Assembly: GCF_965363235.1 (NCBI RefSeq)
Contig: NC_134840.1
Span: 94,314,416 to 94,378,415, forward strand
From: Mytilus galloprovincialis
Lineage: Eukaryota > Mollusca > Bivalvia > Mytilida > Mytilidae
Direction of reading: 5' to 3'
Length of the DNA: 64,000 bases
Part shown: positions 1 through 64,000 of the stretch, piece by piece
Numbering within the stretch: position 1 is the first letter of the stretch
Layout: the number at the start of each line of letters is the position of its first letter
The notes under the pieces: model-generated
What the model saw: only the letters and a program-made list of their open reading frames with translations
What the model was told of the DNA's origin: nothing
The model's database searches: none
Position numbers and translations under genes: made by a program

Positions 1-536
1 ACAAAATAGACGTAAAACATTAATATCGATTCATCGCAAATAACTCCAGTACTGCTGTAACGATAATATAGAATTACTTTAAAAGTTAAAATGTAAAAAC
101 TTAGATATTTACTGTGAAGAAATATCGTATCGTAATTCCGAATTCATTTCGTAGTTTACAATCAAATTGATACATCCGCGTTTCCGGTTTATATTCAGAC
201 TCGAAAGATACATGTTGCCTATCATTAATTTGCTAGATAAAGTCATTTAAAATCTTTTCATTTGTCAACATTTGCTTTACGAATTTCTTCGACCTTTTAC
301 ATTACCAGTACGAATCTTTTTGTTTTTGCTGCAAATTAGCTATACCGGTAATGCATAATGGTTACATGACTTCTGAATTTGTCATTGTCAAGCTCCACTT
401 GATTTTAACCCCCCCCCCCTCCCAAAAAAAAGAATAGAAAGAAAACTACATGGGGACCTTCATGACAGATTTTGGTCATTTTCGACTAATGGAGGACCAT
501 GAAGGCTTTGCATTTGAACTGTTACAAACGGCAATT
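1..536. other. intergenic, no gene seen
   Basis: AT-rich sequence without a convincing exon. A poly-C run lies near 410-420. Short open frames here have no recognisable similarity and no supporting splice sites. Confidence 0.6.
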
Positions 537-760
537 AATAAATAAATTCATCATGAATACCAAGACTAAATTTTGTATATACGCCAGACGCGCGTGTCGT
601 CTTCAAAAGACTCATCAGTGACGGTCGAATCAAAAAAGATAAAAGGGTCAAATAGAGTACGAAGTTGAAGAGCATTAAGGACCAAAGTTCCTAAAAGTTT
701 TGTCAAATACAGCTAAGGTAATCTATGCCTGAGGTAGAAAAGCCAAAAATATTGATACGT
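537..760 (-). repeat. ACGCCAGACGCGCG mussel repeat with degenerate hammerhead-like core
   Basis: Dispersed repeat also present at 22818-22978 and, more decayed and inverted, at 61512-61681. On the minus strand 577-623 reads CUGAUGA, a stem GUCU/AGAC, then GACA where an intact hammerhead has GAAA, then a short stem ending GUA. The core looks damaged in this copy. The remainder (to about 760) matches what I remember of the full-length mussel repeat. Confidence 0.7.
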
Positions 761-1595
761 ATGTAATGGAAATTCAAATAAAAATAATTTAAATAAGCAA
801 TGAATAGTATGTTCAACTTTCCTTACATGGAAGGATGAAATACTTTCGATCACGCTACACTGTACAGCGTAGACACGATTTTTGATGGTGCAAGTTCCTC
901 TATCGTTCAATTTTCATCCATCGAGACCCCTGGTTACAGACTCGATCCTCTGAATGTATTTTGAGAGAATGTTTGATTTATTGAAGATTGATTTGCTTGA
1001 TTGAGTGTTTGTTTGCTCGATGTCTATTGCCAAGTATTTAATGAACTAAAAGGTCTCAGAGATGTATGATATACATCAATGTTACAGCAAACCAACAAAC
1101 TACAAATAACCATCAGAAATTCATTTTGAGGAAGATATGATAAATAAATCTACAAGGTGGTGGGTTGCTCGGCATGAAGGATGGAAAATTTGACTTTCAA
1201 ATGTGTTTTGATAACTAATCTTTGATGGCTCAATAATGTTTTACACAACTACGAAACTAACTCTATTTATTAAAATTTTGTCTCTTCTTTAAGTCAATTT
1301 TTTATAAGTAACTCACGTGCTTATAAAATATCGTTGAATCTTATCGCTGAATCGTATCGCTGCGATCAACTCGATATTTCTATGAATAAGCTTAGATGAT
1401 TCCTACCGGCTGGATTGTTCACGGAATTTTTTAATTATAATTCCTTCAAGGGTTTTGGTATTTATTCAACCTTAGCTTTATTATCTTAATTGTTTTGAGT
1501 GTTTCTGATTAGGTAACTTCATAAAAGCGCTTTAGATCCATACATTCATAGTGTCTTTTTTATATTATATGTCTATGTTTCAGATCGGTACTTTT
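761..1595. other. intergenic, nothing recognised
   Basis: No exon, structured repeat or RNA gene was recognised. The sequence is AT-rich with scattered short open frames only. Confidence 0.5.
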
Positions 1596-2027
1596 TATGC
1601 CCCACCTACGATAGTAGAGGGGCATTATGTTTTCTGGTCTGTGGCTCCGTTCGTCCGTCCAGGTTAAAGTTTTTGGTCAAGGTAGTTTTTGATGAAGCTG
1701 AAGTCCAATCAACTTGAAACTTAGTACACTTGCTGCTTATGAGATGATCTTTCTAATTTTTAAGCCAAATTAGACTTTTGATCCCAATTTCATGGTCCAC
1801 TGAACATAGAAAATGAAAGTGGGAGTTTCAGGTTAAAGTTTTTGGTCGAGGTAGTTTTTGATGAAGCTGAAGTCCAATCAACTTGAAACTTAGTACACTT
1901 GTTGCTTATGATATGATCTTTCTAATTTTAATGCCAAATTAGATAATTACCCAATTTCACGGTCCATGGAACATGGAAAAGGATAGTGCGAGTGGGGCAT
2001 CCGTGTACTTTGGACACATTCTTGTTT
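1596..2027 (+). repeat. TGCCCC...GGGGCA dispersed repeat with internal duplication
   Basis: The repeat begins TGCCCCACCTACGATAGTAG and ends in a GGGGCATCCGTGTAC segment. It contains two copies about 169 bp apart of a block starting CAGGTTAAAGTTTTTGGTC. The same family occurs inverted at 26806-27100, and its tail (ACTACCTCGATCAAAAAC then GGACGGACGG) recurs at 55410-55535. It is non-coding and its transposon class is unknown to me. Confidence 0.75.
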
Positions 2028-3050
2028 TTAATCTTTTTTGTGCTTAGTATCGGTTTGATTCGTATAGTCCTTTCAAACTAATTTTAACAGTTTATTTTGA
2101 TGTTCTGTTGTCCCTCAACTGTTTAAAGTTTCACAGAGAGCCTATAATACTTTAATTATTCTTTTTTTGCTGTCTGTCATAATTGTTTTCGTTTAATATA
2201 AATTTTTAGACTTTTATGGCGTCCCATTGTCTCATTTGGTTAAAAGGTTATTTTGTCTGTGGACAGTTAATTATAAATGTGTTAATTTCTATTCCTATGT
2301 CGATTAACCGCTATTTTTATAGGTTCATCAGGTCATAGAGATTCATTAATCAGAATAGATTTTATAAGGTTTTATTATGACATGAGGTTAGATTACAGCA
2401 GAATAATCTCGCTTCTCGCAAAATAACATCAATTATGTATTGTTTCATAATCGACAGCTGAAACGAAATTCCGGAAGCTTAGTCTTAATTTTCGTTCGAA
2501 CACACCATACCACCCATATGGAAATTTCGTTGTCTTCATCAAAGAAGAAACATTTGGATTCTAAGAACAAATTTCCTCCTAAGGCTTATGGAAAATCCAC
2601 TTTATTTCTAAATAAAGTCGTGGTTCTTTGGAAATATAAAATTGGATGAAAATCGTATTTTCTGCACTCAGTAATATCATAAAAGTTACAGATCAAGTTT
2701 CAGTTTCTTCAGGATGAAAGATTTTTGCTGATGTTTTTGCCCACTTCCTCATGATTTCGAAATCACCTGATCCGGTTTGGTAAAAAGTAATTCAAATTTA
2801 GATTTCTAAACAGTAAGTTGGTTTTTAGCTTAAAATAGATGCATGTTCAAGGATTCGGTTGCGTCAGCAGTTGTTAGTAATGTCCGCATCTTTAAATAAA
2901 TATTCTGTTCCCAAAAGGATAAGATGAAATGTCCCTACTACTATAGTACCACCATACTATGATATAGTAGGAAGTGTATCATTATAGCAAACGCAGTACC
3001 GTAATGAAATGCAGCAGTGCATTATCATATGACAGGCGAGTTAGTTTTCC
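2028..3050. other. intergenic, nothing recognised
   Basis: No supported gene. A 69-codon open frame near 2440-2649 has no recognisable domain and no flanking splice sites, so it is not called. Confidence 0.5.
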
Positions 3051-3193
3051 TAGTTGGATTGTTTTACATTGTCATATCGGGGCCTTTTATAGCTGACTAT
3101 GCGGTACGGTGACCTATAGTTGTTAATGTCTGTGCCATTCTGATCTTTTGTGGACAGTTGTCTCATTGGCAATCATACCACATCTTCTTTTTT
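3051..3193 (+). repeat. SINE-like mussel repeat, 3' part
   Basis: Contains GGGGCCTTTTATAGCTGAC and ends TTGTCTCATTGGCAATCATA followed by CCACATCTTC and a T run. Related tails occur at 21125-21190, 28622-28690 (minus), 32405-32540 (minus), 36716-36790 (minus), 38505-38560 (minus), 58630-58795 and 60540-60590. It abuts the gustatory-receptor-like exon fragment that starts at 3196 and probably interrupted that exon. Confidence 0.65.
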
Positions 3194-3195
3194 TA

Positions 3196-3273
3196 GTGCT
3201 CTTGTCTTGGCTTATTACAAGTTGGGTTTATATATGTGCTACATGTATATCAGCAGCTATTCTACACGAAAGG
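3196..3273 (+). pseudogene. gustatory-receptor-like TM6 exon fragment (relic)
   Basis: The frame reads VLLSWLITSWVYICATCISA followed by AILHER and then a GTAATT donor. This aligns residue for residue with the end of the exon at 8125-8597 (LVFWLISSCVYIGVSSVSAS...), including the position of the splice donor. Only the TM6 end remains; a SINE-like repeat sits directly upstream and no TM4/TM5 coding was found. I read it as the remnant of a third, older GRL copy. Certainty rests on the match to the better copy in this window, not on a database search. Confidence 0.6.
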
Positions 3274-4425
3274 GTAATTTAAAATACTAGTTGGTACTTA
3301 TAAACGTAGAAAGAAACTCAAGCACAAACCCTTATACGTTTTCGAAATCTGACATACGGACCCCATAATGCAAATTGATTTCTCTAAAAGGACACCTTTT
3401 TCGGGAATATGTACAAAATAGCAAGTCACTAAGTATATTTGTTGTTTTGAAATTATATATATAACAGTATGAAAATTCCATAAAACACAGACGAGCAGGA
3501 TAGGATGATCATAAACCTCAATTGATATCCGTCAAATTATTAATTTAAAAGTGTAACAATGTATCGATACTACTGTTAGAACTTCTCAAAATTGAGTTTT
3601 TTGTGGATGCACTCCTATATTTTTTTTATGTTGCATATATAATTATGATATGGAATAAGTAAGCCTTAGTCGCACACACATCTTTTCCTAAACAAGTCTG
3701 TCGTATATACCGGTATTCACGTATTTTATCAGTAAAGGACGACTCAATTTGCCAAGCCTGCCAGGACAAGAATTTGTTAATTCAACAAAAAAAATAGATT
3801 TTGAATTAATTATTGAAATGCTGACTCCGCTTGCCGTGACAGTGCAAAGGTATTCGTGTTTCTTGAGATAATCTTGTCTTATTTTTCTTTTGAATACACT
3901 ATAATTTTGAGTGTTAATTTCAATATAACAAAGCGTTATACATTTATAGTATAAGATAAGATTTTTTCTTCTTTTATATTTTTCTCTATTGAATTGCACA
4001 TTTTGTCTTCCCAATTGAAAATTACTCACAAATCCTCTATCCCAGTACTGGGGGGTTGGATAAAATCAAAGTAACATAAGTTACAAGATCAACTCGAAAT
4101 GATTGAACTCACTAGTGCATTATGTTATCAAAGTTACATATCCATCGGTACAAAAATCTCGATTTCTCTGATTTACCAATGGTTTCCTTTTCTGGTTTGT
4201 GACATATAGACAGAGTGTGCATTCAAATGGCAGGTGGTGTATGCATATCAGGATATGCTACACTTATCAAGCCACCCGTCCTCAATCTTTTTTGAGTTTC
4301 TGCTGTTCTTCAGTTTTTGTGTAAATTGATTTGTCTTCTTAATCGATTTATGAGATTTGAACAATAACTTTATATACTAAACAGTAGGAGTTTGTTCGTT
4401 ATTGAAGGACCTGCAGACACCATCA
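3274..4425. other. no gene recognised
   Basis: AT-rich sequence. A 113-codon minus-strand open frame at 3688-4029 is low-complexity and unrecognised. No structured repeats were seen. Confidence 0.5.
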
Positions 4426-4690
4426 ATTGTTCATCTCTGAGCCTGTGTCTATTTGTCTTCATCCTCATTATTGTAAGACGTACGGCGACCGTTAATTATT
4501 CATCCATGTTTCCTTTGTCTGTTTGTTTTCATCCTCATTATTTAGGCCGTAATGCGACCTTTAATTGTTCATCTTTGCTTCCTTTGTATATTTTCCTTCA
4601 TTCTCATTATTGTAGGACGTACGGCGACCGTTAGTTGTTCATCTGTTTCCTTTGTCCATTTTTCTTCATCCTCGTCATTTTCATGTTGTA
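4426..4690 (+). repeat. tandem repeat, about 70-bp unit, 3-4 copies
   Basis: Successive units share GTTCATCT, TTTCCTTTGTCT, TTCATCCTCATTATT and GACGTACGGCGACCGTTA at a period of about 70 bp (starting near 4428, 4498, 4567 and 4637). Overlapping open frames here follow from the repeat. Confidence 0.75.
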
Positions 4691-4810
4691 CGTTGCTGTT
4701 TTATGTGATAATCCGCTGTATACACTGTATGATAGAACGAGACAATATCTTTAATTGTAATAATTGATAGGAGTCTAACCTTGATTGCATGCATTGTGTA
4801 GAAGTAAAAT

Positions 4811-5635
4811 GGGTCGGGAGATATCTGTTTGCGCCAAAAATGCGTCCTTTTGCGCCACAACTTTTTTTCTCCAATGCTACGTTTGCGCCATAGGTTTTAA
4901 AATTACATGCCAACGGGTCAATCGAAAATGTATAGCGCAAAAATTTGGCAGCAGTCCTTTTGCGCCAATTACTGTTTTTCAGGGGTATCATTTGCGCCAA
5001 ATTTTGTTTTCCAAATGTATCAATTGCGCCAATATTTAGAACTCATTTGCGCCAATTTACCTGTACACATATCTATCATAAATATTAATGATTAATATTT
5101 ATTTATTCTTATTTTTGGCTTAAAAAGTATCGTATGTTCGGATATTTCACCAAGAAGATGAGCATCTGGAGAGAAGAGACGTAAAGTGCACTAGAAAGTC
5201 AATGTACAGTGAGAGAATAAAAACTTATTGCTTTGCTGAGTATTTAATAAAGATATGCCAATAGAGAAGAAAATAGAAGCTTTTGCTGACTATGTTTTAG
5301 CCACATATGTTCTTTATTATTAAGAATTATTATGAACTGTTTTATGCATTTCCTCCTTTAATGTTTGTGTTTTTGGACAAGAAAGTGACATTACAAGCTA
5401 CTACATACATTAAATTGGGAAGTACCCATGCAGCAGCAGTAAGAAGAAGATATGTTTGAGAAAAAGAAACATTTGCCGTGTAAACTGCCGGTTCCAAGTC
5501 CGCATAAAGGAGTAGGGAAGTCTTTGTTCTTGTAATTGGCGCAAATGATACCATATAATTATTTAACCTGTGGCGCAAACGTAAAAAAAAGTTGTGGCGC
5601 AAAAGGACGCATTTTTTGGCGCAAACGGATCTCTC
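4811..5635. mobile_element. non-autonomous element with TIRs made of repeated TTTGCGCCA words
   Basis: The left arm (4811-5055) carries seven copies of (T)TTGCGCCA, near 4828, 4848, 4882, 4958, 4991, 5023 and 5045. The right arm (5536-5635) carries at least four copies of the reverse complement TGGCGCAAA. The outermost ~90 bp of each arm are inverted copies of each other (GGGAGATATCTGTTTGCGCC on the left). The interior has no transposase-like frame. Open frames in the arms on both strands are shadows of the repeated word. The exact ends and the target-site duplication could not be fixed. The superfamily is unknown. Confidence 0.75.
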
Positions 5636-5706
5636 CCAAAAATTTAATGATTATAGGTTTAAGTTTTAAAATGATTACTTTCGCAAAACCTTTTTTGTGT
5701 GCAACT

Positions 5707-5870
5707 ATACACCTTATCGCTATTCCCGGCTGACCCGTCCGCTTGAACTTTTGACGTCAACAACAATCACTTTTCCATTGTGGCGTCAGACATTTTGTTT
5801 TATGACGTCAAAATTTTACGGGAACCTGTGTGATTTTCAGCAATGGCGGACAAATAGCGATAAGGTGTAT
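5707..5870. mobile_element. small MITE, TIR ATACACCTTATCGCTATT
   Basis: ATACACCTTATCGCTATT at 5707-5724 is exactly inverted at 5853-5870. The element is 164 bp and non-coding, with TGACGTCA-like motifs inside. The target-site duplication was not resolved. Confidence 0.65.
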
Positions 5871-5954
5871 TGTTTTCGTGATTGGACCACTCTTATCGTG
5901 TTATTGGATATTCCTGTCAATTTCGAAATCTCCAAAGGTTTATTTTCAACAATG

Positions 5955-7250
5955 AATAGATGGTTTAAACCTTAAATCTAACCGTGAAAAACGAATGTTC
6001 CAGTCTAAAATTTCAAACCAAAAAAAGACCTTTTATTGATATTTTCAAACTCATTGTATATCAATGGAAAACCTGAACCCATAGAGAAAAAAATGCTTTT
6101 AAGTGCATATTGTTTGTTTGATTGGAAAGAGGAATTAAGATGTCGAATGCAAAATCATTGCCATTTTCCATTTTCTTGTACGGCTTAGTTTACAATATGT
6201 TAGAAACAGCACTGAGTAAAACTTACATTATGTGTTTAACTTATGGTCTAAATAGTCAACGAGGATATATTTAATTAAACCACAGCCTTTTATCCTTCAA
6301 CGTTTTTTTAGTAACTTTTAAAAGCTGTTTGTTATCCAGTAACTTCAGAAGGAAAAGAAAACCTAAAAAAAACAAGAACCGTTTCTTGGTTCTTGCAGTT
6401 TTAAGGGTTAGAAGACGGGGCGAGCGAGTATTTTGCATTCGAGCATTAAACTGGTTAAAAATAAACTGGCCTCTAATAAAAATGATATTATAGTGCAAGT
6501 AAATATGCATCAATTCCAGAGTAAAATTAAATAAAAGTATATTTATTTAAGTAATTAAAATGTAAAGAAAATCAATACCAATTATGATTACTAATGATAT
6601 GATGATTCAATAATTAAAGTTACAACGATTACGATTGCGTTAGACTATTGGCATACAATTTAAACAATGCATCCTGAACTCCAAGGAAAATTCAAAAAGG
6701 AAAGTCCCCAAACAAATGGCAAAATCAAAAGTTCAAACACATCAAACGAATGGATAACAACTGTCATATTCCTGACTTGGTACGGACATTTTCTTATGTA
6801 GAAAATGGTGGATTGAACCTGACTTTGAAAACATCATGGCTTCATCGACAAGGAGGAGAACAATATTCGAAAAGTCGTCTTCAAAACTTGCTTGGACCAT
6901 CGAAAACACTCGGAACACAGATGATATTTTGTATACTATGTACTGGTACATCACTTAGAACTATGTAAAACTATCAGCATATTGGATAGCTGTTCCAGTT
7001 GGCTTTTGTTTACTTGGTTTGTGCTTAACATTGCAAATGGCTGTTTTATAGCATTTGTACTTCTACACGATCATATGAAAAGTTTGGTACAGCAATGTTG
7101 GTGTTTTGGCTCATTTCCAGTTGTGTTTATATAGCCTTCAGCTCTGTCTCGGTCTCCATTCTGCACGAAGAGGTATTTTAATATCTGTGAAAATAAACGA
7201 AGACATCTTTTTACACGGTGAACGAGTAAATTTATATATTTTTATATAAA
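5955..7250 (+). pseudogene. gustatory-receptor-like gene, broken tandem copy
   Basis: This segment is a partial tandem duplicate of 7247-8680. The 5' block (5955-6250) aligns with 7247-7530 and encodes, from ATG 6139, MSNAKSLPFSIFLYGLVYNM and on to ...YGL, the GRL amino-terminus. The 3' block (about 6936-7172) aligns with 8366-8597 and carries the TM5-TM6 coding plus a conserved GTATTT donor at 7173. The intervening 6251-6935 is unrelated to the intact copy, and a one-base deletion relative to the better copy (near 7063-7080) breaks the TM5-TM6 frame. It is therefore called a pseudogene. The duplicates also share intron sequence beyond the donor (ATAAACGAAGACAT...GGTGAACGAG). Confidence 0.7.
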
Positions 7251-7443
7251 TGGTTTAAACCTTTAGTCTAACCGTGAAAAAAGAATGGTCAAGTCCAAAA
7301 TTTCAAGCATAGAAAGGACCTTTCATTGCTATTTTCAAACTCCTTGTATATCAATGGAGAATCTGAATCCATTGAAAAAGAAAAATGCTTTTAAGTGCCT
7401 GTTATTTTTTTTATTGGAAAGAGAAAATAGTTGGCTATTTTCT

Positions 7444-10400
7444 ATGTTCTTGTTCGGCTTAGTTTACAATATGTTAGAAACAGCACTGTGTAAAACTTGT
7501 ATTATGTGTTTTACTTATGGTTTAAGGAAGCTCGCGTGTCATGTTTTGAATTTTAGTAAGATTTTCGGAATCCTCTGGTTTTATCCATTTGAATTGCCCG
7601 GTAAAATTACCTGTTTTTCTTTTTATAATTCTTTTGCATGTATAATGATAAGCTGTCTGTTAATGTCTTATAAATTTTTTTTTTTTTTTTTTTTATAGTT
7701 TTTGAGGACTTGAACTTGCCATGATAAAGTTATGAAAAGTCAAGAGAGAACATTTTCCCGCCAAAATTTCAATGGCTAAAACAAGCACGGTGTCAGCAGA
7801 CCTATATATATTTTTTTTGCTTTTTTGCTTCCTTTATTAATCCCCTATCAATATATGCTATAGTGATTTATATATCTTAAGACTTCGTGTTTGATGAACC
7901 AGCTTAGCTAAAATTTATGTAAATAAATATCTGAGCGAACTCATACTTAAACATTTCGGCCGTTTCCTAAAATCAATTAAGGATAAAGGATTCTTGAGGG
8001 GCCGATATGAACCCTTTCAAGGTTTACAGGCAAAATGTGATCCTGAAATGAAAAATTTATCGTTATGAACATAAATATTAAATAACAACAACACAAAACT
8101 CCAAACAACCAATAATGTTTACAGTGCTTGGAACAGCATCAGATTCGCTCTCGCTCGTTTTTGTAACTCCATTTGAAATGACAATGACCGTAAAAGTGTT
8201 TGCTTATGCAATAAATATTATTGACACAATAGCATGGATATTTCCAGTTATATTCTTTTTGCTTCTCAGTTCAATCCTAAAAGATGACTTAGAGACATTC
8301 AACAGCTTTCTCTACAAGCAAACTAAGGATAACTGTGGTAAAATTGTAAAAGACCTTACTAAGCTTCGGACAGTACACTTAGAACTATGTAAAACTATCA
8401 GTATATTGGATAACTGTTTCAGTTGGCTTTTGTTTACTTGGTTTGTGCTGAACATTGCAAATGGCTGTTTTATAGCATTTGTACTTCTTAACGAATCATA
8501 TGATAAGTTTGGTACAGCAATGTTGGTGTTTTGGCTCATTTCCAGTTGTGTTTATATAGGCGTCAGCTCTGTCTCAGCCTCCATTCTTCACCAGAAGGTA
8601 ATTTTATGTCTATGATAATAAACGAAGACATTTTTTTATACGGTGAACGAGTAAATTTATATATTTTTATAAGCGGATTTAATAAAACAAAATGTCATTC
8701 GACTAATGATATTGAATCAAACTACACAATAGTTCACGTAATGATAAAAAAAAATAAGAATAACCAAGATACAAATTCAAAATGTTTTCCCGTTTCTCTG
8801 GTTTTTATCACGTGATTAGAAAGAAAATGAAGTGTTGTTACTCTCTCAACAAAAATATGGATTTCGGTTAGTTATACAGGAGATTTTGGAGTAAGATTTC
8901 AACAACTGTAAATATTATACTTTTTGAGCTTATTGGCTAAATTTCGGAGATCTTGAACCCATATTAGAACTTTTTGATAACAACAAAACTATTATTTTCA
9001 CTGAGACCTGTCCTGTATACCCTGGGGGATAAACAGTGTATATATTGAAAACTGTTCATTAAACATTGAATGAAAGTGGACTTTGGACTATAGTAAAATC
9101 AGCTGTTTTATAGTAAACTTGACCTATTCACCTATAAGAACAACCAATCATATAAAAAAATGTCGATGAGCGATACGTCGAGGTTGATTAAAGAGAGCCG
9201 AAGAATAGTTGACGCTTCCAATGATGTAAATCTGAACTCCGGCACATTGCTTAACATGATTTTGGAAATAGTTACGGGTATCGACTCTACAATGAGACGA
9301 ATGGAAACAAGTATGGAGAAGCGCCTTGATGATTTGAAACAGGATTTCTTAACGGTGTCAGCTAGGGTTAGAACATTAGAAAACCAGGCGAGCGATTTCA
9401 ACAAAAAGCTGTCAGACTGCGAGACTAGCTGCCAAGGTGTTAGCAATCTTTTCGATCAGGTATCTGGACAAGTAAAAACTAACAGACGTAATATAAACAA
9501 TCAGGATACGAGAATTAAGAAACTCGAAGACAACACCATCGTCCGACCGGGTGTTCCACCAGTCATCAATTCAAAGGAAATTGAGTCCTTAAAGGCAGCC
9601 ATTCTTGACTTGCAATGCAGGTCAATGAAAAACAATCTGATCTTTACGGGATTGCATAGAGTTCCGGGTGAAGATACGGAAGAGCTTTTGCGATCTTTTC
9701 TATACGATGAGCTGAGGATCGACTACAGGATCGAATTCGGCAATGTCCATCGATTCCGAACAAAGGGGGACAACAGAAGAGCACCGATAGTTGCAAGATT
9801 CCTATATCACCGTGATCTGGAATATGTTTTAGCAAATGCTACCAGACTAAAAGGTAGACCATATGGAATACGGGAGCAATTTCCTCATGAAATTGAACAA
9901 AAGCGGAAGGAACTGTATCCGGTGTTAAAACAGGCCAAACAGCAAAATAGACAAGCCTCTCTTGTGCGTGATAGGCTATACATAGACAATCAGCTCTACA
10001 TTCCTGACAGGGTACTAGAGGACACTAGAACGGAGCATACTGGCTCTTCATCAACAAACCATGACACGAGCCCAAAAGGGTCTTATTCTAGTGATACCCC
10101 TCCTAGCAAAAGACAGCGACAGGGACCGTCTCCTGGCCCACCGCACACAGATGATTCACCAAATTCTGGCAGATAGGGGAATGGTGCAAGAGGACAACCT
10201 CAAAAGAAATCGAAAAATTATGAAACTGTGAATAAGAAATATACAATTAACAATGATAGTTTAAATATTTGTTTCTTAAATGTTTGTGGACTTAAGAAAA
10301 GACTATTGTCTCCTGATTTCATTGACATTTTGCTTGAACATGATATCTGTATTTTTGTTGAAACGATGTTAACTGATTTAGATAATTTAAACTTACCAGA

Positions 10401-13400
10401 CGATTATATTTATGTCACAAAAAATAGAAAAAAATTTAAAAAAGCATCAGGTGGAATAGTTGTTATTTATAGAAAGAGTTTAGAAAAAGAGTTGAATTTC
10501 TATAATACTGAGAGTCAATTTGTTTTATGGTTTAAAATTTCGAAATCAATTTTGTCACTTAATTCAGATGTAATTTTTGGTTGTGTTTATGTACCACCTG
10601 AAAATTCTAAGTATTCTACTATAGAAGCTTTTGAAGAATTGGAAAATGAATTGAATATCCTTACAAACACTGAAAATTGTTATGTTGCCCTAGTTGGCGA
10701 TTTTAACTCAAAAACTGGGTCTTTACCCGATTATATTATACCTGATGAGTCAGTTGTTAGTATGTTTGATTTAGATTGTGATGCTGATATATTAGAGTAT
10801 TTGTATGATTATGAGAATCTGACTCGAAACAAAATCACCTTACAAAGAGTGTCTCAGTGTACATGTAGACCTAATAAGTATGGTCATAAACTGTTAGAGT
10901 TGTGCAGAAAAAATAATTTATACATTGCGAATTCAAGAGTTGGATCAGATAAAGATATTGGGGAGAAAACATGTAACGATTCAAGTGTTGTTGATTATTT
11001 AATTATTTCATCAATGCTCTTCCCTTTGATTGTTTATTTTGAAATTGCTGACTTTATACCGTTATATTCTGATTGTCATTCTTTTATAAATTTTAGACTT
11101 CAGGCCACATTTAGTAAATCAGATTCAATTGTTATCAACAATAGAAATGATAAAACTTTTGTCAGGTGGAAAAGTGAACAGAAATCTGAATACGTTGATC
11201 GAATTCACAATGATCCCGAAGGTATTTTGACCACTGTTATGAATAAACTGGACGAATTGTCCGTAAATAATGATGCAACTCAAAATGATATAAACAATAT
11301 AGTTTTAGATATCAGCAAAAATTTTAAAGATGCGGCAGCCGAAACGTTTGGGAAAGTAAATAAACATAAACATTTTTACAAACATGAAAATTCAAAACCT
11401 TGGTTTAATAGAAAATGCTCGATGAGTAGAAAAAAATTTCATAAAGCTCGAAAGAGATATAGTTTTTTGAAAAATGCTGAAAACAGAAGTAAAATGAGAC
11501 AAGCTAGTAAAGAACATAAAATAACATTAAATAAATCTTTTGCAGACTATCAACAGAGAGCTGCTGATGAGTTGCGTAACATTTCTAAAAAGGATACAAA
11601 AGCTCTATGGAAAATCCTTAATAATCTAAATGATAGTAAAAAAAAAGATAACAATGACGATATATCTCTAAAAGCATTGTATGATCATTTTAAAATACTT
11701 AATGAAACTGTTGAGACAGAAAATGATTTCGAACAAGATTTGGAATTTGATACTCTATCAGACGATGTTGAGTTATTTTTAAACAGTCCAGTAACAGAAG
11801 ATGAAATTAAAAAAGTTGTTTCAAACTTAAAAAATGGCAAAGCTTCAGGTAGTGATGAAATTTTAAATGAGTATATAAAGAATACAATTGACGATTTAAT
11901 GCCAATTTATGTTAAGCTATTCAATTTGATTTTAGATACTGGAATTGTTCCAGACAGTTGGTCTAATGGATTCATGATTACTATATTTAAAAATAAAGGA
12001 TCAAGATCTGATCCCGAAATGTACAGAGGAATCACTTTGAATTCATGCTTTAGTAAAACTTTTTCTGCTATGTTGAATTACAGGTTAAATAATTATGCAG
12101 ATCACGTAGACCTGATTTCAAAGTCACAAGCAGGTTTTCGTAGAGGATTCTCTACTGTTGACAATATATTTGTATTGTATTCGTTAATTACTATATATTT
12201 TTCATTTGGTAAGAAGCTATTTTGCACTTTTATAGACTTTAAAAGCGCTTTTGACACTGTATGGAGGCCAGGATTGTGGCAAAAAATGCAAAAATCAAAC
12301 ATTAAAGGTAAACTATTTAATGTGATATATAATATGTATCAAAATATAAAAACATGTGTCAAGAAAGGAAATGAATTTTCAGAGTTTTTTATATCTCATA
12401 CAGGAGTAAAACAAGGTGAAAATCTATCACCTTTTTTATTTTCTTTGTTTCTAAATGATTTAGAAAGTTATTTTGTGGAAAATAATATAGAAAGTCTAAA
12501 TAATATTTCAAAGCTGTGCTTGGAATCATTAGAAATGTATGTTAAATTGTTTATTATACTGTACGCAGATGATACTGCGCTATTGTCTGAAAGTGCAGAA
12601 GGATTACAAAAAACCCTTGTATGTTTTGAAGAATATTGTAAAAAATGGAAGCTTAAGATTAACACAAGCAAAACCAAAGCAGTGATTTTTAGTAAAAGGA
12701 AAGTAAAAAGAAATCAGAATTTTATGATATATGGTGAAAAAATTGAAATAGTTGATTCCTACTGCTACCTTGGTGTACTTTTCAATTACAACGGTAGCTT
12801 TTGTACAGCACGAAAAAAACTTCTTGTTCAAGCACAGAAGTCTTTGTATGCTCTATACCGAAAAATAAAAAATATATGTATTCCCGTCGATTTGCAGCTA
12901 AAACTTTTTGACTCATTGGTTAGTCCTGTTTTATTATATGCTTCAGAGGTATGGGGATTTGAAAATAAAGAAAGCATTGAGAGAATACACCTTCAATTTT
13001 GCAAAAACATTTTGAAATTAAGAAGCAGTACACCAAATTATATGGTGTATGGGGAACTCGGAAGATTCCCTTTGGAAACCATTATTAAACGTAAAATGGT
13101 GTTGTTTTGGAATAACTTGTTATCGGAAAATAACAAGTTATCTTCCATTATGTATAAATTAATGCTCAAATTACATTTTCAAAACCCCGCAAAATTTAAA
13201 TGGATTACGTACGTTAAATCCATATTTGACGAAAATGGAATTAGTTTTATTTGGCAAAATCAACTTCCATTGGATAAACTGGGATTAAAGAACATTATTT
13301 CACAAAAACTGAATGATCAATTCATCCAACATTGGTTTTCACAAATGAATAACTCTTCAAGAGGTGCATTTTATTCATTTTATAAAGAGGAATTTCGTTT

Positions 13401-16400
13401 GGAAACCTATTTGATAAAGTTGAAGCTGTGTGACAGGATTTATATGGCAAAACTCAGATGTTCAAATTTAAAAATTCCTGTAGAAACGGGAAGATGGTCC
13501 GGAATTCCAAAAAATGCACGAATTTGTCATCTTTGTGGAAATGGAATAGGAGATGAATTTCATTATTTTTTTAAATGTCAAAAACAGGAAATAAAACTGC
13601 TTAGAAATAAATATATTCCACAATATTATACTGCAAATCCAACGGAGTACAAATTGAAACAGCTTTTAACATTTTGTCATGTAGAACTTTACAAAAACTT
13701 AGCAATATTTTTAAAAATTCTTACACGATACTTGTGATTTATGTTGGTTTTTAGTTGAAAGTTATGGTAGTTTGTAAATTGACATTTGCTATATTTTCCC
13801 ATGTATGTAGCATTATTATGTTTAGTGTGAATGTATTGAGTATAAACATGTGTATACGTGTATATATGATGTCCTCTTGTACACCTATGTGTCTGAGGTT
13901 TATTAATAAAGTATTGTCTATTGTCTAAAGATTACATCATATTCGCTATAAAAAAAAACAGGTTCGAAATAGGTTTGTTATATTAAATACGGGTGAAATG
14001 TGTTTATCAAATCTATCATAAAAAGACTTCCAATCAATTAAGGAAGTGTCTTCGCTAGCCGAGGATTACGATTCGATTCCCTTCTCTCCACGGGTCTTTA
14101 AATTAATTCGCAATTCGTTATTAAAGTTTAAAAAAAATGCGAATTAGATGAAATATTAGTCCATCATATCCCATCCCATCCCATCATAATTTTTACGGTG
14201 ATGCTGTTGATAGAGCTAGTTGATAAAGAATCTTATTTCTAAGATTATACTAGAAATTAAACTTAAGATGCATTGAAATGTCTCTAGTATCTTGCACTAA
14301 CTGCGAGTACTCATAGATCCGTATTTTCGAGTTTTGTTTTGATGTCGTTTTTATTTTTTTTGTCTTTTGTTTTTGTGCTTTGTGTTGATCGGGTGATTAA
14401 AACAGTTCGTTCTTTAATTTCGTTGATACACCGCTCTCGGGTGAAAGGAGAGATTGTCTGCTCACAAAAATATGATTAACCTCATCACATACTGAGCATG
14501 TAATTCAATGGTTGCAGTAATGTGTTGCTCGCCGTCTGACATATTTGTTTTTCATTCATTGTTATATGATTCGTTTTTGAAAGTCGTACCTAAACTCATA
14601 TTGTTCACATGTTTGACCTTTGCAATCGTATCGTGTCTCTTTAATTTTTATCGGCATGTTTGATTCTCTTTTTTTACAATCAAGTGAGGATACAAAATCC
14701 TGTTTTGAAATGTTGACCGAATTTGTAAACAACACTCTATATGTGTGCTTTTATTTCTTGCAGGCTCATGCACCATTAGAGTACCTTTACGACATAGACG
14801 TTAATGACATCAAACCGGAAGATCAGCCTCAGGTATGATATTTTTTTAAATACGTTGGTTGCAAAGAAATGCCGTGATATATTAAATGATCATGACATGA
14901 AATATTGAGTTAGGGAAACGAACTTAGCATAAAAAAAATAAAAAAAATGAAATAACAGTATTACACAAGGCCGTAACTACCCTTGAGGCAAGTGAGGCAA
15001 TTGCCTCACTAAAATTTCGACACTAATTTTTTTTTTAAACATATATATAAATATAATAATCGTTTGTTGTTCTGTCTCAACCTTAACTTCTATAACTTGT
15101 CATCACTCCTTTTAAACTATTCTTCCTGGATATAACTCAGCATCTCAACGGGTGATGTTTCTCGATTACATTAACCTAGTAACGATAATCATCAGGGATC
15201 TCTAGTTAAAAACAGGCTCTTGCAGAAAAAGGAAAAGTGACACTGAAGGTAAAGAAGGAATAATTCTAGTAAACTAGTTTTTTTTTTTGTGAACAGAATC
15301 TGAGTATTGCATATAACTTCATTAGAACAATCCAAAAACGATAAGTAGACTGACAAATCAAGTACTGGTCTTCGGAAAGGGGCAGTCCTGTCTGCGTATT
15401 CATTTCTCCGTTTCACCAACTTTTGACAAATCAAGTACTGGGCATCGCAAGGGGACAGTCCTGTCTGCGTATTCATTTCATGAACTTTAATCTTTCTCTT
15501 TACAGATAAATAAAATATAAATAATATGAAACATGTATGGATTAGTTTTTATCCATGTTTCTTTAACCTTAAAAATTGAAAGAATATCCCATATTCCAGT
15601 TTGATATTATTGAGGAATGGTAGAACCTTTAACACAGGATTTTGTCTTTACTTATTCGGGACTACGGAATTTCGTTTCTTTATATTCGGGGTTTCGGAAT
15701 CGAACACCCCAACCCCCAACCCTAAATTTATAGATTCTGGAACTAAAATACCACCAACTATTTCCAGAAATAATTTGAAATTACGGACCTACATGTAAAC
15801 GTCAAAAACTCCATTCCAATTCCCCTGTACCCATATCATATATACTTATTCTAGATAGAATCATATACATATATCTTATCTCATTATATCCCTAGTTTGT
15901 CTACTCTTTGTCAGCGTAAAAGCGAGTTTAATATGTTGTAACTGCGACTGTATGGTGGTGCTTACAGGAAAGCTTAATTTCCTTTTGCAAACAAAACTGT
16001 TACTACCGATGCTGCTACCGAATTGTTGATGGAGAAGGAATTGGAAGAAGACATTGATCATTGTGTTGATGATGGTGATGATAATGTGCTACCTTTAGAA
16101 ACACTGACTACCCTGAAACGACTGAAAACTTGGAAAAGAGCATGCATGAGTGGCGAGAGATTGTGCGGTCTTGCCATGCTCCCTTCATCGCGATAAGGAT
16201 ATCAGCAGACCAAATTATGATTCTGAAACGATTTGACTGAACCGGCCATAGCAAACTCTGACTGAATCGATGTTTGTTCTATGTTCTGGCAGCAGATTCA
16301 AATCAGTAATATTTGGATGATTATCTAACACACAAATTAAATAAAGTTGTTAAAAATTTGGTGTAAGTAAAAGTCTTAAAATATGAAAAATTTATATAAA

Positions 16401-17906
16401 AAGTGTCCAAATTCAAATCATTATGAAACTCTCTAAAAATGCCTAGAATGCAGGATTTTGCACCATTCATTTCATACCCTCCAAAAAAAATTTTCGCCTC
16501 GCTTCGCTCGGCTCAATTATTTTGCCTCACTAAAATAAGATGCCTAGTTACGGCCTTGATTACACACCAGTCAAGAAGTTAGATCGTTTGTGCTTTTTCC
16601 GATAATAAAATACACTGCAATTTATGTATCAGACCGTCATACTTACGTTAATTCTTTATAGAATTTCTGTGCAAACATTTACTCTCTGCTTTGCAAATGC
16701 CTATTCCGCCATTGATCACGATGTTGCTATAGGAACTCCAATCCGAAATTAAACGTCCGATATCTGAATGTTATCAAGATTTTAGCTTGTTTTCAGTGAA
16801 TTGTTGCATTCTTTGATACGATATCCTTGTGTATTTTTACCAATATATTAGGTTTGTAGTTTATAAATTATAATACAAGTATTATAGCGATTCAAGCTGA
16901 ACTACCTATGTCGCCTCGTGGTAAAGTGACGAGTCCACTCTACCATTAAACAGGTCATACCAAAAACTTTAAAATGAATCATGACTTGTATAAGCTGACT
17001 TGGGGTAGGCGCAAAAATAAGGCCGGGTTAAACATATTTTTGAGATCTCAACTCCTATACCTCTAGCTAATGTAGAACAACAAACACACAGCAATACGCA
17101 CAGTAAAACTCAGTCCAAAAGAAGTCCGAGTCCGATGTCAGAATATATAACAAAAGAAACTAAGCAAAATGACATGTCTGATTTGCCGCTATATGTGAAG
17201 TAACCAATATAGATCAAATTAATTAGATCCCACACTTTTTCATTTCATGTTATCTATTGTTATTTTCAGCTGTATTTATTCCTGTCCAAATTAACAAGTT
17301 CATCCGTAGGTTTAACAGCCTTTGGTTTGGTCACCATCACAAAAGAACTCCTTCTAACTGTAAGTAACATTTTTTTCCGTCCCACAATTTCATCTAAACT
17401 CAAATTTTGATTACTATATATACAAACTCTTGTCTCGTAATTGGCTTTTGGTTCCTTTTGAAATTTTATACAAACAATTTATACATATGGAAAAGCATTG
17501 GTATGGTCTAAAGGTCATGTCTAATCTTATGATTTAGTAACATAAAACTTGTTAAATGGGGGATTCGAGGGACAATTGTCGCAAGTGTCGCTGCAACAGT
17601 GTTTTAAAGAAATAAACAAATTTGAAAAGGGTACCTTTGGCTGGTATCATTGCATTTTTAGAACTGACGTTAAAAGTAACATATATCGCACGGAACGTGT
17701 TTCATAAGAGTCTTCTTTTTACTAATTACTAAAATGCATATTTTGGAACATGTGTCCCCCTCCCGCAAAAACCTGATATTTTGACAGTTGTCATGAAATC
17801 CCGTCAATAACTGTTTTTTCCCATATTACATTGTGGGTTTTTTTTTGTATTTCAGTTAGCTGGCTTGTATTTGACCTACTTCTTCTTGCTGTTGCAGTTC
17901 AGATAG
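7444..17906 (+). CDS. gustatory-receptor-like (GRL) 7TM protein, spliced, N-terminal half uncertain
   Basis: Supported exons, all with GT-AG borders and joined in phase 0: 8125(or 8115)-8597, 14764-14832, 17270-17359 and 17856-17906 (TAG stop). They encode TM4 (IAWIFPVIFFLLLSSI), the intracellular loop with HLELCKTISILDNCFSWLLF leading into TM5, TM6, a loop exon (AHAPLEYLYDIDVNDIKPED...), then LTAFGLVTITKELLLT and LAGLYLTYFFLLLQFR. The last carries the TYhhhhhQF signature of the insect gustatory/odorant receptor superfamily, which also occurs as GRLs in molluscs. A likely first exon lies at 7444-7690 (LNFSKIFGILWFYPFE then TM1). TM2-TM3 coding was not found, so the copy may be incomplete or decayed. 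Introns contain a whole LINE and a hAT relic. Expected role: ligand-gated cation channel in the plasma membrane; ligand unknown. Confidence 0.7.
9160..10176 (+). CDS. LINE ORF1 protein (coiled coil + RRM-like nucleic-acid binding)
   Basis: 338 residues from ATG 9160. Residues ~45-127 are heptad-rich (METSMEKRLDDLKQDFL..., ...RIKKLEDN), predicting a coiled coil for oligomerisation. Residues ~150-235 (NNLIFTGLHRVPGEDTEELL... RAPIVARF) resemble the RRM-like core of L1 ORF1p (transposase_22 type), followed by a basic C-terminal domain-like stretch (YGIREQFPHEIEQKRKELY). The last ~50 residues are Ser/Pro/Thr-rich and disordered. The expected role is RNA binding in the element's ribonucleoprotein. 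The frame ends at TAG 10174-10176, and the same frame then runs on without another stop into ORF2. ORF1 looks visibly richer in G+C than ORF2. Confidence 0.88.
   Translation: MSMSDTSRLIKESRRIVDASNDVNLNSGTLLNMILEIVTGIDSTMRRMETSMEKRLDDLKQDFLTVSARVRTLENQASDFNKKLSDCETSCQGVSNLFDQVSGQVKTNRRNINNQDTRIKKLEDNTIVRPGVPPVINSKEIESLKAAILDLQCRSMKNNLIFTGLHRVPGEDTEELLRSFLYDELRIDYRIEFGNVHRFRTKGDNRRAPIVARFLYHRDLEYVLANATRLKGRPYGIREQFPHEIEQKRKELYPVLKQAKQQNRQASLVRDRLYIDNQLYIPDRVLEDTRTEHTGSSSTNHDTSPKGSYSSDTPPSKRQRQGPSPGPPHTDDSPNSGR
10177..13737 (+). CDS. LINE ORF2: APE endonuclease + reverse transcriptase
   Basis: Open from just after the ORF1 stop to TGA 13735-13737; with a GTG at 10228 it gives 1,169 residues (numbering below from there). 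APE-type endonuclease, residues ~10-290: NVCGL, VETMLTD, GDFNSKTG, VVDYLIIS and SDCHS. Reverse transcriptase, ~520-850: NGKASGSDEILNEYI, FIDFKSAFDTVW, GVKQGENLSPFLF and the catalytic ILYADDTALL near 780. A C-terminal CCHC finger (CHLCGNGIGDEFHYFFKC) lies near 1100. No RNase H was seen. There is no in-frame ATG between the UAG and the endonuclease core, so the protein must start by UAG read-through, a non-AUG codon or another mechanism. It would nick target DNA and copy the element's RNA in place. Confidence 0.92.
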   Translation, partial: GNGARGQPQKKSKNYETVNKKYTINNDSLNICFLNVCGLKKRLLSPDFIDILLEHDICIFVETMLTDLDNLNLPDDYIYVTKNRKKFKKASGGIVVIYRKSLEKELNFYNTESQFVLWFKISKSILSLNSDVIFGCVYVPPENSKYSTIEAFEELENELNILTNTENCYVALVGDFNSKTGSLPDYIIPDESVVSMFDLDCDADILEYLYDYENLTRNKITLQRVSQCTCRPNKYGHKLLELCRKNNLYIANSRVGSDKDIGEKTCNDSSVVDYLIISSMLFPLIVYFEIADFIPLYSDCHSFINFRLQATFSKSDSIVINNRNDKTFVRWKSEQKSEYVDRIHNDPEGILTTVMNKLDELSVNNDATQNDINNIVLDISKNFKDAAAETFGKVNKHKHFYKHENSKPWFNRKCSMSRKKFHKARKRYSFLKNAENRSKMRQASKEHKITLNKSFADYQQRAADELRNISKKDTKALWKILNNLNDSKKKDNNDDISLKALYDHFKILNETVETENDFEQDLEFDTLSDDVELFLNSPVTEDEIKKVVSNLKNGKASGSDEILNEYIKNTIDDLMPIYVKLFNLILDTGIVPDSWSNGFMITIFKNKGSRSDPEMYRGITLNSCFSKTFSAMLNYRLNNYADHVDLISKSQAGFRRGFSTVDNIFVLYSLITIYFSFGKKLFCTFIDFKSAFDTVWRPGLWQKMQKSNIKGKLFNVIYNMYQNIKTCVKKGNEFSEFFISHTGVKQGENLSPFLFSLFLNDLESYFVENNIESLNNISKLCLESLEMYVKLFIILYADDTALLSESAEGLQKTLVCFEEYCKKWKLKINTSKTKAVIFSKRKVKRNQNFMIYGEKIEIVDSYCYLGVLFNYNGSFCTARKKLLVQAQKSLYALYRKIKNICIPVDLQLKLFDSLVSPVLLYASEVWGFENKESIERIHLQFCKNILKLRSSTPNYMVYGELGRFPLETIIKRKMVLFWNNLLSENNKLSSIMYKLMLKLHFQNPAKFKWITYVKSIFDENGISFIWQNQLPLDKLGLKNIISQKLNDQFIQHWFSQMNNSSRGAFYSFYKEEFRLETYLIKLKLCDRIYMAKLRCSNLKIPVETGRWSGIPKNARICHLCGNGIGDEFHYFFKCQKQEIKLLRNKYIPQYYTANPTEYKLKQLLTFCHVELYKNLAIFLKILTRYL
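13928..14763 (+). other. GRL intron sequence, no gene
   Basis: Lies between the LINE 3' end and the acceptor TTGCAG at 14758-14763. It contains a short CCCATCCCATC repeat near 14166-14185. No other coding signal was seen. Confidence 0.5.
14966..16558. mobile_element. hAT-like DNA transposon, decayed, 1.59 kb
   Basis: Ends CAAGGCCGTAACTA.../...TAGTTACGGCCTTG form terminal inverted repeats, flanked by ATTACA on both sides (14960-14965 and 16559-16564; an 8-bp ATTACACA reading is possible if the border is shifted). Sub-terminal motifs TGAGGCAATTGCCTCAC and TTTTCGCCTCGCTTCGCTCG relate it to the two 3.23-kb copies at 33447 and 38611. A transposase remnant lies inside. It sits in a GRL intron. Confidence 0.8.
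15988..16186 (+). pseudogene. hAT transposase C-terminal (dimerisation) remnant
   Basis: The plus-strand frame reads ...TELLMEKELEEDIDHCVDDG... then LKTWKRACMSGERLCGLAML before a stop. The pattern Leu-Lys-Thr-Trp-x5-Met-Ser-x-Glu-Arg-Leu-x-Gly-Leu-Ala matches the C-terminal dimerisation region of hAT transposases of the ZMYM/zinc-finger type, as I remember the family. It is a short remnant only; the rest of the transposase is missing or unreadable. This is the main evidence that the 14966-16558 element and its relatives are hAT. Confidence 0.65.
16565..17269 (+). other. GRL intron sequence, nothing recognised
   Basis: Lies between the hAT relic and the next GRL exon. No coding or structured repeat was seen. 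Confidence 0.5.
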
Positions 17907-20900
17907 CTGTTTGAGATAATTATTCTGTCAGCACCATCTTCAACATATACATCTAGTTTGCATTATTTTATACAATGTTTAATCCTTTGAAATAAATATC
18001 AAAATGTATTTTGTTTATATTCGCCCATGAACAGATAATTCCTGACAAGAATAACAATAAGCATAAGCACATAACCAAAGTCGGAACCAACAGTACTATA
18101 AAATGTTCAATACTAGGTTTACATTTCGGAGCATTTGAATTTGTGAACAGTTTTAAGTTTTTGACAGAAGTTCGCATTGCCCAATGCCAGTTATTCAGAC
18201 TTTTTTACTTCATTCCTAATATTCGTTTTTATTTTTCGCCCCCTCATTCAGATCTTCCTAGTACTTTTAAGGACATGTCATTAAATACAAGTTTTAATTA
18301 GCATTTGTTTGTATTCTTCCTGAATATGCATGAAATATTAGACATTGAACATCAGAGGCAAATAGAATTTAATCAATCAATTCTTAAACTGGCTCTTTTT
18401 ATTGAAAATCGGCTGTATTTTGGTCTATCTATATTAGAAGTGATTAGCAAAAACTAAGCACTTGTATGGCCAAGTAACGGTCATTCAGTTCATATGATCG
18501 CTCATCAGCTTCAGCCGCTCAAAAAGACATGAAAAGAACTATTCTTCTTCAGAGCCGAGGGCTGGTTTAATAACAACCATTTAATAATATTTTATGTGTA
18601 CAAATTACAAATCAGTACCAAAAGTCGGCATATATACATATACTAGTATTTAAATACACGCAATCATTTGTAAACATCAATCTCTCAATGCATGATACAA
18701 AATATCATGGATGTAAAAATTAACGTGACCTATCGAGTAGACCCTGTCGTGCCGAATGATTTAACCGCCAAATCACTAGTCTCGATAACCCAGACGCATA
18801 TATATATAGCGTCTGGGGTGATTAACCGGACTGGTCAGATATTTATAGGGGGCGTAACAAATAATTAAATATAGAACATATCTATAAATAGCACTTCCGT
18901 TATCCCCATTATATTTTAAAAAAAAATAATAACAACAGTAAAGATCAGTAAACAGTGTAACGTTACATGTATATCTATTAAAACTGACATTCTTTTAATT
19001 AAAAGAACGATAAAAAATACTGTAATTAGCGGCGATCTTTTTTTCTGAATTTTTGTCACATGTAAAAAAAAATTAGACATGATTTTTTTTCGTGGGAAAA
19101 ATTTGGTTGATTATATCATATAAGGAAACACTGTAGCATGACTGTATAGTGCCCTCCTTATAACAAGTTCTGGATCCGCCACTGGTCGTGTATAGAGGAT
19201 ACCACGCTCTCTGTGCGCTAAGAGAGGGATCTGTAGGTGGACCGTTGTACATAATCCAATATACCTTAATTTTCTGGCGAGTTATAATTTCTCGAACATG
19301 TATCCCCAACGGGCTATAATTTAGGACCTCATCTTTATAATTATTGTTATTTTTTTTTCGTCCTGAACATTACCATTATTTACCACAAGACGATAACCAA
19401 GCAACCCAACTTGAAGATCTATTTTTATATTTTAACACACCACGTTTAATATTCTCTTATCTTCATACTATAAACTACCATTTTTCTCTATTTTCATATT
19501 ATAGCACACCACTATATATATTCTCTATTCTTTATATTGTATCACATCGTCCTGAACATGCATGAAATATTTGCCACTTGACGTTAAGCAACCAACAGTC
19601 GGTATATTGTAGCCACGTTAGTCTGTATTCCTTAATTTTAATTTTTATCCATTTTTCTTAGTTTTGTCTCATTCTTATTTCTGTAAATTCTTGTTATAAT
19701 TTATGCTTTCCATTTTATAATAATCTTTCAAATATCTGACGCACTGACCTTACTCGAAAAGCACACATCAAGTTACGTTTATGGAAAGAAAAACAACTCC
19801 AAGATTACAATGTAAAATTTAAAAACCCTGTTTAACAACTTATCACTGGCAGATCAGTGAGATCACATAATGAGTCAACTCAATTTTTATTTACAAAATT
19901 AACTGATCTTAAAATTGCTAACGACAGAATAGTCTGAATGTTTCACCAATAATCTATATCGCCTAATCCTTTTGGGAAGAAAACATTTGGGGACCAACCT
20001 TCACACAATACCACTTTGCCAGTCTCCGTGTCTATGAAGAAATACAGAAGTTAACCAGTCATTCATGAAACCCAATACTCTTTGAATGCATGTTTGAATC
20101 AATCACATTGAAAAGGTGGAATGGGATTTATCCCATACTGCATGATAACTTATACAAAAAATAACTGAAAAGTGTATTCTCCTACTACAAACTATTATAA
20201 TATTCATCATGACTTTTGTATAAAAGGGCAGCTTCACAAAAACAACAACTTCGAATTCTCCTGTACATGTGAACCTTTATATAAAATAAGGAGATTGCTA
20301 ATGAGGCAACAACCCAGCAGAGTTCAAATGACATGGATATTCGCAAATAGAATCACTGCTCGGCCTCCAATATTAAGAAAACTCCATACCATATAGTTAA
20401 CTGAGAAGGGCCAGACATGTAAATGAGATACAACGCAAACATGAAAACTGTTAAATTGTTTATATGATTTTTAATTTGTTAATACAAATCTTTAAAATTC
20501 TCCGACATATCTGACAACAATGTGTTTCTTGATGTTTGTTTCATTTACTTAATATATGTCTGTGTACCTTTTTTCGCTTTGTGGTTGCTGTCAAAATAAT
20601 GTTAACCCAACATTTTTGATACTGTGATTTATTTATAATGATTGCTGCTGCAGTAATTAAAAAAAAAATCTTTGAATCTTTTTTCTTATAAAATTGAAGC
20701 TGTTTATGATACAATGAAAATTCGAATATTTATATAGTTTTTTTTTAATTCTTCACATTTTACACATAACAACTGTGTCCCGAAATCATCATTGGTTTGT
20801 CTACAAAATAAAGTAAATGTTAAAATCATATTAATTTTTGGTCACCAGCATAGCATATATGAAAAACAAAATGTTTGGAAAAAAACATAAATCATATAGA

Positions 20901-20920
20901 AATATACATTTAGAAATGTC
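17907..20920. other. gene-poor region
   Basis: No exon was recognised. A hairpin-prone CCAGACGC/GCGTCTGG pair flanks an AT dinucleotide run near 18790-18817. Near 18311 and 19555 are GAA(C/T)ATGCATGAAATATT-type stretches, tails of a molluscan dispersed repeat. Confidence 0.5.
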
Positions 20921-21200
20921 TTGGAGCAAGCTGAATTCCGCTACGGGATGCGAGATTATCTCGCTGTGGTGATGACACGACCCATTGGTGGCATGGGTTG
21001 TTTCCTGCTCTCTTGTCGGGTTAATGTCTCTTTGACACATTCCCTGTCTGTATTCTCTATCAAAATTATGCATGAATTTTTATCATTGTTAAAGGCCATA
21101 CATGCAGTTGCCTATACTTGCTCTCATCCACCTCCTTTGAACTTGGGGTGGATAGTTGTCTCATTGGTATTCATACCGCATGTTCTTGCTTGTATAATGT
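20921..21200. repeat. two SINE-like repeat tails
   Basis: 20935-21065 carries CGGGTTAATGTCTCTTTGAC followed by ACATTCCC, the reverse of the GTGTCAAAGAGACAACAACC family (better copies at 49362-49410, 49985-50118 and 63834-63930). 21125-21190 carries GTTGTCTCATTGGTATTCATACC of the second family. The 120-codon open frame across them is repeat-derived. Confidence 0.65.
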
Positions 21201-22817
21201 TGACCTTTTGGTACTTTTATTCTCAATTTTTGTTTAAGTCAACAATATGTCCTCTTAATCATGTTGATGTCTACTTTTGGTAATGTATGTCATTGGGTTC
21301 ACCGATTGCTGCCTCATTGACACCTCCTTTCATTGATGCTGCATCTATTGTTTTACTGTCTTCTTTTACATCAAAAACAAATTTACAGTGTATTCCTCAT
21401 GCCATGGTTTTGTTTCAAGGTTTAGATAGCCAATTGGTATATATTCACTGACAACATTTGTATTCTTATAAGGACTTTTTTTAGTGTGAAAAAAATGCCT
21501 CTTAAAAGTGCAAAAAAGTATTTTTCGTTTTTAAGTTGACCAGTCCAGACTTTGTTTACTAACAGTATATTTAAATTACTTTTCATAACAACGTGTCGCA
21601 CTTCTTAAATGTTTGTATAAGCTAAATGCATTTGTTTAAAAAAAAAATCGAGCATAAATCATTTTGACCGTTTGGTGTATGTACAAAATCAGTGGCATCT
21701 TCTAGATATACTTTGTTTGTTTTTCGTCTGCTTATGTTTTTGAATTGCGTTCCCTCCTTCAAATGTGTACAACATTGCGCATCTCTCCTCCCCCCCCCCC
21801 TTTTTTTTACACATATCAAAATGCAAACTCCTTTATACACTACATATAAATACAACAAACTTATCTTGGATGAAGTTCATATTTCGGCGTCATATTACTT
21901 TTCCATCAAGTATTTTTAAAGTTAACAACCCCAAAATGTATTTATAGCGTACACACGACTGTTCGAGTGGTCCCAGTCAATACAAAAATTGCCATTTATT
22001 GTATGATTATTAACTTGCTTACGTAGCACGGACATGCATGAAAGAATATATAACTACTCGTTGTTTCAGTTTGCATTAAAATTTATGTAACAGTTTGTGG
22101 TGTTATATCATCTTACCAAGGTTTGATGTGCTGTTATTTTCCTTCGCGGTCATGGAAGCCATGCTGTCTGGTGTTTTCCACGACTTGTAAATAGCTTTAA
22201 ACAACAATCGGTACACTCGGGCTTTTCAATAGTATTATCGTAATATAATTTCTTCCGAAGTCAATAACCAACTTCTTGGTTATTCGTCTTGGACATTATC
22301 TTTAAAAACCAGCTAAAAAAGCCGATACTATTCCGAATGTCATAAATTACCATTTTTATATCACTTGTCATCCAGACGCTCTACTTTGAAAAATAAAGCG
22401 GCTGGATGATCGAGACTACCAAATCACACAAAACACTTAACCTAAACGCCATCTATGGGCAGACAATTCAGAAGAAAATAATTTCATTCTAATTCATAAA
22501 ATCAACCGTCTGAAATTATATTAATCGAAAGCATTTTCAGAAGTTCATTCAATAGTCTTTGTTTTATCAAATGATTTCACTAATTTTAAATTGTAAATGG
22601 AATCAGCTGTTTCAAGATGTTCACTTTATTTCGATCTGATTGAGATACAAGTTGTGTGTTCACGTTTTGCTAACAAGGATGACTGTTCTAAAGACATTTC
22701 GGGATCCTTTGGTTTTGGCATTATAAGAAACATCTTCAAAATTGTGGACACAAGCATTTCATTTGATGTTTTAATCATTGCAATGCAATAAAAGAAAGAT
22801 CCTTGCGAGCGAAGCAG
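21201..22817. other. intergenic, nothing recognised
   Basis: No supported gene. Several 60-80-codon frames overlap on both strands near 21622-21947 and look random. A C-rich/T-rich run lies near 21787-21808. Confidence 0.5.
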
Positions 22818-22978
22818 ATAAATTCATCATAGATATCAGGATTAAAATTCCATATTTACGCCAGACGCGCGTTTCGTCTACAAAAGACTCATCAGTGACG
22901 CTCGAATCAAAAAAATGTTTAAAAGGCCAAATAAAGTACGAAGTTGAAGAGCATTGCGAACCAAAAATTCCTAGCAGT
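22818..22978 (-). repeat. ACGCCAGACGCGCG mussel repeat carrying hammerhead-like core
   Basis: Second copy of the repeat seen at 537-760, shorter. It shares AAATTCATCAT upstream and CAAATAAAGTACGAAGTTG downstream with the first copy. The core on the minus strand is described separately. Confidence 0.75.
22855..22905 (-). ncRNA. hammerhead ribozyme-like motif
   Basis: Read on the minus strand the RNA is CUGAUGA, stem II GUCU-UUUGU-AGAC, GAA, then A-CGC-loop-GCG-U forming stem III, then A, giving a GUA cleavage triplet. All conserved core positions of the hammerhead are present, including the G-C closing pair of stem II and the A-U pair at the base of stem III. Stem I (sequence before CUGAUGA against sequence after GUA) is not clearly formed here, so activity is unproven. 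Hammerheads are known in Penelope-like elements and small retrozymes of animals. Confidence 0.6.
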
Positions 22979-23464
22979 AAGTGTCGTTTTTTAAAACTAT
23001 TTTTTCTTTCGCAAAAACCTTTTCTTTTCCAAAATAACATACTAATAAGTTTGATGTTTTATGTAGTTTGACTTGCTCGAATGTTTCTAGTGCCAAACAT
23101 TTGGTAAATGACTCAAATTCTGTTATAAGGCGTTAATCTTACACAGAGTCAAGCTAATTTCAATTAATCAAATTTTAATACTTTTTTGAAAAAGCACTTA
23201 ACGCATACATACTTTTATATACAGGACTCACAAACTTACTTATATATGACACTTTAATAAAATAAAATATCATCATTTATATAAAAACAATGAAAATAAA
23301 AAATCATAATACATCTAACAATAATCCTGTGTTTTATATTATATTCAAATATTTTAAAGGACTTTCTGCCTTCAGTTTGGGTGACCCTTACCACTGCTCT
23401 TGGGTGTCCTTTATAAAAAGAAGCCTAGCTAATATGTCGGTATCATGACATGTTTCATTTTAGC

Positions 23465-23762
23465 ATTACAACCGATTTTATTGAGTACGTAGGGAAAGGT
23501 AGAATCATTCATTGTTTAGATTGCTTGTTAGCTGAACCGTGAAGTCATTATCAGGTTAGGTAAACTATCCTCCTTTAAAAGTATACTAGTCCGACTGATC
23601 AAAAGTCTATCCGTCTGTAGGCTCTGTAAGACTACTACGAAAGGAGGGTAGTACGGTCTACCGTAGTACACCTTACCTTATAATGACTTCACGGTTCAGC
23701 TAACAAGCAAGCTAACCAAGGATTGTACCTTTCCCTATATACCCAATACAATCGGCTGTAAT
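23465..23762. mobile_element. foldback MITE, ~100-bp TIRs
   Basis: The left arm 23465-23562 (ATTACAACCGATTTTATTGA...) and right arm ~23665-23762 are inverted copies over nearly their whole length, including GCTGAACCGTGAAGTCATTA. The element is about 298 bp and non-coding. The target-site duplication was not resolved. Confidence 0.75.
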
Positions 23763-24037
23763 AATTTGTTTTTTTAAAATAAACATATATGGTTTGTGTA
23801 ATGTTAATTAAATATTTCATTTATCAGTATATCAGAATATAATCTTAATCTTATTTGTTTGATTTTTTTCGTCTTCGCTACAGTAATGATATAATAAATT
23901 TATTTATACAAATTAATTACCTTCTCCCAACACGTACCATTTTGAATTATGATATACTATACCTATCTTATCCATGCTGGATCATAAATGCATCTCATTA
24001 TAGAATTCAATACACAAAGATAAATACGCCCTCCAAT

Positions 24038-27000
24038 ATGGATGTTCTCAGTCTGTTAATATTTCTCGTCATTTTGAGTAAGTACCTGCTAAAATGTGTA
24101 TGTTTGTTTAAAAAATAATCATTTTTTTTCTCTTAATTCGAATTTTAAATGCTTATTGCAGTTTTCTTTAAATTGAATATTGCCTTTTAAATGTTTTACT
24201 TATTTTCCTGAGCAGAGTTTTAATGTTTTATAGTGTAGTTATCCTTTTCTAAATAATTATAGAATAACATATAATAAAATTGTAACTACTCTGCTATTTA
24301 TTTCCTATGCTATGGTAATAAAAAATCCTTTCATTTAGAATATGATTTATAGTTACCAGGAATGACATTTTGACGTCATGTAGTATTAACAGCAGGCGCC
24401 TTGGGAATAACCCCCTCCCCCTTTTTGCTAGATTTATTTATTTTTTTATTTTTTAGAAATATTTATTAGTAATTCGACCTATTTTCACTTATTCAATGTG
24501 TTCATATTTGTAATCTTTACGACATTAACATAAATAATAAGATTCGCCTCTATTCTTATTTCCCAACCGCTTTAGAAATGATCCCCCTTTTTTTCAAAAT
24601 TTTTCTTTTTTTTCATTTTGTTTTAGAAATATTCTTATTTTTAAGGTGAGGGGTATCATATATAAACGACTATCGTATGGGTAAGATTACGAACACATTA
24701 AATAAGTGAAAATAGATTTAAATATCAAAGAATATTTACTTTAATAAAATATTTAGACAAAAGGAGGGTCAGATCATTCAACAAGATGCTGTGATTTTGA
24801 TTTAAATTTTCTGTAGCCTAAAACTGTCAATGTCTTAGCTATAAGAGACGAAATAAAAAAAAACAACATATAAATACTAGCCGTTCCTGTCATAGTAACA
24901 TAAACAAATAAACATAATACAGTGTACAAGTTTAAAAAAGGTCTTCGATCATTCCGTATTTTCTAACTTTTATATTGAACCTTTAAAATTGCATTGCATC
25001 TAACTAACTAATACAATTACAAATTAATATTGGGTTTTCTTGTCATTTTTTCATCTATGGGTTTGGGTCAGTTTTCTCTATTTCATAATCTAAAGCATTC
25101 TATGAAATATTTTTCAAGCGTACACCAAAAAAGTTAATATTTGTTAACAACACCTTAAACAATTATAAGTCATTCAAGATAACCGAACAATACAAAATTT
25201 CCATAAACTTTGAAATCCTGAAACGGCTTGTCTTGAACTACCTTCACACGGAACACTAAAATCAAAAAATGTGATTGCCAGGAGTAAAATAAATACATAG
25301 AAACGTGAGAATCTGTGTTTCCAAAGAGGACATGTAAACTAATAGAAAGGCCACATTTGTCTTAGGTCAACTTAGCCTGCGGGGGTTTGAAAAGAGAGAC
25401 AAAAGATACCAAACGGACATTATAACTCATTTATTGAAAATAAACCGACAAAACAACAGAACACAAAACACAACTTAGAGACTGAGCAGCACGAACCCCA
25501 CCAAAAACTGAGGTAAACTAAGGTTCTCCGGAAAGGTTAGCAGTGCCAGATCATTGCTCCACATGTGGCAACTGTTTTTCTTACGGATAATTCTTAATCT
25601 AAGCTTGCATATGGAGTATACCTCTCTCAGTTGATAAAATATATTCGAAAACTGGCGTTAGCCAATCATTTAATAAACGTCAGCATGGCTCAGATAACCG
25701 ATATTGAATATTTGTGTCAAATATGACCGTTAATATGAGACATTATCGGTCGTCCCACTGTCTATATCACTCTGTTCAGCTCTTAATATTATTCCGTATC
25801 ATGTCTTTGTGACGTCAAATACGTTGACCCGGCCTTAATAACTTTGACCCGGACATATCAGCGACGTCATAATGTTTGAACCGACGTTAATAACTTTGAC
25901 CCGAACTTATCAAGTCATCTTTTGTGTGCTGGTGAAACGAAGAAAACACTTCTGAAACACGCAAATATAGCCCGATAAATCGATTATCAGATTATCTGCA
26001 TATTGATATTGTAAAATATCAGCTGCTTGACATTATATGAAGGCTTTTTGATCTCGTTCGCTACGCTCACTCGACAAAAAGCTTCATATTATGTCTCGCA
26101 GCTGATATTTTACGATATCAACATGCAGATAACCTGATAATCGGTACTAACCTTGTCCTCTTTTCATAGATTGCAACATTATTAAATGCGAATTATCATC
26201 GATTGTTTACTATTCATGAGCATCACGGTGGATGATAGTAGAATATGACTACATACCCTTCTGAGTCACTTGATATTGTCCCATTTTCTAGTTGTTTCGT
26301 GTTACTTATTCTTTCGTTTTCTGTGCATTATTTTGTAGACCTTTTTATATTGACTGTCTTTTCGTAATCCTTCTTTTTTTGTAATAGTGATGCATGTTTT
26401 TCTTCGACGTAAGATTTCTGATTGGTTGTCCATGCCTTCTTCACCTTAATCTCAATAATATGTTACCAATTGTTTAACTTTTTTCAAAATACACAAAGTT
26501 GTGAATAAACAAACAAACAAAAACAAAGACATAGAATACAAACAAACGACTTCAACGACTATGATAAATAACACAGGAGAATTGGAAATTAAGGAGAAAA
26601 GGAGATAGATATAAATGGTGGACACAATATCAAACAAATAAAATGAACTAATGGAAAACAATGAAAAGACAACAAAAAGTTCACAAAACAATAAACAGAA
26701 CTAAAGATTGTGTAACAAAAACCAAAGTAATCTTAAGTGCGTCAGAAGGACAAGTCGTTCCTGGAAAGTGCCATAAAGTCGAGTACTTAAGATCATATAA
26801 AACAAGAATGTGTCCCCAGTACACGGATGCCCCACTCGCACTATCATTTTCTATGTTCAGTGGATCGTAAAAATGGTATAAACTTCTAATTTAGCATTAA
26901 AATTAGAAAGATCATAATTTTATCATAAGGAACATGTGTACTAAGTTTCAAGTTTATTGGACTTCAACTTCATCAAAAACTACCTTGACCAAAAACTTTA

Positions 27001-30000
27001 ACCTGAACGGACGCACAGACGAACGGACGGACGGGCGCACGAACGGAGCCACAGACCAGAAAACATAATGACCCTCTACTATTGTAGGTAGGGCAAAACA
27101 AGGAACCAATTTTATATTAAGCCAATGCAAGTCAATAAATAAAAGTATGAGACAGACTATATAGTAATATGTTTATTTCAATAGTACAAGCAGATGGGAG
27201 TTATAAACGATGGATTCCGAATACTAATTTTGATTATGCGTACAATTGGGATTCCGGGAAACCACCATGTGGCGACACCATAGCTGTGTTTAGTGATGAC
27301 AGTCCTTCTGTGTACATGCAGATGAACACAACTCTAAAAGAACTGGTAAGACCTAATAGAAAAGAATGGATATAGGGTATCCATGAGTTAAAATCAGAAC
27401 ATACAAAGCTAAAACACATAAAGCAAAAAAACAGTGCTTTAATTGCATCTCTTCTTCTTCTCAAAGTCACAGAGAGGCCTTTAACACAGAGCAAACACAC
27501 GAATCTCATTGCAAGTGTTTAGACGGTCACGGGCACCTGTTTTGAGCGGAATTCTTGCAGACTAAAAACCACGCCACAGCTGTAAATTACAGAGCAAAGC
27601 CAATGAGTAATATAAAAAATGAAGTGTCTGTTTTTGACTATTTATAGTTTTTATTTAACGCTACAAAAATGTATATACAAATTATCCTCAAAATGACGAC
27701 AACATAAGCAAATAAAGAAAACAAACCATCTTAGGCGATGCTTTAAATATTATTATTTGTTTCTCTCGTTATTTTATGGAACAAATCGTGAACAATAGAG
27801 TTTGACCAAACTAAATAGACATTAAGATAGATATTCTAAATGACTTTTCATGTCACAAGCCTGTTTTTCACAGAGATTACCATCAACGGATATAACTCTG
27901 ATACTGGACAACGACTTCGTTCTTGGATTTACAGATGTCCCGGACAACAACCCAAGCTGTCTCAGTAACGGACAAGGTAAGCGGCATTCAGATCGGTTTA
28001 GTCCAATTAGTGAATTCATACTTTCATGCAAAACGTTTACTTTGCTTTAGACAACGGAAAACGTATGAATACTTGACAATATAGTAAGTAAGGAAGTAAG
28101 TAAATTATTTTTTATAGTGACATGTGTAAATATGTACAGATTATAAATATACAATATATGATAAATATTAATACACCCGGCCCAATGGACCTATAAGTCA
28201 CCTCAAATGAAATTAAGTAATTTTAAAACAATATATCACGTTCTTCAAAATAACAAATTATTCATGAAATTATCTTTTTGTTGACGAAAGTTAACCTTTA
28301 ATTAATTTAAAAATAAAAATATATAGATATTAAGCTATTTGTAAACAAAATTTCGTCTATTAGAATATGCCTGTACAATGTATTTGGCTAGTTTTCGAGT
28401 ATGGCTAATATTTAAAAAAAAATAAGTTTTTCATTAATGTTCATAGAAACAAAGGAAGAAGTTAACAAAAGTTCACCAAAAACATGTTCTCGTATATCAG
28501 AATAGAATGTACAGTCTAGTAAAAAATGAGTTTCAGTTTCTGACACGTCTGCAGTGCATATATATACGAACATTCATTCATTATCATAAACACAGTTTTA
28601 TAAGCTTTCTTGGTGCAATATAAACAAGAAGATGAGGTATTATTGCCTATGAGACAACTCTCTACAAGAGACAAAATTACACAGAGATTTACAACTAAAG
28701 GTTTACTTCAATGAATGTCATTAATAAACTGTTATGAAGATTTGACTATATAAGAAAATGTTAAAGAATATATATAGAAATATGGCTTATGAGGAAAACT
28801 GTGGAATAACATCTGGGTGTCGATCAGTTATCTGTTTCGTTGTGTTGCTCTCTCATTTACGTACAGCCATTTATTATTGCTATTCAATACTGGTTTTTCA
28901 CAGCTTGAAAAATAAAACTTGAAACAAATACCTTTTTACAGAAGTCCATTTTAACAAGACTTATCCATCGGACTGGTTTGATCCCAAGAACTGGTGTTCA
29001 TCTACTACAGAAACAGGAAACTGTACGGACATGGTCCTGGAATCGGAAATGGTTCCTTGCTCGTATGATAATGTTGTCTTCCCTAAAGACAGTTCTTTTT
29101 TTGTAAACGTAGAAGCTGAGATGAAGATAGTGGTTAACACTCTGAAAATATCAGGAAAGGTAACAGCTACGAATATATCTAGCTTACTTGAATAATTATG
29201 CGCCCTCTGGTGGCTGATCACGTATTGACATGTTATTGTAGCAATCAGAGCTTGCTAAAATCACTACAAGAGGGTCCGCAACCCGAGGACTGATAGTGTT
29301 ATAGAGGGGTGTTATATACATCATGAGCTACTGTAGGTTTTGATATAATTCTTTTCACTTTATTACATATGCAATCAAAGTAAATGATATACTAAGTTCA
29401 GATATGTTCGGAACACAGAATGTGATATATATTTAGTTTTAGATCAGATCATTATACTATCAAATATTAAATATATTATGCAGAACTGATACAAATGAAA
29501 AACATTGAAGTGGTGAGTTTTAATTCTAGCGCTCGTTGAAGGTGCGTCCGACTCCGGTCTTTTATACTAAGATTGCCAATCTTCCTGCCGAAGAATGGGG
29601 TTCTCTCCATGTACCCATGCGCCATATACATTGTAACAAAGAGTGCTATAATTAACAGTGGCGTTAGACATAACTAACTAATCAATAAAATCACTCAGAT
29701 GAAATTCAGAAACAAAATTGCTACTCTTTTCCGGAATATTTTGGTGTCATTAAATAGGTTAATAGGGAAAATCTAACCATGCTTAATATGTGCTTATTGT
29801 ATTATTAATCTAGCTTATCATTTTTCTTTCTTTTAGGCTTTAAGTACAAACACTTTATCTTCGTTCCTAAAGACTGATATGGGTACTCAGATGTTTCCGA
29901 AGCCCCACACTGGAGAAAGATCAAAAATCAAACTTTCCAGACGACCGTGTAATAACCCACTAGGGTGTATTTGTGGAAACGACTTACCTGAGGTAAGAAA

Positions 30001-30626
30001 TGGATCATTTCACATATTACTTAAAACCTTAACTACGGTACAAAAAAAAAACCCACTGACAATCAGTTGGAAAAGGGAAAAAAATGTCTAATTATTGTTG
30101 TATTGTATTGTCTTCACTGCCTTTCAATCAATGAAAGCTATATATTTTGTATATTGTACATGTCGTCACACTGATTTTTTGCTCGACTAGCACAAAAGCA
30201 CACGTAAATCACACGTGAGGCTTTGCATTTTTTGCAATAATTTGATTTCCGTTGTGCGGTGTTAGTTTTCAGGTGTCTGATGTCGGGTGTTCATCGATTT
30301 GATCGTCGTAAACCATTTTCTAAGATCTTCTCTGAAACTACTAAACTAAATTCAACCAAACTTGAACAAGTTAATGATTCTATATTTTTTTTACTTATTT
30401 CAACAGATTTTACAAAGAATCTGCAGTATACAGAAACCATATTGTGCAAAGCAAGCCTGTAAACATCCAATTCTCCTTACTGGTGGTTGCTGTGAAATAT
30501 GTGGTAAGTTACTCGATCTGTCTGTATTTGGGAACTTTTAGGTTATTACTCAGAATGTTTACGTTTCTAAAAAATGTTTGTAAACTATGAAGAAAACAGG
30601 GAGAAAATAGTTATAAAGATAACCAT

Positions 30627-30667
<41 letters not shown>

Positions 30668-33600
30668 AAAATGACTAGATATATGTTTCACGTGCGAAAT
30701 TCCATCTTGAATTAAGAGTTATTGTGAGGTTTTGCTCGGGTGAAATTTCTAATGTGACGTTGAAATGAAGATTAGCACCGTTCCAGTGCTTTTCAAGATT
30801 TGTCAAGAAAGTGCATTTTCTGCTAGAAGAAAAGGAAAAGTAAAGAACGTGTGGGCTATCTGATCGTGAGGCAGCAAACTAACAACCACTGGACAATTAC
30901 GCCTGAACATTTAATTCGTGTAATAAATTAAATTATACACATTTACAACAGGCGCTAAACTGACAGCTGAATATGGTACTGGTTTCAACTTTGACACGTT
31001 AAGAAACGGTCTACAGAGGAATCAACTCGATGGAAAGGAGGACTTCAAAGATGTAAAATTTGTCGTTTCCAGGACTTCGAATGATAAAATACAAATATCT
31101 CTGACAGACAAACATGGCGGTCTACAGAGTATACATGTAGCCACACTGATGAAGGCAGATATTGATCAAGGTTTGTTGCTAAAAGCTTCGTATCTCTTTT
31201 TTTATTCCGGACTGTTTTTAAATGCAAATGCTTTTTTGATATACTACACTAATTCATTAGTTCATATCAGGAAACACGTTTCCCTAATAGACACATATTT
31301 TTCTTGAAGCGTTGTGTGGCTAATTATTTTAATCTTGCTGACCAGTTTTGCTCATGCATTTTGCGGCTTAGGACGAATGCTTCTTTTTATAATTTTATTG
31401 CCAAATATTTAGGTTACTAGCATAAAAAATAAAGCGATGACTGAAGCTCATTCTGTATTCTGCGCTCTTGATATTAAAAATAATGCGCATGATCAACACG
31501 TTCACAACCCTGTAAAATTATAAAAAGTAAGCATTCATTTCTTAAAATTACACTGTTATGCTGGAACTATGAAATTGAGAATTCATAATATATGTTTTTT
31601 GTTAATTTAAAAATTTTTTTTTTTTATTTAAACACTTTCATGGATAACACGTGCAGTCGTCGCTCTTGTATTTTATACGGAAATAAAATATGATATTGGA
31701 GTGCCTCGCGAATACTGTCAGCCAATCAAAACTACGGATTATAATGAAACATACATGTAATATAACTATATGCACATTCAAGACGATAACATGTAAATAA
31801 CCAGGTTAAGACTGAAATCAATATAACACTTCGTATTGCGATTATCACTTCCAAATATATGTTTTGCTATGATATGCTCTTTTTATAGATATTTTGTCCG
31901 GTGGATTTAAGTACAGTCTTCGCAAAATAGCAATGGAGCAATCAGGACCTGCCATTCATACTCCAAGTGCAGGTGCACGAACAGGTATACACATAATACA
32001 TTTGAAGATTGGAATAAGGAGCTGCACTACTTCGTGTACAGCTACAGATGACGAGTCCTATGTTACTAAAGTGTACAATTTTATAGTTGCATAATAAGAG
32101 AGGTCTTAAAAGGAATGTACGGAACATATCATTTTCGTTTACCAAAATTTCTTTCATGTTTTTTTACGCTTTAACTTTCATTTCAAAACATGTGAAGGGA
32201 TTGCTTGGCTTCTATTTGGTATTCTAGAGATCCTTTTTGGGGGGTATTTATCTAACTCTGCTTAAGACTTTTGGTTCTTTGTGCATGGACTTCCAATATG
32301 TATGAATCATAGATATTTCAGAAAACATCACTAGTAGCAATCAAATTCTACCTGTAGCGTAATGAAATAGGAGACTCAATGTGTGTACGCATGTTGATTG
32401 ATGCTTATATAGATATAGGAAGATGTGGTATGAGTTTCCAATGAGACAACTCTCCATCCAAATAATAATTTAGAAAAGTAAACCATTATATGTCAATGTA
32501 CGGCCTCACACCGAACAACAAGCTTTAAAGGGCCCCAAAACTAACCATTAAGAATACTTATTTGCAAATTCTTGTTCTTTGTTGTCTCTACGGTTTTTAA
32601 GTTTATTAATAATATAACGTTTTTAATCATTTTTAGGAGGCAGCGGAGGAAATGGAGGAGAAACTGCTGGTATAGTGATTGGTGTGTTGGTTGTTATTGG
32701 TTTTGTATTTGCAGGGCTTTTCTTTTTGTACAGAAGGAGAAGGTAACCCATGGTTACGAAGGCCCTCTATTAAAAAGGGGTCATTTTTTATATATATATA
32801 TATTGAAATTGAGAATTTAAATGGAAATGTGTCAAAGAGACAAAACCCGACCACAGAGCCGGAAACAGCACAAGGCCATCAATTAACACAGCGAGAAAAT
32901 CATAGTCTTATTTTTGCGATTTTGAGCTAAAAATAATGAACGGTTGCAAAAAAAATATAATTAGAATAAAACTAAGGTTATCGTGCTTCCTTTCAAGAAA
33001 CAAAAGGCTCATAAATGATAACATCAAATCAAAAATCCAAATCGATTAATTATAAAGCTCTGATTAATATGCTTCAGGGATAAGATATGCGTCATGATCA
33101 GTAATATAATTTCTTATTGAAAAAAAATAATCTTGAAATGTGAATCTTGCCTTCTTTAGATATATAATCATATAATAATATTAATGTTACATGTATGTTG
33201 TAGTATTCCAGAAATTTCTAGATTCAAGGTGTTTGACAGAATTTCTTTCCGACGACCGAAAGTAAAGAGACCACACGTTGAAGTACCGCCATTCTTACGA
33301 TTTTCGTTTAGATCTGAGCAGGCTGAAAATGTTGGACCATCTCATCAAGGCTTTGAAAATCCAATATTCGGAAATTCTCCTATCGGCGTAAGTTATTCGA
33401 TTTGTTGGTAATAATAATAAATAATTTAATGCGAATGTGATGTTTTCAGGGCCGTAGCGTAATGGAGGCAAATGAGGCAAATGCCTCACTTTTGAAACGA
33501 CAACCAAACTTTCGAAGTGTGTTTTTTTTTTAATTATGTATTTTACATTATCAATATGCGAGTTTCCAGTTTCAAATTATCTACCGGCACACTACATACA

Positions 33601-36600
33601 GTGTCCAGTCTGCAGCAGCGATTGCAGCTTTTACCATAGTGGTGACGGTAAAAAGGTAAGTGTTCCGAATACAAATAAAAATAAAAAAATTGAAACAAAT
33701 CTTAATGTCGTTACAAAACTGGTTGAAGACAGGTTCTTTAAAGAGAAAAAAAGATGAAAAAGGTAACTCATGAGTATTTTAAAACACCCCCTATAAGTAT
33801 GTTGGCTTATTACTTTCCGCTTGGTTTATTTTTGAATCGATAACGCTATTGCTACCAATGTTTACACTATCAACTCACTGAACAACAAATGCTAATCGAT
33901 AAAATAATTCATTGACCAAAAAATTAAATAATAATTATTCATAATTTAAAATTTAAACAAAATCATGAAGCGCCTTTTCTATGGAAGTCTTTGATGTATA
34001 AGGCAATTCATGATTTTTATTTATCTTTAATAAAAGTATGAAATATATTTTTGGTATTGTTTGGAAATATTTGTTTTGTGTTTCTTTTTCTGATTATGGT
34101 CAGCATTGTCTGGTTGTATGCTAGCGTGTGCCGTTGATTCTAGTGCGGTAGGTCGTGGGTTCGAACCCTGGTAGGTCAAACCAATGACTTAAAAATTGGT
34201 AGAACAATGCGTCCAGGTAGGTTGACATATCTTCCAGCGGAATGTTTACAGAGAATGCTTATAACATGTTCTCGTCTTCTAGAAGCTTATAACTTGCTGC
34301 TGGACATAAATATGTAAGCCTCAAATCTATGTCCGGCCTCAAATCTATGTCCTTCCACCAAATCTATGTCCTTTTTAATATTGCGTCATAGACGTTCCAA
34401 ATCTATGTCCTGTATTGTCTCACATCTATGTCCTTTATTTACTCAAATCTATGGCCATTTTTGGCTCAAATCTATGTCCTTTCATTGACGTAAAACAAAT
34501 CAAAACGTCATCAAGCAAACAATGAAAAGTTTAGAATTACAGGTGTAAGTACGGCCTTTAACACGGAGCATTAAATCACACCGAACAAATTTGAACAAGT
34601 GGTTTATATGACAAAAGCAAGGTTAACATTTTATCTATTAATACACATGGTTTAAAATTGCTTTATATTTTTTTTTTTTTTTTAAACTGGTGGAAAATCT
34701 GTTATGAATAGTGGACTGATGGAATATTTTCAAATACGTCAACTAGAGATTTATCCTCTTGAAATGTTTTCTGACAATTATCGGGATATCTTTACTTACT
34801 CCTACTTTTTGGGAATATTTATAATTCAAAACAAATCCAGCCATGAACAACGGGACTGCAGTGTTTACATCTGGTTTCTGGAGAGAAGGAATTTGCCGAA
34901 ACATAAAGAATGATTCTTTTCGGGGAAAGATTTTTGTTATTAAAGACATAATTACAAGTTTTACATTTGAACTAAATAGATATCAGCTAATACCAAACAA
35001 TTGATATATGCTTTATTGTGATTTACAAATATTTTAATTAAAAATATAAGGCACGTAACTTTTATTTTTAGCAATTCAGAATGATTTTATAGATATTTAA
35101 AGTAACATATGATAGATAAAGTGGTATGAATGTCAATTTAACAGCAATATGAAAAAAAATTAGAGACAATTGAAGTACGCTGAAGTTGCATACAAATAGT
35201 CATTCTTTACTGTCTTTTTAGTAAAACAAAGTATGTGTAGTTTAATTATTGAAGACGGCATACAATAATAACACACACATGTAAAGATTTAAACTACAAA
35301 CATGGCGAAATTACTTAATAAAACAAAAATCATACAAGACCGTACTTATAAAACAAAAATCATACAAGACCGTACTTAAAAAACAATATTTTAAATCAGG
35401 GACTTTCTTAGTCCCTGTTTAAATGCAAGCGAAATAATCTAGCTAGATTTACTTATACTTGGGCTCTTGTACACACAGGGAGAACACATACCAATAAATT
35501 AATATTGAACTATGGGATATGACTTAATAAAAAAACAACCTATAAGGCCGAAATTATTAGACGGGCATAAATTTGCGCATGGCTGAAAAAGAATAAAAAC
35601 ATTACACAGTTTTAAAGCCTTATCTTTTATAACGGACATAGATTTGAGAAAAACGTCACGATTAAAAATCGGTCACAGATTTGAGGACAAATTATTTTTT
35701 AAGGACATAGATTTGTGAATGATGTCATGATAAAAAATCGGCCACAGATTTGAGGCCAAATAATTTATTATGGACATAGATTAGCGATTGACGTCACGAT
35801 GGGGCATAGATTTGAGAAACGGACATAGATTTGAGGTCGTACACAGATCTGAGGTTTACAAATATATACATGTATGTACATAAGAACTAGTGTTGAAGCT
35901 TTTCGATAGTACAGGTCACAGGACAATCGAAAAGTTTTGGTTGACCAACAGAGATTAATTTTAATATTTACTTATAGGCTAGCTAGCTAATAAAAATAAC
36001 GCATTTCTGTTATATATATATATATATTTTTTTTTATTATAAATAGTAATGTTGAAATGGTGTAATTTTTGATTTTATAAAAATGGATAATTACCACGTG
36101 AATCACTGTTTACATTTACTCGGAAGAAATTGTTCCGAGTATTCCTTATTTTGATTGGTCAATTTGTTACCTGGATACAGGACGCTCTTATATATTTCTT
36201 TGTTTCGGGATTCGCGGTACATTTGAAATTTTTCATTGAAATTATTTACCCTCCCACCCGCCGCATACAGCTGTGTTAGTTATGAATTTTAATGTATTTT
36301 GTGTACTTATTTATAAGATGTGCTTGTGTATACTGTGGCTAGCTCATGTGTTTATTCGAGCTGTTTGGATGAATATATTTATCATTTCTAATGGCTAGAC
36401 GCTATATTTGCGCTTTAACATTAACTTTACATGTTATATGTGACTGTCAGTGGTACAGTCGAGTGTTTGTCCTGTGCTGTGAAATATATCTGTTTGTCTT
36501 GTGTATATATTGTGCCGTAATAAAATTGAGTAACTTTGATTTCTTTTGTGAGAAGCCTGGTAATTAGCTAGCTTCTCTCGTTTCAGGCACCCGAACCCCC

Positions 36601-39600
36601 TAAAGAAAGGCTCAAAAAATTTTCGCATCGCTCCGCTCGGCTAATTGCCTCACTTTAAATGAACATGCGCTACGGCCTTGGTTTTGTGTAGATGTTTTAG
36701 ACATATGTTTGTATGTATAAAAGGAAGTTGTTGTATGATTGTCAATGAGACAACTCTCCACAAGAGACCAAAATGACACGGAATTTAAAAGCTATAGATC
36801 ATCGTGTAGGGACGTTAAGCACGATATTGCGTCTCAAATGGTAACGTCAAATTTTTACGTTTTACGGCGATTACCGATTATTTGGGATAAGTTTTGTATT
36901 TAACTTGCATTTTTTTTGTTTTGCACATCAATGTGGATACGTTTTATAATGTTTTGTTGTACTGAATATGCATTGAATATTTCCCAATGAAGGTAACGTA
37001 AGCAACAAACAACAAAATATATCGTGTTTGGGTAATGCATATCTTTATGAAATGAAAAGATATATACGGAATGATGAGTGTCAATGAGACTCTCTACCAG
37101 AGATCAATTGACATAAAACGTATTTAAAAAAAAAAGTGCAATGTTTTCCCATTTAGATCCGAAAAGGAGGAGGATATATATTTTGCTTTAATATAAAAAT
37201 TTGTCGAGAATAACAAGATAAACGGGTCTTGCTTATAAAATTCACTATACTTTCTTTAATAGCGGTACAATTAGATTATGAAATGAAACGATTGTCAGAA
37301 AAAAAAGGTTAATTATAATTCATCTCATATGTTTACAAGCTTTGTATGATGTGGAGAGGTATATAGCCACGCTTTAGGCCCAATTTTATTTTCACTTTCA
37401 ATTCTATACACATGAATCTTATTGCAGAGAAATAAAAAAAAAATTGCAGTCAGTTTACGCTTCCCAAATTTGAAAATTTGATAAAGATGATTTGTTATCC
37501 TCTTGTGATACAAAACTTTTTCACAACTTGAGAACCTCATCTAAATGAACAAACCCAGTCATCTGAATTTTTTTTATGATGCTTTGTGGTCTTGTTGTTA
37601 GTATCTGACTATCAAGAAAATTCTATCTAAGGAACTATATACAGATGATCCACCATAAACAGCGTACCCCGAATCGGCAACGTTGAAAACGTACGAAAAT
37701 CGTCCAGTGGACAAACTTGCAAGACATTTCATTTCTTTGAAAACGAAGTCGTTTTGACTACGCAAGTTATCAAAAAGTATGTAGCTGTTTTGTAAAGTTA
37801 AAGCACAATTACGGAAAAGGACTATTTAGCATGCAACTAATCTAAATTTTTAATAAATAACGTCGCAAATGACAATTTATTTGTAAAAAAACGGCGAAAT
37901 CCGACATCGGACATCTTGCAAGACATTTGCCAGAAGCCGTTGCATTTTTATATGTAGTGTGAGTGCTCCAAAAATTCGATTTTGATATGGTCTACGTATG
38001 CACATATGCGAGCCGAATTTACACAAACGAAATATCATGTAATCTTATATTTTAAAACCTATACATTTCGATAACCTAACATCTTCCAAAATCTGACCAA
38101 TATGAACACTATTTGTTTTTGCCAAAAAATAGCGTTGGTCGTACCAGAAACACATATCCAGTAATATTGTTATACTTTATATATGAAGCATATCATTCAT
38201 TCGAATTTTCGTGGATATAACACTAATTTGAAGAACACAAACACCCCTGCTAAAATGATTATACGTATAGTCTGTTACGTCTGCATGACACGCATATTTT
38301 TGACGTTTTGTCAATATGTTGTCCTTATTTTAGACTAAAGTAAAATGTGATAAAATAATTTCTACTTTTTTTCGGAATTGTATTTACCTGTCTAGTCTAT
38401 GGATATAAGTTTTATAAAACTTAACCGTTATGGTTTTATAGAAAAGCTGTTTATTAGTGTGGACTGGTTGATTACACGGTATGGACGCAATAACGTGCGT
38501 AACATCAGGGCCTTCAAAAATGAGCAAAGCGCATACCATATAGTCAGCTATAAATGGTCACCTCAGGTGACGCATAGGGATCACTTCTATAGTATGTTGT
38601 CGTCTGTCGTCAAGGCCGTAGCGCATGTTCATTTAAAGTGAGGCAATTAGCCGAGCGGAGCGAGGCGAAAATTTTTTGAGCCTTTCTTTAGGGGGTTCGG
38701 GTGCCTGAAACGAGAGAAGCTAGCTAATTACCAGGCTTCTCACAAAAGAAATCAAAGTTACTCAATTTTATTACGGCACAATATATACACAAGACAAACA
38801 GATATATTTCACAGCACAGGACAAACACTCGACTGTACCACTGACAGTCACATATAACATGTAAAGTTAATGTTAAAGCGCAAATATAGCGTCTAGCCAT
38901 TAGAAATGATAAATATATTCATCCAAACAGCTCGAATAAACACATGAGCTAGCCACAGTATACACAAGCACATCTTATAAATAAGTACACAAAATACATT
39001 AAAATTCATAACTAACACAGCTGTATGCGGCGGGTGGGAGGGTAAATAATTTCAATGAAAAATTTCAAATGTACCGCGAATCCCGAAACAAAGAAATATA
39101 TAAGAGCGTCCTGTATCCAGGTAACAAATTGACCAATCAAAATAAGGAATACTCGGAACAATTTCTTCCGAGTAAATGTAAACAGTGATTCACGTGGTAA
39201 TTATCCATTTTTATAAAATCAAAAATTACACCATTTCAACATTACTATTTATAATAAAAAAAAAATATATATATATATAACAGAAATGCGTTATTTTTAT
39301 TAGCTAGCTAGCCTATAAGTAAATATTAAAATTAATCTCTGTTGGTCAACCAAAACTTTTCGATTGTCCTGTGACCTGTACTATCGAAAAGCTTCAACAC
39401 TAGTTCTTATATATGTACATACATGTATATATTTGTAAACCTCAGATCTGTGTACGACCTCAAATCTATGTCCGTTTCTCAAATCTATGCCCCATCGTGA
39501 CGTCAATCGCTAATCTATGTCCATAATAAATTATTTGGCCTCAAATCTGTGGCCGATTTTTTATCATGACATCATTCACAAATCTATGTCCTTAAAAAAT

Positions 39601-42600
39601 AATTTGTCCTCAAATCTGTGACCGATTTTTAATCGTGACGTTTTTCTCAAATCTATGTCCGTTATAAAAGATAAGGCTTTAAAACTGTGTAATGTTTTTA
39701 TTCTTTTTCAGCCATGCGCAAATTTATGCCCGTCTAATAATTTCGGCCTTATAGGTTGTTTTTTTATTAAGTCATATCCCATAGTTCAATATTAATTTAT
39801 TGGTATGTGTTCTCCCTGTGTGTACAAGAGCCCAAGTATAAGTAAATCTAGCTAGATTATTTCGCTTGTATTTAAACAGGGACTAAGAAAGTCCCTGATT
39901 TAAAATATTGTTTTTTAAGTACGGTCTTGTATGATTTTTGTTTTATAAGTACGGTCTTGTATGATTTTTGTTTTATTAAGTAATTTCGCCATGTTTGTAG
40001 TTTAAATCTTTACATGTGTGTGTTATTATTGTATGCCGTCTTCAATAATTAAACTACACATACTTTGTTTTACTAAAAAGACAGTAAAGAATGACTATTT
40101 GTATGCAACTTCAGCGTACTTCAATTGTCTCTAATTTTTTTTCATATTGCTGTTAAATTGACATTCATACCACTTTATCTATCATATGTTACTTTAAATA
40201 TCTATAAAATCATTCTGAATTGCTAAAAATAAAAGTTACGTGCCTTATATTTTTAATTAAAATATTTGTAAATCACAATAAAGCATATATCAATTGTTTG
40301 GTATTAGCTGATATCTATTTAGTTCAAATGTAAAACTTGTAATTATGTCTTTAAAACAAAAATCTTTCCCCGAAAAGAATCATTCTTTATGTTTCGGCAA
40401 ATTCCTTCTCTCCAGAAACCAGATGTAAACACTGCAGTCCCGTTGTTCATGGCTGGATTTGTTTTGAATTATAAATATTCCCAAAAAGTAGGAGTAAGTA
40501 AAGATATCCCGATAATTGTCAGAAAACATTTCAAGAGGATAAATCTCTAGTTGACGTATTTGAAAATATTCCATCAGTCCACTATTCATAACAGATTTTC
40601 CACCAGTTTAAAAAAAAAAAAAATATATAAAGCAATTTTAAACCATGTGTATTAATAGATAAAATGTTAACCTTGCTTTTGTCATATAAACCACTTGTTC
40701 AAATTTGTTCGGTGTGATTTAATGCTCCGTGTTAAAGGCCGTACTTACACCTGTAATTCTAAACTTTTCATTGTTTGCTTGATGACGTTTTGATTTGTTT
40801 TACGTCAATGAAAGGACATAGATTTGAGCCAAAAATGGCCATAGATTTGAGTAAATAAAGGACATAGATGTGAGACAATACAGGACATAGATTTGGAACG
40901 TCTATGACGCAATATTAAAAAGGACATAGATTTGGTGGAAGGACATAGATTTGAGGCCGGACATAGATTTGAGGCTTACATATTTATGTCCAGCAGCAAG
41001 TTATAAGCTTCTAGAAGACGAGAACATGTTATAAGCATTCTCTGTAAACATTCCGCTGGAAGATATGTCAACCTACCTGGACGCATTGTTCTACCAATTT
41101 TTAAGTCATTGGTTTGACCTACCAGGGTTCGAACCCACGACCTACCGCACTAGAATCAACGGCACACGCTAGCATACAACCAGACAATGCTGACCATAAT
41201 CAGAAAAAGAAACACAAAACAAATATTTCCAAACAATACCAAAAATATATTTCATACTTTTATTAAAGATAAATAAAAATCATGAATTGCCTTATACATC
41301 AAAGACTTCCATAGAAAAGGCGCTTCATGATTTTGTTTAAATTTTAAATTATGAATAATTATTATTTAATTTTTTGGTCAATGAATTATTTTATCGATTA
41401 GCATTTGTTGTTCAGTGAGTTGATAGTGTAAACATTGGTAGCAATAGCGTTATCGATTCAAAAATAAACCAAGCGGAAAGTAATAAGCCAACATACTTAT
41501 AGGGGGTGTTTTAAAATACTCATGAGTTACCTTTTTCATCTTTTTTTCTCTTTAAAGAACCTGTCTTCAACCAGTTTTGTAACGACATTAAGATTTGTTT
41601 CAATTTTTTTATTTTTATTTGTATTCGGAACACTTACCTTTTTACCGTCACCACTATGGTAAAAGCTGCAATCGCTGCTGCAGACTGGACACTGTATGTA
41701 GTGTGCCGGTAGATAATTTGAAACTGGAAACTCGCATATTGATAATGTAAAATACATAATTAAAAAAAAAACACACTTCGAAAGTTTGGTTGTCGTTTCA
41801 AAAGTGAGGCATTTGCCTCATTTGCCTCCATTACGCTACGGCCCTGGTCGTTGTCGTAAGTTGATACTTAGTCCGCACCTCGCATGAAAAAGCTTGAAAA
41901 AATCCGTTCCACCTGCAGGACATGAAATGTGTACCTATTATTTTGATTTTTTTTATGGCCCCGCAACGAAGTTGTCGGTGCCATATAGTTTTACCCTTGT
42001 CCGAAATTCCGAAATTCCATAATTCCATAATTCCGAAATTCCGTCATTCCGCAACAAAGCATTATACGGAGTTTGTTTCTAAACGCCTTCAGATATTGGA
42101 CTGATTTTTGGTATGTGAGTTAACCATGATGAGTTACAGATCAAGTTTAAGTTTCGTTCCGCTCCACAAAATTTTGCCGAAATTACGGGCTTTGGACTTT
42201 GAGAAATTGTTAAAAATCACACTTATACGGACTTTTTTCTAAACGCCTTCAGATATTGGGCTGATTATTTGTATGTAAGTTAACCATGATGAGTTACAGA
42301 TCAAGTTCTAGTTTCGTTCCGCTCCACTAAATTTTGCCAAAATTACGGGCTTTGGACTTTGAGAAATTGTTAAAAATCACACTTATACGGAGTTTTTTCT
42401 AAACGCCTTCAGATATTGGGCTGATTATTTGTATGTAAGTTAACCATGATGAGTTACAGATCAATTTTAAGTTTCGTTCCGCTCCACTAATTTTTGCCAA
42501 AATTACGGGCTTTGGACTTGAGAAATTGTTGAAAATCACAGTTATACGGACTTTTTTGTAAATGCCTTCAGATATTGGGCTGATTATTTGTACATGTATG

Positions 42601-43705
42601 TAAGTTAACCATGATGAATTACAGATCAAATTTAAGTTTCGTTCCGCTCCACTAAATTTTGCCGAAATTAAGGGCTTTGGACTTTGAGAAATTGTTGAAA
42701 ATCACAGTTATACAGACTTTTTTTCTAAACGCCTCCAGATTTTGAGCTGATTATTTGTATGTAAGTTAACCATGATGAGTTACAGATCAAGTTCTAGTTT
42801 CGTTCCGCTCCACTAAATTTTGCCAAAATTACGGGCTTTGGACTTTGAGAAATTGTTAAAAATCACACTTATACGGAGTTTTTTCTAAACGCCTTCAGAT
42901 ATTGGGCTGATTATTTGTATGTAAGTTAGCCATGATGAGTTACAGATCAATTTTAAGTTTCGTTCCGCTCCACTAATTTTTGCCGAAATTACGGGCTTTG
43001 GACTTGAGAAATTGTTGAAAATCACAGTGAGACTACAATCATGTGTTTATATTGAAATTGCAGATTTTTCAACTTTTTGGGACGGGGCCATTCGTGTCGC
43101 TTTGACACATCTAGTTTCAGATAAGTGATTTTCGAAAACCCTGTTTATTTTATACTTCGTATACATTTGCCTATCCTGAAAGAGTCTCAATTTTTGTTTT
43201 ATATGTGATAAAAACTTGAGATAAAAACGATAAATTTATAATGGTGTGACCTAAACATTTTATTTTATATGCAATTCAGGTAGATAAGCCAATGGATTTG
43301 GAACTGATGCCACCACCATTGGAAAGTGAAGAGCAACCTACATTTGATACATCCGGGTTCGATAATCCTCTTTATGATACATACATTCAGGTACCAGTCT
43401 TTGCATATATCTAAGTTTAGTTATGAGCTTGTCGGCCGTTTTTAAGACTGCTCCTTTTGTAAATTGAAAATTTCAAGAATTATTGGATTATGTCATCAAG
43501 ATTTATAAATTAGTTTGATTTCTGCGTATACCAATCTCAAAATGCTCGGTTTATTTAACGTTTCTGTATCGTTAGATCACTGTCTGATTTACAGTTATCT
43601 ATATTAAAACAGTATTAAATATTTCAGGAGTCACCATTCAGTGATGCTGCAACTATTGAAAACGAAGAACCAAGCAAAGAAAAATCGGGATTACCGGAAG
43701 ACTGA
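24038..43705 (+). CDS. amn: Amnionless (cubam receptor subunit), 12 exons
   Basis: Exons: 24038-24077, 27185-27345, 27874-27976, 28942-29159, 29837-29992, 30407-30503, 30952-31170, 31889-31984, 32637-32742, 33204-33387, 43280-43390, 43628-43705. All borders are GT-AG (AG acceptors, GT donors) and all phases agree, giving 522 residues; human AMN is about 450 and also has 12 exons. Order: signal peptide (MDVLSLLIFLVIL), the family start KRWIPNTNFDYAYNW, a second FDPKNW...VPCSYDNVVFP block, GCICGN (~220), a cysteine-rich CKHPILLTGGCCEICG module (~243-258), a Gly-rich juxtamembrane, one TM (~374-394) with a RRRR stop, then cytoplasmic FENPIF (449-454) and FDNPLY (487-492). Amnionless escorts cubilin to the apical membrane and its FxNPxF signals recruit endocytic adaptors. 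Intron 10 is 9.9 kb and full of transposons. Confidence 0.95.
24481..24713. repeat. inverted repeat in amn intron 1
   Basis: ATTTTCACTTATTCAATGTG and following bases (24481-24520) are inverted at 24681-24713. The arms are 33-40 bp with small differences. Probably a small MITE; the ends beyond the arms are not clear. Confidence 0.6.
25380..25590 (-). mobile_element. Penelope-like element 3' tail fragment
   Basis: On the minus strand it matches the segments downstream of the RT fragments at 59165-59545 and 63690-63830: a CCACATGTGG...GCACC-type stretch, then TTTTGGTGGGGTTCGTGCTG. No coding is left. It lies in amn intron 1. Confidence 0.6.
25981..26144. repeat. 164-bp near-perfect palindrome
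   Basis: The left arm 25981-26050 (CGATTATCAGATTATCTGCA...) and right arm 26073-26144 are inverted copies with few differences, separated by 22 bp reading TCTCGTTCGCTACGCTCACTCG. In a transcript it would fold into a single ~70-bp hairpin. It lies in amn intron 1. Confidence 0.8.
26806..27100 (-). repeat. TGCCCC/GGACGGACGG dispersed repeat
   Basis: Inverted copy of the family at 1596-2027, with AGTGCGAGTGGGGCATCCGTG on its minus strand and a GGACGGACGGGCG run on the plus strand. It ends about 85 bp upstream of amn exon 2. Confidence 0.75.
28050..28941 (+). other. amn intron 3, with SINE-like tail
   Basis: Non-coding. A minus-strand copy of the TTGTCTCATTGG repeat tail lies at about 28622-28690 (GAGACAACTCTCTACAAGAG). 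Nothing else was recognised. Confidence 0.55.
30633..30663 (+). repeat. (CA)n microsatellite
   Basis: An uninterrupted CA run of about 31 bp in amn intron 6. Confidence 0.95.
32405..32540 (-). repeat. SINE-like mussel repeat
   Basis: Contains GATGTGGTATGAGTTTCCAA, GAGACAACTCTCCATCC and CACCGAACAACAAGCTT...GGGCCCC, the reverse of the family at 58630-58795. It lies in amn intron 8. Confidence 0.7.
32805..32895 (+). repeat. GTGTCAAAGAGACA repeat family
   Basis: AATGGAAATGTGTCAAAGAG then ACAAAACCCGACCACAGAGC matches the family seen at 49362, 49985 (inverted) and 63834. It lies in amn intron 9. Confidence 0.65.
33536..33757 (+). other. 73-codon open frame inside hAT copy A
   Basis: Identical frame in copy B (41536-41757, minus). 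It encodes a CPVCSSDC cysteine cluster and, after GDGKK, meets a consensus-like donor AAG/GTAAGT. It may be an exon remnant carried by the element, or chance. No function is assigned. Confidence 0.25.
34125..34215 (+). repeat. tRNA-derived SINE-like segment
   Basis: Contains a perfect Pol III box B, GGTTCGAACCC, inside GTGGGTTCGAACCCTGG, with a weak box A-like GCTAGCGTGTGC about 40 bp upstream. The stems are imperfect, so it is not a functional tRNA. It is present in both hAT copies (inverted near 41085-41175), so it was inside the element before both inserted. Confidence 0.55.
34313..35860. mobile_element. nested element with TIRs of repeated AAATCTATGTCC words (in copy A)
   Basis: The left arm (34313-34490) has at least seven copies of (CTC)AAATCTATGTCC at irregular 15-40-bp spacing. 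The right arm (35630-35860) has about eight copies of the reverse complement GGACATAGATTTGAG. The outer ends TGTAAGCCTCAAATCTATG.../...GAGGTTTACA are inverted. A possible AATA duplication flanks it. No transposase was seen in the ~1.1-kb interior. The same element sits inside copy B (about 39433-40979). Confidence 0.7.
36686..38605 (+). other. spacer between the inverted hAT copies (amn intron 10)
   Basis: About 1.9 kb of single-copy-looking sequence with two SINE-like tail fragments (36716-36790 and 38505-38560, minus). No exon was recognised. Confidence 0.6.
38611..41846 (-). mobile_element. hAT-like element copy B, 3,236 bp, inverted relative to copy A
   Basis: Begins CAAGGCCGTAGCGCATG and ends TACGCTACGGCCCTG, flanked by GTCGT on both sides (38606-38610 and 41847-41851). 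It aligns with the reverse complement of copy A along its whole length with only scattered single-base and short indel differences. The different flanking duplication shows an independent insertion rather than a segmental inversion. Confidence 0.85.
41955..43115 (+). repeat. ATGGCCCCGCAACGAAG repeat with six ~162-bp tandem units
   Basis: Units begin near 42061, 42222, 42382, 42543, 42708 and 42869 (TATACGGA...TTTTTTCTAAACGCC) and share CCATGATGAGTTACAGATCA and TTTCGTTCCGCTCCACTAA. The array is preceded by a short AATTCCGAAATTCC satellite (42003-42050) and followed by GGGACGGGGCCATTCGTGTC. It lies in amn intron 10, about 165 bp upstream of exon 11. Confidence 0.85.
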
Positions 43706-43979
43706 AAAATAAATTGAACAATCACAACTGTGCTTTATATTTTTTAAAAGAGACAATTTAATGAAATTGTGGACATCGATTTATAGAGAATGACATGTTT
43801 AGTGTTACACGCACAAAGTTGAAAGGGTATTTGTTTTATCTACGCATGACATCCTATCGTGTGTTGTCATTGTAAACAAAAAGTTAATTCTCTCAGTGGA
43901 ACATTTCATTCAATACAAATTTTATGTGATAACAAATGTATTACATGATTGTCAAAGTTTTCATTATATAGTTCTATTT
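43706..43979. other. convergent 3' ends of amn and the minus-strand gene
   Basis: Only 274 bp separate the two stop codons. AATAAA at 43708-43713 lies directly after the amn stop, close for a poly(A) signal. The two 3' UTRs probably overlap. Confidence 0.6.
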
Positions 43980-46248
43980 TTACATAATATATTGAACAGT
44001 AGATGGGCTATTTGGTTTAATTATCGTCTTGTACTGGTCCATATTCCGCTGCATCGTCTTTAGCGAGTCCGAATATTCCGAGACAGGATTGGCTACGGCC
44101 TTTCTTTCCACATCTTGATAATCTGTGTTAAAAGACGAGGACGAAAACCCAGTTCGAGTATGGGGAACTATAACAGGCGAGTTGAGTTGAGCTTCAAATG
44201 TCTGTGGTGTTACATCGTTTGAGTAGGTATCGTCTTCAAGTTCTACCCCACATATTGTTCTTTTATTGCTGTAGCCTGTGTTGATTGTAGATGATGATGA
44301 TTCTGTCAGCGATATCTCTGACCCAAAAGCTTCAATAGAGCTGGTTGAACTGGAAAGGATTGATGAAGCCGAGAGGTAATGGTCCGACTCTGTTGATTCT
44401 GTTTCATCCTTACTGGTATACTGAAATTCGGGGACGACAGTAGAAATGTCTTCATCGTCACATAAACTTTCTGTTATCGATGAAATGTCATCTACCGATT
44501 CATCAACACATCGATCACTGACGTTGCAACTGTCAACCTATTTTAAAAACATTGTTATTTTTTATTCATTCAAACTATATATATATATAGATATAAATCG
44601 CTAACAATAAGTCATATGTACATCGAACCTAATCTTCTTTGAATATTTTGAATCATACTCCTTTATTATCCATTATTCAAATAGTTCATTTTAAAATTAC
44701 GTAGTTTGCCTCTCAATTTTAGATTAGTTTGAAAAGTGATACAACTCCAACCGCTACAAGACAATTGTTTAAAGCAAGCGACATGATGTATACATTTGTG
44801 ATAAAAATAAGATTTAAAAAGGCGACTTCAGAACAGTTTAACTAGATCAATAAAACATGCTTGTAAAGAAGTGCGTATTAGAACCGTTTGCACTGTTTTG
44901 AGAAAACCGCCTCTTAGACTTTTGTTGGTATGCAATAGAATAAGAAATTTAAAATACGAATTTGATATTTCTAAAATTCATTTAAACTATTTTTGACTCG
45001 TGACTATTGTAATGAGATTCATTGGTCATTATTGAGGACATATACTATACGCTGTCCTGAGGATGGTATTTGGTTATGTGTTTTTGTCTTATTCGCTTAT
45101 CATCAAACTTTATTTGTCCATAATTATTGCAGCAGTGAAGATTTACACAAATAACATAGAAACGAATGCCGTGGAAAACGTGAGAGAAAATGCGACGAGT
45201 TCTAAAAGTACATGTTTATTTATAAGACTAATAACTAAATATTATCATATATAAGAGTGTAAGATGGGGCCTAAGATGGAAACACAAACCGAAAAAGGCA
45301 TTCTTTTAATTTATCGGTCCTATACTTTATATATAGAGTGTTGTGGTTAATTTCTGGTTATTTTGAAGATTAGGAAAGGTTCTTGATAATGGTTTGGGTT
45401 AGGTATCTGACAAAGTGGATTGCAATTGAAACCTAAATTGTAACTGGTGTATTCTTAATCCTTGCTTGTGAATATTAGATGCAAAAAGCAAAAGCAGGAC
45501 GTAATGCTACACAATGCTTCGAAAAAAATCTATTTAATTGGACTTATACATTCAGTGGTTTCGGGATCGGTTATATACCATTATGTTAAAAGAAATCGAA
45601 GAACAAATATAAATAGATACTCGGGGGGGGGGGGGGGGTCCAATTCCTATATAAAAGGTGATACTAGGACGTGCCGCTGGAATAGGTCAACATTTTAAGA
45701 TTGAAAATATGTGAATAGGTCGGGGAAATTATCAGAAACATGATAAGGTCAATGAAGTTTTCATAACTTAGTCTGTCAACTTTCTTGGTGTTACTGGATG
45801 TGTTTAATCAACCAATGTTCTCTCTTTTAGCACTTTGGTATTCCGTTGTTACATTACACACCAAAAGAAACCCGAACAATATGGGAAAAGGTCACATTTT
45901 TACCTCCGCAGTATATGAAAAGGGTGGGGTAACAGAAACCAAGCGGCTTCCCTATCAATTCAGTATTGGAGTCCCCCTCCCCGAAATAACGATTATGAAA
46001 TACGTGCTCAATCTCATCATGTTACAACAGATAAATTGAACACATAGAGAAGAAGAAGTTGTCATTACTTGAATGGTAGAAACAGCGAAAAAAACTCTCG
46101 GTATGACAATTACCTTATTGTCCGTTTCATCGGACTTCCGTCTTCGACCCCAGTTATATATGTATACCGTCACTCCTACAACTGCTGCTGATAAAAGGCA
46201 TATAGTAAGGTACTTAATGATCCGTCCATTTTTAACATCAGACTCCAT
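43980..46248 (-). CDS. single-pass membrane protein with acidic Ser/Thr-rich tail, 2 exons
   Basis: Exon 1 is 46248-46114 (ATG start; 45 codons; donor AAG/GTAATT) and exon 2 is 44537-43980 (acceptor TAG/GTTGAC; stop TAA), joined in phase 0, giving 230 residues. The N-terminus is short, followed by a TM at ~13-31 (YLTICLLSAAVVGVTVYIY), then a basic GRRRK, so the long tail is probably cytoplasmic. The tail is rich in Ser, Thr, Asp and Glu (SSISSITES-like runs; SSILSSSTSSIEAFGSEISL) and has no recognised domain. Exon 2 lacks a usable start near its front, so simple ORF calling misses it. It is convergent with amn. I do not recognise the family. The intron (44538-46113) has no recognised content except a poly-G run near 45621-45639. 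Confidence 0.7.
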
Positions 46249-47081
46249 TTGTTGATCACGTCCGGAAATAATTTCGCGGAATGACGTGACGTCATTGTAG
46301 AAGTGAAATTCGCGGCTTTTCCAGGACAGCAGTTTGGCAAACTATATACATCTTTTTTTATTTTAAAATTATCTGGGCTTGAAATGGATTATAACCAATT
46401 TAGTTTAATGGTTGACTACTGTGCAACATTTCCGTCAGACCAAGATAATTGAGTAATTAAGCTGGTGTTTCCATTCCTTTGTCGCTTTTGAGAGCGCACG
46501 AAATAACTTGAATAAAAAGTTTGAACCTTAAAGCAGAGTCAACACCAACGAGAAAAGAGGCCCAGATATGTCTTAATTTCCAACATATACCGGTATTTAG
46601 ATATTATATTACGAATGCAGGCGTGTTACAGATAAAATAAACACGGACTTAAACGACGTAAATGTATACGACAAAAAAATATAATCTAGATACCAAATGA
46701 TCTGTGGGGAGGACCAAAAAAAAATGTCCGGTCTCAATTTTTTTTTTATTATAGACTGTTCGAATTTTCAAATAAAATTGTTGATTTTATGGAAAATAAC
46801 ATGCAAAAGTATCCGATTCTACAGGATTTTTTTCTTAAAGTTCAAGTTCATAGCTTTTAATCAAACCACAAGATATATATCACATCTGTGTATATTTACA
46901 CAAAAAAAGTGACGCTTCATCAATTTTTTACAATGTTCAGACAAGTATTTAAAATTGAATCAATAATTCTTTACTTAAATACACCTTATATCGGACATTT
47001 TACTTCCCTCTGGAAAATCCTTTCTGTTGAAATTTTCATGGTAAGGATGAAATAATGTTAATAAAATAATTCAATAGTCAA
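46249..47081. other. possible promoter side of the minus-strand gene; no gene seen
   Basis: AT-rich; includes a TGACGTGACGTCA stretch at about 46282-46294, a CRE-like palindrome 35-45 bp upstream of the minus-strand start codon. No coding signal was seen. Confidence 0.45.
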
Positions 47082-47090
47082 TGCAGTTCT

Positions 47091-47472
47091 CAATCTAATT
47101 AAAAACCGATCTCTCATCGCTCTGTTTCTGATATGTCGCGTGGGAGATCTAACGAAACCGGCTTTGAGGTCACATGTGAGTGAACTAAAAGTTATGAATT
47201 TATAAAGATATGCAAATGAGTTGACGACCTATTAATAAGCCAATCAAAAAAGTTTATGAATTATTTTGACTGACGATTTCGTCGTAAATAAAATGAGTTA
47301 CATCCCTTTGCCTTACGTTAAACTTCCAAGATCGTGGAAGACTCAATTTCATTGGTCGAAAAAGACACACCTACGAGGTCACTCACATGTGACCTCAAAG
47401 CGGGTTTCGTTAGATCTCCCACGCGACATATCAGAAACAGAAGCGATGAGAGATCGGTTTTTAATTAGATTG
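47091..47472. mobile_element. 382-bp MITE with 9-bp target duplication (Mutator-like)
   Basis: Begins CAATCTAATTAAAAACCGAT and ends with its inverse. The arms are ~95-100 bp (47091-47185 and 47376-47472) and nearly perfect. TGCAGTTCT flanks both sides (47082-47090 and 47473-47481). A 9-bp duplication with long TIRs fits Mutator-like elements (Merlin is the alternative). The 109-codon open frame through it is incidental. Confidence 0.8.
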
Positions 47473-47481
47473 TGCAGTTCT

Positions 47482-49984
47482 CATTCCAAAATTAAAAAAA
47501 ACAATGTATTATCAGGTTTTACAAGCACAGATCGGGACATAACCACTAAAGTAAGCGCAGAATATTCTCTGGCAGCACACAACCTTGGCCACTAAACCTC
47601 ATACTAAACTAATACTCCGGAAACAGTCATTAACACGTGACAGGTTGCTCAACTATTGCAGATCCTACTTATATGTATTGTCAATCGGTTCTCATCTGAA
47701 ATTGAATGAAATATCTGCCACTGGACACTAAAACGTCGCGCACGATGTTCCTACAACACGACGTTACACCACCACGACGTCAAAAAGGGTTTTCTGAAAC
47801 TTTTGACGTACATTTATTCAAGTTGTAAGTTTCATTTTTTTTTATGTAGTTGCTTGATTATAAATCTGTCTCTATTAATTTTGTGATGTCTATTTACCAT
47901 GAATTTATTTACCTCAAGTTGTGGAAATCGATTAAATAATGTTTACCCTTAATTCACCTTAAAATGTTGTAATGTCGTAAGTAATGAACTTGAAGGCAGG
48001 AAAAATGGGACAGATGTATACGGTTTTCAATAAATTAATTAAAACAAAACTTTAATCGCAGGCTGCTAACATTTCATAGTGCATATCATCTGTCATTGTA
48101 AAATTTTCATATCTTGATTCAACCCTAATACAAATATATCCGACACTCTGCAAGTAAATAAAAAACATATTTACCCTTGATTAATTTGAATTGAATTGTA
48201 TTAAAAATTTGATTTACGCATAATTTGTCGAAATACAACCATTAGATAAAATTGTTGTAACCCGATCTTGAAAATTATTTTCCCAGTCATTTGAAGTTGC
48301 TTGCTTCAGTTTTCTAACGTCTAATGTACATTTTAAAATGTAGTAATCTTCTACTGAATCGTCCGTATAATACGGGGTTGTATTAATTCAATGAAACTGT
48401 TTTTGTCGCTGTTTCCTTCACCTCCGTTTCATGCACAACATGCACTGGGTTTTTTTTCGACAGCCATCAATATATTTTTTTCTAAATTTCACCACGCGAT
48501 TCGTTTCAACTATCAGGAATATACAATGACAAAATGATGGAACAAATTTTGCACATGTTACGTCGGATTTTTCGACGTTTGGACAAAATGGCTACCGTTT
48601 TGTAATGTTTCGTAGCACCCACACATGCAGTTAATAAAAAAAGAATCTAGACTTTCTGCACTTTTTGTGTATCTTACTTTTGTTTTGGTGAATTATAAAT
48701 TATTCATTTAAATATCAGGTAAAAAACCCGCATTAATTGCGTTAACAAATGAAATATCAACTTGGACAAAATGGCTACCGCTTGAAAAACGACTATGTAG
48801 AGATAGTTTTATAGAATCTACAATTTTTGAACTCACGAACAATAAGGCTAATGTTTGTTCTTTCGGTAGATGTTATAATTATCTCACATTTGTTAGACAT
48901 TTTCGTTGCTTCATTTTAAAGATTGATTTACTGATTGTTCGAATTCGTCTGTAAATGAACGTGTTCAATAGTTAACTGACTATAGCTTATTTATATCTAA
49001 AATGCACGTTATGTGGAAATGTCGAGTTTTCTTTGAAAATAAATGTTTACCCCCAAAAACCATGACACGAGAATACGATCCTCTCACGAGAAAAATTTTA
49101 AATAGTAAATATGATTAGCAAGACAAGACTTGCAAATAAGTCAACTTGTCCGAAATCGTTAGTAGTTACTGCCCTTTAAAGACGATAAACCCCTATTTTT
49201 TCTTAATATCTGGAAAATTGTACTAATCACAAATGATCATCATGAAAAGGTCAACAAATAAGCCATATTGGCTGAAATCTTTAGTTGACTAATGTATTGG
49301 AGTATTTGCTCTCAAATTTATTTTTTTCACATTTTTTGCCTATTGTCTTGTTTAAACTTGAGAATGGAAATGTGGAATGTGTCAAAGAGACAACAACCCG
49401 ATCATAGAATGATGATTTTCCCCATTTTTGCATACTATCTTGAAAACTATAATAGATGAATAGAAACTTTAAATATGAAAAAATGATCAGCAGGATAAAT
49501 CAACAAATGGACATGATTGAAATTGTCAGTTAACTCTTTATAGAGCTAGAAAATGGTGATTCATTCCGAAAAAGTGGCCATTTTTAAAAAGATACAGGCG
49601 AGGGACACAGGCTCTGAGCCTCTCCAAATTTCAAATTCACTCAATAATCATTATTTTAAACAATATGAGATAACTTTATTGATTCTTTTTGGTGACTCAA
49701 AGCCAGAGACTACATATTTAGGCCTAACGGTATCAACCTAGACTAAGACGTCAGGTGTAAGCATCGAAACAACAATAAACGGTACAAAAACCGAGACCAA
49801 TTTCAGTTTTGATTAGTTCAAGGATTTTAGTGAAGATATTTTACTATATGCTAAAAAACAATCTGACTCAGACAAGTTCTAGAAAAATTAACTTATATTA
49901 AAAACACAAACATTTTATTAAACATTTACTAACAAATTAGTATGGCGTTCATTATCACTGAACTAGTATAAATTTCTTTAGGGG
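47482..49984. other. intergenic, no supported gene
   Basis: No exon was recognised. GGACAAAATGGCTACCG occurs twice (about 48583-48600 and 48765-48781), suggesting a dispersed repeat. A GTGTCAAAGAGACAACAACC repeat lies at 49362-49410. A 62-codon frame at 49553-49741 has no domain I can name. Confidence 0.5.
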
Positions 49985-50118
49985 ACAGCTGAAGGACGCC
50001 TCCGGGTGCGGGAATTTCTCGCTACATTGAAGACCTGTTGGTGAACTTCTGCTGTTGTTTTTTCTATGGTCGGGTTGTTGTCTCTTTAACACATTCCCAA
50101 TTTCCATTCTCAATTTTA
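49985..50118 (-). repeat. GTGTCAAAGAGACAACAACC repeat, inverted
   Basis: TCGGGTTGTTGTCTCTTTAA then CACATTCCCAATTTCC is the reverse of the family at 63834. The upstream part (CCTCCGGGTGCGGGAATTTC) matches 20935-20970. Confidence 0.7.
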
Positions 50119-50342
50119 TCTTTAATCTAAGGTAATATTTAGAGGCAAACTATTTTTTTTCTTCTGAAAATTGCTTTGAGAGAGAAAATAATTATACATT
50201 TCAGAATATGGTCTCATCGGTAAAACAATTCGTCGTTGGTCGTGATGATGAAATCAACATGCACAGAACCTGAGATAGTTATTTATAGGAGACTGAAAAA
50301 CATCCCAGAAAATCCAAGACTTTCAAAGAACAATAATTCAAT

Positions 50343-51188
50343 ATGTCTGTAAAGGCGGAAAGAATAGACGAAGCGCATCATGTGATTCAAAATATACCTG
50401 GAATTGAACAAATCAAACCAACCTTGTTGAGACGACTGACGTTTCCAGACGACATGAAGTCTTTAAATATACAGGCCTGTCTGGCATTACCTGATGGTAG
50501 ATTTATAGTATCTGATTTCGATTACAAACGACTGCTGCTGTTCGGTAATGACGCCATCTTTATCAGAGAAGTAGTCACATTTACAAATTGTCCAGGTGAT
50601 GTTTGCTTTGTTAGAAATGATACAGTGGCTGTCACATTAGGGGCAGCATACAAGACGGTATTGGTGGATATAGAAAAGAATGAAATTATTCAAACTATTG
50701 CACTTTCTCATTATTGTAAGGGAGTAACTAGTGATGGTCAAAAATTGATTATATGCAGTGTGAGGGAATCTTCCGTAGTGAATCTGGATGATATGTCTCA
50801 ATCAAATTTAGAGGTGGTCGGAGATTGTGTTTCATTATACAAAGGAAATGTCTATATCACCTTTGAAAACACTGTAGAGTGCCACGAAATCAATGGAGAT
50901 CCTCTTTGGACATTTATGCCACAAGACTTAAGAAACGTTAATAGCATACAAGGACTTACATTAGACAAGTATGGATTTGTTTATGTTGCCTCTAGAAAAA
51001 ATAACAGTATCGTAGTAGTATCACCAGATGGTCAAACCTGTAAAACAATATTGTACGAGTCTGATGGAATCAAAAGTCCTTGGGGAATAAACATCAATAG
51101 AGAAACAGGAATCATGATAGTGTCGAGTAAAATCTGCGATGATAGTAGTGATGCATTGTATGATACAGCTTTCGTTTATAAAATCTGA
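50343..51188 (+). CDS. NHL/TRIM-type beta-propeller protein (no RING or B-box)
   Basis: 281 residues in one exon from ATG 50343; an in-frame TAA lies nine bases upstream, so the start is well bounded unless an exon is spliced in. The protein shows propeller-like repeats: LALPDGRFIVSDFDYKRLLL (~47-67), GDVCFVRNDTVAVTL (~85-99), KGVTSDGQKLIICSVRESSV (~125-145), GNVYITFENTVECHEINGD (~168-186), IQGLTLDKYGFVYVASRKNN (~202-221) and SPWGININRETGIMIVSS (~246-263). This matches the C-terminal NHL-like propeller of the very large molluscan TRIM family (TRIM2/3/71/56-like). The N-terminal RING, B-box and coiled coil are absent, so it is a propeller-only paralogue or the last exon of a gene whose front I cannot see. 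The expected role is protein or RNA binding; the partner is unknown. Confidence 0.75.
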   Translation: MSVKAERIDEAHHVIQNIPGIEQIKPTLLRRLTFPDDMKSLNIQACLALPDGRFIVSDFDYKRLLLFGNDAIFIREVVTFTNCPGDVCFVRNDTVAVTLGAAYKTVLVDIEKNEIIQTIALSHYCKGVTSDGQKLIICSVRESSVVNLDDMSQSNLEVVGDCVSLYKGNVYITFENTVECHEINGDPLWTFMPQDLRNVNSIQGLTLDKYGFVYVASRKNNSIVVVSPDGQTCKTILYESDGIKSPWGININRETGIMIVSSKICDDSSDALYDTAFVYKI

Positions 51189-51282
51189 AAGAGCGATGCA
51201 TTTCAATTTTAACTTCTTTGCATATATATTGCACAGTAGTGATCAGTAGTCACAAAGAGTTGTCTTTCTATAACAGTGAACT

Positions 51283-52266
51283 ATCTATAATACTAAAATT
51301 ACGAGGTCCAATTTGTCAGCCGTCATCACGTAAAAACGACGAATCAAAAAATTCAACTTTATATATAACTAATATAGTACAAAGGTGTAGATTAAAAATT
51401 ACACCACTCCAGGCCCTTTTGTTTTCCACGTAATTGATATTGCAAATAATTAAGAAGTTCCGGGTCGAGTCCGATACCGATACCAATAGTATATTCACCT
51501 GTCACCGATTACCTTATCTGTTCGTTCCGCATCTGACAGGCGCACCACCAAACGGTGTATTCAGGATTAATATGCTATATAGTATTACACGGGTCATAAT
51601 CACAGGGTTGACACTACTTAATTGTCAAATTGTTACTTTTTGTAGTATTTTAATTAGTTAAACTTTCTAAGATAACAATACGAATCTATAATACTAGAAT
51701 TACGAGGTCCAATTTGTCAGCCGTCATCACGTAAAAACGACGAATCAAAAATTTCAACCTTATATATAACTAATATAGTACAAAGGTGTAGATTAAAAAT
51801 TACACCACTCCAGGCCCTTTTGTTTTCCACGTAATTAATATTGCCAATAATTAAGAAGTTCCGGGTCGAGTCCGATACCGATACCAATATTATATTCACC
51901 TGTCACCAATTACCTTATCTGTACGTTCCGCATCTGACAGGCACACCACCAAACGGTGTATTCAGGATTAATATGCTATATAGTATTACACGGGTCATAA
52001 TCACAGGGTTGACACTACTTAATTGTCAAATTGTTACCTATTGTAGTATTTTAATCAGTTAGACTTTCTATGATAACAATACGAATACTAAAAGTCTGGA
52101 CTAAAATAAGGCGTATAGGTACAGTTTTCAATTTGTTAGTGGGCATGACGCAAACCAGCGAATCAAAGAATTCAACTTTATTTATAACTAATATAGGACA
52201 ATGCTGTTGATTAAAAAGTACTCCATTCCAGGACCTTTTGTTTTCCAAATAATTAATATTATCAAC
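51283..52266 (+). repeat. tandem repeat, ~401-bp unit, 2.5 copies
   Basis: Unit starts near 51283 and 51684 share ATTACGAGGTCCAATTTGTC, GTCATCACGTAAAAACGACG, TTCCGGGTCGAGTCCGATAC and CACCACCAAACGGTGTATTC. A third, diverged partial unit is at 52080-52266. Minus-strand frames of 60 codons recur with the unit and are not genes. Confidence 0.85.
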
Positions 52267-52297
52267 AAGTGAAACTGCGAGCTACTGCTCACTGATG

Positions 52298-53107
52298 ATA
52301 CCCCCGCCGCAAGTGGATAATATTAATAGTGTAAAAATATGCAAGTGTTCGGTAAACAGGAAGTTGTCGAGTGATGAATCTGAAAACGCATCACACGGTA
52401 TAGCTGACTTATATAAATCCTGAAACCAAATTTCAGAAATCCTTGTATTGTAGTTCCTGAGAAAAATGTGACGAAAATTTTCAACTTAGCTATCATGTGT
52501 AAAATCATACAAGTGTTCGGTAAACAGGAAGTTGTCAAGTGATGAATCTGAAAACGCATCACACGGTATAGCTGACTTATATAAATCCTGAAACCAAATT
52601 TCAGAAATCCTTGTATTGTAGTTCCTGAGAAAAATGTGACGAAAATTTTCAACTTAGCTATCATGTGTAAAATCATACAAGTGTTCGGTAAACAGGAAGT
52701 TGTCGAGTGATGAATCTGAAAACGCATCACACGGTATAGCTGACTTATATAAATCCTGAAACCAAATTTCAGAAATCCTTGTATTGTAGTTCCTGAGAAA
52801 AATGTGATGAAAATTTTCAACTTGGCTATCATGTGTAAAATCAGACAAGTGTTCGGTAAACAGGAAGTTGTCAAGTGATGAATCTGAAAACGCATCACAC
52901 GGTATGGCTGACATATATAAATGTTGATACCAAATTACAGAAAGGGTGGATGTGTAGTTCCTGAGAAAAATGTGACGAAAGTTTCATGGGACGGACTGAC
53001 TGACGGACTGACGGACTGACGGACTGATGGACGGACTGACGGACGGACTGACGGACGGACAGACAGAGGTAAAACAGTATACCCCCCCTTTTTTAAAGCG
53101 GGGGTAT
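52298..53107. repeat. ATACCCCCGC...GCGGGGGTAT repeat with four 168-bp units and a GGAC run
   Basis: Terminal motifs are inverted (ATACCCCCGC at 52298, GCGGGGGTAT at the right end). Inside are four units of 168 bp (GTGTTCGGTAAACAGGAAGT near 52345, 52513, 52681 and 52849), then a GGACGGACTGAC microsatellite (52984-53066). The right end has its own small palindrome TATACCCCCCC/GCGGGGGTATA. Because 168 is a multiple of three, a 191-codon minus-strand frame stays open through the array; it is not a gene. This is a widespread bivalve repeat type as I remember it. Confidence 0.8.
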
Positions 53108-53112
53108 AATAA

Positions 53113-54854
53113 TTGATAAGTTGCAGTTCGACGGGTTCAAACAGAAAGATTTGAAAGCAGAGAAAACTGTGTATCTTATAATCGGCATGACTTTATCAGA
53201 TGACAATACTAATACTACAATAAGGCTTGCTCATAGTTATATACTTCAGTCACGGACCCGCGATATCACGGGTGTGTTCTAGTGATGAATTACAAAGACT
53301 TGTCTAGAAATAAAAATGATTCGGTAACAAAGAATTGTCAAATAATAACTAAATGTAATTTATTGGTAGACCCTGTACTGCTAATAATTTTGACATTTGC
53401 AGTTTTCCTCTATTTATTATAATTATAAAGATACAGTCAAAATTGCAAAACATGTGAAAATCCATCTTGTAAGGACAAACATTCTTATTTCCAAATGAAA
53501 ACATCATATTATAAATGTAGTGCGTTCAAAGCGGTTTATTCGTATTGTCATCCGCAGGCGAAGAACATTTAAATAACTAGAAAGAATTTTCTGATTTGTT
53601 GATTATAGTTGTTTTTTAAATCAATATGCAAATATCTAGTATAGAAAGTCCCTGTTCCAAGATCAACCTTGCCCGAAGGAGTTGGAATTTAATCAAATTA
53701 TTCAAACAACAGCGAAAATATATTTTTCTCATTTTATTGGTTCTTTAGTTAGATTATGCACAGAAAAATCGTTACAAGTGTTAAGCAGCGAGGGTATAAG
53801 ATAAGATAAGATATATTTATTCCAGTTAAAGGGCCCATGAAGAGCAAAGTAATTTATTACAATGATTTTTAAAATTGTTACAATAATGTTGACATAAATC
53901 ATAAATATGAATTTAACTATTTCAGTTCTTAGATCATTATTAAACCACAGTCAGATCAGAGCCATACACATAAAGTTCATTTTCAAAATCTCAGGGGCAG
54001 GAGGATTTGTTTTTGATCGGTTATTTATTTTTGTAAACTAAGAGGACAGATTATTCATTTTCTGCACTATTGAAGCAAGATTTTTCATTTTCATTAAAGC
54101 AAGGGACTGATTATTCATTTTCACAACTATATTTTTGATATTCGAAAACATACAATTTTTAAATGATTTGTTTATCATAAATAATACATATAGTATAGTC
54201 AAGTCATTATGTACCATTTAATTAGATTAACAACATCAATAGACCAATGTGCATGATAAAGCAAAAACGGAATTCACGTAGTTAAGTGTGTGGCTGCTTG
54301 TTTTTTAAGTTCATAACAAAATTACTAGATTACAAAAGGAATGCAACACTAACAGAATACATAATGGCAATCAATGAACAAAAGACAAATAAATAAGAAA
54401 CATTGATCCCGAAAAATCAGGGCTATAAGTCTGAGGGAAAACAGAACTTTCTTCTTGTAAGGCCGTGAAAACAATTTGATATGAAGACAAGCGTTTGGTT
54501 TTGAAATTTCCTACATGTAGTTACGGCCCTGTTAAAATAAAAGTGAGGTATGGTTTCCTGAGATAATATACCTCAAGTTAAATGAAACCAATTTTCAGAC
54601 ATTTCAAGTATCTATACTATTAAACGATAAGACCTCATTTTGTGTGTCGCTTCTCTTCCTTCCACAGTAAATCAATCATAATGCCTCTGTGTCCTATAGG
54701 TAGCATGCATAGTCGAATTTGTCATCCATTCTATTTCTTATGATTATTCAGATTGAGATAATTTGGGAGAAAAACGACAAAAAAGGAGTCCGGATATGAT
54801 TCCGTCATCGGACTGACTTTTAGACATAGATAAGACTTCCGGTTTGAAACTTGC
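53113..54854. other. intergenic, with LINE 3' tail
   Basis: No gene was recognised. At about 53798-53870 the minus strand reads AATAAATATATCTTATCTTA with further TCTTA copies, like a truncated LINE 3' end with a short-period tail. Nothing else was recognised. Confidence 0.5.
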
Positions 54855-55375
54855 ACAAATACAACCAATGGTATGATAGATAACAAAAATGAAAAATAAA
54901 TAAGCCAATCAGAGCGTTCTTCATATCATGGTGTTTAGATCGCAAGAACCACAACTATTATACCTCTTTATAGAGAACAATAATTTTTCGCGTCTATCTA
55001 CATGTAAACTACGATTATACTACTTGAATATATAGAGACTCTCTGTATTCTTCCTACTGTTTTCTTTGAATGTTTACTATTTAAGGGGTCATAACAGTTG
55101 CATATATATTAAAAAAAAAAGTAAAACGTGACACAAGTACAACCAATCGTATGATGGATAACAAAAATGAAAAATAAATAAGCCATCCAGAGCGTTCTCC
55201 ATCTCATGGTGTTTGGATCGCAAGAATCACAACTATTATACCTCCTCATAGAGGACAATTATTTTTCGCGTTTATCTACATGTAAACTACGATTACACTA
55301 CTTTAATATATAGAGACTCTCTGTATTCTCTCTACTGCTTTCTTTGAATGTTTACTATTTAAGGGGTCATACCAC
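54855..55375 (+). repeat. tandem duplication, ~279-bp unit, two copies
   Basis: 54855-55089 and 55134-55368 are diverged copies sharing GATAACAAAAATGAAAAATA, CTACATGTAAACTACGATTA and TGTTTACTATTTAAGGGGTC. Non-coding. Confidence 0.85.
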
Positions 55376-55409
55376 TTACATACATGTATATATTAAAATA
55401 AGTAAAACA

Positions 55410-55535
55410 TGTTCAACTTCATCTAAAACTACCTCGATCAAAAACATTAACCGGAAGCGTGACAGACGGACGGACGGACGACCGAACGAACGAACGCACG
55501 GATGCACAGATTAGAAACCATAATGCCCATAAATG
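55410..55535 (-). repeat. GGACGGACGG repeat tail
   Basis: TTCAACTTCATCTAAAACTA, then GACGGACGGACGGACG and GATTAGAAACCATAATGCCC match the minus-oriented family copy at 26806-27100. Truncated. Confidence 0.65.
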
Positions 55536-55745
55536 GGACATAAAAATTTATTGTTGAAAGGTAAAATAGTGATTTGGCAAAAATGAAAGTAAGGTAGAGA
55601 TTAGAGGCAGGCAGGACCTTTTTTGAGGCGTCGGGATTGGTGTTTTTAAGCTCGGGATTTGGGGATGGATCCTTTCGGGATCCGGGAATATATTTTTCGA
55701 TTTCGGGATTTCGGGATCAGGACCCCTCCGACCACCCCTCAAATA

Positions 55746-56682
55746 AGCCTTAGTCGGTCTTACTCATTTATACATGATTCATATCCTACCATTGGCATGT
55801 AAATAAGGCCCTCAAAAGAAAAAAGCACTGATAGAATTGTCCTAGAAGCATATTTTATTAGACTAATAATGGTCTATATATAATCAGTTACATTTATTTC
55901 ATGTTTGAAACGGTGCAAATTTTTTCTTTCATTTGACTTAGAATTACCAAAAGAAGCATTGTAGCAAAGGAGAAGAATAATTGTGGTCTGAGGTCAGACA
56001 CACGAAAATAATTGAATTTAACAGAAGGGAAACAAATATCGGACTTGGAAAAAGGGGAGAGGGAAAAGGGAGAGAGCTTTTGATACCTTTTATGAAATTC
56101 TCCATACATAATATCTTTTACAAAAAATCATCCTACAACAGTTCGCAAGCTGTATATGCCGAAAAAAGATGAATTTATGAAGAATCTGGTGCCATCTTGA
56201 CCAAACCATTTATTTTTGTGATTATCAAGGTTGAGTTATTTATTTTCAAAATCCTCCGAGTAACCAATATATATGAGGTTTTACGCAATTGCACAACTCT
56301 TTCAATCAGTTCAAGGTACATGTATCTGGGACCTTCTTGAAAAATCTTGAATCAATGTACTGTGTACAAAAAATGTCAAAGATTTATGTTTAAACCATTG
56401 TAATCATGCACTTCAAACAACGCATTTTCTAACTTTAAATTGGACCATTTTATTTAAAAATAAAACTATACATATTTCACAAAATATTCACTTTGTACAC
56501 GATTTCCGACCCCAGGGCTTTACTTATGACCTTTGTTCTTTCGTCACTTGACCCAAAGAGTAAGTTGTCTGATTGACTGGGTGTTTTTTTTCGGATTGGA
56601 CTAAGTAGCTATAAGGTGTAGTTAGCACATGGTTTACGTCAAATAATGCAAACGCAATACTCCAACAATGCAGTGTCTAAGA
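55746..56682. other. no gene recognised
   Basis: Contains short purine-rich frames only. The preceding ~130 bp (55615-55745) are rich in TTCGGGATTTCGGGATC-like short repeats. Confidence 0.5.
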
Positions 56683-57140
56683 TTATGCTCTGTGACTTAA
56701 TCCGTTCTGTGTGAATTTATAAATTCTGTCTCTTTCCTCTTGTTGCCTTTTTAACATGTCCATATGTTTCATAAAATCAGTGTTACTCTTTTGCATCCTA
56801 TGAACTGATTCCCACGTTTGTTCTGGCTGCGTATTTGGTCGTGCCCCTACACTGCCATACTTGTTGGCGACGAACAAGATTAGAAAAACTACAGGGCCAG
56901 CCAATACAAGAATTATAAACAAGCCGTAGAACGTTTCTGAAATTGATAGCCGTTTAGGAGTCTGGTAGCTTGTTTGTCTGTCTAATTCCCTTTCTTTTTC
57001 ACACTCTTCGTCACTCGGTTCTTTTTCTTTCTCTATGCCATTTTTCCGATTCAATTTTTCCGATTGATAATCAAGATAATTATCTCTTGGGTTTCGATGA
57101 GCCTTATGTCTCTTTAACTTACATTCGTAACTTTCTGCTT
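56683..57140 (-). CDS. last exon of an unrecognised single-pass membrane protein
   Basis: An open frame runs from a TTGCAG acceptor (exon start 57140) to TAA at 56685-56683, about 151 codons. The N-terminal part is strongly charged (EKEKEPSDEECEKERELDRQ), followed by a single TM (FYGLFIILVLAGPVVFLILF) and a short C-terminal segment with MKHMDMLKRQQEERDRIYKF, a possible short coiled coil. There is no in-frame ATG before the TM, so upstream exon(s) should lie beyond 57140 on the minus strand; I could not identify them. The acceptor has only a weak pyrimidine tract. Orientation in the membrane and function are unknown. Confidence 0.5.
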
Positions 57141-57182
57141 CTGCAATGAATTAATTATGTAATAATATATATACATGCCTAA

Positions 57183-57477
57183 AACTAGGTTCACACTGCC
57201 GATCAGACCAACTCGACCAATCACGATTAAGACAAATAAAGCGATCGGGAGACTGGCCTGACTCAATTGATCGACAAGCATGTTCGGGTGGTCTACCTTG
57301 GTCGTCATCGATCTGAATTTCTATCCGAAAGTTTTTGACATGTCAGAAACATTCCAGTAAGGATTGTGAAGCCAGTCATTCGAGAAGAGATCAAGAATTC
57401 GTCGAGTAGCGGTCGAATTGATCGGGAAAAAATCGTGTAGAGATCGAGTTGATATTATAGGCAGTGCAAACCTAGCT
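57183..57477. mobile_element. 295-bp MITE with TAA target duplication (PIF/Harbinger-like)
   Basis: Begins AACTAGGTTCACACTGCC; the right end is the inverse, GGCAGTGCAAACCTAGCT. TAA flanks both ends (57180-57182 and 57478-57480). The inner arms also pair (AACTCGACC...GGTCGAATT). A 3-bp TAA/TTA duplication and a TTCACACTGC-type end fit PIF/Harbinger MITEs. Confidence 0.7.
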
Positions 57478-57480
57478 TAA

Positions 57481-58265
57481 TGAATATGTTGCCGTAATAT
57501 ATGTTCCATACCATGTGAGTATTTGTACTGTATACGCAGACGGTCGAACTGCCTAATATTAAAAAGTAGGTCAAGTTAAAAGATACACATGTCGTACGCG
57601 TATGGTCAAAGTATATATGTACGATTTTTTTTTCTTTTATTTGAGACTGCGGTTAGTTCAAGAAAATATGGTGCCTTTTGCAATTGGATTAAATATGTTA
57701 TAATTGATAAAAACATAGCATTTTTTACTATCACAAGTTGTTTTATATATGTTTTAACGATCTAAAATAAATAATTACACGTATAAATCATAGATATAAT
57801 AGTTTGATCATTTTAGCGGGTTGCCATACATGTCTATTGGTGTCTCTGTAAAGTTTTTATTGCAAGTTATTCTTCTGATAAGCTACACCGAGTTTTGTTT
57901 ATTTGGAGCTCCGTATCAATATTTGGCAAACTTACTTTGCATACATTATAAAAACAACTTATCATTATATTTGTATACTGCTGTTTGGATTCAATCAAAG
58001 ACGTATAAGAGAGTCTTGATGAGGTTTACAGAATAGAGAATAATGGGCACTAAAATCTGCAGAATAAACGCCTAAAAACGATTAAAGAATATGATAAAAT
58101 AGGGCAAACAATAAAGAATAGAGTAATAGGGCTCTAAATTATAAAGAATGGAGAATAATGGTATAAACAAAATAGAGAAATACGACCTAAAAATTATAGA
58201 ATAAAGAAATGAAGGACCCCTTATCTAGACCCTCTTATATTCCAATGCACCTTGTTAGGGCTCAC
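57481..58265. other. no gene recognised
   Basis: Includes a degenerate AT-rich repeat of AAAGAATAGAGTAATAGGG-like units at 58035-58215. No coding signal was seen. Confidence 0.5.
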
Positions 58266-58268
58266 TGT

Positions 58269-58335
58269 CTCCGCTATATAGCCAAGGGTTACGATCCATT
58301 CCCCTCCTCTAGATTGTAACCCTTGGCTAGCGGAG
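58269..58335. repeat. short inverted repeat
   Basis: CTCCGCTATATAGCCAAGGG and following bases (58269-58296) are inverted at 58312-58335 (GATTGTAACCCTTGGCTAGC...). A small hairpin-forming repeat. Confidence 0.7.
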
Positions 58336-58609
58336 ATGGTTAGGGCTGCGAGAAAAAAATCAATAGATTCTCAGATAAATTATTAGATCTAGTATCTGAA
58401 CTTTATGTGTTTTTCTATGTTATGCTATTGTTTCAGAAAAAGGGAGAAGATTTGTTACCATTAAAACGTTTAATCCCGCTGCAAATATTTGCACCTGTCC
58501 TAAGTCAGGAATCTGATGTACAGTAGTTGTCGTTTGTTTATGTAATTTATACGTGTTTCTCGTTTCTCATTTTTTAATATAGCTTAGACCGTTGGTTCTC
58601 CCGTTTGAA

Positions 58610-58795
58610 TGGTTTTACACTAGTAATTTTGGGGCCCTTTATAGCTTGTTGTTCGGTGTGAGCCAAGGCTCCGTGTTGAAGGCCGTACATTGACCTATAA
58701 TGGCGTACATTGACCTATAATGGTTTACTTTTATAAATTGTTATTTGGATGGAGAGTTGTCTCATTGGCACTCACACAACATCTTCCTATATCTA
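58610..58795 (+). repeat. SINE-like mussel repeat
   Basis: GGGGCCCTTTATAGCTTGTT, GAAGGCCGTACATTGACCTA (partly duplicated in tandem) and GAGAGTTGTCTCATTGGCAC. It is the best forward copy of this family in the window. Confidence 0.75.
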
Positions 58796-58950
58796 TTTAC
58801 GCCAGAAACCCATGGCGATATATATGTATTTAAATTGTTGACTGAAAAATACATGCGAATTCTGTATAGCAGAACAAAGTGTAAGGGACTGAAAAAAACA
58901 TGCACATTTCTTACAGCGAAACAAAGTATTTGCATAGAAAAGGACCAGAA

Positions 58951-59046
58951 GTCGGTTTCACAAAAAACTTACGACTTATCGTAAATATACTGAATTGTTC
59001 ATGACTTACTATCAATTTTAATGGTAAGTTTTTATGTGAAACCGAC
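58951..59046. mobile_element. 96-bp MITE
   Basis: GTCGGTTTCACAAAAAACTT and following bases are inverted at the right end (AAGTTTTTATGTGAAACCGAC). Non-coding, very short foldback element. Confidence 0.65.
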
Positions 59047-59164
59047 CCCAGACTTCAAATCGAAAAGCAAATGACCGAAAGCGAAACGATCGCTATTTTT
59101 TTAAGGGATGGGATCCAATATAAATAGAGCGGAAGTTGGTTAGCTCCTCTTTAGACTATTGGTC

Positions 59165-59940
59165 TATTTTGACTAGAACAAATAGGAAGACAACTCACCT
59201 ACACTCGAGAAAACAGCGATAATTACGATCAGAATCAGTAATAAAAGAGGGACGAAAGATACCAAAGGGACAGTCAAACTCATAAATCTAAAACAAACTG
59301 ACAACGCCATGGCTAAAAATGAAAAAGACAAACAGAAAAACAATAGTACACATGACACAACATAGAAAACTAAAGAAATAAACAACACGAACCCCACCAA
59401 AAACTAGGGGTGATCTCAGGTGCTCCGGAAGGGTAAGCAGATCCTGCTCCACATGCGGCACCCGTCGTGTTGCTTATGTGATTACAAATCCGGTAAATAG
59501 TCTAATTCGGGAGGTCAAATTCATGAAAGGGAAGGGGATTGTAGTTACGACGTGAGGAACATATCCGATATCATTTGTGAAATGGTTATTCCATAACGGT
59601 CAACCAACTCGTGATGGCGTCCGTAAAATTTACGAAGGGATGATTTCAACTTCACCATTTGGAACTCTTGATTTAATAGCTTCCTTGTGAGCAGTAAACC
59701 TCTATCAAGAAAATCATGATAGGAAATGCAAGCACGGGAATATCGTATCAATTGAGAGATATATACCCCGTATGCAGGTGCTGCTGGAATGTTGCTACTT
59801 AGAAATGGAAAGTTCACAATTGGAAAGCTGAAATCATCTCTTTTGTCGTAAAGTTTTGTCTTCAACCGACCCTCATTGTCAATTTCTAGATGTAAGTCAA
59901 GATATGAAGCTGACTTAACTGTATCACTAAGTATGTGCAC
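59165..59940 (-). mobile_element. Penelope-like reverse transcriptase fragment with 3' tail
   Basis: The minus-strand frame 59940-59545 encodes TVKSASYLDLHLEIDNEGRL, NFPFLSSNIPAAPAYGVYIS and QLIRYSRACISYHDFLDRG, the region just after the RT core in a very common mussel element. The pattern (FPF-SSNIP...R-RAC...LL--KLL) recalls the conserved motif downstream of RT in Penelope-like elements. The RT palm is absent. 59165-59544 is the 3' non-coding tail. Class assignment is from memory and moderate. Confidence 0.6.
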
Positions 59941-59991
59941 TAAGTATGTGCAAGGATGGCTAATAATTTAGCCATCCTTGCACATACTTAG
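59940..59991. repeat. perfect 24-bp-arm hairpin at the broken end of the RT fragment
   Basis: Arms 59940-59963 and 59968-59991 are exact inverses (CTAAGTATGTGCAAGGATGG...) with a 4-base loop TAAT. A 13-bp tandem CACTAAGTATGTG (59925-59937 and 59938-59950) runs into it. Confidence 0.9.
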
Positions 59992-60839
59992 TAAGAAGCA
60001 ACGAAGGATCATCTTCTTCCCAACTCTATACAAAATTTTAAAAAAAATTAATATTAAGTCATACAGATTGTGTTGATGAAAATGGTTAAATGTGTTAAAT
60101 TGATAGAAATTAGAAATGACAATTACACATATAAAATTGAGAATTATAATAATAGAAATGGGGAATGGTTCGAAGAGACAACCAAATGTTTTGCTAAGCC
60201 AAATCAAGTAACAAATAAAATAAAATTGTAGGAAAGGTACTATGCAATGTTTTTTTTTTATTATTACTAATTCAACATAAGAGGGTATGTCATTTTGTGG
60301 TCATGTTAAATGAAAGTATTTCTGACGTCATTTTGTTTTCAAAAGGAGGAGATGAAAATTAAAGAATGACAAACACAGTCGAAAATTGCAGTTAAAGAAC
60401 TTAAACACAGTAAAGCTTTTAAAAATACATTAAAAATTAGTTTGAATCAATTTAAAGGGGAAACCTTCTCAAAATCTTAAATTTGCCGCTATATTTTTTA
60501 CATTCACGTCCAAATCCACACCTTTGTTGTTTACTATTTACACATTGCGACTTGTATGGAGAGTTGGCACTCACACCAAATCTTCTTATTCTCATTACCA
60601 ATTATAATATACCTATAAAAGGGATTTTTTTCTATTGTTTTTTTTCTTATCAAAGCACCACAATCCTATGCGGAACACAAACACTATATTTGTTTGAAGT
60701 CCCCCTTTCATAAGGCCCCTCCTGCAATTACAAGTAGTCTTATAAGAGTAGTTGTCTCTGGGGATGGGATAGATTAGTAGCATTTTAATCACTAACTAAA
60801 GATTTTGATGGGTTTATTTTGGTTTTTGTATTTTGGTTT
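59992..60839. other. no gene; repeat tails
   Basis: 60135-60190 resembles the GTGTCAAAGAGACA family (AATGGGGAATGGTTCGAAGAGACAACC region), and 60540-60590 the TTGGCACTCACACC family. Nothing else was recognised. Confidence 0.5.
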
Positions 60840-61215
60840 TCCAAAACCACCCTGAGAGGTTAAAATCTCCTCCAATTAATATATCTGCATTTTTTATTTG
60901 AGAGGCTCTCCTCTTTACTGATGTGACAACCACTTTGTTCATCATATTTTTTTGGGTTGTAAAAGGATGATATATAAAGTGATCCCATACCATTTCAGAT
61001 TCATCATCAGGTGTAAGGTTTTCAACTTCATCACTTATAAATTTTTATTTTATTGCAATGAGTACACCGCCATCCTGCTTGGGTTTTTTTGTCTGTCTTT
61101 TCTGTATAGTGTGTACTCTTCAGGAATGATTTCAATATCTTTGATTGTTGAATCGAGCCAAGTCTTTGTTCCGATCACAATATCCGGTTTAGTGCTATCA
61201 ATCGTATTTTGAATA
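60840..61215 (-). pseudogene. decayed LINE APE-endonuclease fragment
   Basis: On the minus strand, one frame reads VIGTKTWLDSTIKDIEIIPE followed by EYTLYRKDRQKNPS, and further on ADILIGGDFNLSGWF: the ETWL--S----EI-P--Y--YRKDR and GGDFN motifs of LINE endonucleases. The frame between is interrupted. It belongs to a different LINE from the one at 9.1 kb. Confidence 0.6.
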
Positions 61216-61511
61216 ATATGTTGTTTATACGTTTGATAGACTGGAAATTGATGTTATAAGTATTCGTAGAGGTGTCTCAATTTGTTTTTGGTTTATTTGT
61301 ACGTATTGATTCAGACTGATGATATGGTTTAAATGAGTTTTTGGCGTTAATGTCATGCCATTGTAATCATTTGAATAATGGTATAGACTTTCAATGGATT
61401 AGAGGAACTTTTCAGCCCAGTAGTCAAACACTTCTGTGTTGACTTGAGTTATCATTGATATGTTCATAATAATAAATTAACTGTTAACAAAACTCTGAAT
61501 TCTTAAAATAC

Positions 61512-61681
61512 TAAGGCTTTTCTACCTCAGGAATAGATAACCTTGTCTGTATTTGGCAAACTTTTAGGAATTTGTGGTCCTCAACTTCGTAATTTAATTG
61601 GCCTTTTAAACATTTTTTGATTCGAGCGTCACTGATGGGCGTGAGTGTAAACTTTTAGTACTGGTATCTATGATGAGTTTA
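61512..61681 (+). repeat. decayed inverted copy of the ACGCCAGACGCGCG repeat
   Basis: TTTTCTACCTCAGGAATAGA, CTCAACTTCGTAATTTAATTGG, TTTTTTGATTCGAGCGTCAC then TGATGGGCG: it matches the reverse of 537-760 but the hammerhead-like core is largely lost. Confidence 0.65.
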
Positions 61682-62824
61682 TTTGCACCATGTACGTCAA
61701 GAATGCATCTTCTATAGTTTAGATTTTCGCAAATTAAACAATTCCAAAAAAAACCCTAATCTACACTCGAAACAAGTGGACCTATTCACTCGAAAAACAT
61801 TATCTCGACCGGACGCTACACCTACCGTGTGTGACTTTTAAATGGACACTTGTGCTGTCATTTAGAATGTATTTTGTAAAATATCAAATAACTCTTTATC
61901 TTTGTTCAAGGCTTACATTTAAATGAAAATCAATATAACAGTTACTACATTGTAAACATTGATTATTGTGAATGTGTATTCATTTCAGTTTCAATGTACT
62001 TTAATCATTTTAAAAAATCATTTTCTGTGCTTTATTTAGTAATTCAGTTGATTGTATAGCTCAAATTTTGGACACCATGATTGGTTAATAAAATTATCTA
62101 ATCTATTTATATATCAATCATACCTTAAATAAAGTGTGCCTGTGTGGTTTTTTCCACCAAGTATATATAAATAAACAGGTAAATCAGAAATTTAACACCG
62201 GAATTAAACTACGTTTAAACAATGATCAATCAATATGTAGTCAAGGGAAACCCGCAATGCAATAGGAAAATAGAAATAGACCCGACCTATCTTTAATCCA
62301 ATCATATATCTAGATTCCTTTTTTATGTGACGTTTGTGAACAGTTGACATTAGGCTTCATTGAGATAACCGTTCGTTGTATCTCTTGTCAACATGTTAAA
62401 AATGAACTGGTTCATGTACCAATCCTGCTCTGAGAGGTAAATAAAAAATACTATCGTCTATGGTAATGTTACCTTATTACAGGTAATAGCACCTGTCGTC
62501 ATTTGTCCTTACCTGGAGGGGCTTCCCAATTCTAATTATAGTAACATAATTGTGAAGTATATTAAATGAAGGGTAACAGTCAGGATTCTACTCTGTCAAA
62601 ATTTAACACATGTTATGAGTCACAGATTATGGTTAAACATCATACAAAAAAATGCCCCTTGTTATCTAGAAGTGGCGTGAATCAGATGTGGATACAAAAA
62701 AAATCCAAAGATCTTTTATAGTACATACAATCTAACTCTCTTTCATCTTGCAATAGTATTAAAACATTTGACTTTTGAACACTTTACACAAGTATTCCAC
62801 ATTCCAAACTAAAAGATAAATTGA
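61682..62824. other. no gene recognised
   Basis: AT-rich sequence without recognised exons or repeats. Confidence 0.5.
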
Positions 62825-63833
62825 AAGAGTTTACATTGCTTTGTTTCATAAAAAAGAATGGCCAACGTAGATCCAAGTATCTTGTCTTAGGGAGGGGCAA
62901 ATCCTACTTTGTAAATGATAACTCTAAATCAAACAAAAAATTCTCTGAAACTGACATTATCAAGATGCTTGATTTGTTGAATGATAACATATTTGTTCCG
63001 TTGGAAAATGTGTGTTTTACAACAAACTGTCAGCATTTCAATGGTAACCAATTGTGCCCCTCTTCTTGCCGACTTGTTTCTTTATTATCATGTGGCTGAC
63101 TTCTTACAGTAACTTCTTAGGAAGAAAGATAAAAAGTTAGCAATATCCTTTAACTCTACATTCCGCTATAAAGAGGATGTTTTTTTCACTGAATAATTCA
63201 AAATTTGGTGACTATGTTGAACGCATCTATCCCATCGAAATGGAGATAAAGTATACAACAGATACAGTTAAGTCGGCCTCATATCTTGACTTACATCTAG
63301 AAATTGATAATGAGGGTCGATTGAAAACAAAACTTTACGACAAAAGAGACGATTTCAGCTTTCCAATTGTGTACTTTCCATTTCTAAGTAGCAACATTCC
63401 AGCAGCACCTGCATACGGGGTATATGTATCCCAATTGATACGATATTCCCGTGCATGCATTTCCTATCATGATTTTCTTGATAGATGGTTGCTGCTCACA
63501 AGGAAGGTATTTAACCAAGAGTTCTAAATGGTGAAGTTTAAATCATCCCTTCGTTAATTTACGGACGCCAACACGAGTCGGTTGACTGTTATGGAATAAC
63601 CGTTTCACAAATGATATTTGATACGTTCCCCACGTAGTAACTACAATCCCCTTCCCTTTCATGAATGTGACCTACCGAATTAGACTATTTACCAGATTTA
63701 TTATAACATGAGCAACACGACGGGTGCCACATGTGGAGCAGGATCTGCTTACCCTTCTGGCGCACCTGAAATCTCCCTTAGTTTTGGTGGGGTTCGTGTT
63801 GCTTATTCTTTAGTTTTCTATGTTGTGTCATGT
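62825..63833 (+). mobile_element. Penelope-like reverse transcriptase fragment, plus strand
   Basis: Encodes FIKKNGQRRSKYLVLGRGKS and KKFSETDIIKMLDLLNDNIF upstream, then NNSKFGDYVERIYPIEMEIK and the same TVKSASYLDLHLEIDNEGRL region as the copy at 59165-59940, followed by the same 3' tail (CCACATGTGGAGCAGGATCT...TTTTGGTGGGGTTCGTGTTG). It is broken and cannot encode a working RT. It is inverted relative to the other copy. Confidence 0.6.
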
Positions 63834-63930
63834 AAAATTGAGAATGGAAATGGGGAATGTGTCAAAGAGACAACAACCCGACCAAAATAAAAAAAAACAC
63901 AACAGCAGAAGGTCACCAACGCAAAGACCT
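63834..63930 (+). repeat. GTGTCAAAGAGACAACAACC repeat
   Basis: AAATTGAGAATGGAAATGGG, then GTGTCAAAGAGACAACAACC, then an A run and CAACAGCAGAAGGTCACCAA. It directly abuts the Penelope-like tail, so one probably inserted at the end of the other. Confidence 0.7.
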
Positions 63931-64000
63931 TATTAGTGACTCAATATTAACGCCAAAATATGCAATCTTTAATGACTTGACAACAGTATCGTAATTATAT

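Follow-up and report, generated by a model that had tools for sequence, protein, structure and literature searches.

Several described systems resemble one part or another of the locus considered here. hAT5 DNA transposons generate 5-bp target-site duplications, according to part of one report (PMC9004415), and passages of two others deal with 8-bp hAT elements, 'hAT-5' and 'hAT5_DR' being there merely the names of elements (PMC6004678 and PMC3517528). Local or linked reinsertion is described for Ac and Tol2 in sections of a further paper (PMC2753552). Ngaro-like elements, as outlined in a portion of PMC9210276, combine split direct repeats of the form A1 ... B1-A2-B2 with an SGNH/GDSL hydrolase frame. 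Finally, for inverted Alu pairs, part of a review indicates that pairing within one intron favours linear splicing (PMC11263572). In a 64,000-bp window of Mytilus galloprovincialis (the whole stretch of DNA that was analysed), two inversely oriented elements, A and B, lie within a single predicted intron of amn. With a probability of roughly 0.8, both are copies of the same non-autonomous, composite hAT5-like transposon, one of them having arrived by a short local hop.

Copy A occupies 33447–36680 on the forward strand (3234 bp) and copy B, inverted, 38611–41846 on the reverse strand (3236 bp), both as delimited by inverted-arm and full alignment. The arms are 99–100% complementary across 33447–34943/40350–41846, 34918–35882/39412–40376, and 36027–36680/38611–39264, and 96% complementary across 35862–36034/39256–39428; full alignment of A with the reverse complement of B reveals three substitutions and three indel events (1, 4, and 1 bp). 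GTTTT flanks A on the left (33442–33446) and right (36681–36685), and GTCGT flanks B in the same manner (38606–38610 and 41847–41851). Most of the 1930-bp spacer is occupied by Z, a dispersed repeat of ~1.7 kb (36811–38506) found at 39 places besides itself among 40 candidates scored, the best being 96–97% identical. An earlier note on this DNA had described near-identical, end-to-end inverse copies of 3.23 kb, inserted recently only 1.9 kb apart and flanked by different 5-bp duplications; the coordinates proved exact, the low divergence agrees with recent insertion, and the alignment that the note had proposed yields six differences between the arms.

The host gene is represented by three forward-strand exon matches over the cut-off for the Amnionless domain (PF14828), at 27202–27357, 28938–29162, and 30407–30550, the third of which continues beyond a donor-like GTAAGT to a TAG. 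The C-terminal exons were assigned by their FxNPx[F/Y] motif and splice phase, and a Pfam scan of these predicted exons found nothing. The frame ending at 33387 (+) encodes FENPIF, a predicted exon encoding FDNPLY lies at 43280–43390 (+), and the predicted intron (33388–43279, +, 9892 bp), drawn from splice-site consensus and motifs, runs from GT to AG with phase 0 on both sides. It encloses A and B, in agreement with their earlier placement inside one amn intron; removal of both copies and one duplication each would leave 3412 bp.

The earlier description of each copy as a 3.23-kb hAT-like element holds as to its hAT-like character, but the copy is not a single unit. It is a three-layer nest, in which a ~1.2-kb non-autonomous outer transposon, probably derived from a larger element by internal deletion, contains two inserts, X and Y. 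X, a repeat 1546 bp long that has inverted ends and numerous subterminal CTCAAATCTATGTCC repeats, spans 34314–35859 (+) in A, where AAATAT borders it on both sides, and 39435–40979 (−) in B. Y, a 506-bp unit, spans 36060–36565 (+) in A and 38726–39231 (−) in B; the positions in B follow, for both inserts, from the sequence, the A–B alignment, and the borders as determined for X and Y. No target-site duplication was seen for Y. X occupies AT-rich sites, and a target duplication is hard to discern in its relatives. Two of the five frames of at least 60 aa in A (73 and 69 aa) were scanned, with no family over its cut-off.

None of the 20 other outer copies fetched has a match to X or Y inside it. 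The closest of those examined, L017 (1175 bp), is 98.8% identical to the outer parts of A (95–98% by BLAST piece). The assembly was searched for further composites with two of the four insert junctions at up to 3 mismatches, a search that a more diverged composite would escape. The Y/outer pattern was present only at A and B, while the outer/X pattern was exact at A and B and occurred at one additional 3-mismatch place on contig C2; no third composite was found with these two junctions.

Copies A and B end in short terminal inverted repeats of the CAGGG type (CAGGGCCGTAGCG / CAAGGCCGTAGCG), which is a hAT-type consensus. Genome-wide, 37 pairs of exact ends lie within 8 kb of one another, one left end being counted twice. 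An exact 5-bp duplication borders 16 of 21 outer copies including A and B (14 of 19 excluding them), as compared to 1 of 420 mismatched left/right pairs; five copies lack it, one of which has 6 bp, and the right end of one outer copy, L020, is not recognisable. A 5-bp length is unusual for hAT elements generally, as the earlier note had said, but within this family, as within the hAT5 group of the literature, it is the norm. The likeness to hAT5 rests on duplication length and on a relative with the same ends that encodes a hAT C-terminal dimerisation region; A and B themselves differ in being non-autonomous.

That relative lies on contig 13 (C13:9591240–9594854) and carries both exact 13-bp ends of the outer family, along with a 797-aa open frame containing the hAT dimerisation domain (PF05699; E 1.2e-9 when re-scored on the 266 aa read). 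The sequence covered comprised its ends and 801 bp of the coding part, and its terminal sequences are 88% (204 bp) and 83% (72 bp) identical to the ends of A. No 5-bp duplication of its own was seen, the flanks being CAATG and GTTAC, and this single copy may have lost its duplication. When the 266-aa hAT fragment was searched against PDB sequences, one match was returned, to an unrelated protein (E 0.86). On sequence grounds, the element is a candidate autonomous hAT relative of the outer element of A and B.

Y is probably a solo A-B repeat, in the A1 ... B1-A2-B2 sense, derived from a retroelement of the Ngaro-like type, with split direct repeats. Five of the eight Y loci fetched (L047, L048, L050, L051, and L052) have a B1-A2-B2 layout and another, L054, has part of A1, an internal part, and B1; A1 and A2 occur together in none of the eight, and the split direct repeats A1...B1-A2-B2 are seen in Y as assembled across loci. 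A weak GDSL-like frame upstream, which may correspond to the hydrolase frame of Ngaro-like elements, scores 26.2 bits (PF13472, E 1.3e-5) and so falls short of the curated cut-off, 32.9. Frame 71–424 of L051 has an HSFRRGG...HGDW pattern that, by eye, would suit a tyrosine recombinase; Pfam found nothing. Unlike such retroelements, A and B each hold a single 506-bp A-B unit. A ribozyme-bearing or Penelope-like repeat was also considered for Y and dropped because an Rfam scan of 33000–42300 found no match even at an E of up to 1, and the split-repeat layout fits Ngaro better.

The likeliest history of the pair consists of two insertions from one lineage, with the composite hopping locally. X and the solo repeat Y would first have inserted into an outer element of ~1.2 kb, after which a hAT transposase supplied in trans would have recognised the intact outer ends, and the whole 3.2-kb composite would have moved, in opposite orientation, to a site 1.9 kb away. 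The donor may have been kept through replication-linked transposition or through repair from a sister or homologue. The nest, both insertion signatures, the low divergence, the hAT-domain relative, and the result of the junction search were observed directly; the direction of the hop, the action of the enzyme, and the time are what we infer. The "independent insertion" of the earlier note thus stands insofar as two separate events occurred, each with its own duplication and unrelated flanks, yet the copies themselves probably share an origin, since the junction search found no other composite in the assembly. The resemblance to the local transposition of Ac/Ds and Tol2 lies in hAT copies moving to linked sites; A and B differ in being known from their genomic footprint and in the short distance involved. 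The family includes one more closely spaced pair (C1:83574157/83614792), likewise inverted, 40.6 kb apart, and 99.5–99.9% identical, with different duplications (CAAAC and CAGTG) and similarity that ends at the element ends. Two pairs within 41 kb were thereby observed among 67 exact left ends, versus 0.13 expected at random. Hops are not always local, since another recent pair, L021/L022 (99.7% identical), is on different chromosomes.

Other origins for the pair are conceivable. Near-perfect inverted arms would be expected of a segmental inverted duplication or a fold-back assembly artefact, and the identical outside flanks that the earlier note had named as the mark of such an inversion were looked for. 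BLAST found no match between the left 1 kb of A and either the right or left 1 kb of B, between the right 1 kb of A and that of B, or between the left and right halves of the spacer. Segmental inversion was rejected because of these unmatched flanks and spacer halves; with a different duplication at each copy and six differences between the arms, hardly any credence attaches to this origin or to a fold-back. It is possible, if unlikely, that a third composite elsewhere, since lost or missing from the assembly, gave rise to both insertions. Cut-and-paste transposition can vacate the donor site, and both copies bear polarised differences (A is derived at two sites and B at two, two further sites being without polarity), which means that neither can simply be equated with an unaltered parent. 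Against such a donor stand the junction search, with its one 3-mismatch place on C2, and the improbability of two random landings 8.4 kb apart, 0.027 such pairs being expected among the 67 exact left ends. One could also suppose that A and B reside on different homologues and were joined on one contig by a collapsed assembly, since their very low divergence is consistent with young, possibly still polymorphic insertions, and both amn flank probes match once in the assembly, where the second haplotype is not represented. This arrangement, which seems quite unlikely, requires the assembly to have changed haplotype inside the 1.9-kb spacer, and the short hop would stand regardless because the two sites are linked.

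A further suggestion is that the pair forms a functional long-dsRNA locus, in which a 3.2-kb amn hairpin is edited, diced, or alters splicing, and has been kept for that effect. One transcript of the predicted intron would hold both arms, with uninterrupted complementary runs of up to 1222, 596, and 485 nt, and, judged from the DNA, a dsRNA effect on the amn pre-mRNA is possible. As in the inverted Alu pairs treated in part of the review cited above, the complementary arms share one intron and could form dsRNA (PMC11263572); those of A and B are much longer and nearly perfect. This shared intron favours linear splicing in the sections of that review bearing on the point (PMC11263572), and the low divergence leaves little time for selection on the pair to show; retention for function appears improbable. 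Formation of circular RNA, raised in the earlier note, is unexpected in light of the same sections (PMC11263572), since one predicted intron contains both arms, with no exon evident between them. A bolder proposal, to which little likelihood is given, is that the young pair makes this amn allele a long-hairpin locus. The near-perfect dsRNA, as much as 3.2 kb long, would be edited or diced to small RNAs; in trans it would silence the three families (outer, X, and Y), and in carriers it would alter endocytic co-receptor output.

Taken as a short local hop of one composite, the A/B pair looks like a real, well-explained instance of ordinary transposon behaviour and not a new kind of system. A natural hAT hop over a short range is cleanly preserved in it, with the cargo of X and Y serving as a barcode linking the copies. 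It also implies that the outer ends remained functional with ~2 kb of foreign cargo, at ~2.5 to 2.75 times the usual length of the element. Moreover, the locus provides a natural setting in which to ask whether a gene is disturbed by a long inverted pair in one of its introns.

Copies A (33447-36680, + strand, 3234 bp) and B (38611-41846, - strand, 3236 bp), whose coordinates are exact, were described in an earlier note as near-identical inverse copies with different 5-bp flanking duplications, and both points hold. Global alignment of A with the reverse complement of B returned three substitutions (0.09%) and three indel events (1, 4 and 1 bp) end to end, and the flanking duplication is GTTTT at A and GTCGT at B. 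The shared flanks that a segmental inversion would have left are absent, as four comparisons of the A and B flanks (three of 1 kb, and the spacer halves against each other) produced no match. Since each copy has its own duplication and the flanks are unmatched, A and B represent two insertions, and the same evidence rules out both segmental duplication and fold-back during assembly as their origin. We read the pair as a nested hAT5-like element that is young and was duplicated locally, with a probability of about 80%.

The A/B unit is a nest of elements rather than a simple element. When the 331 contigs of the source genome (1.385 Gb) were searched with A's first kilobase, at least 84 matching pieces of dispersed relatives were found (40 of 576 candidates scored), and the 20 best loci besides A and B were fetched. 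All 20 match from A base 1 to about base 764-870, the match in L028 being confined to the left part, and none has a match inside the copy to the interior of insert X (A bases 871-2413) or to insert Y (A bases 2614-3115); one weak 64-bp X match occurs at the L029 locus, kilobases from the outer copy. The closest of the 20, L017 (1175 bp), shares 98.8% identity with the outer parts of A (95-98% by BLAST piece), and lining it up with A reveals two clean insertions in the latter, the 1546-bp X at 34314-35859 and the 506-bp Y at 36060-36565. Insert X is marked by inverted ends and numerous CTCAAATCTATGTCC subterminal repeats, and has dispersed relatives of its own (94 matching pieces listed, the best 95% identical). 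Elsewhere, an outer-family element at C14:19425763-19429131 carries a ~1035-bp unit about three times in tandem between both ends.

Y is 98-99% identical to members of another family (71 matching pieces listed, eight loci fetched). At the end of five of the eight loci (L047, L048, L050, L051 and L052), the complete 506-bp unit comes after a 229-bp piece. In L054 a partial 5′ piece is present together with an internal stretch and the 229-bp piece, and the Y units of L049 and L053 are single or broken. Ngaro-like elements are described as having the same A1...B1-A2-B2 split direct repeat layout (PMC9210276), and on this basis Y in both copies is most likely a solo A-B repeat. No target duplication around it is visible in A or B. 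Upstream in L051, one frame is weakly similar to GDSL hydrolases (26.2 bits against a cut-off of 32.9), and another resembles a tyrosine recombinase by eye, with no Pfam match.

The outer element itself, a ~1.2-kb layer, has exact 13-bp ends that occur 67 (left) and 53 (right) times in the genome and form 37 left/right pairs within 8 kb, one left end being counted twice owing to adjacent right ends. One such pair brackets C13:9591240-9594854 (3615 bp), where a 797-aa open frame contains the PF05699 hAT dimerisation domain (E 1.2e-9 over 266 aa; 150 of 638 candidates scored). When this element's ends plus 801 bp were compared with A, the ends proved 88% (204 bp) and 83% (72 bp) identical, and on the coding side 40 bp matched A's outer part at 82.5% identity, which suggests that the outer element is an internal deletion of a C13-like element. 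The hAT-like label thus gains a relative with the same ends and PF05699, although the absence of a visible 5-bp duplication at that relative's flanks counts against the link. Of the 21 outer copies (A and B among them) whose right end could be recognised, 16 carry exact 5-bp duplications and one carries a 6-bp duplication, compared with 1 of 420 mismatched left/right flank pairs; L020, in which no right end was found, was dropped. Such duplications are unusual for hATs generally, as the earlier note had remarked, but are frequent here and typical of hAT5 elements, which are described as making them (PMC9004415). Given the duplications, the PF05699 relative and the hAT5 rule, the outer element is filed as a putative non-autonomous hAT5-like transposon.

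How the two copies are related is a further question. Two of the four insert junctions were searched: the Y/outer pattern occurs in the assembly only at A and B (up to three mismatches), and the outer/X pattern is exact only there, with one further three-mismatch place on contig 2. Common ancestry from a single copy already carrying X and Y is therefore most likely and, given the different insertion sites, one copy probably served as the other's donor. The claim of independent insertion stands for the sites and probably falls short for the origin. When L017 (for the outer part) and ten relatives of X served as the reference, A came out as derived at two sites and B at two, leaving two differences without assignment, so no direction of hopping can be claimed. 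These derived sites on both copies would also fit a third composite donor, since lost, that gave rise to A and B, which is possible; direct donation from one to the other is still the probable course.

Both copies lie, as had been proposed, in one amn (amnionless) intron, at least as predicted. Three exon matches to PF14828 (Amnionless), at 27202-27357, 28938-29162 and 30407-30550, all exceed the cut-off, the third running beyond a donor-like GTAAGT into TAG. A + strand frame with FENPIF, then GTAAGT, ends a predicted exon at 33387, and another, following CAG and encoding FDNPLY, begins at 43280, both junctions in phase 0; the FxNPxF motif is a mark of the amnionless tail. The pattern F.NP.[FY], sought on both strands of 25000-64000, occurs four times, always on the + strand; the occurrences at 26360 and 43131 (a 27-aa frame) are taken as chance, and a hypothetical exon at 43131 would still place A and B in one intron. 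The predicted intron spans 9892 bp, 6470 bp of it A plus B, and just before the next exon holds a tandem array of six ~160-bp units (42062-43026). Each of the flank probes (33100-33446 and 43150-43480) has a single match, so the assembly offers no second haplotype of the locus. Elsewhere in the window, 9097-13737 is a possibly intact non-LTR-like retroelement with two long open frames, one of 359 aa and a second of 1186 aa that contains a reverse transcriptase domain (RVT_1, E 2.8e-34). A frame at 8082-8615 weakly resembles gustatory/trehalose receptors, matching PF06151 at E 5.3e-6 and PF08395 at E 2.4e-5, the latter below its cut-off.

The predicted amn transcript would contain the complementary A/B arms, which might pair in cells; they are 99-100% complementary along most of their length (96% in one 173-nt stretch), with uninterrupted runs of 1222, 269, 485, 454, 149, 596 and 53 nt. 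For inverted Alu repeats, pairing across flanking introns is described as promoting circular RNA and pairing within one intron as favouring linear splicing (PMC11263572). No exon is evident in the A-B spacer, where the longest + strand frame is 71 aa and most of the sequence is Z (36811-38506, ~1.7 kb), a dispersed repeat with at least 45 matching pieces by genome search, the best 96-97% identical among the matches listed. Z has apparent short, imperfect inverted ends.

Local hopping is indicated by the spacing of left ends, with two pairs within 41 kb among the 67 exact left ends, against 0.13 expected by chance (0.027 at the 8.4 kb separating A and B). The second close pair, L025/L026 (C1:83574157-83614804), is likewise inverted, 40.6 kb apart and near-identical, with different 5-bp duplications; similarity between the 7-kb loci is confined to the element (99.5% over 1287 bp). 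Another recent pair, L021/L022, is 99.7% identical and sits on different chromosomes. Linked reinsertion is described for Ac and Tol2 (PMC2753552), and A and B provide a good example of behaviour already known.
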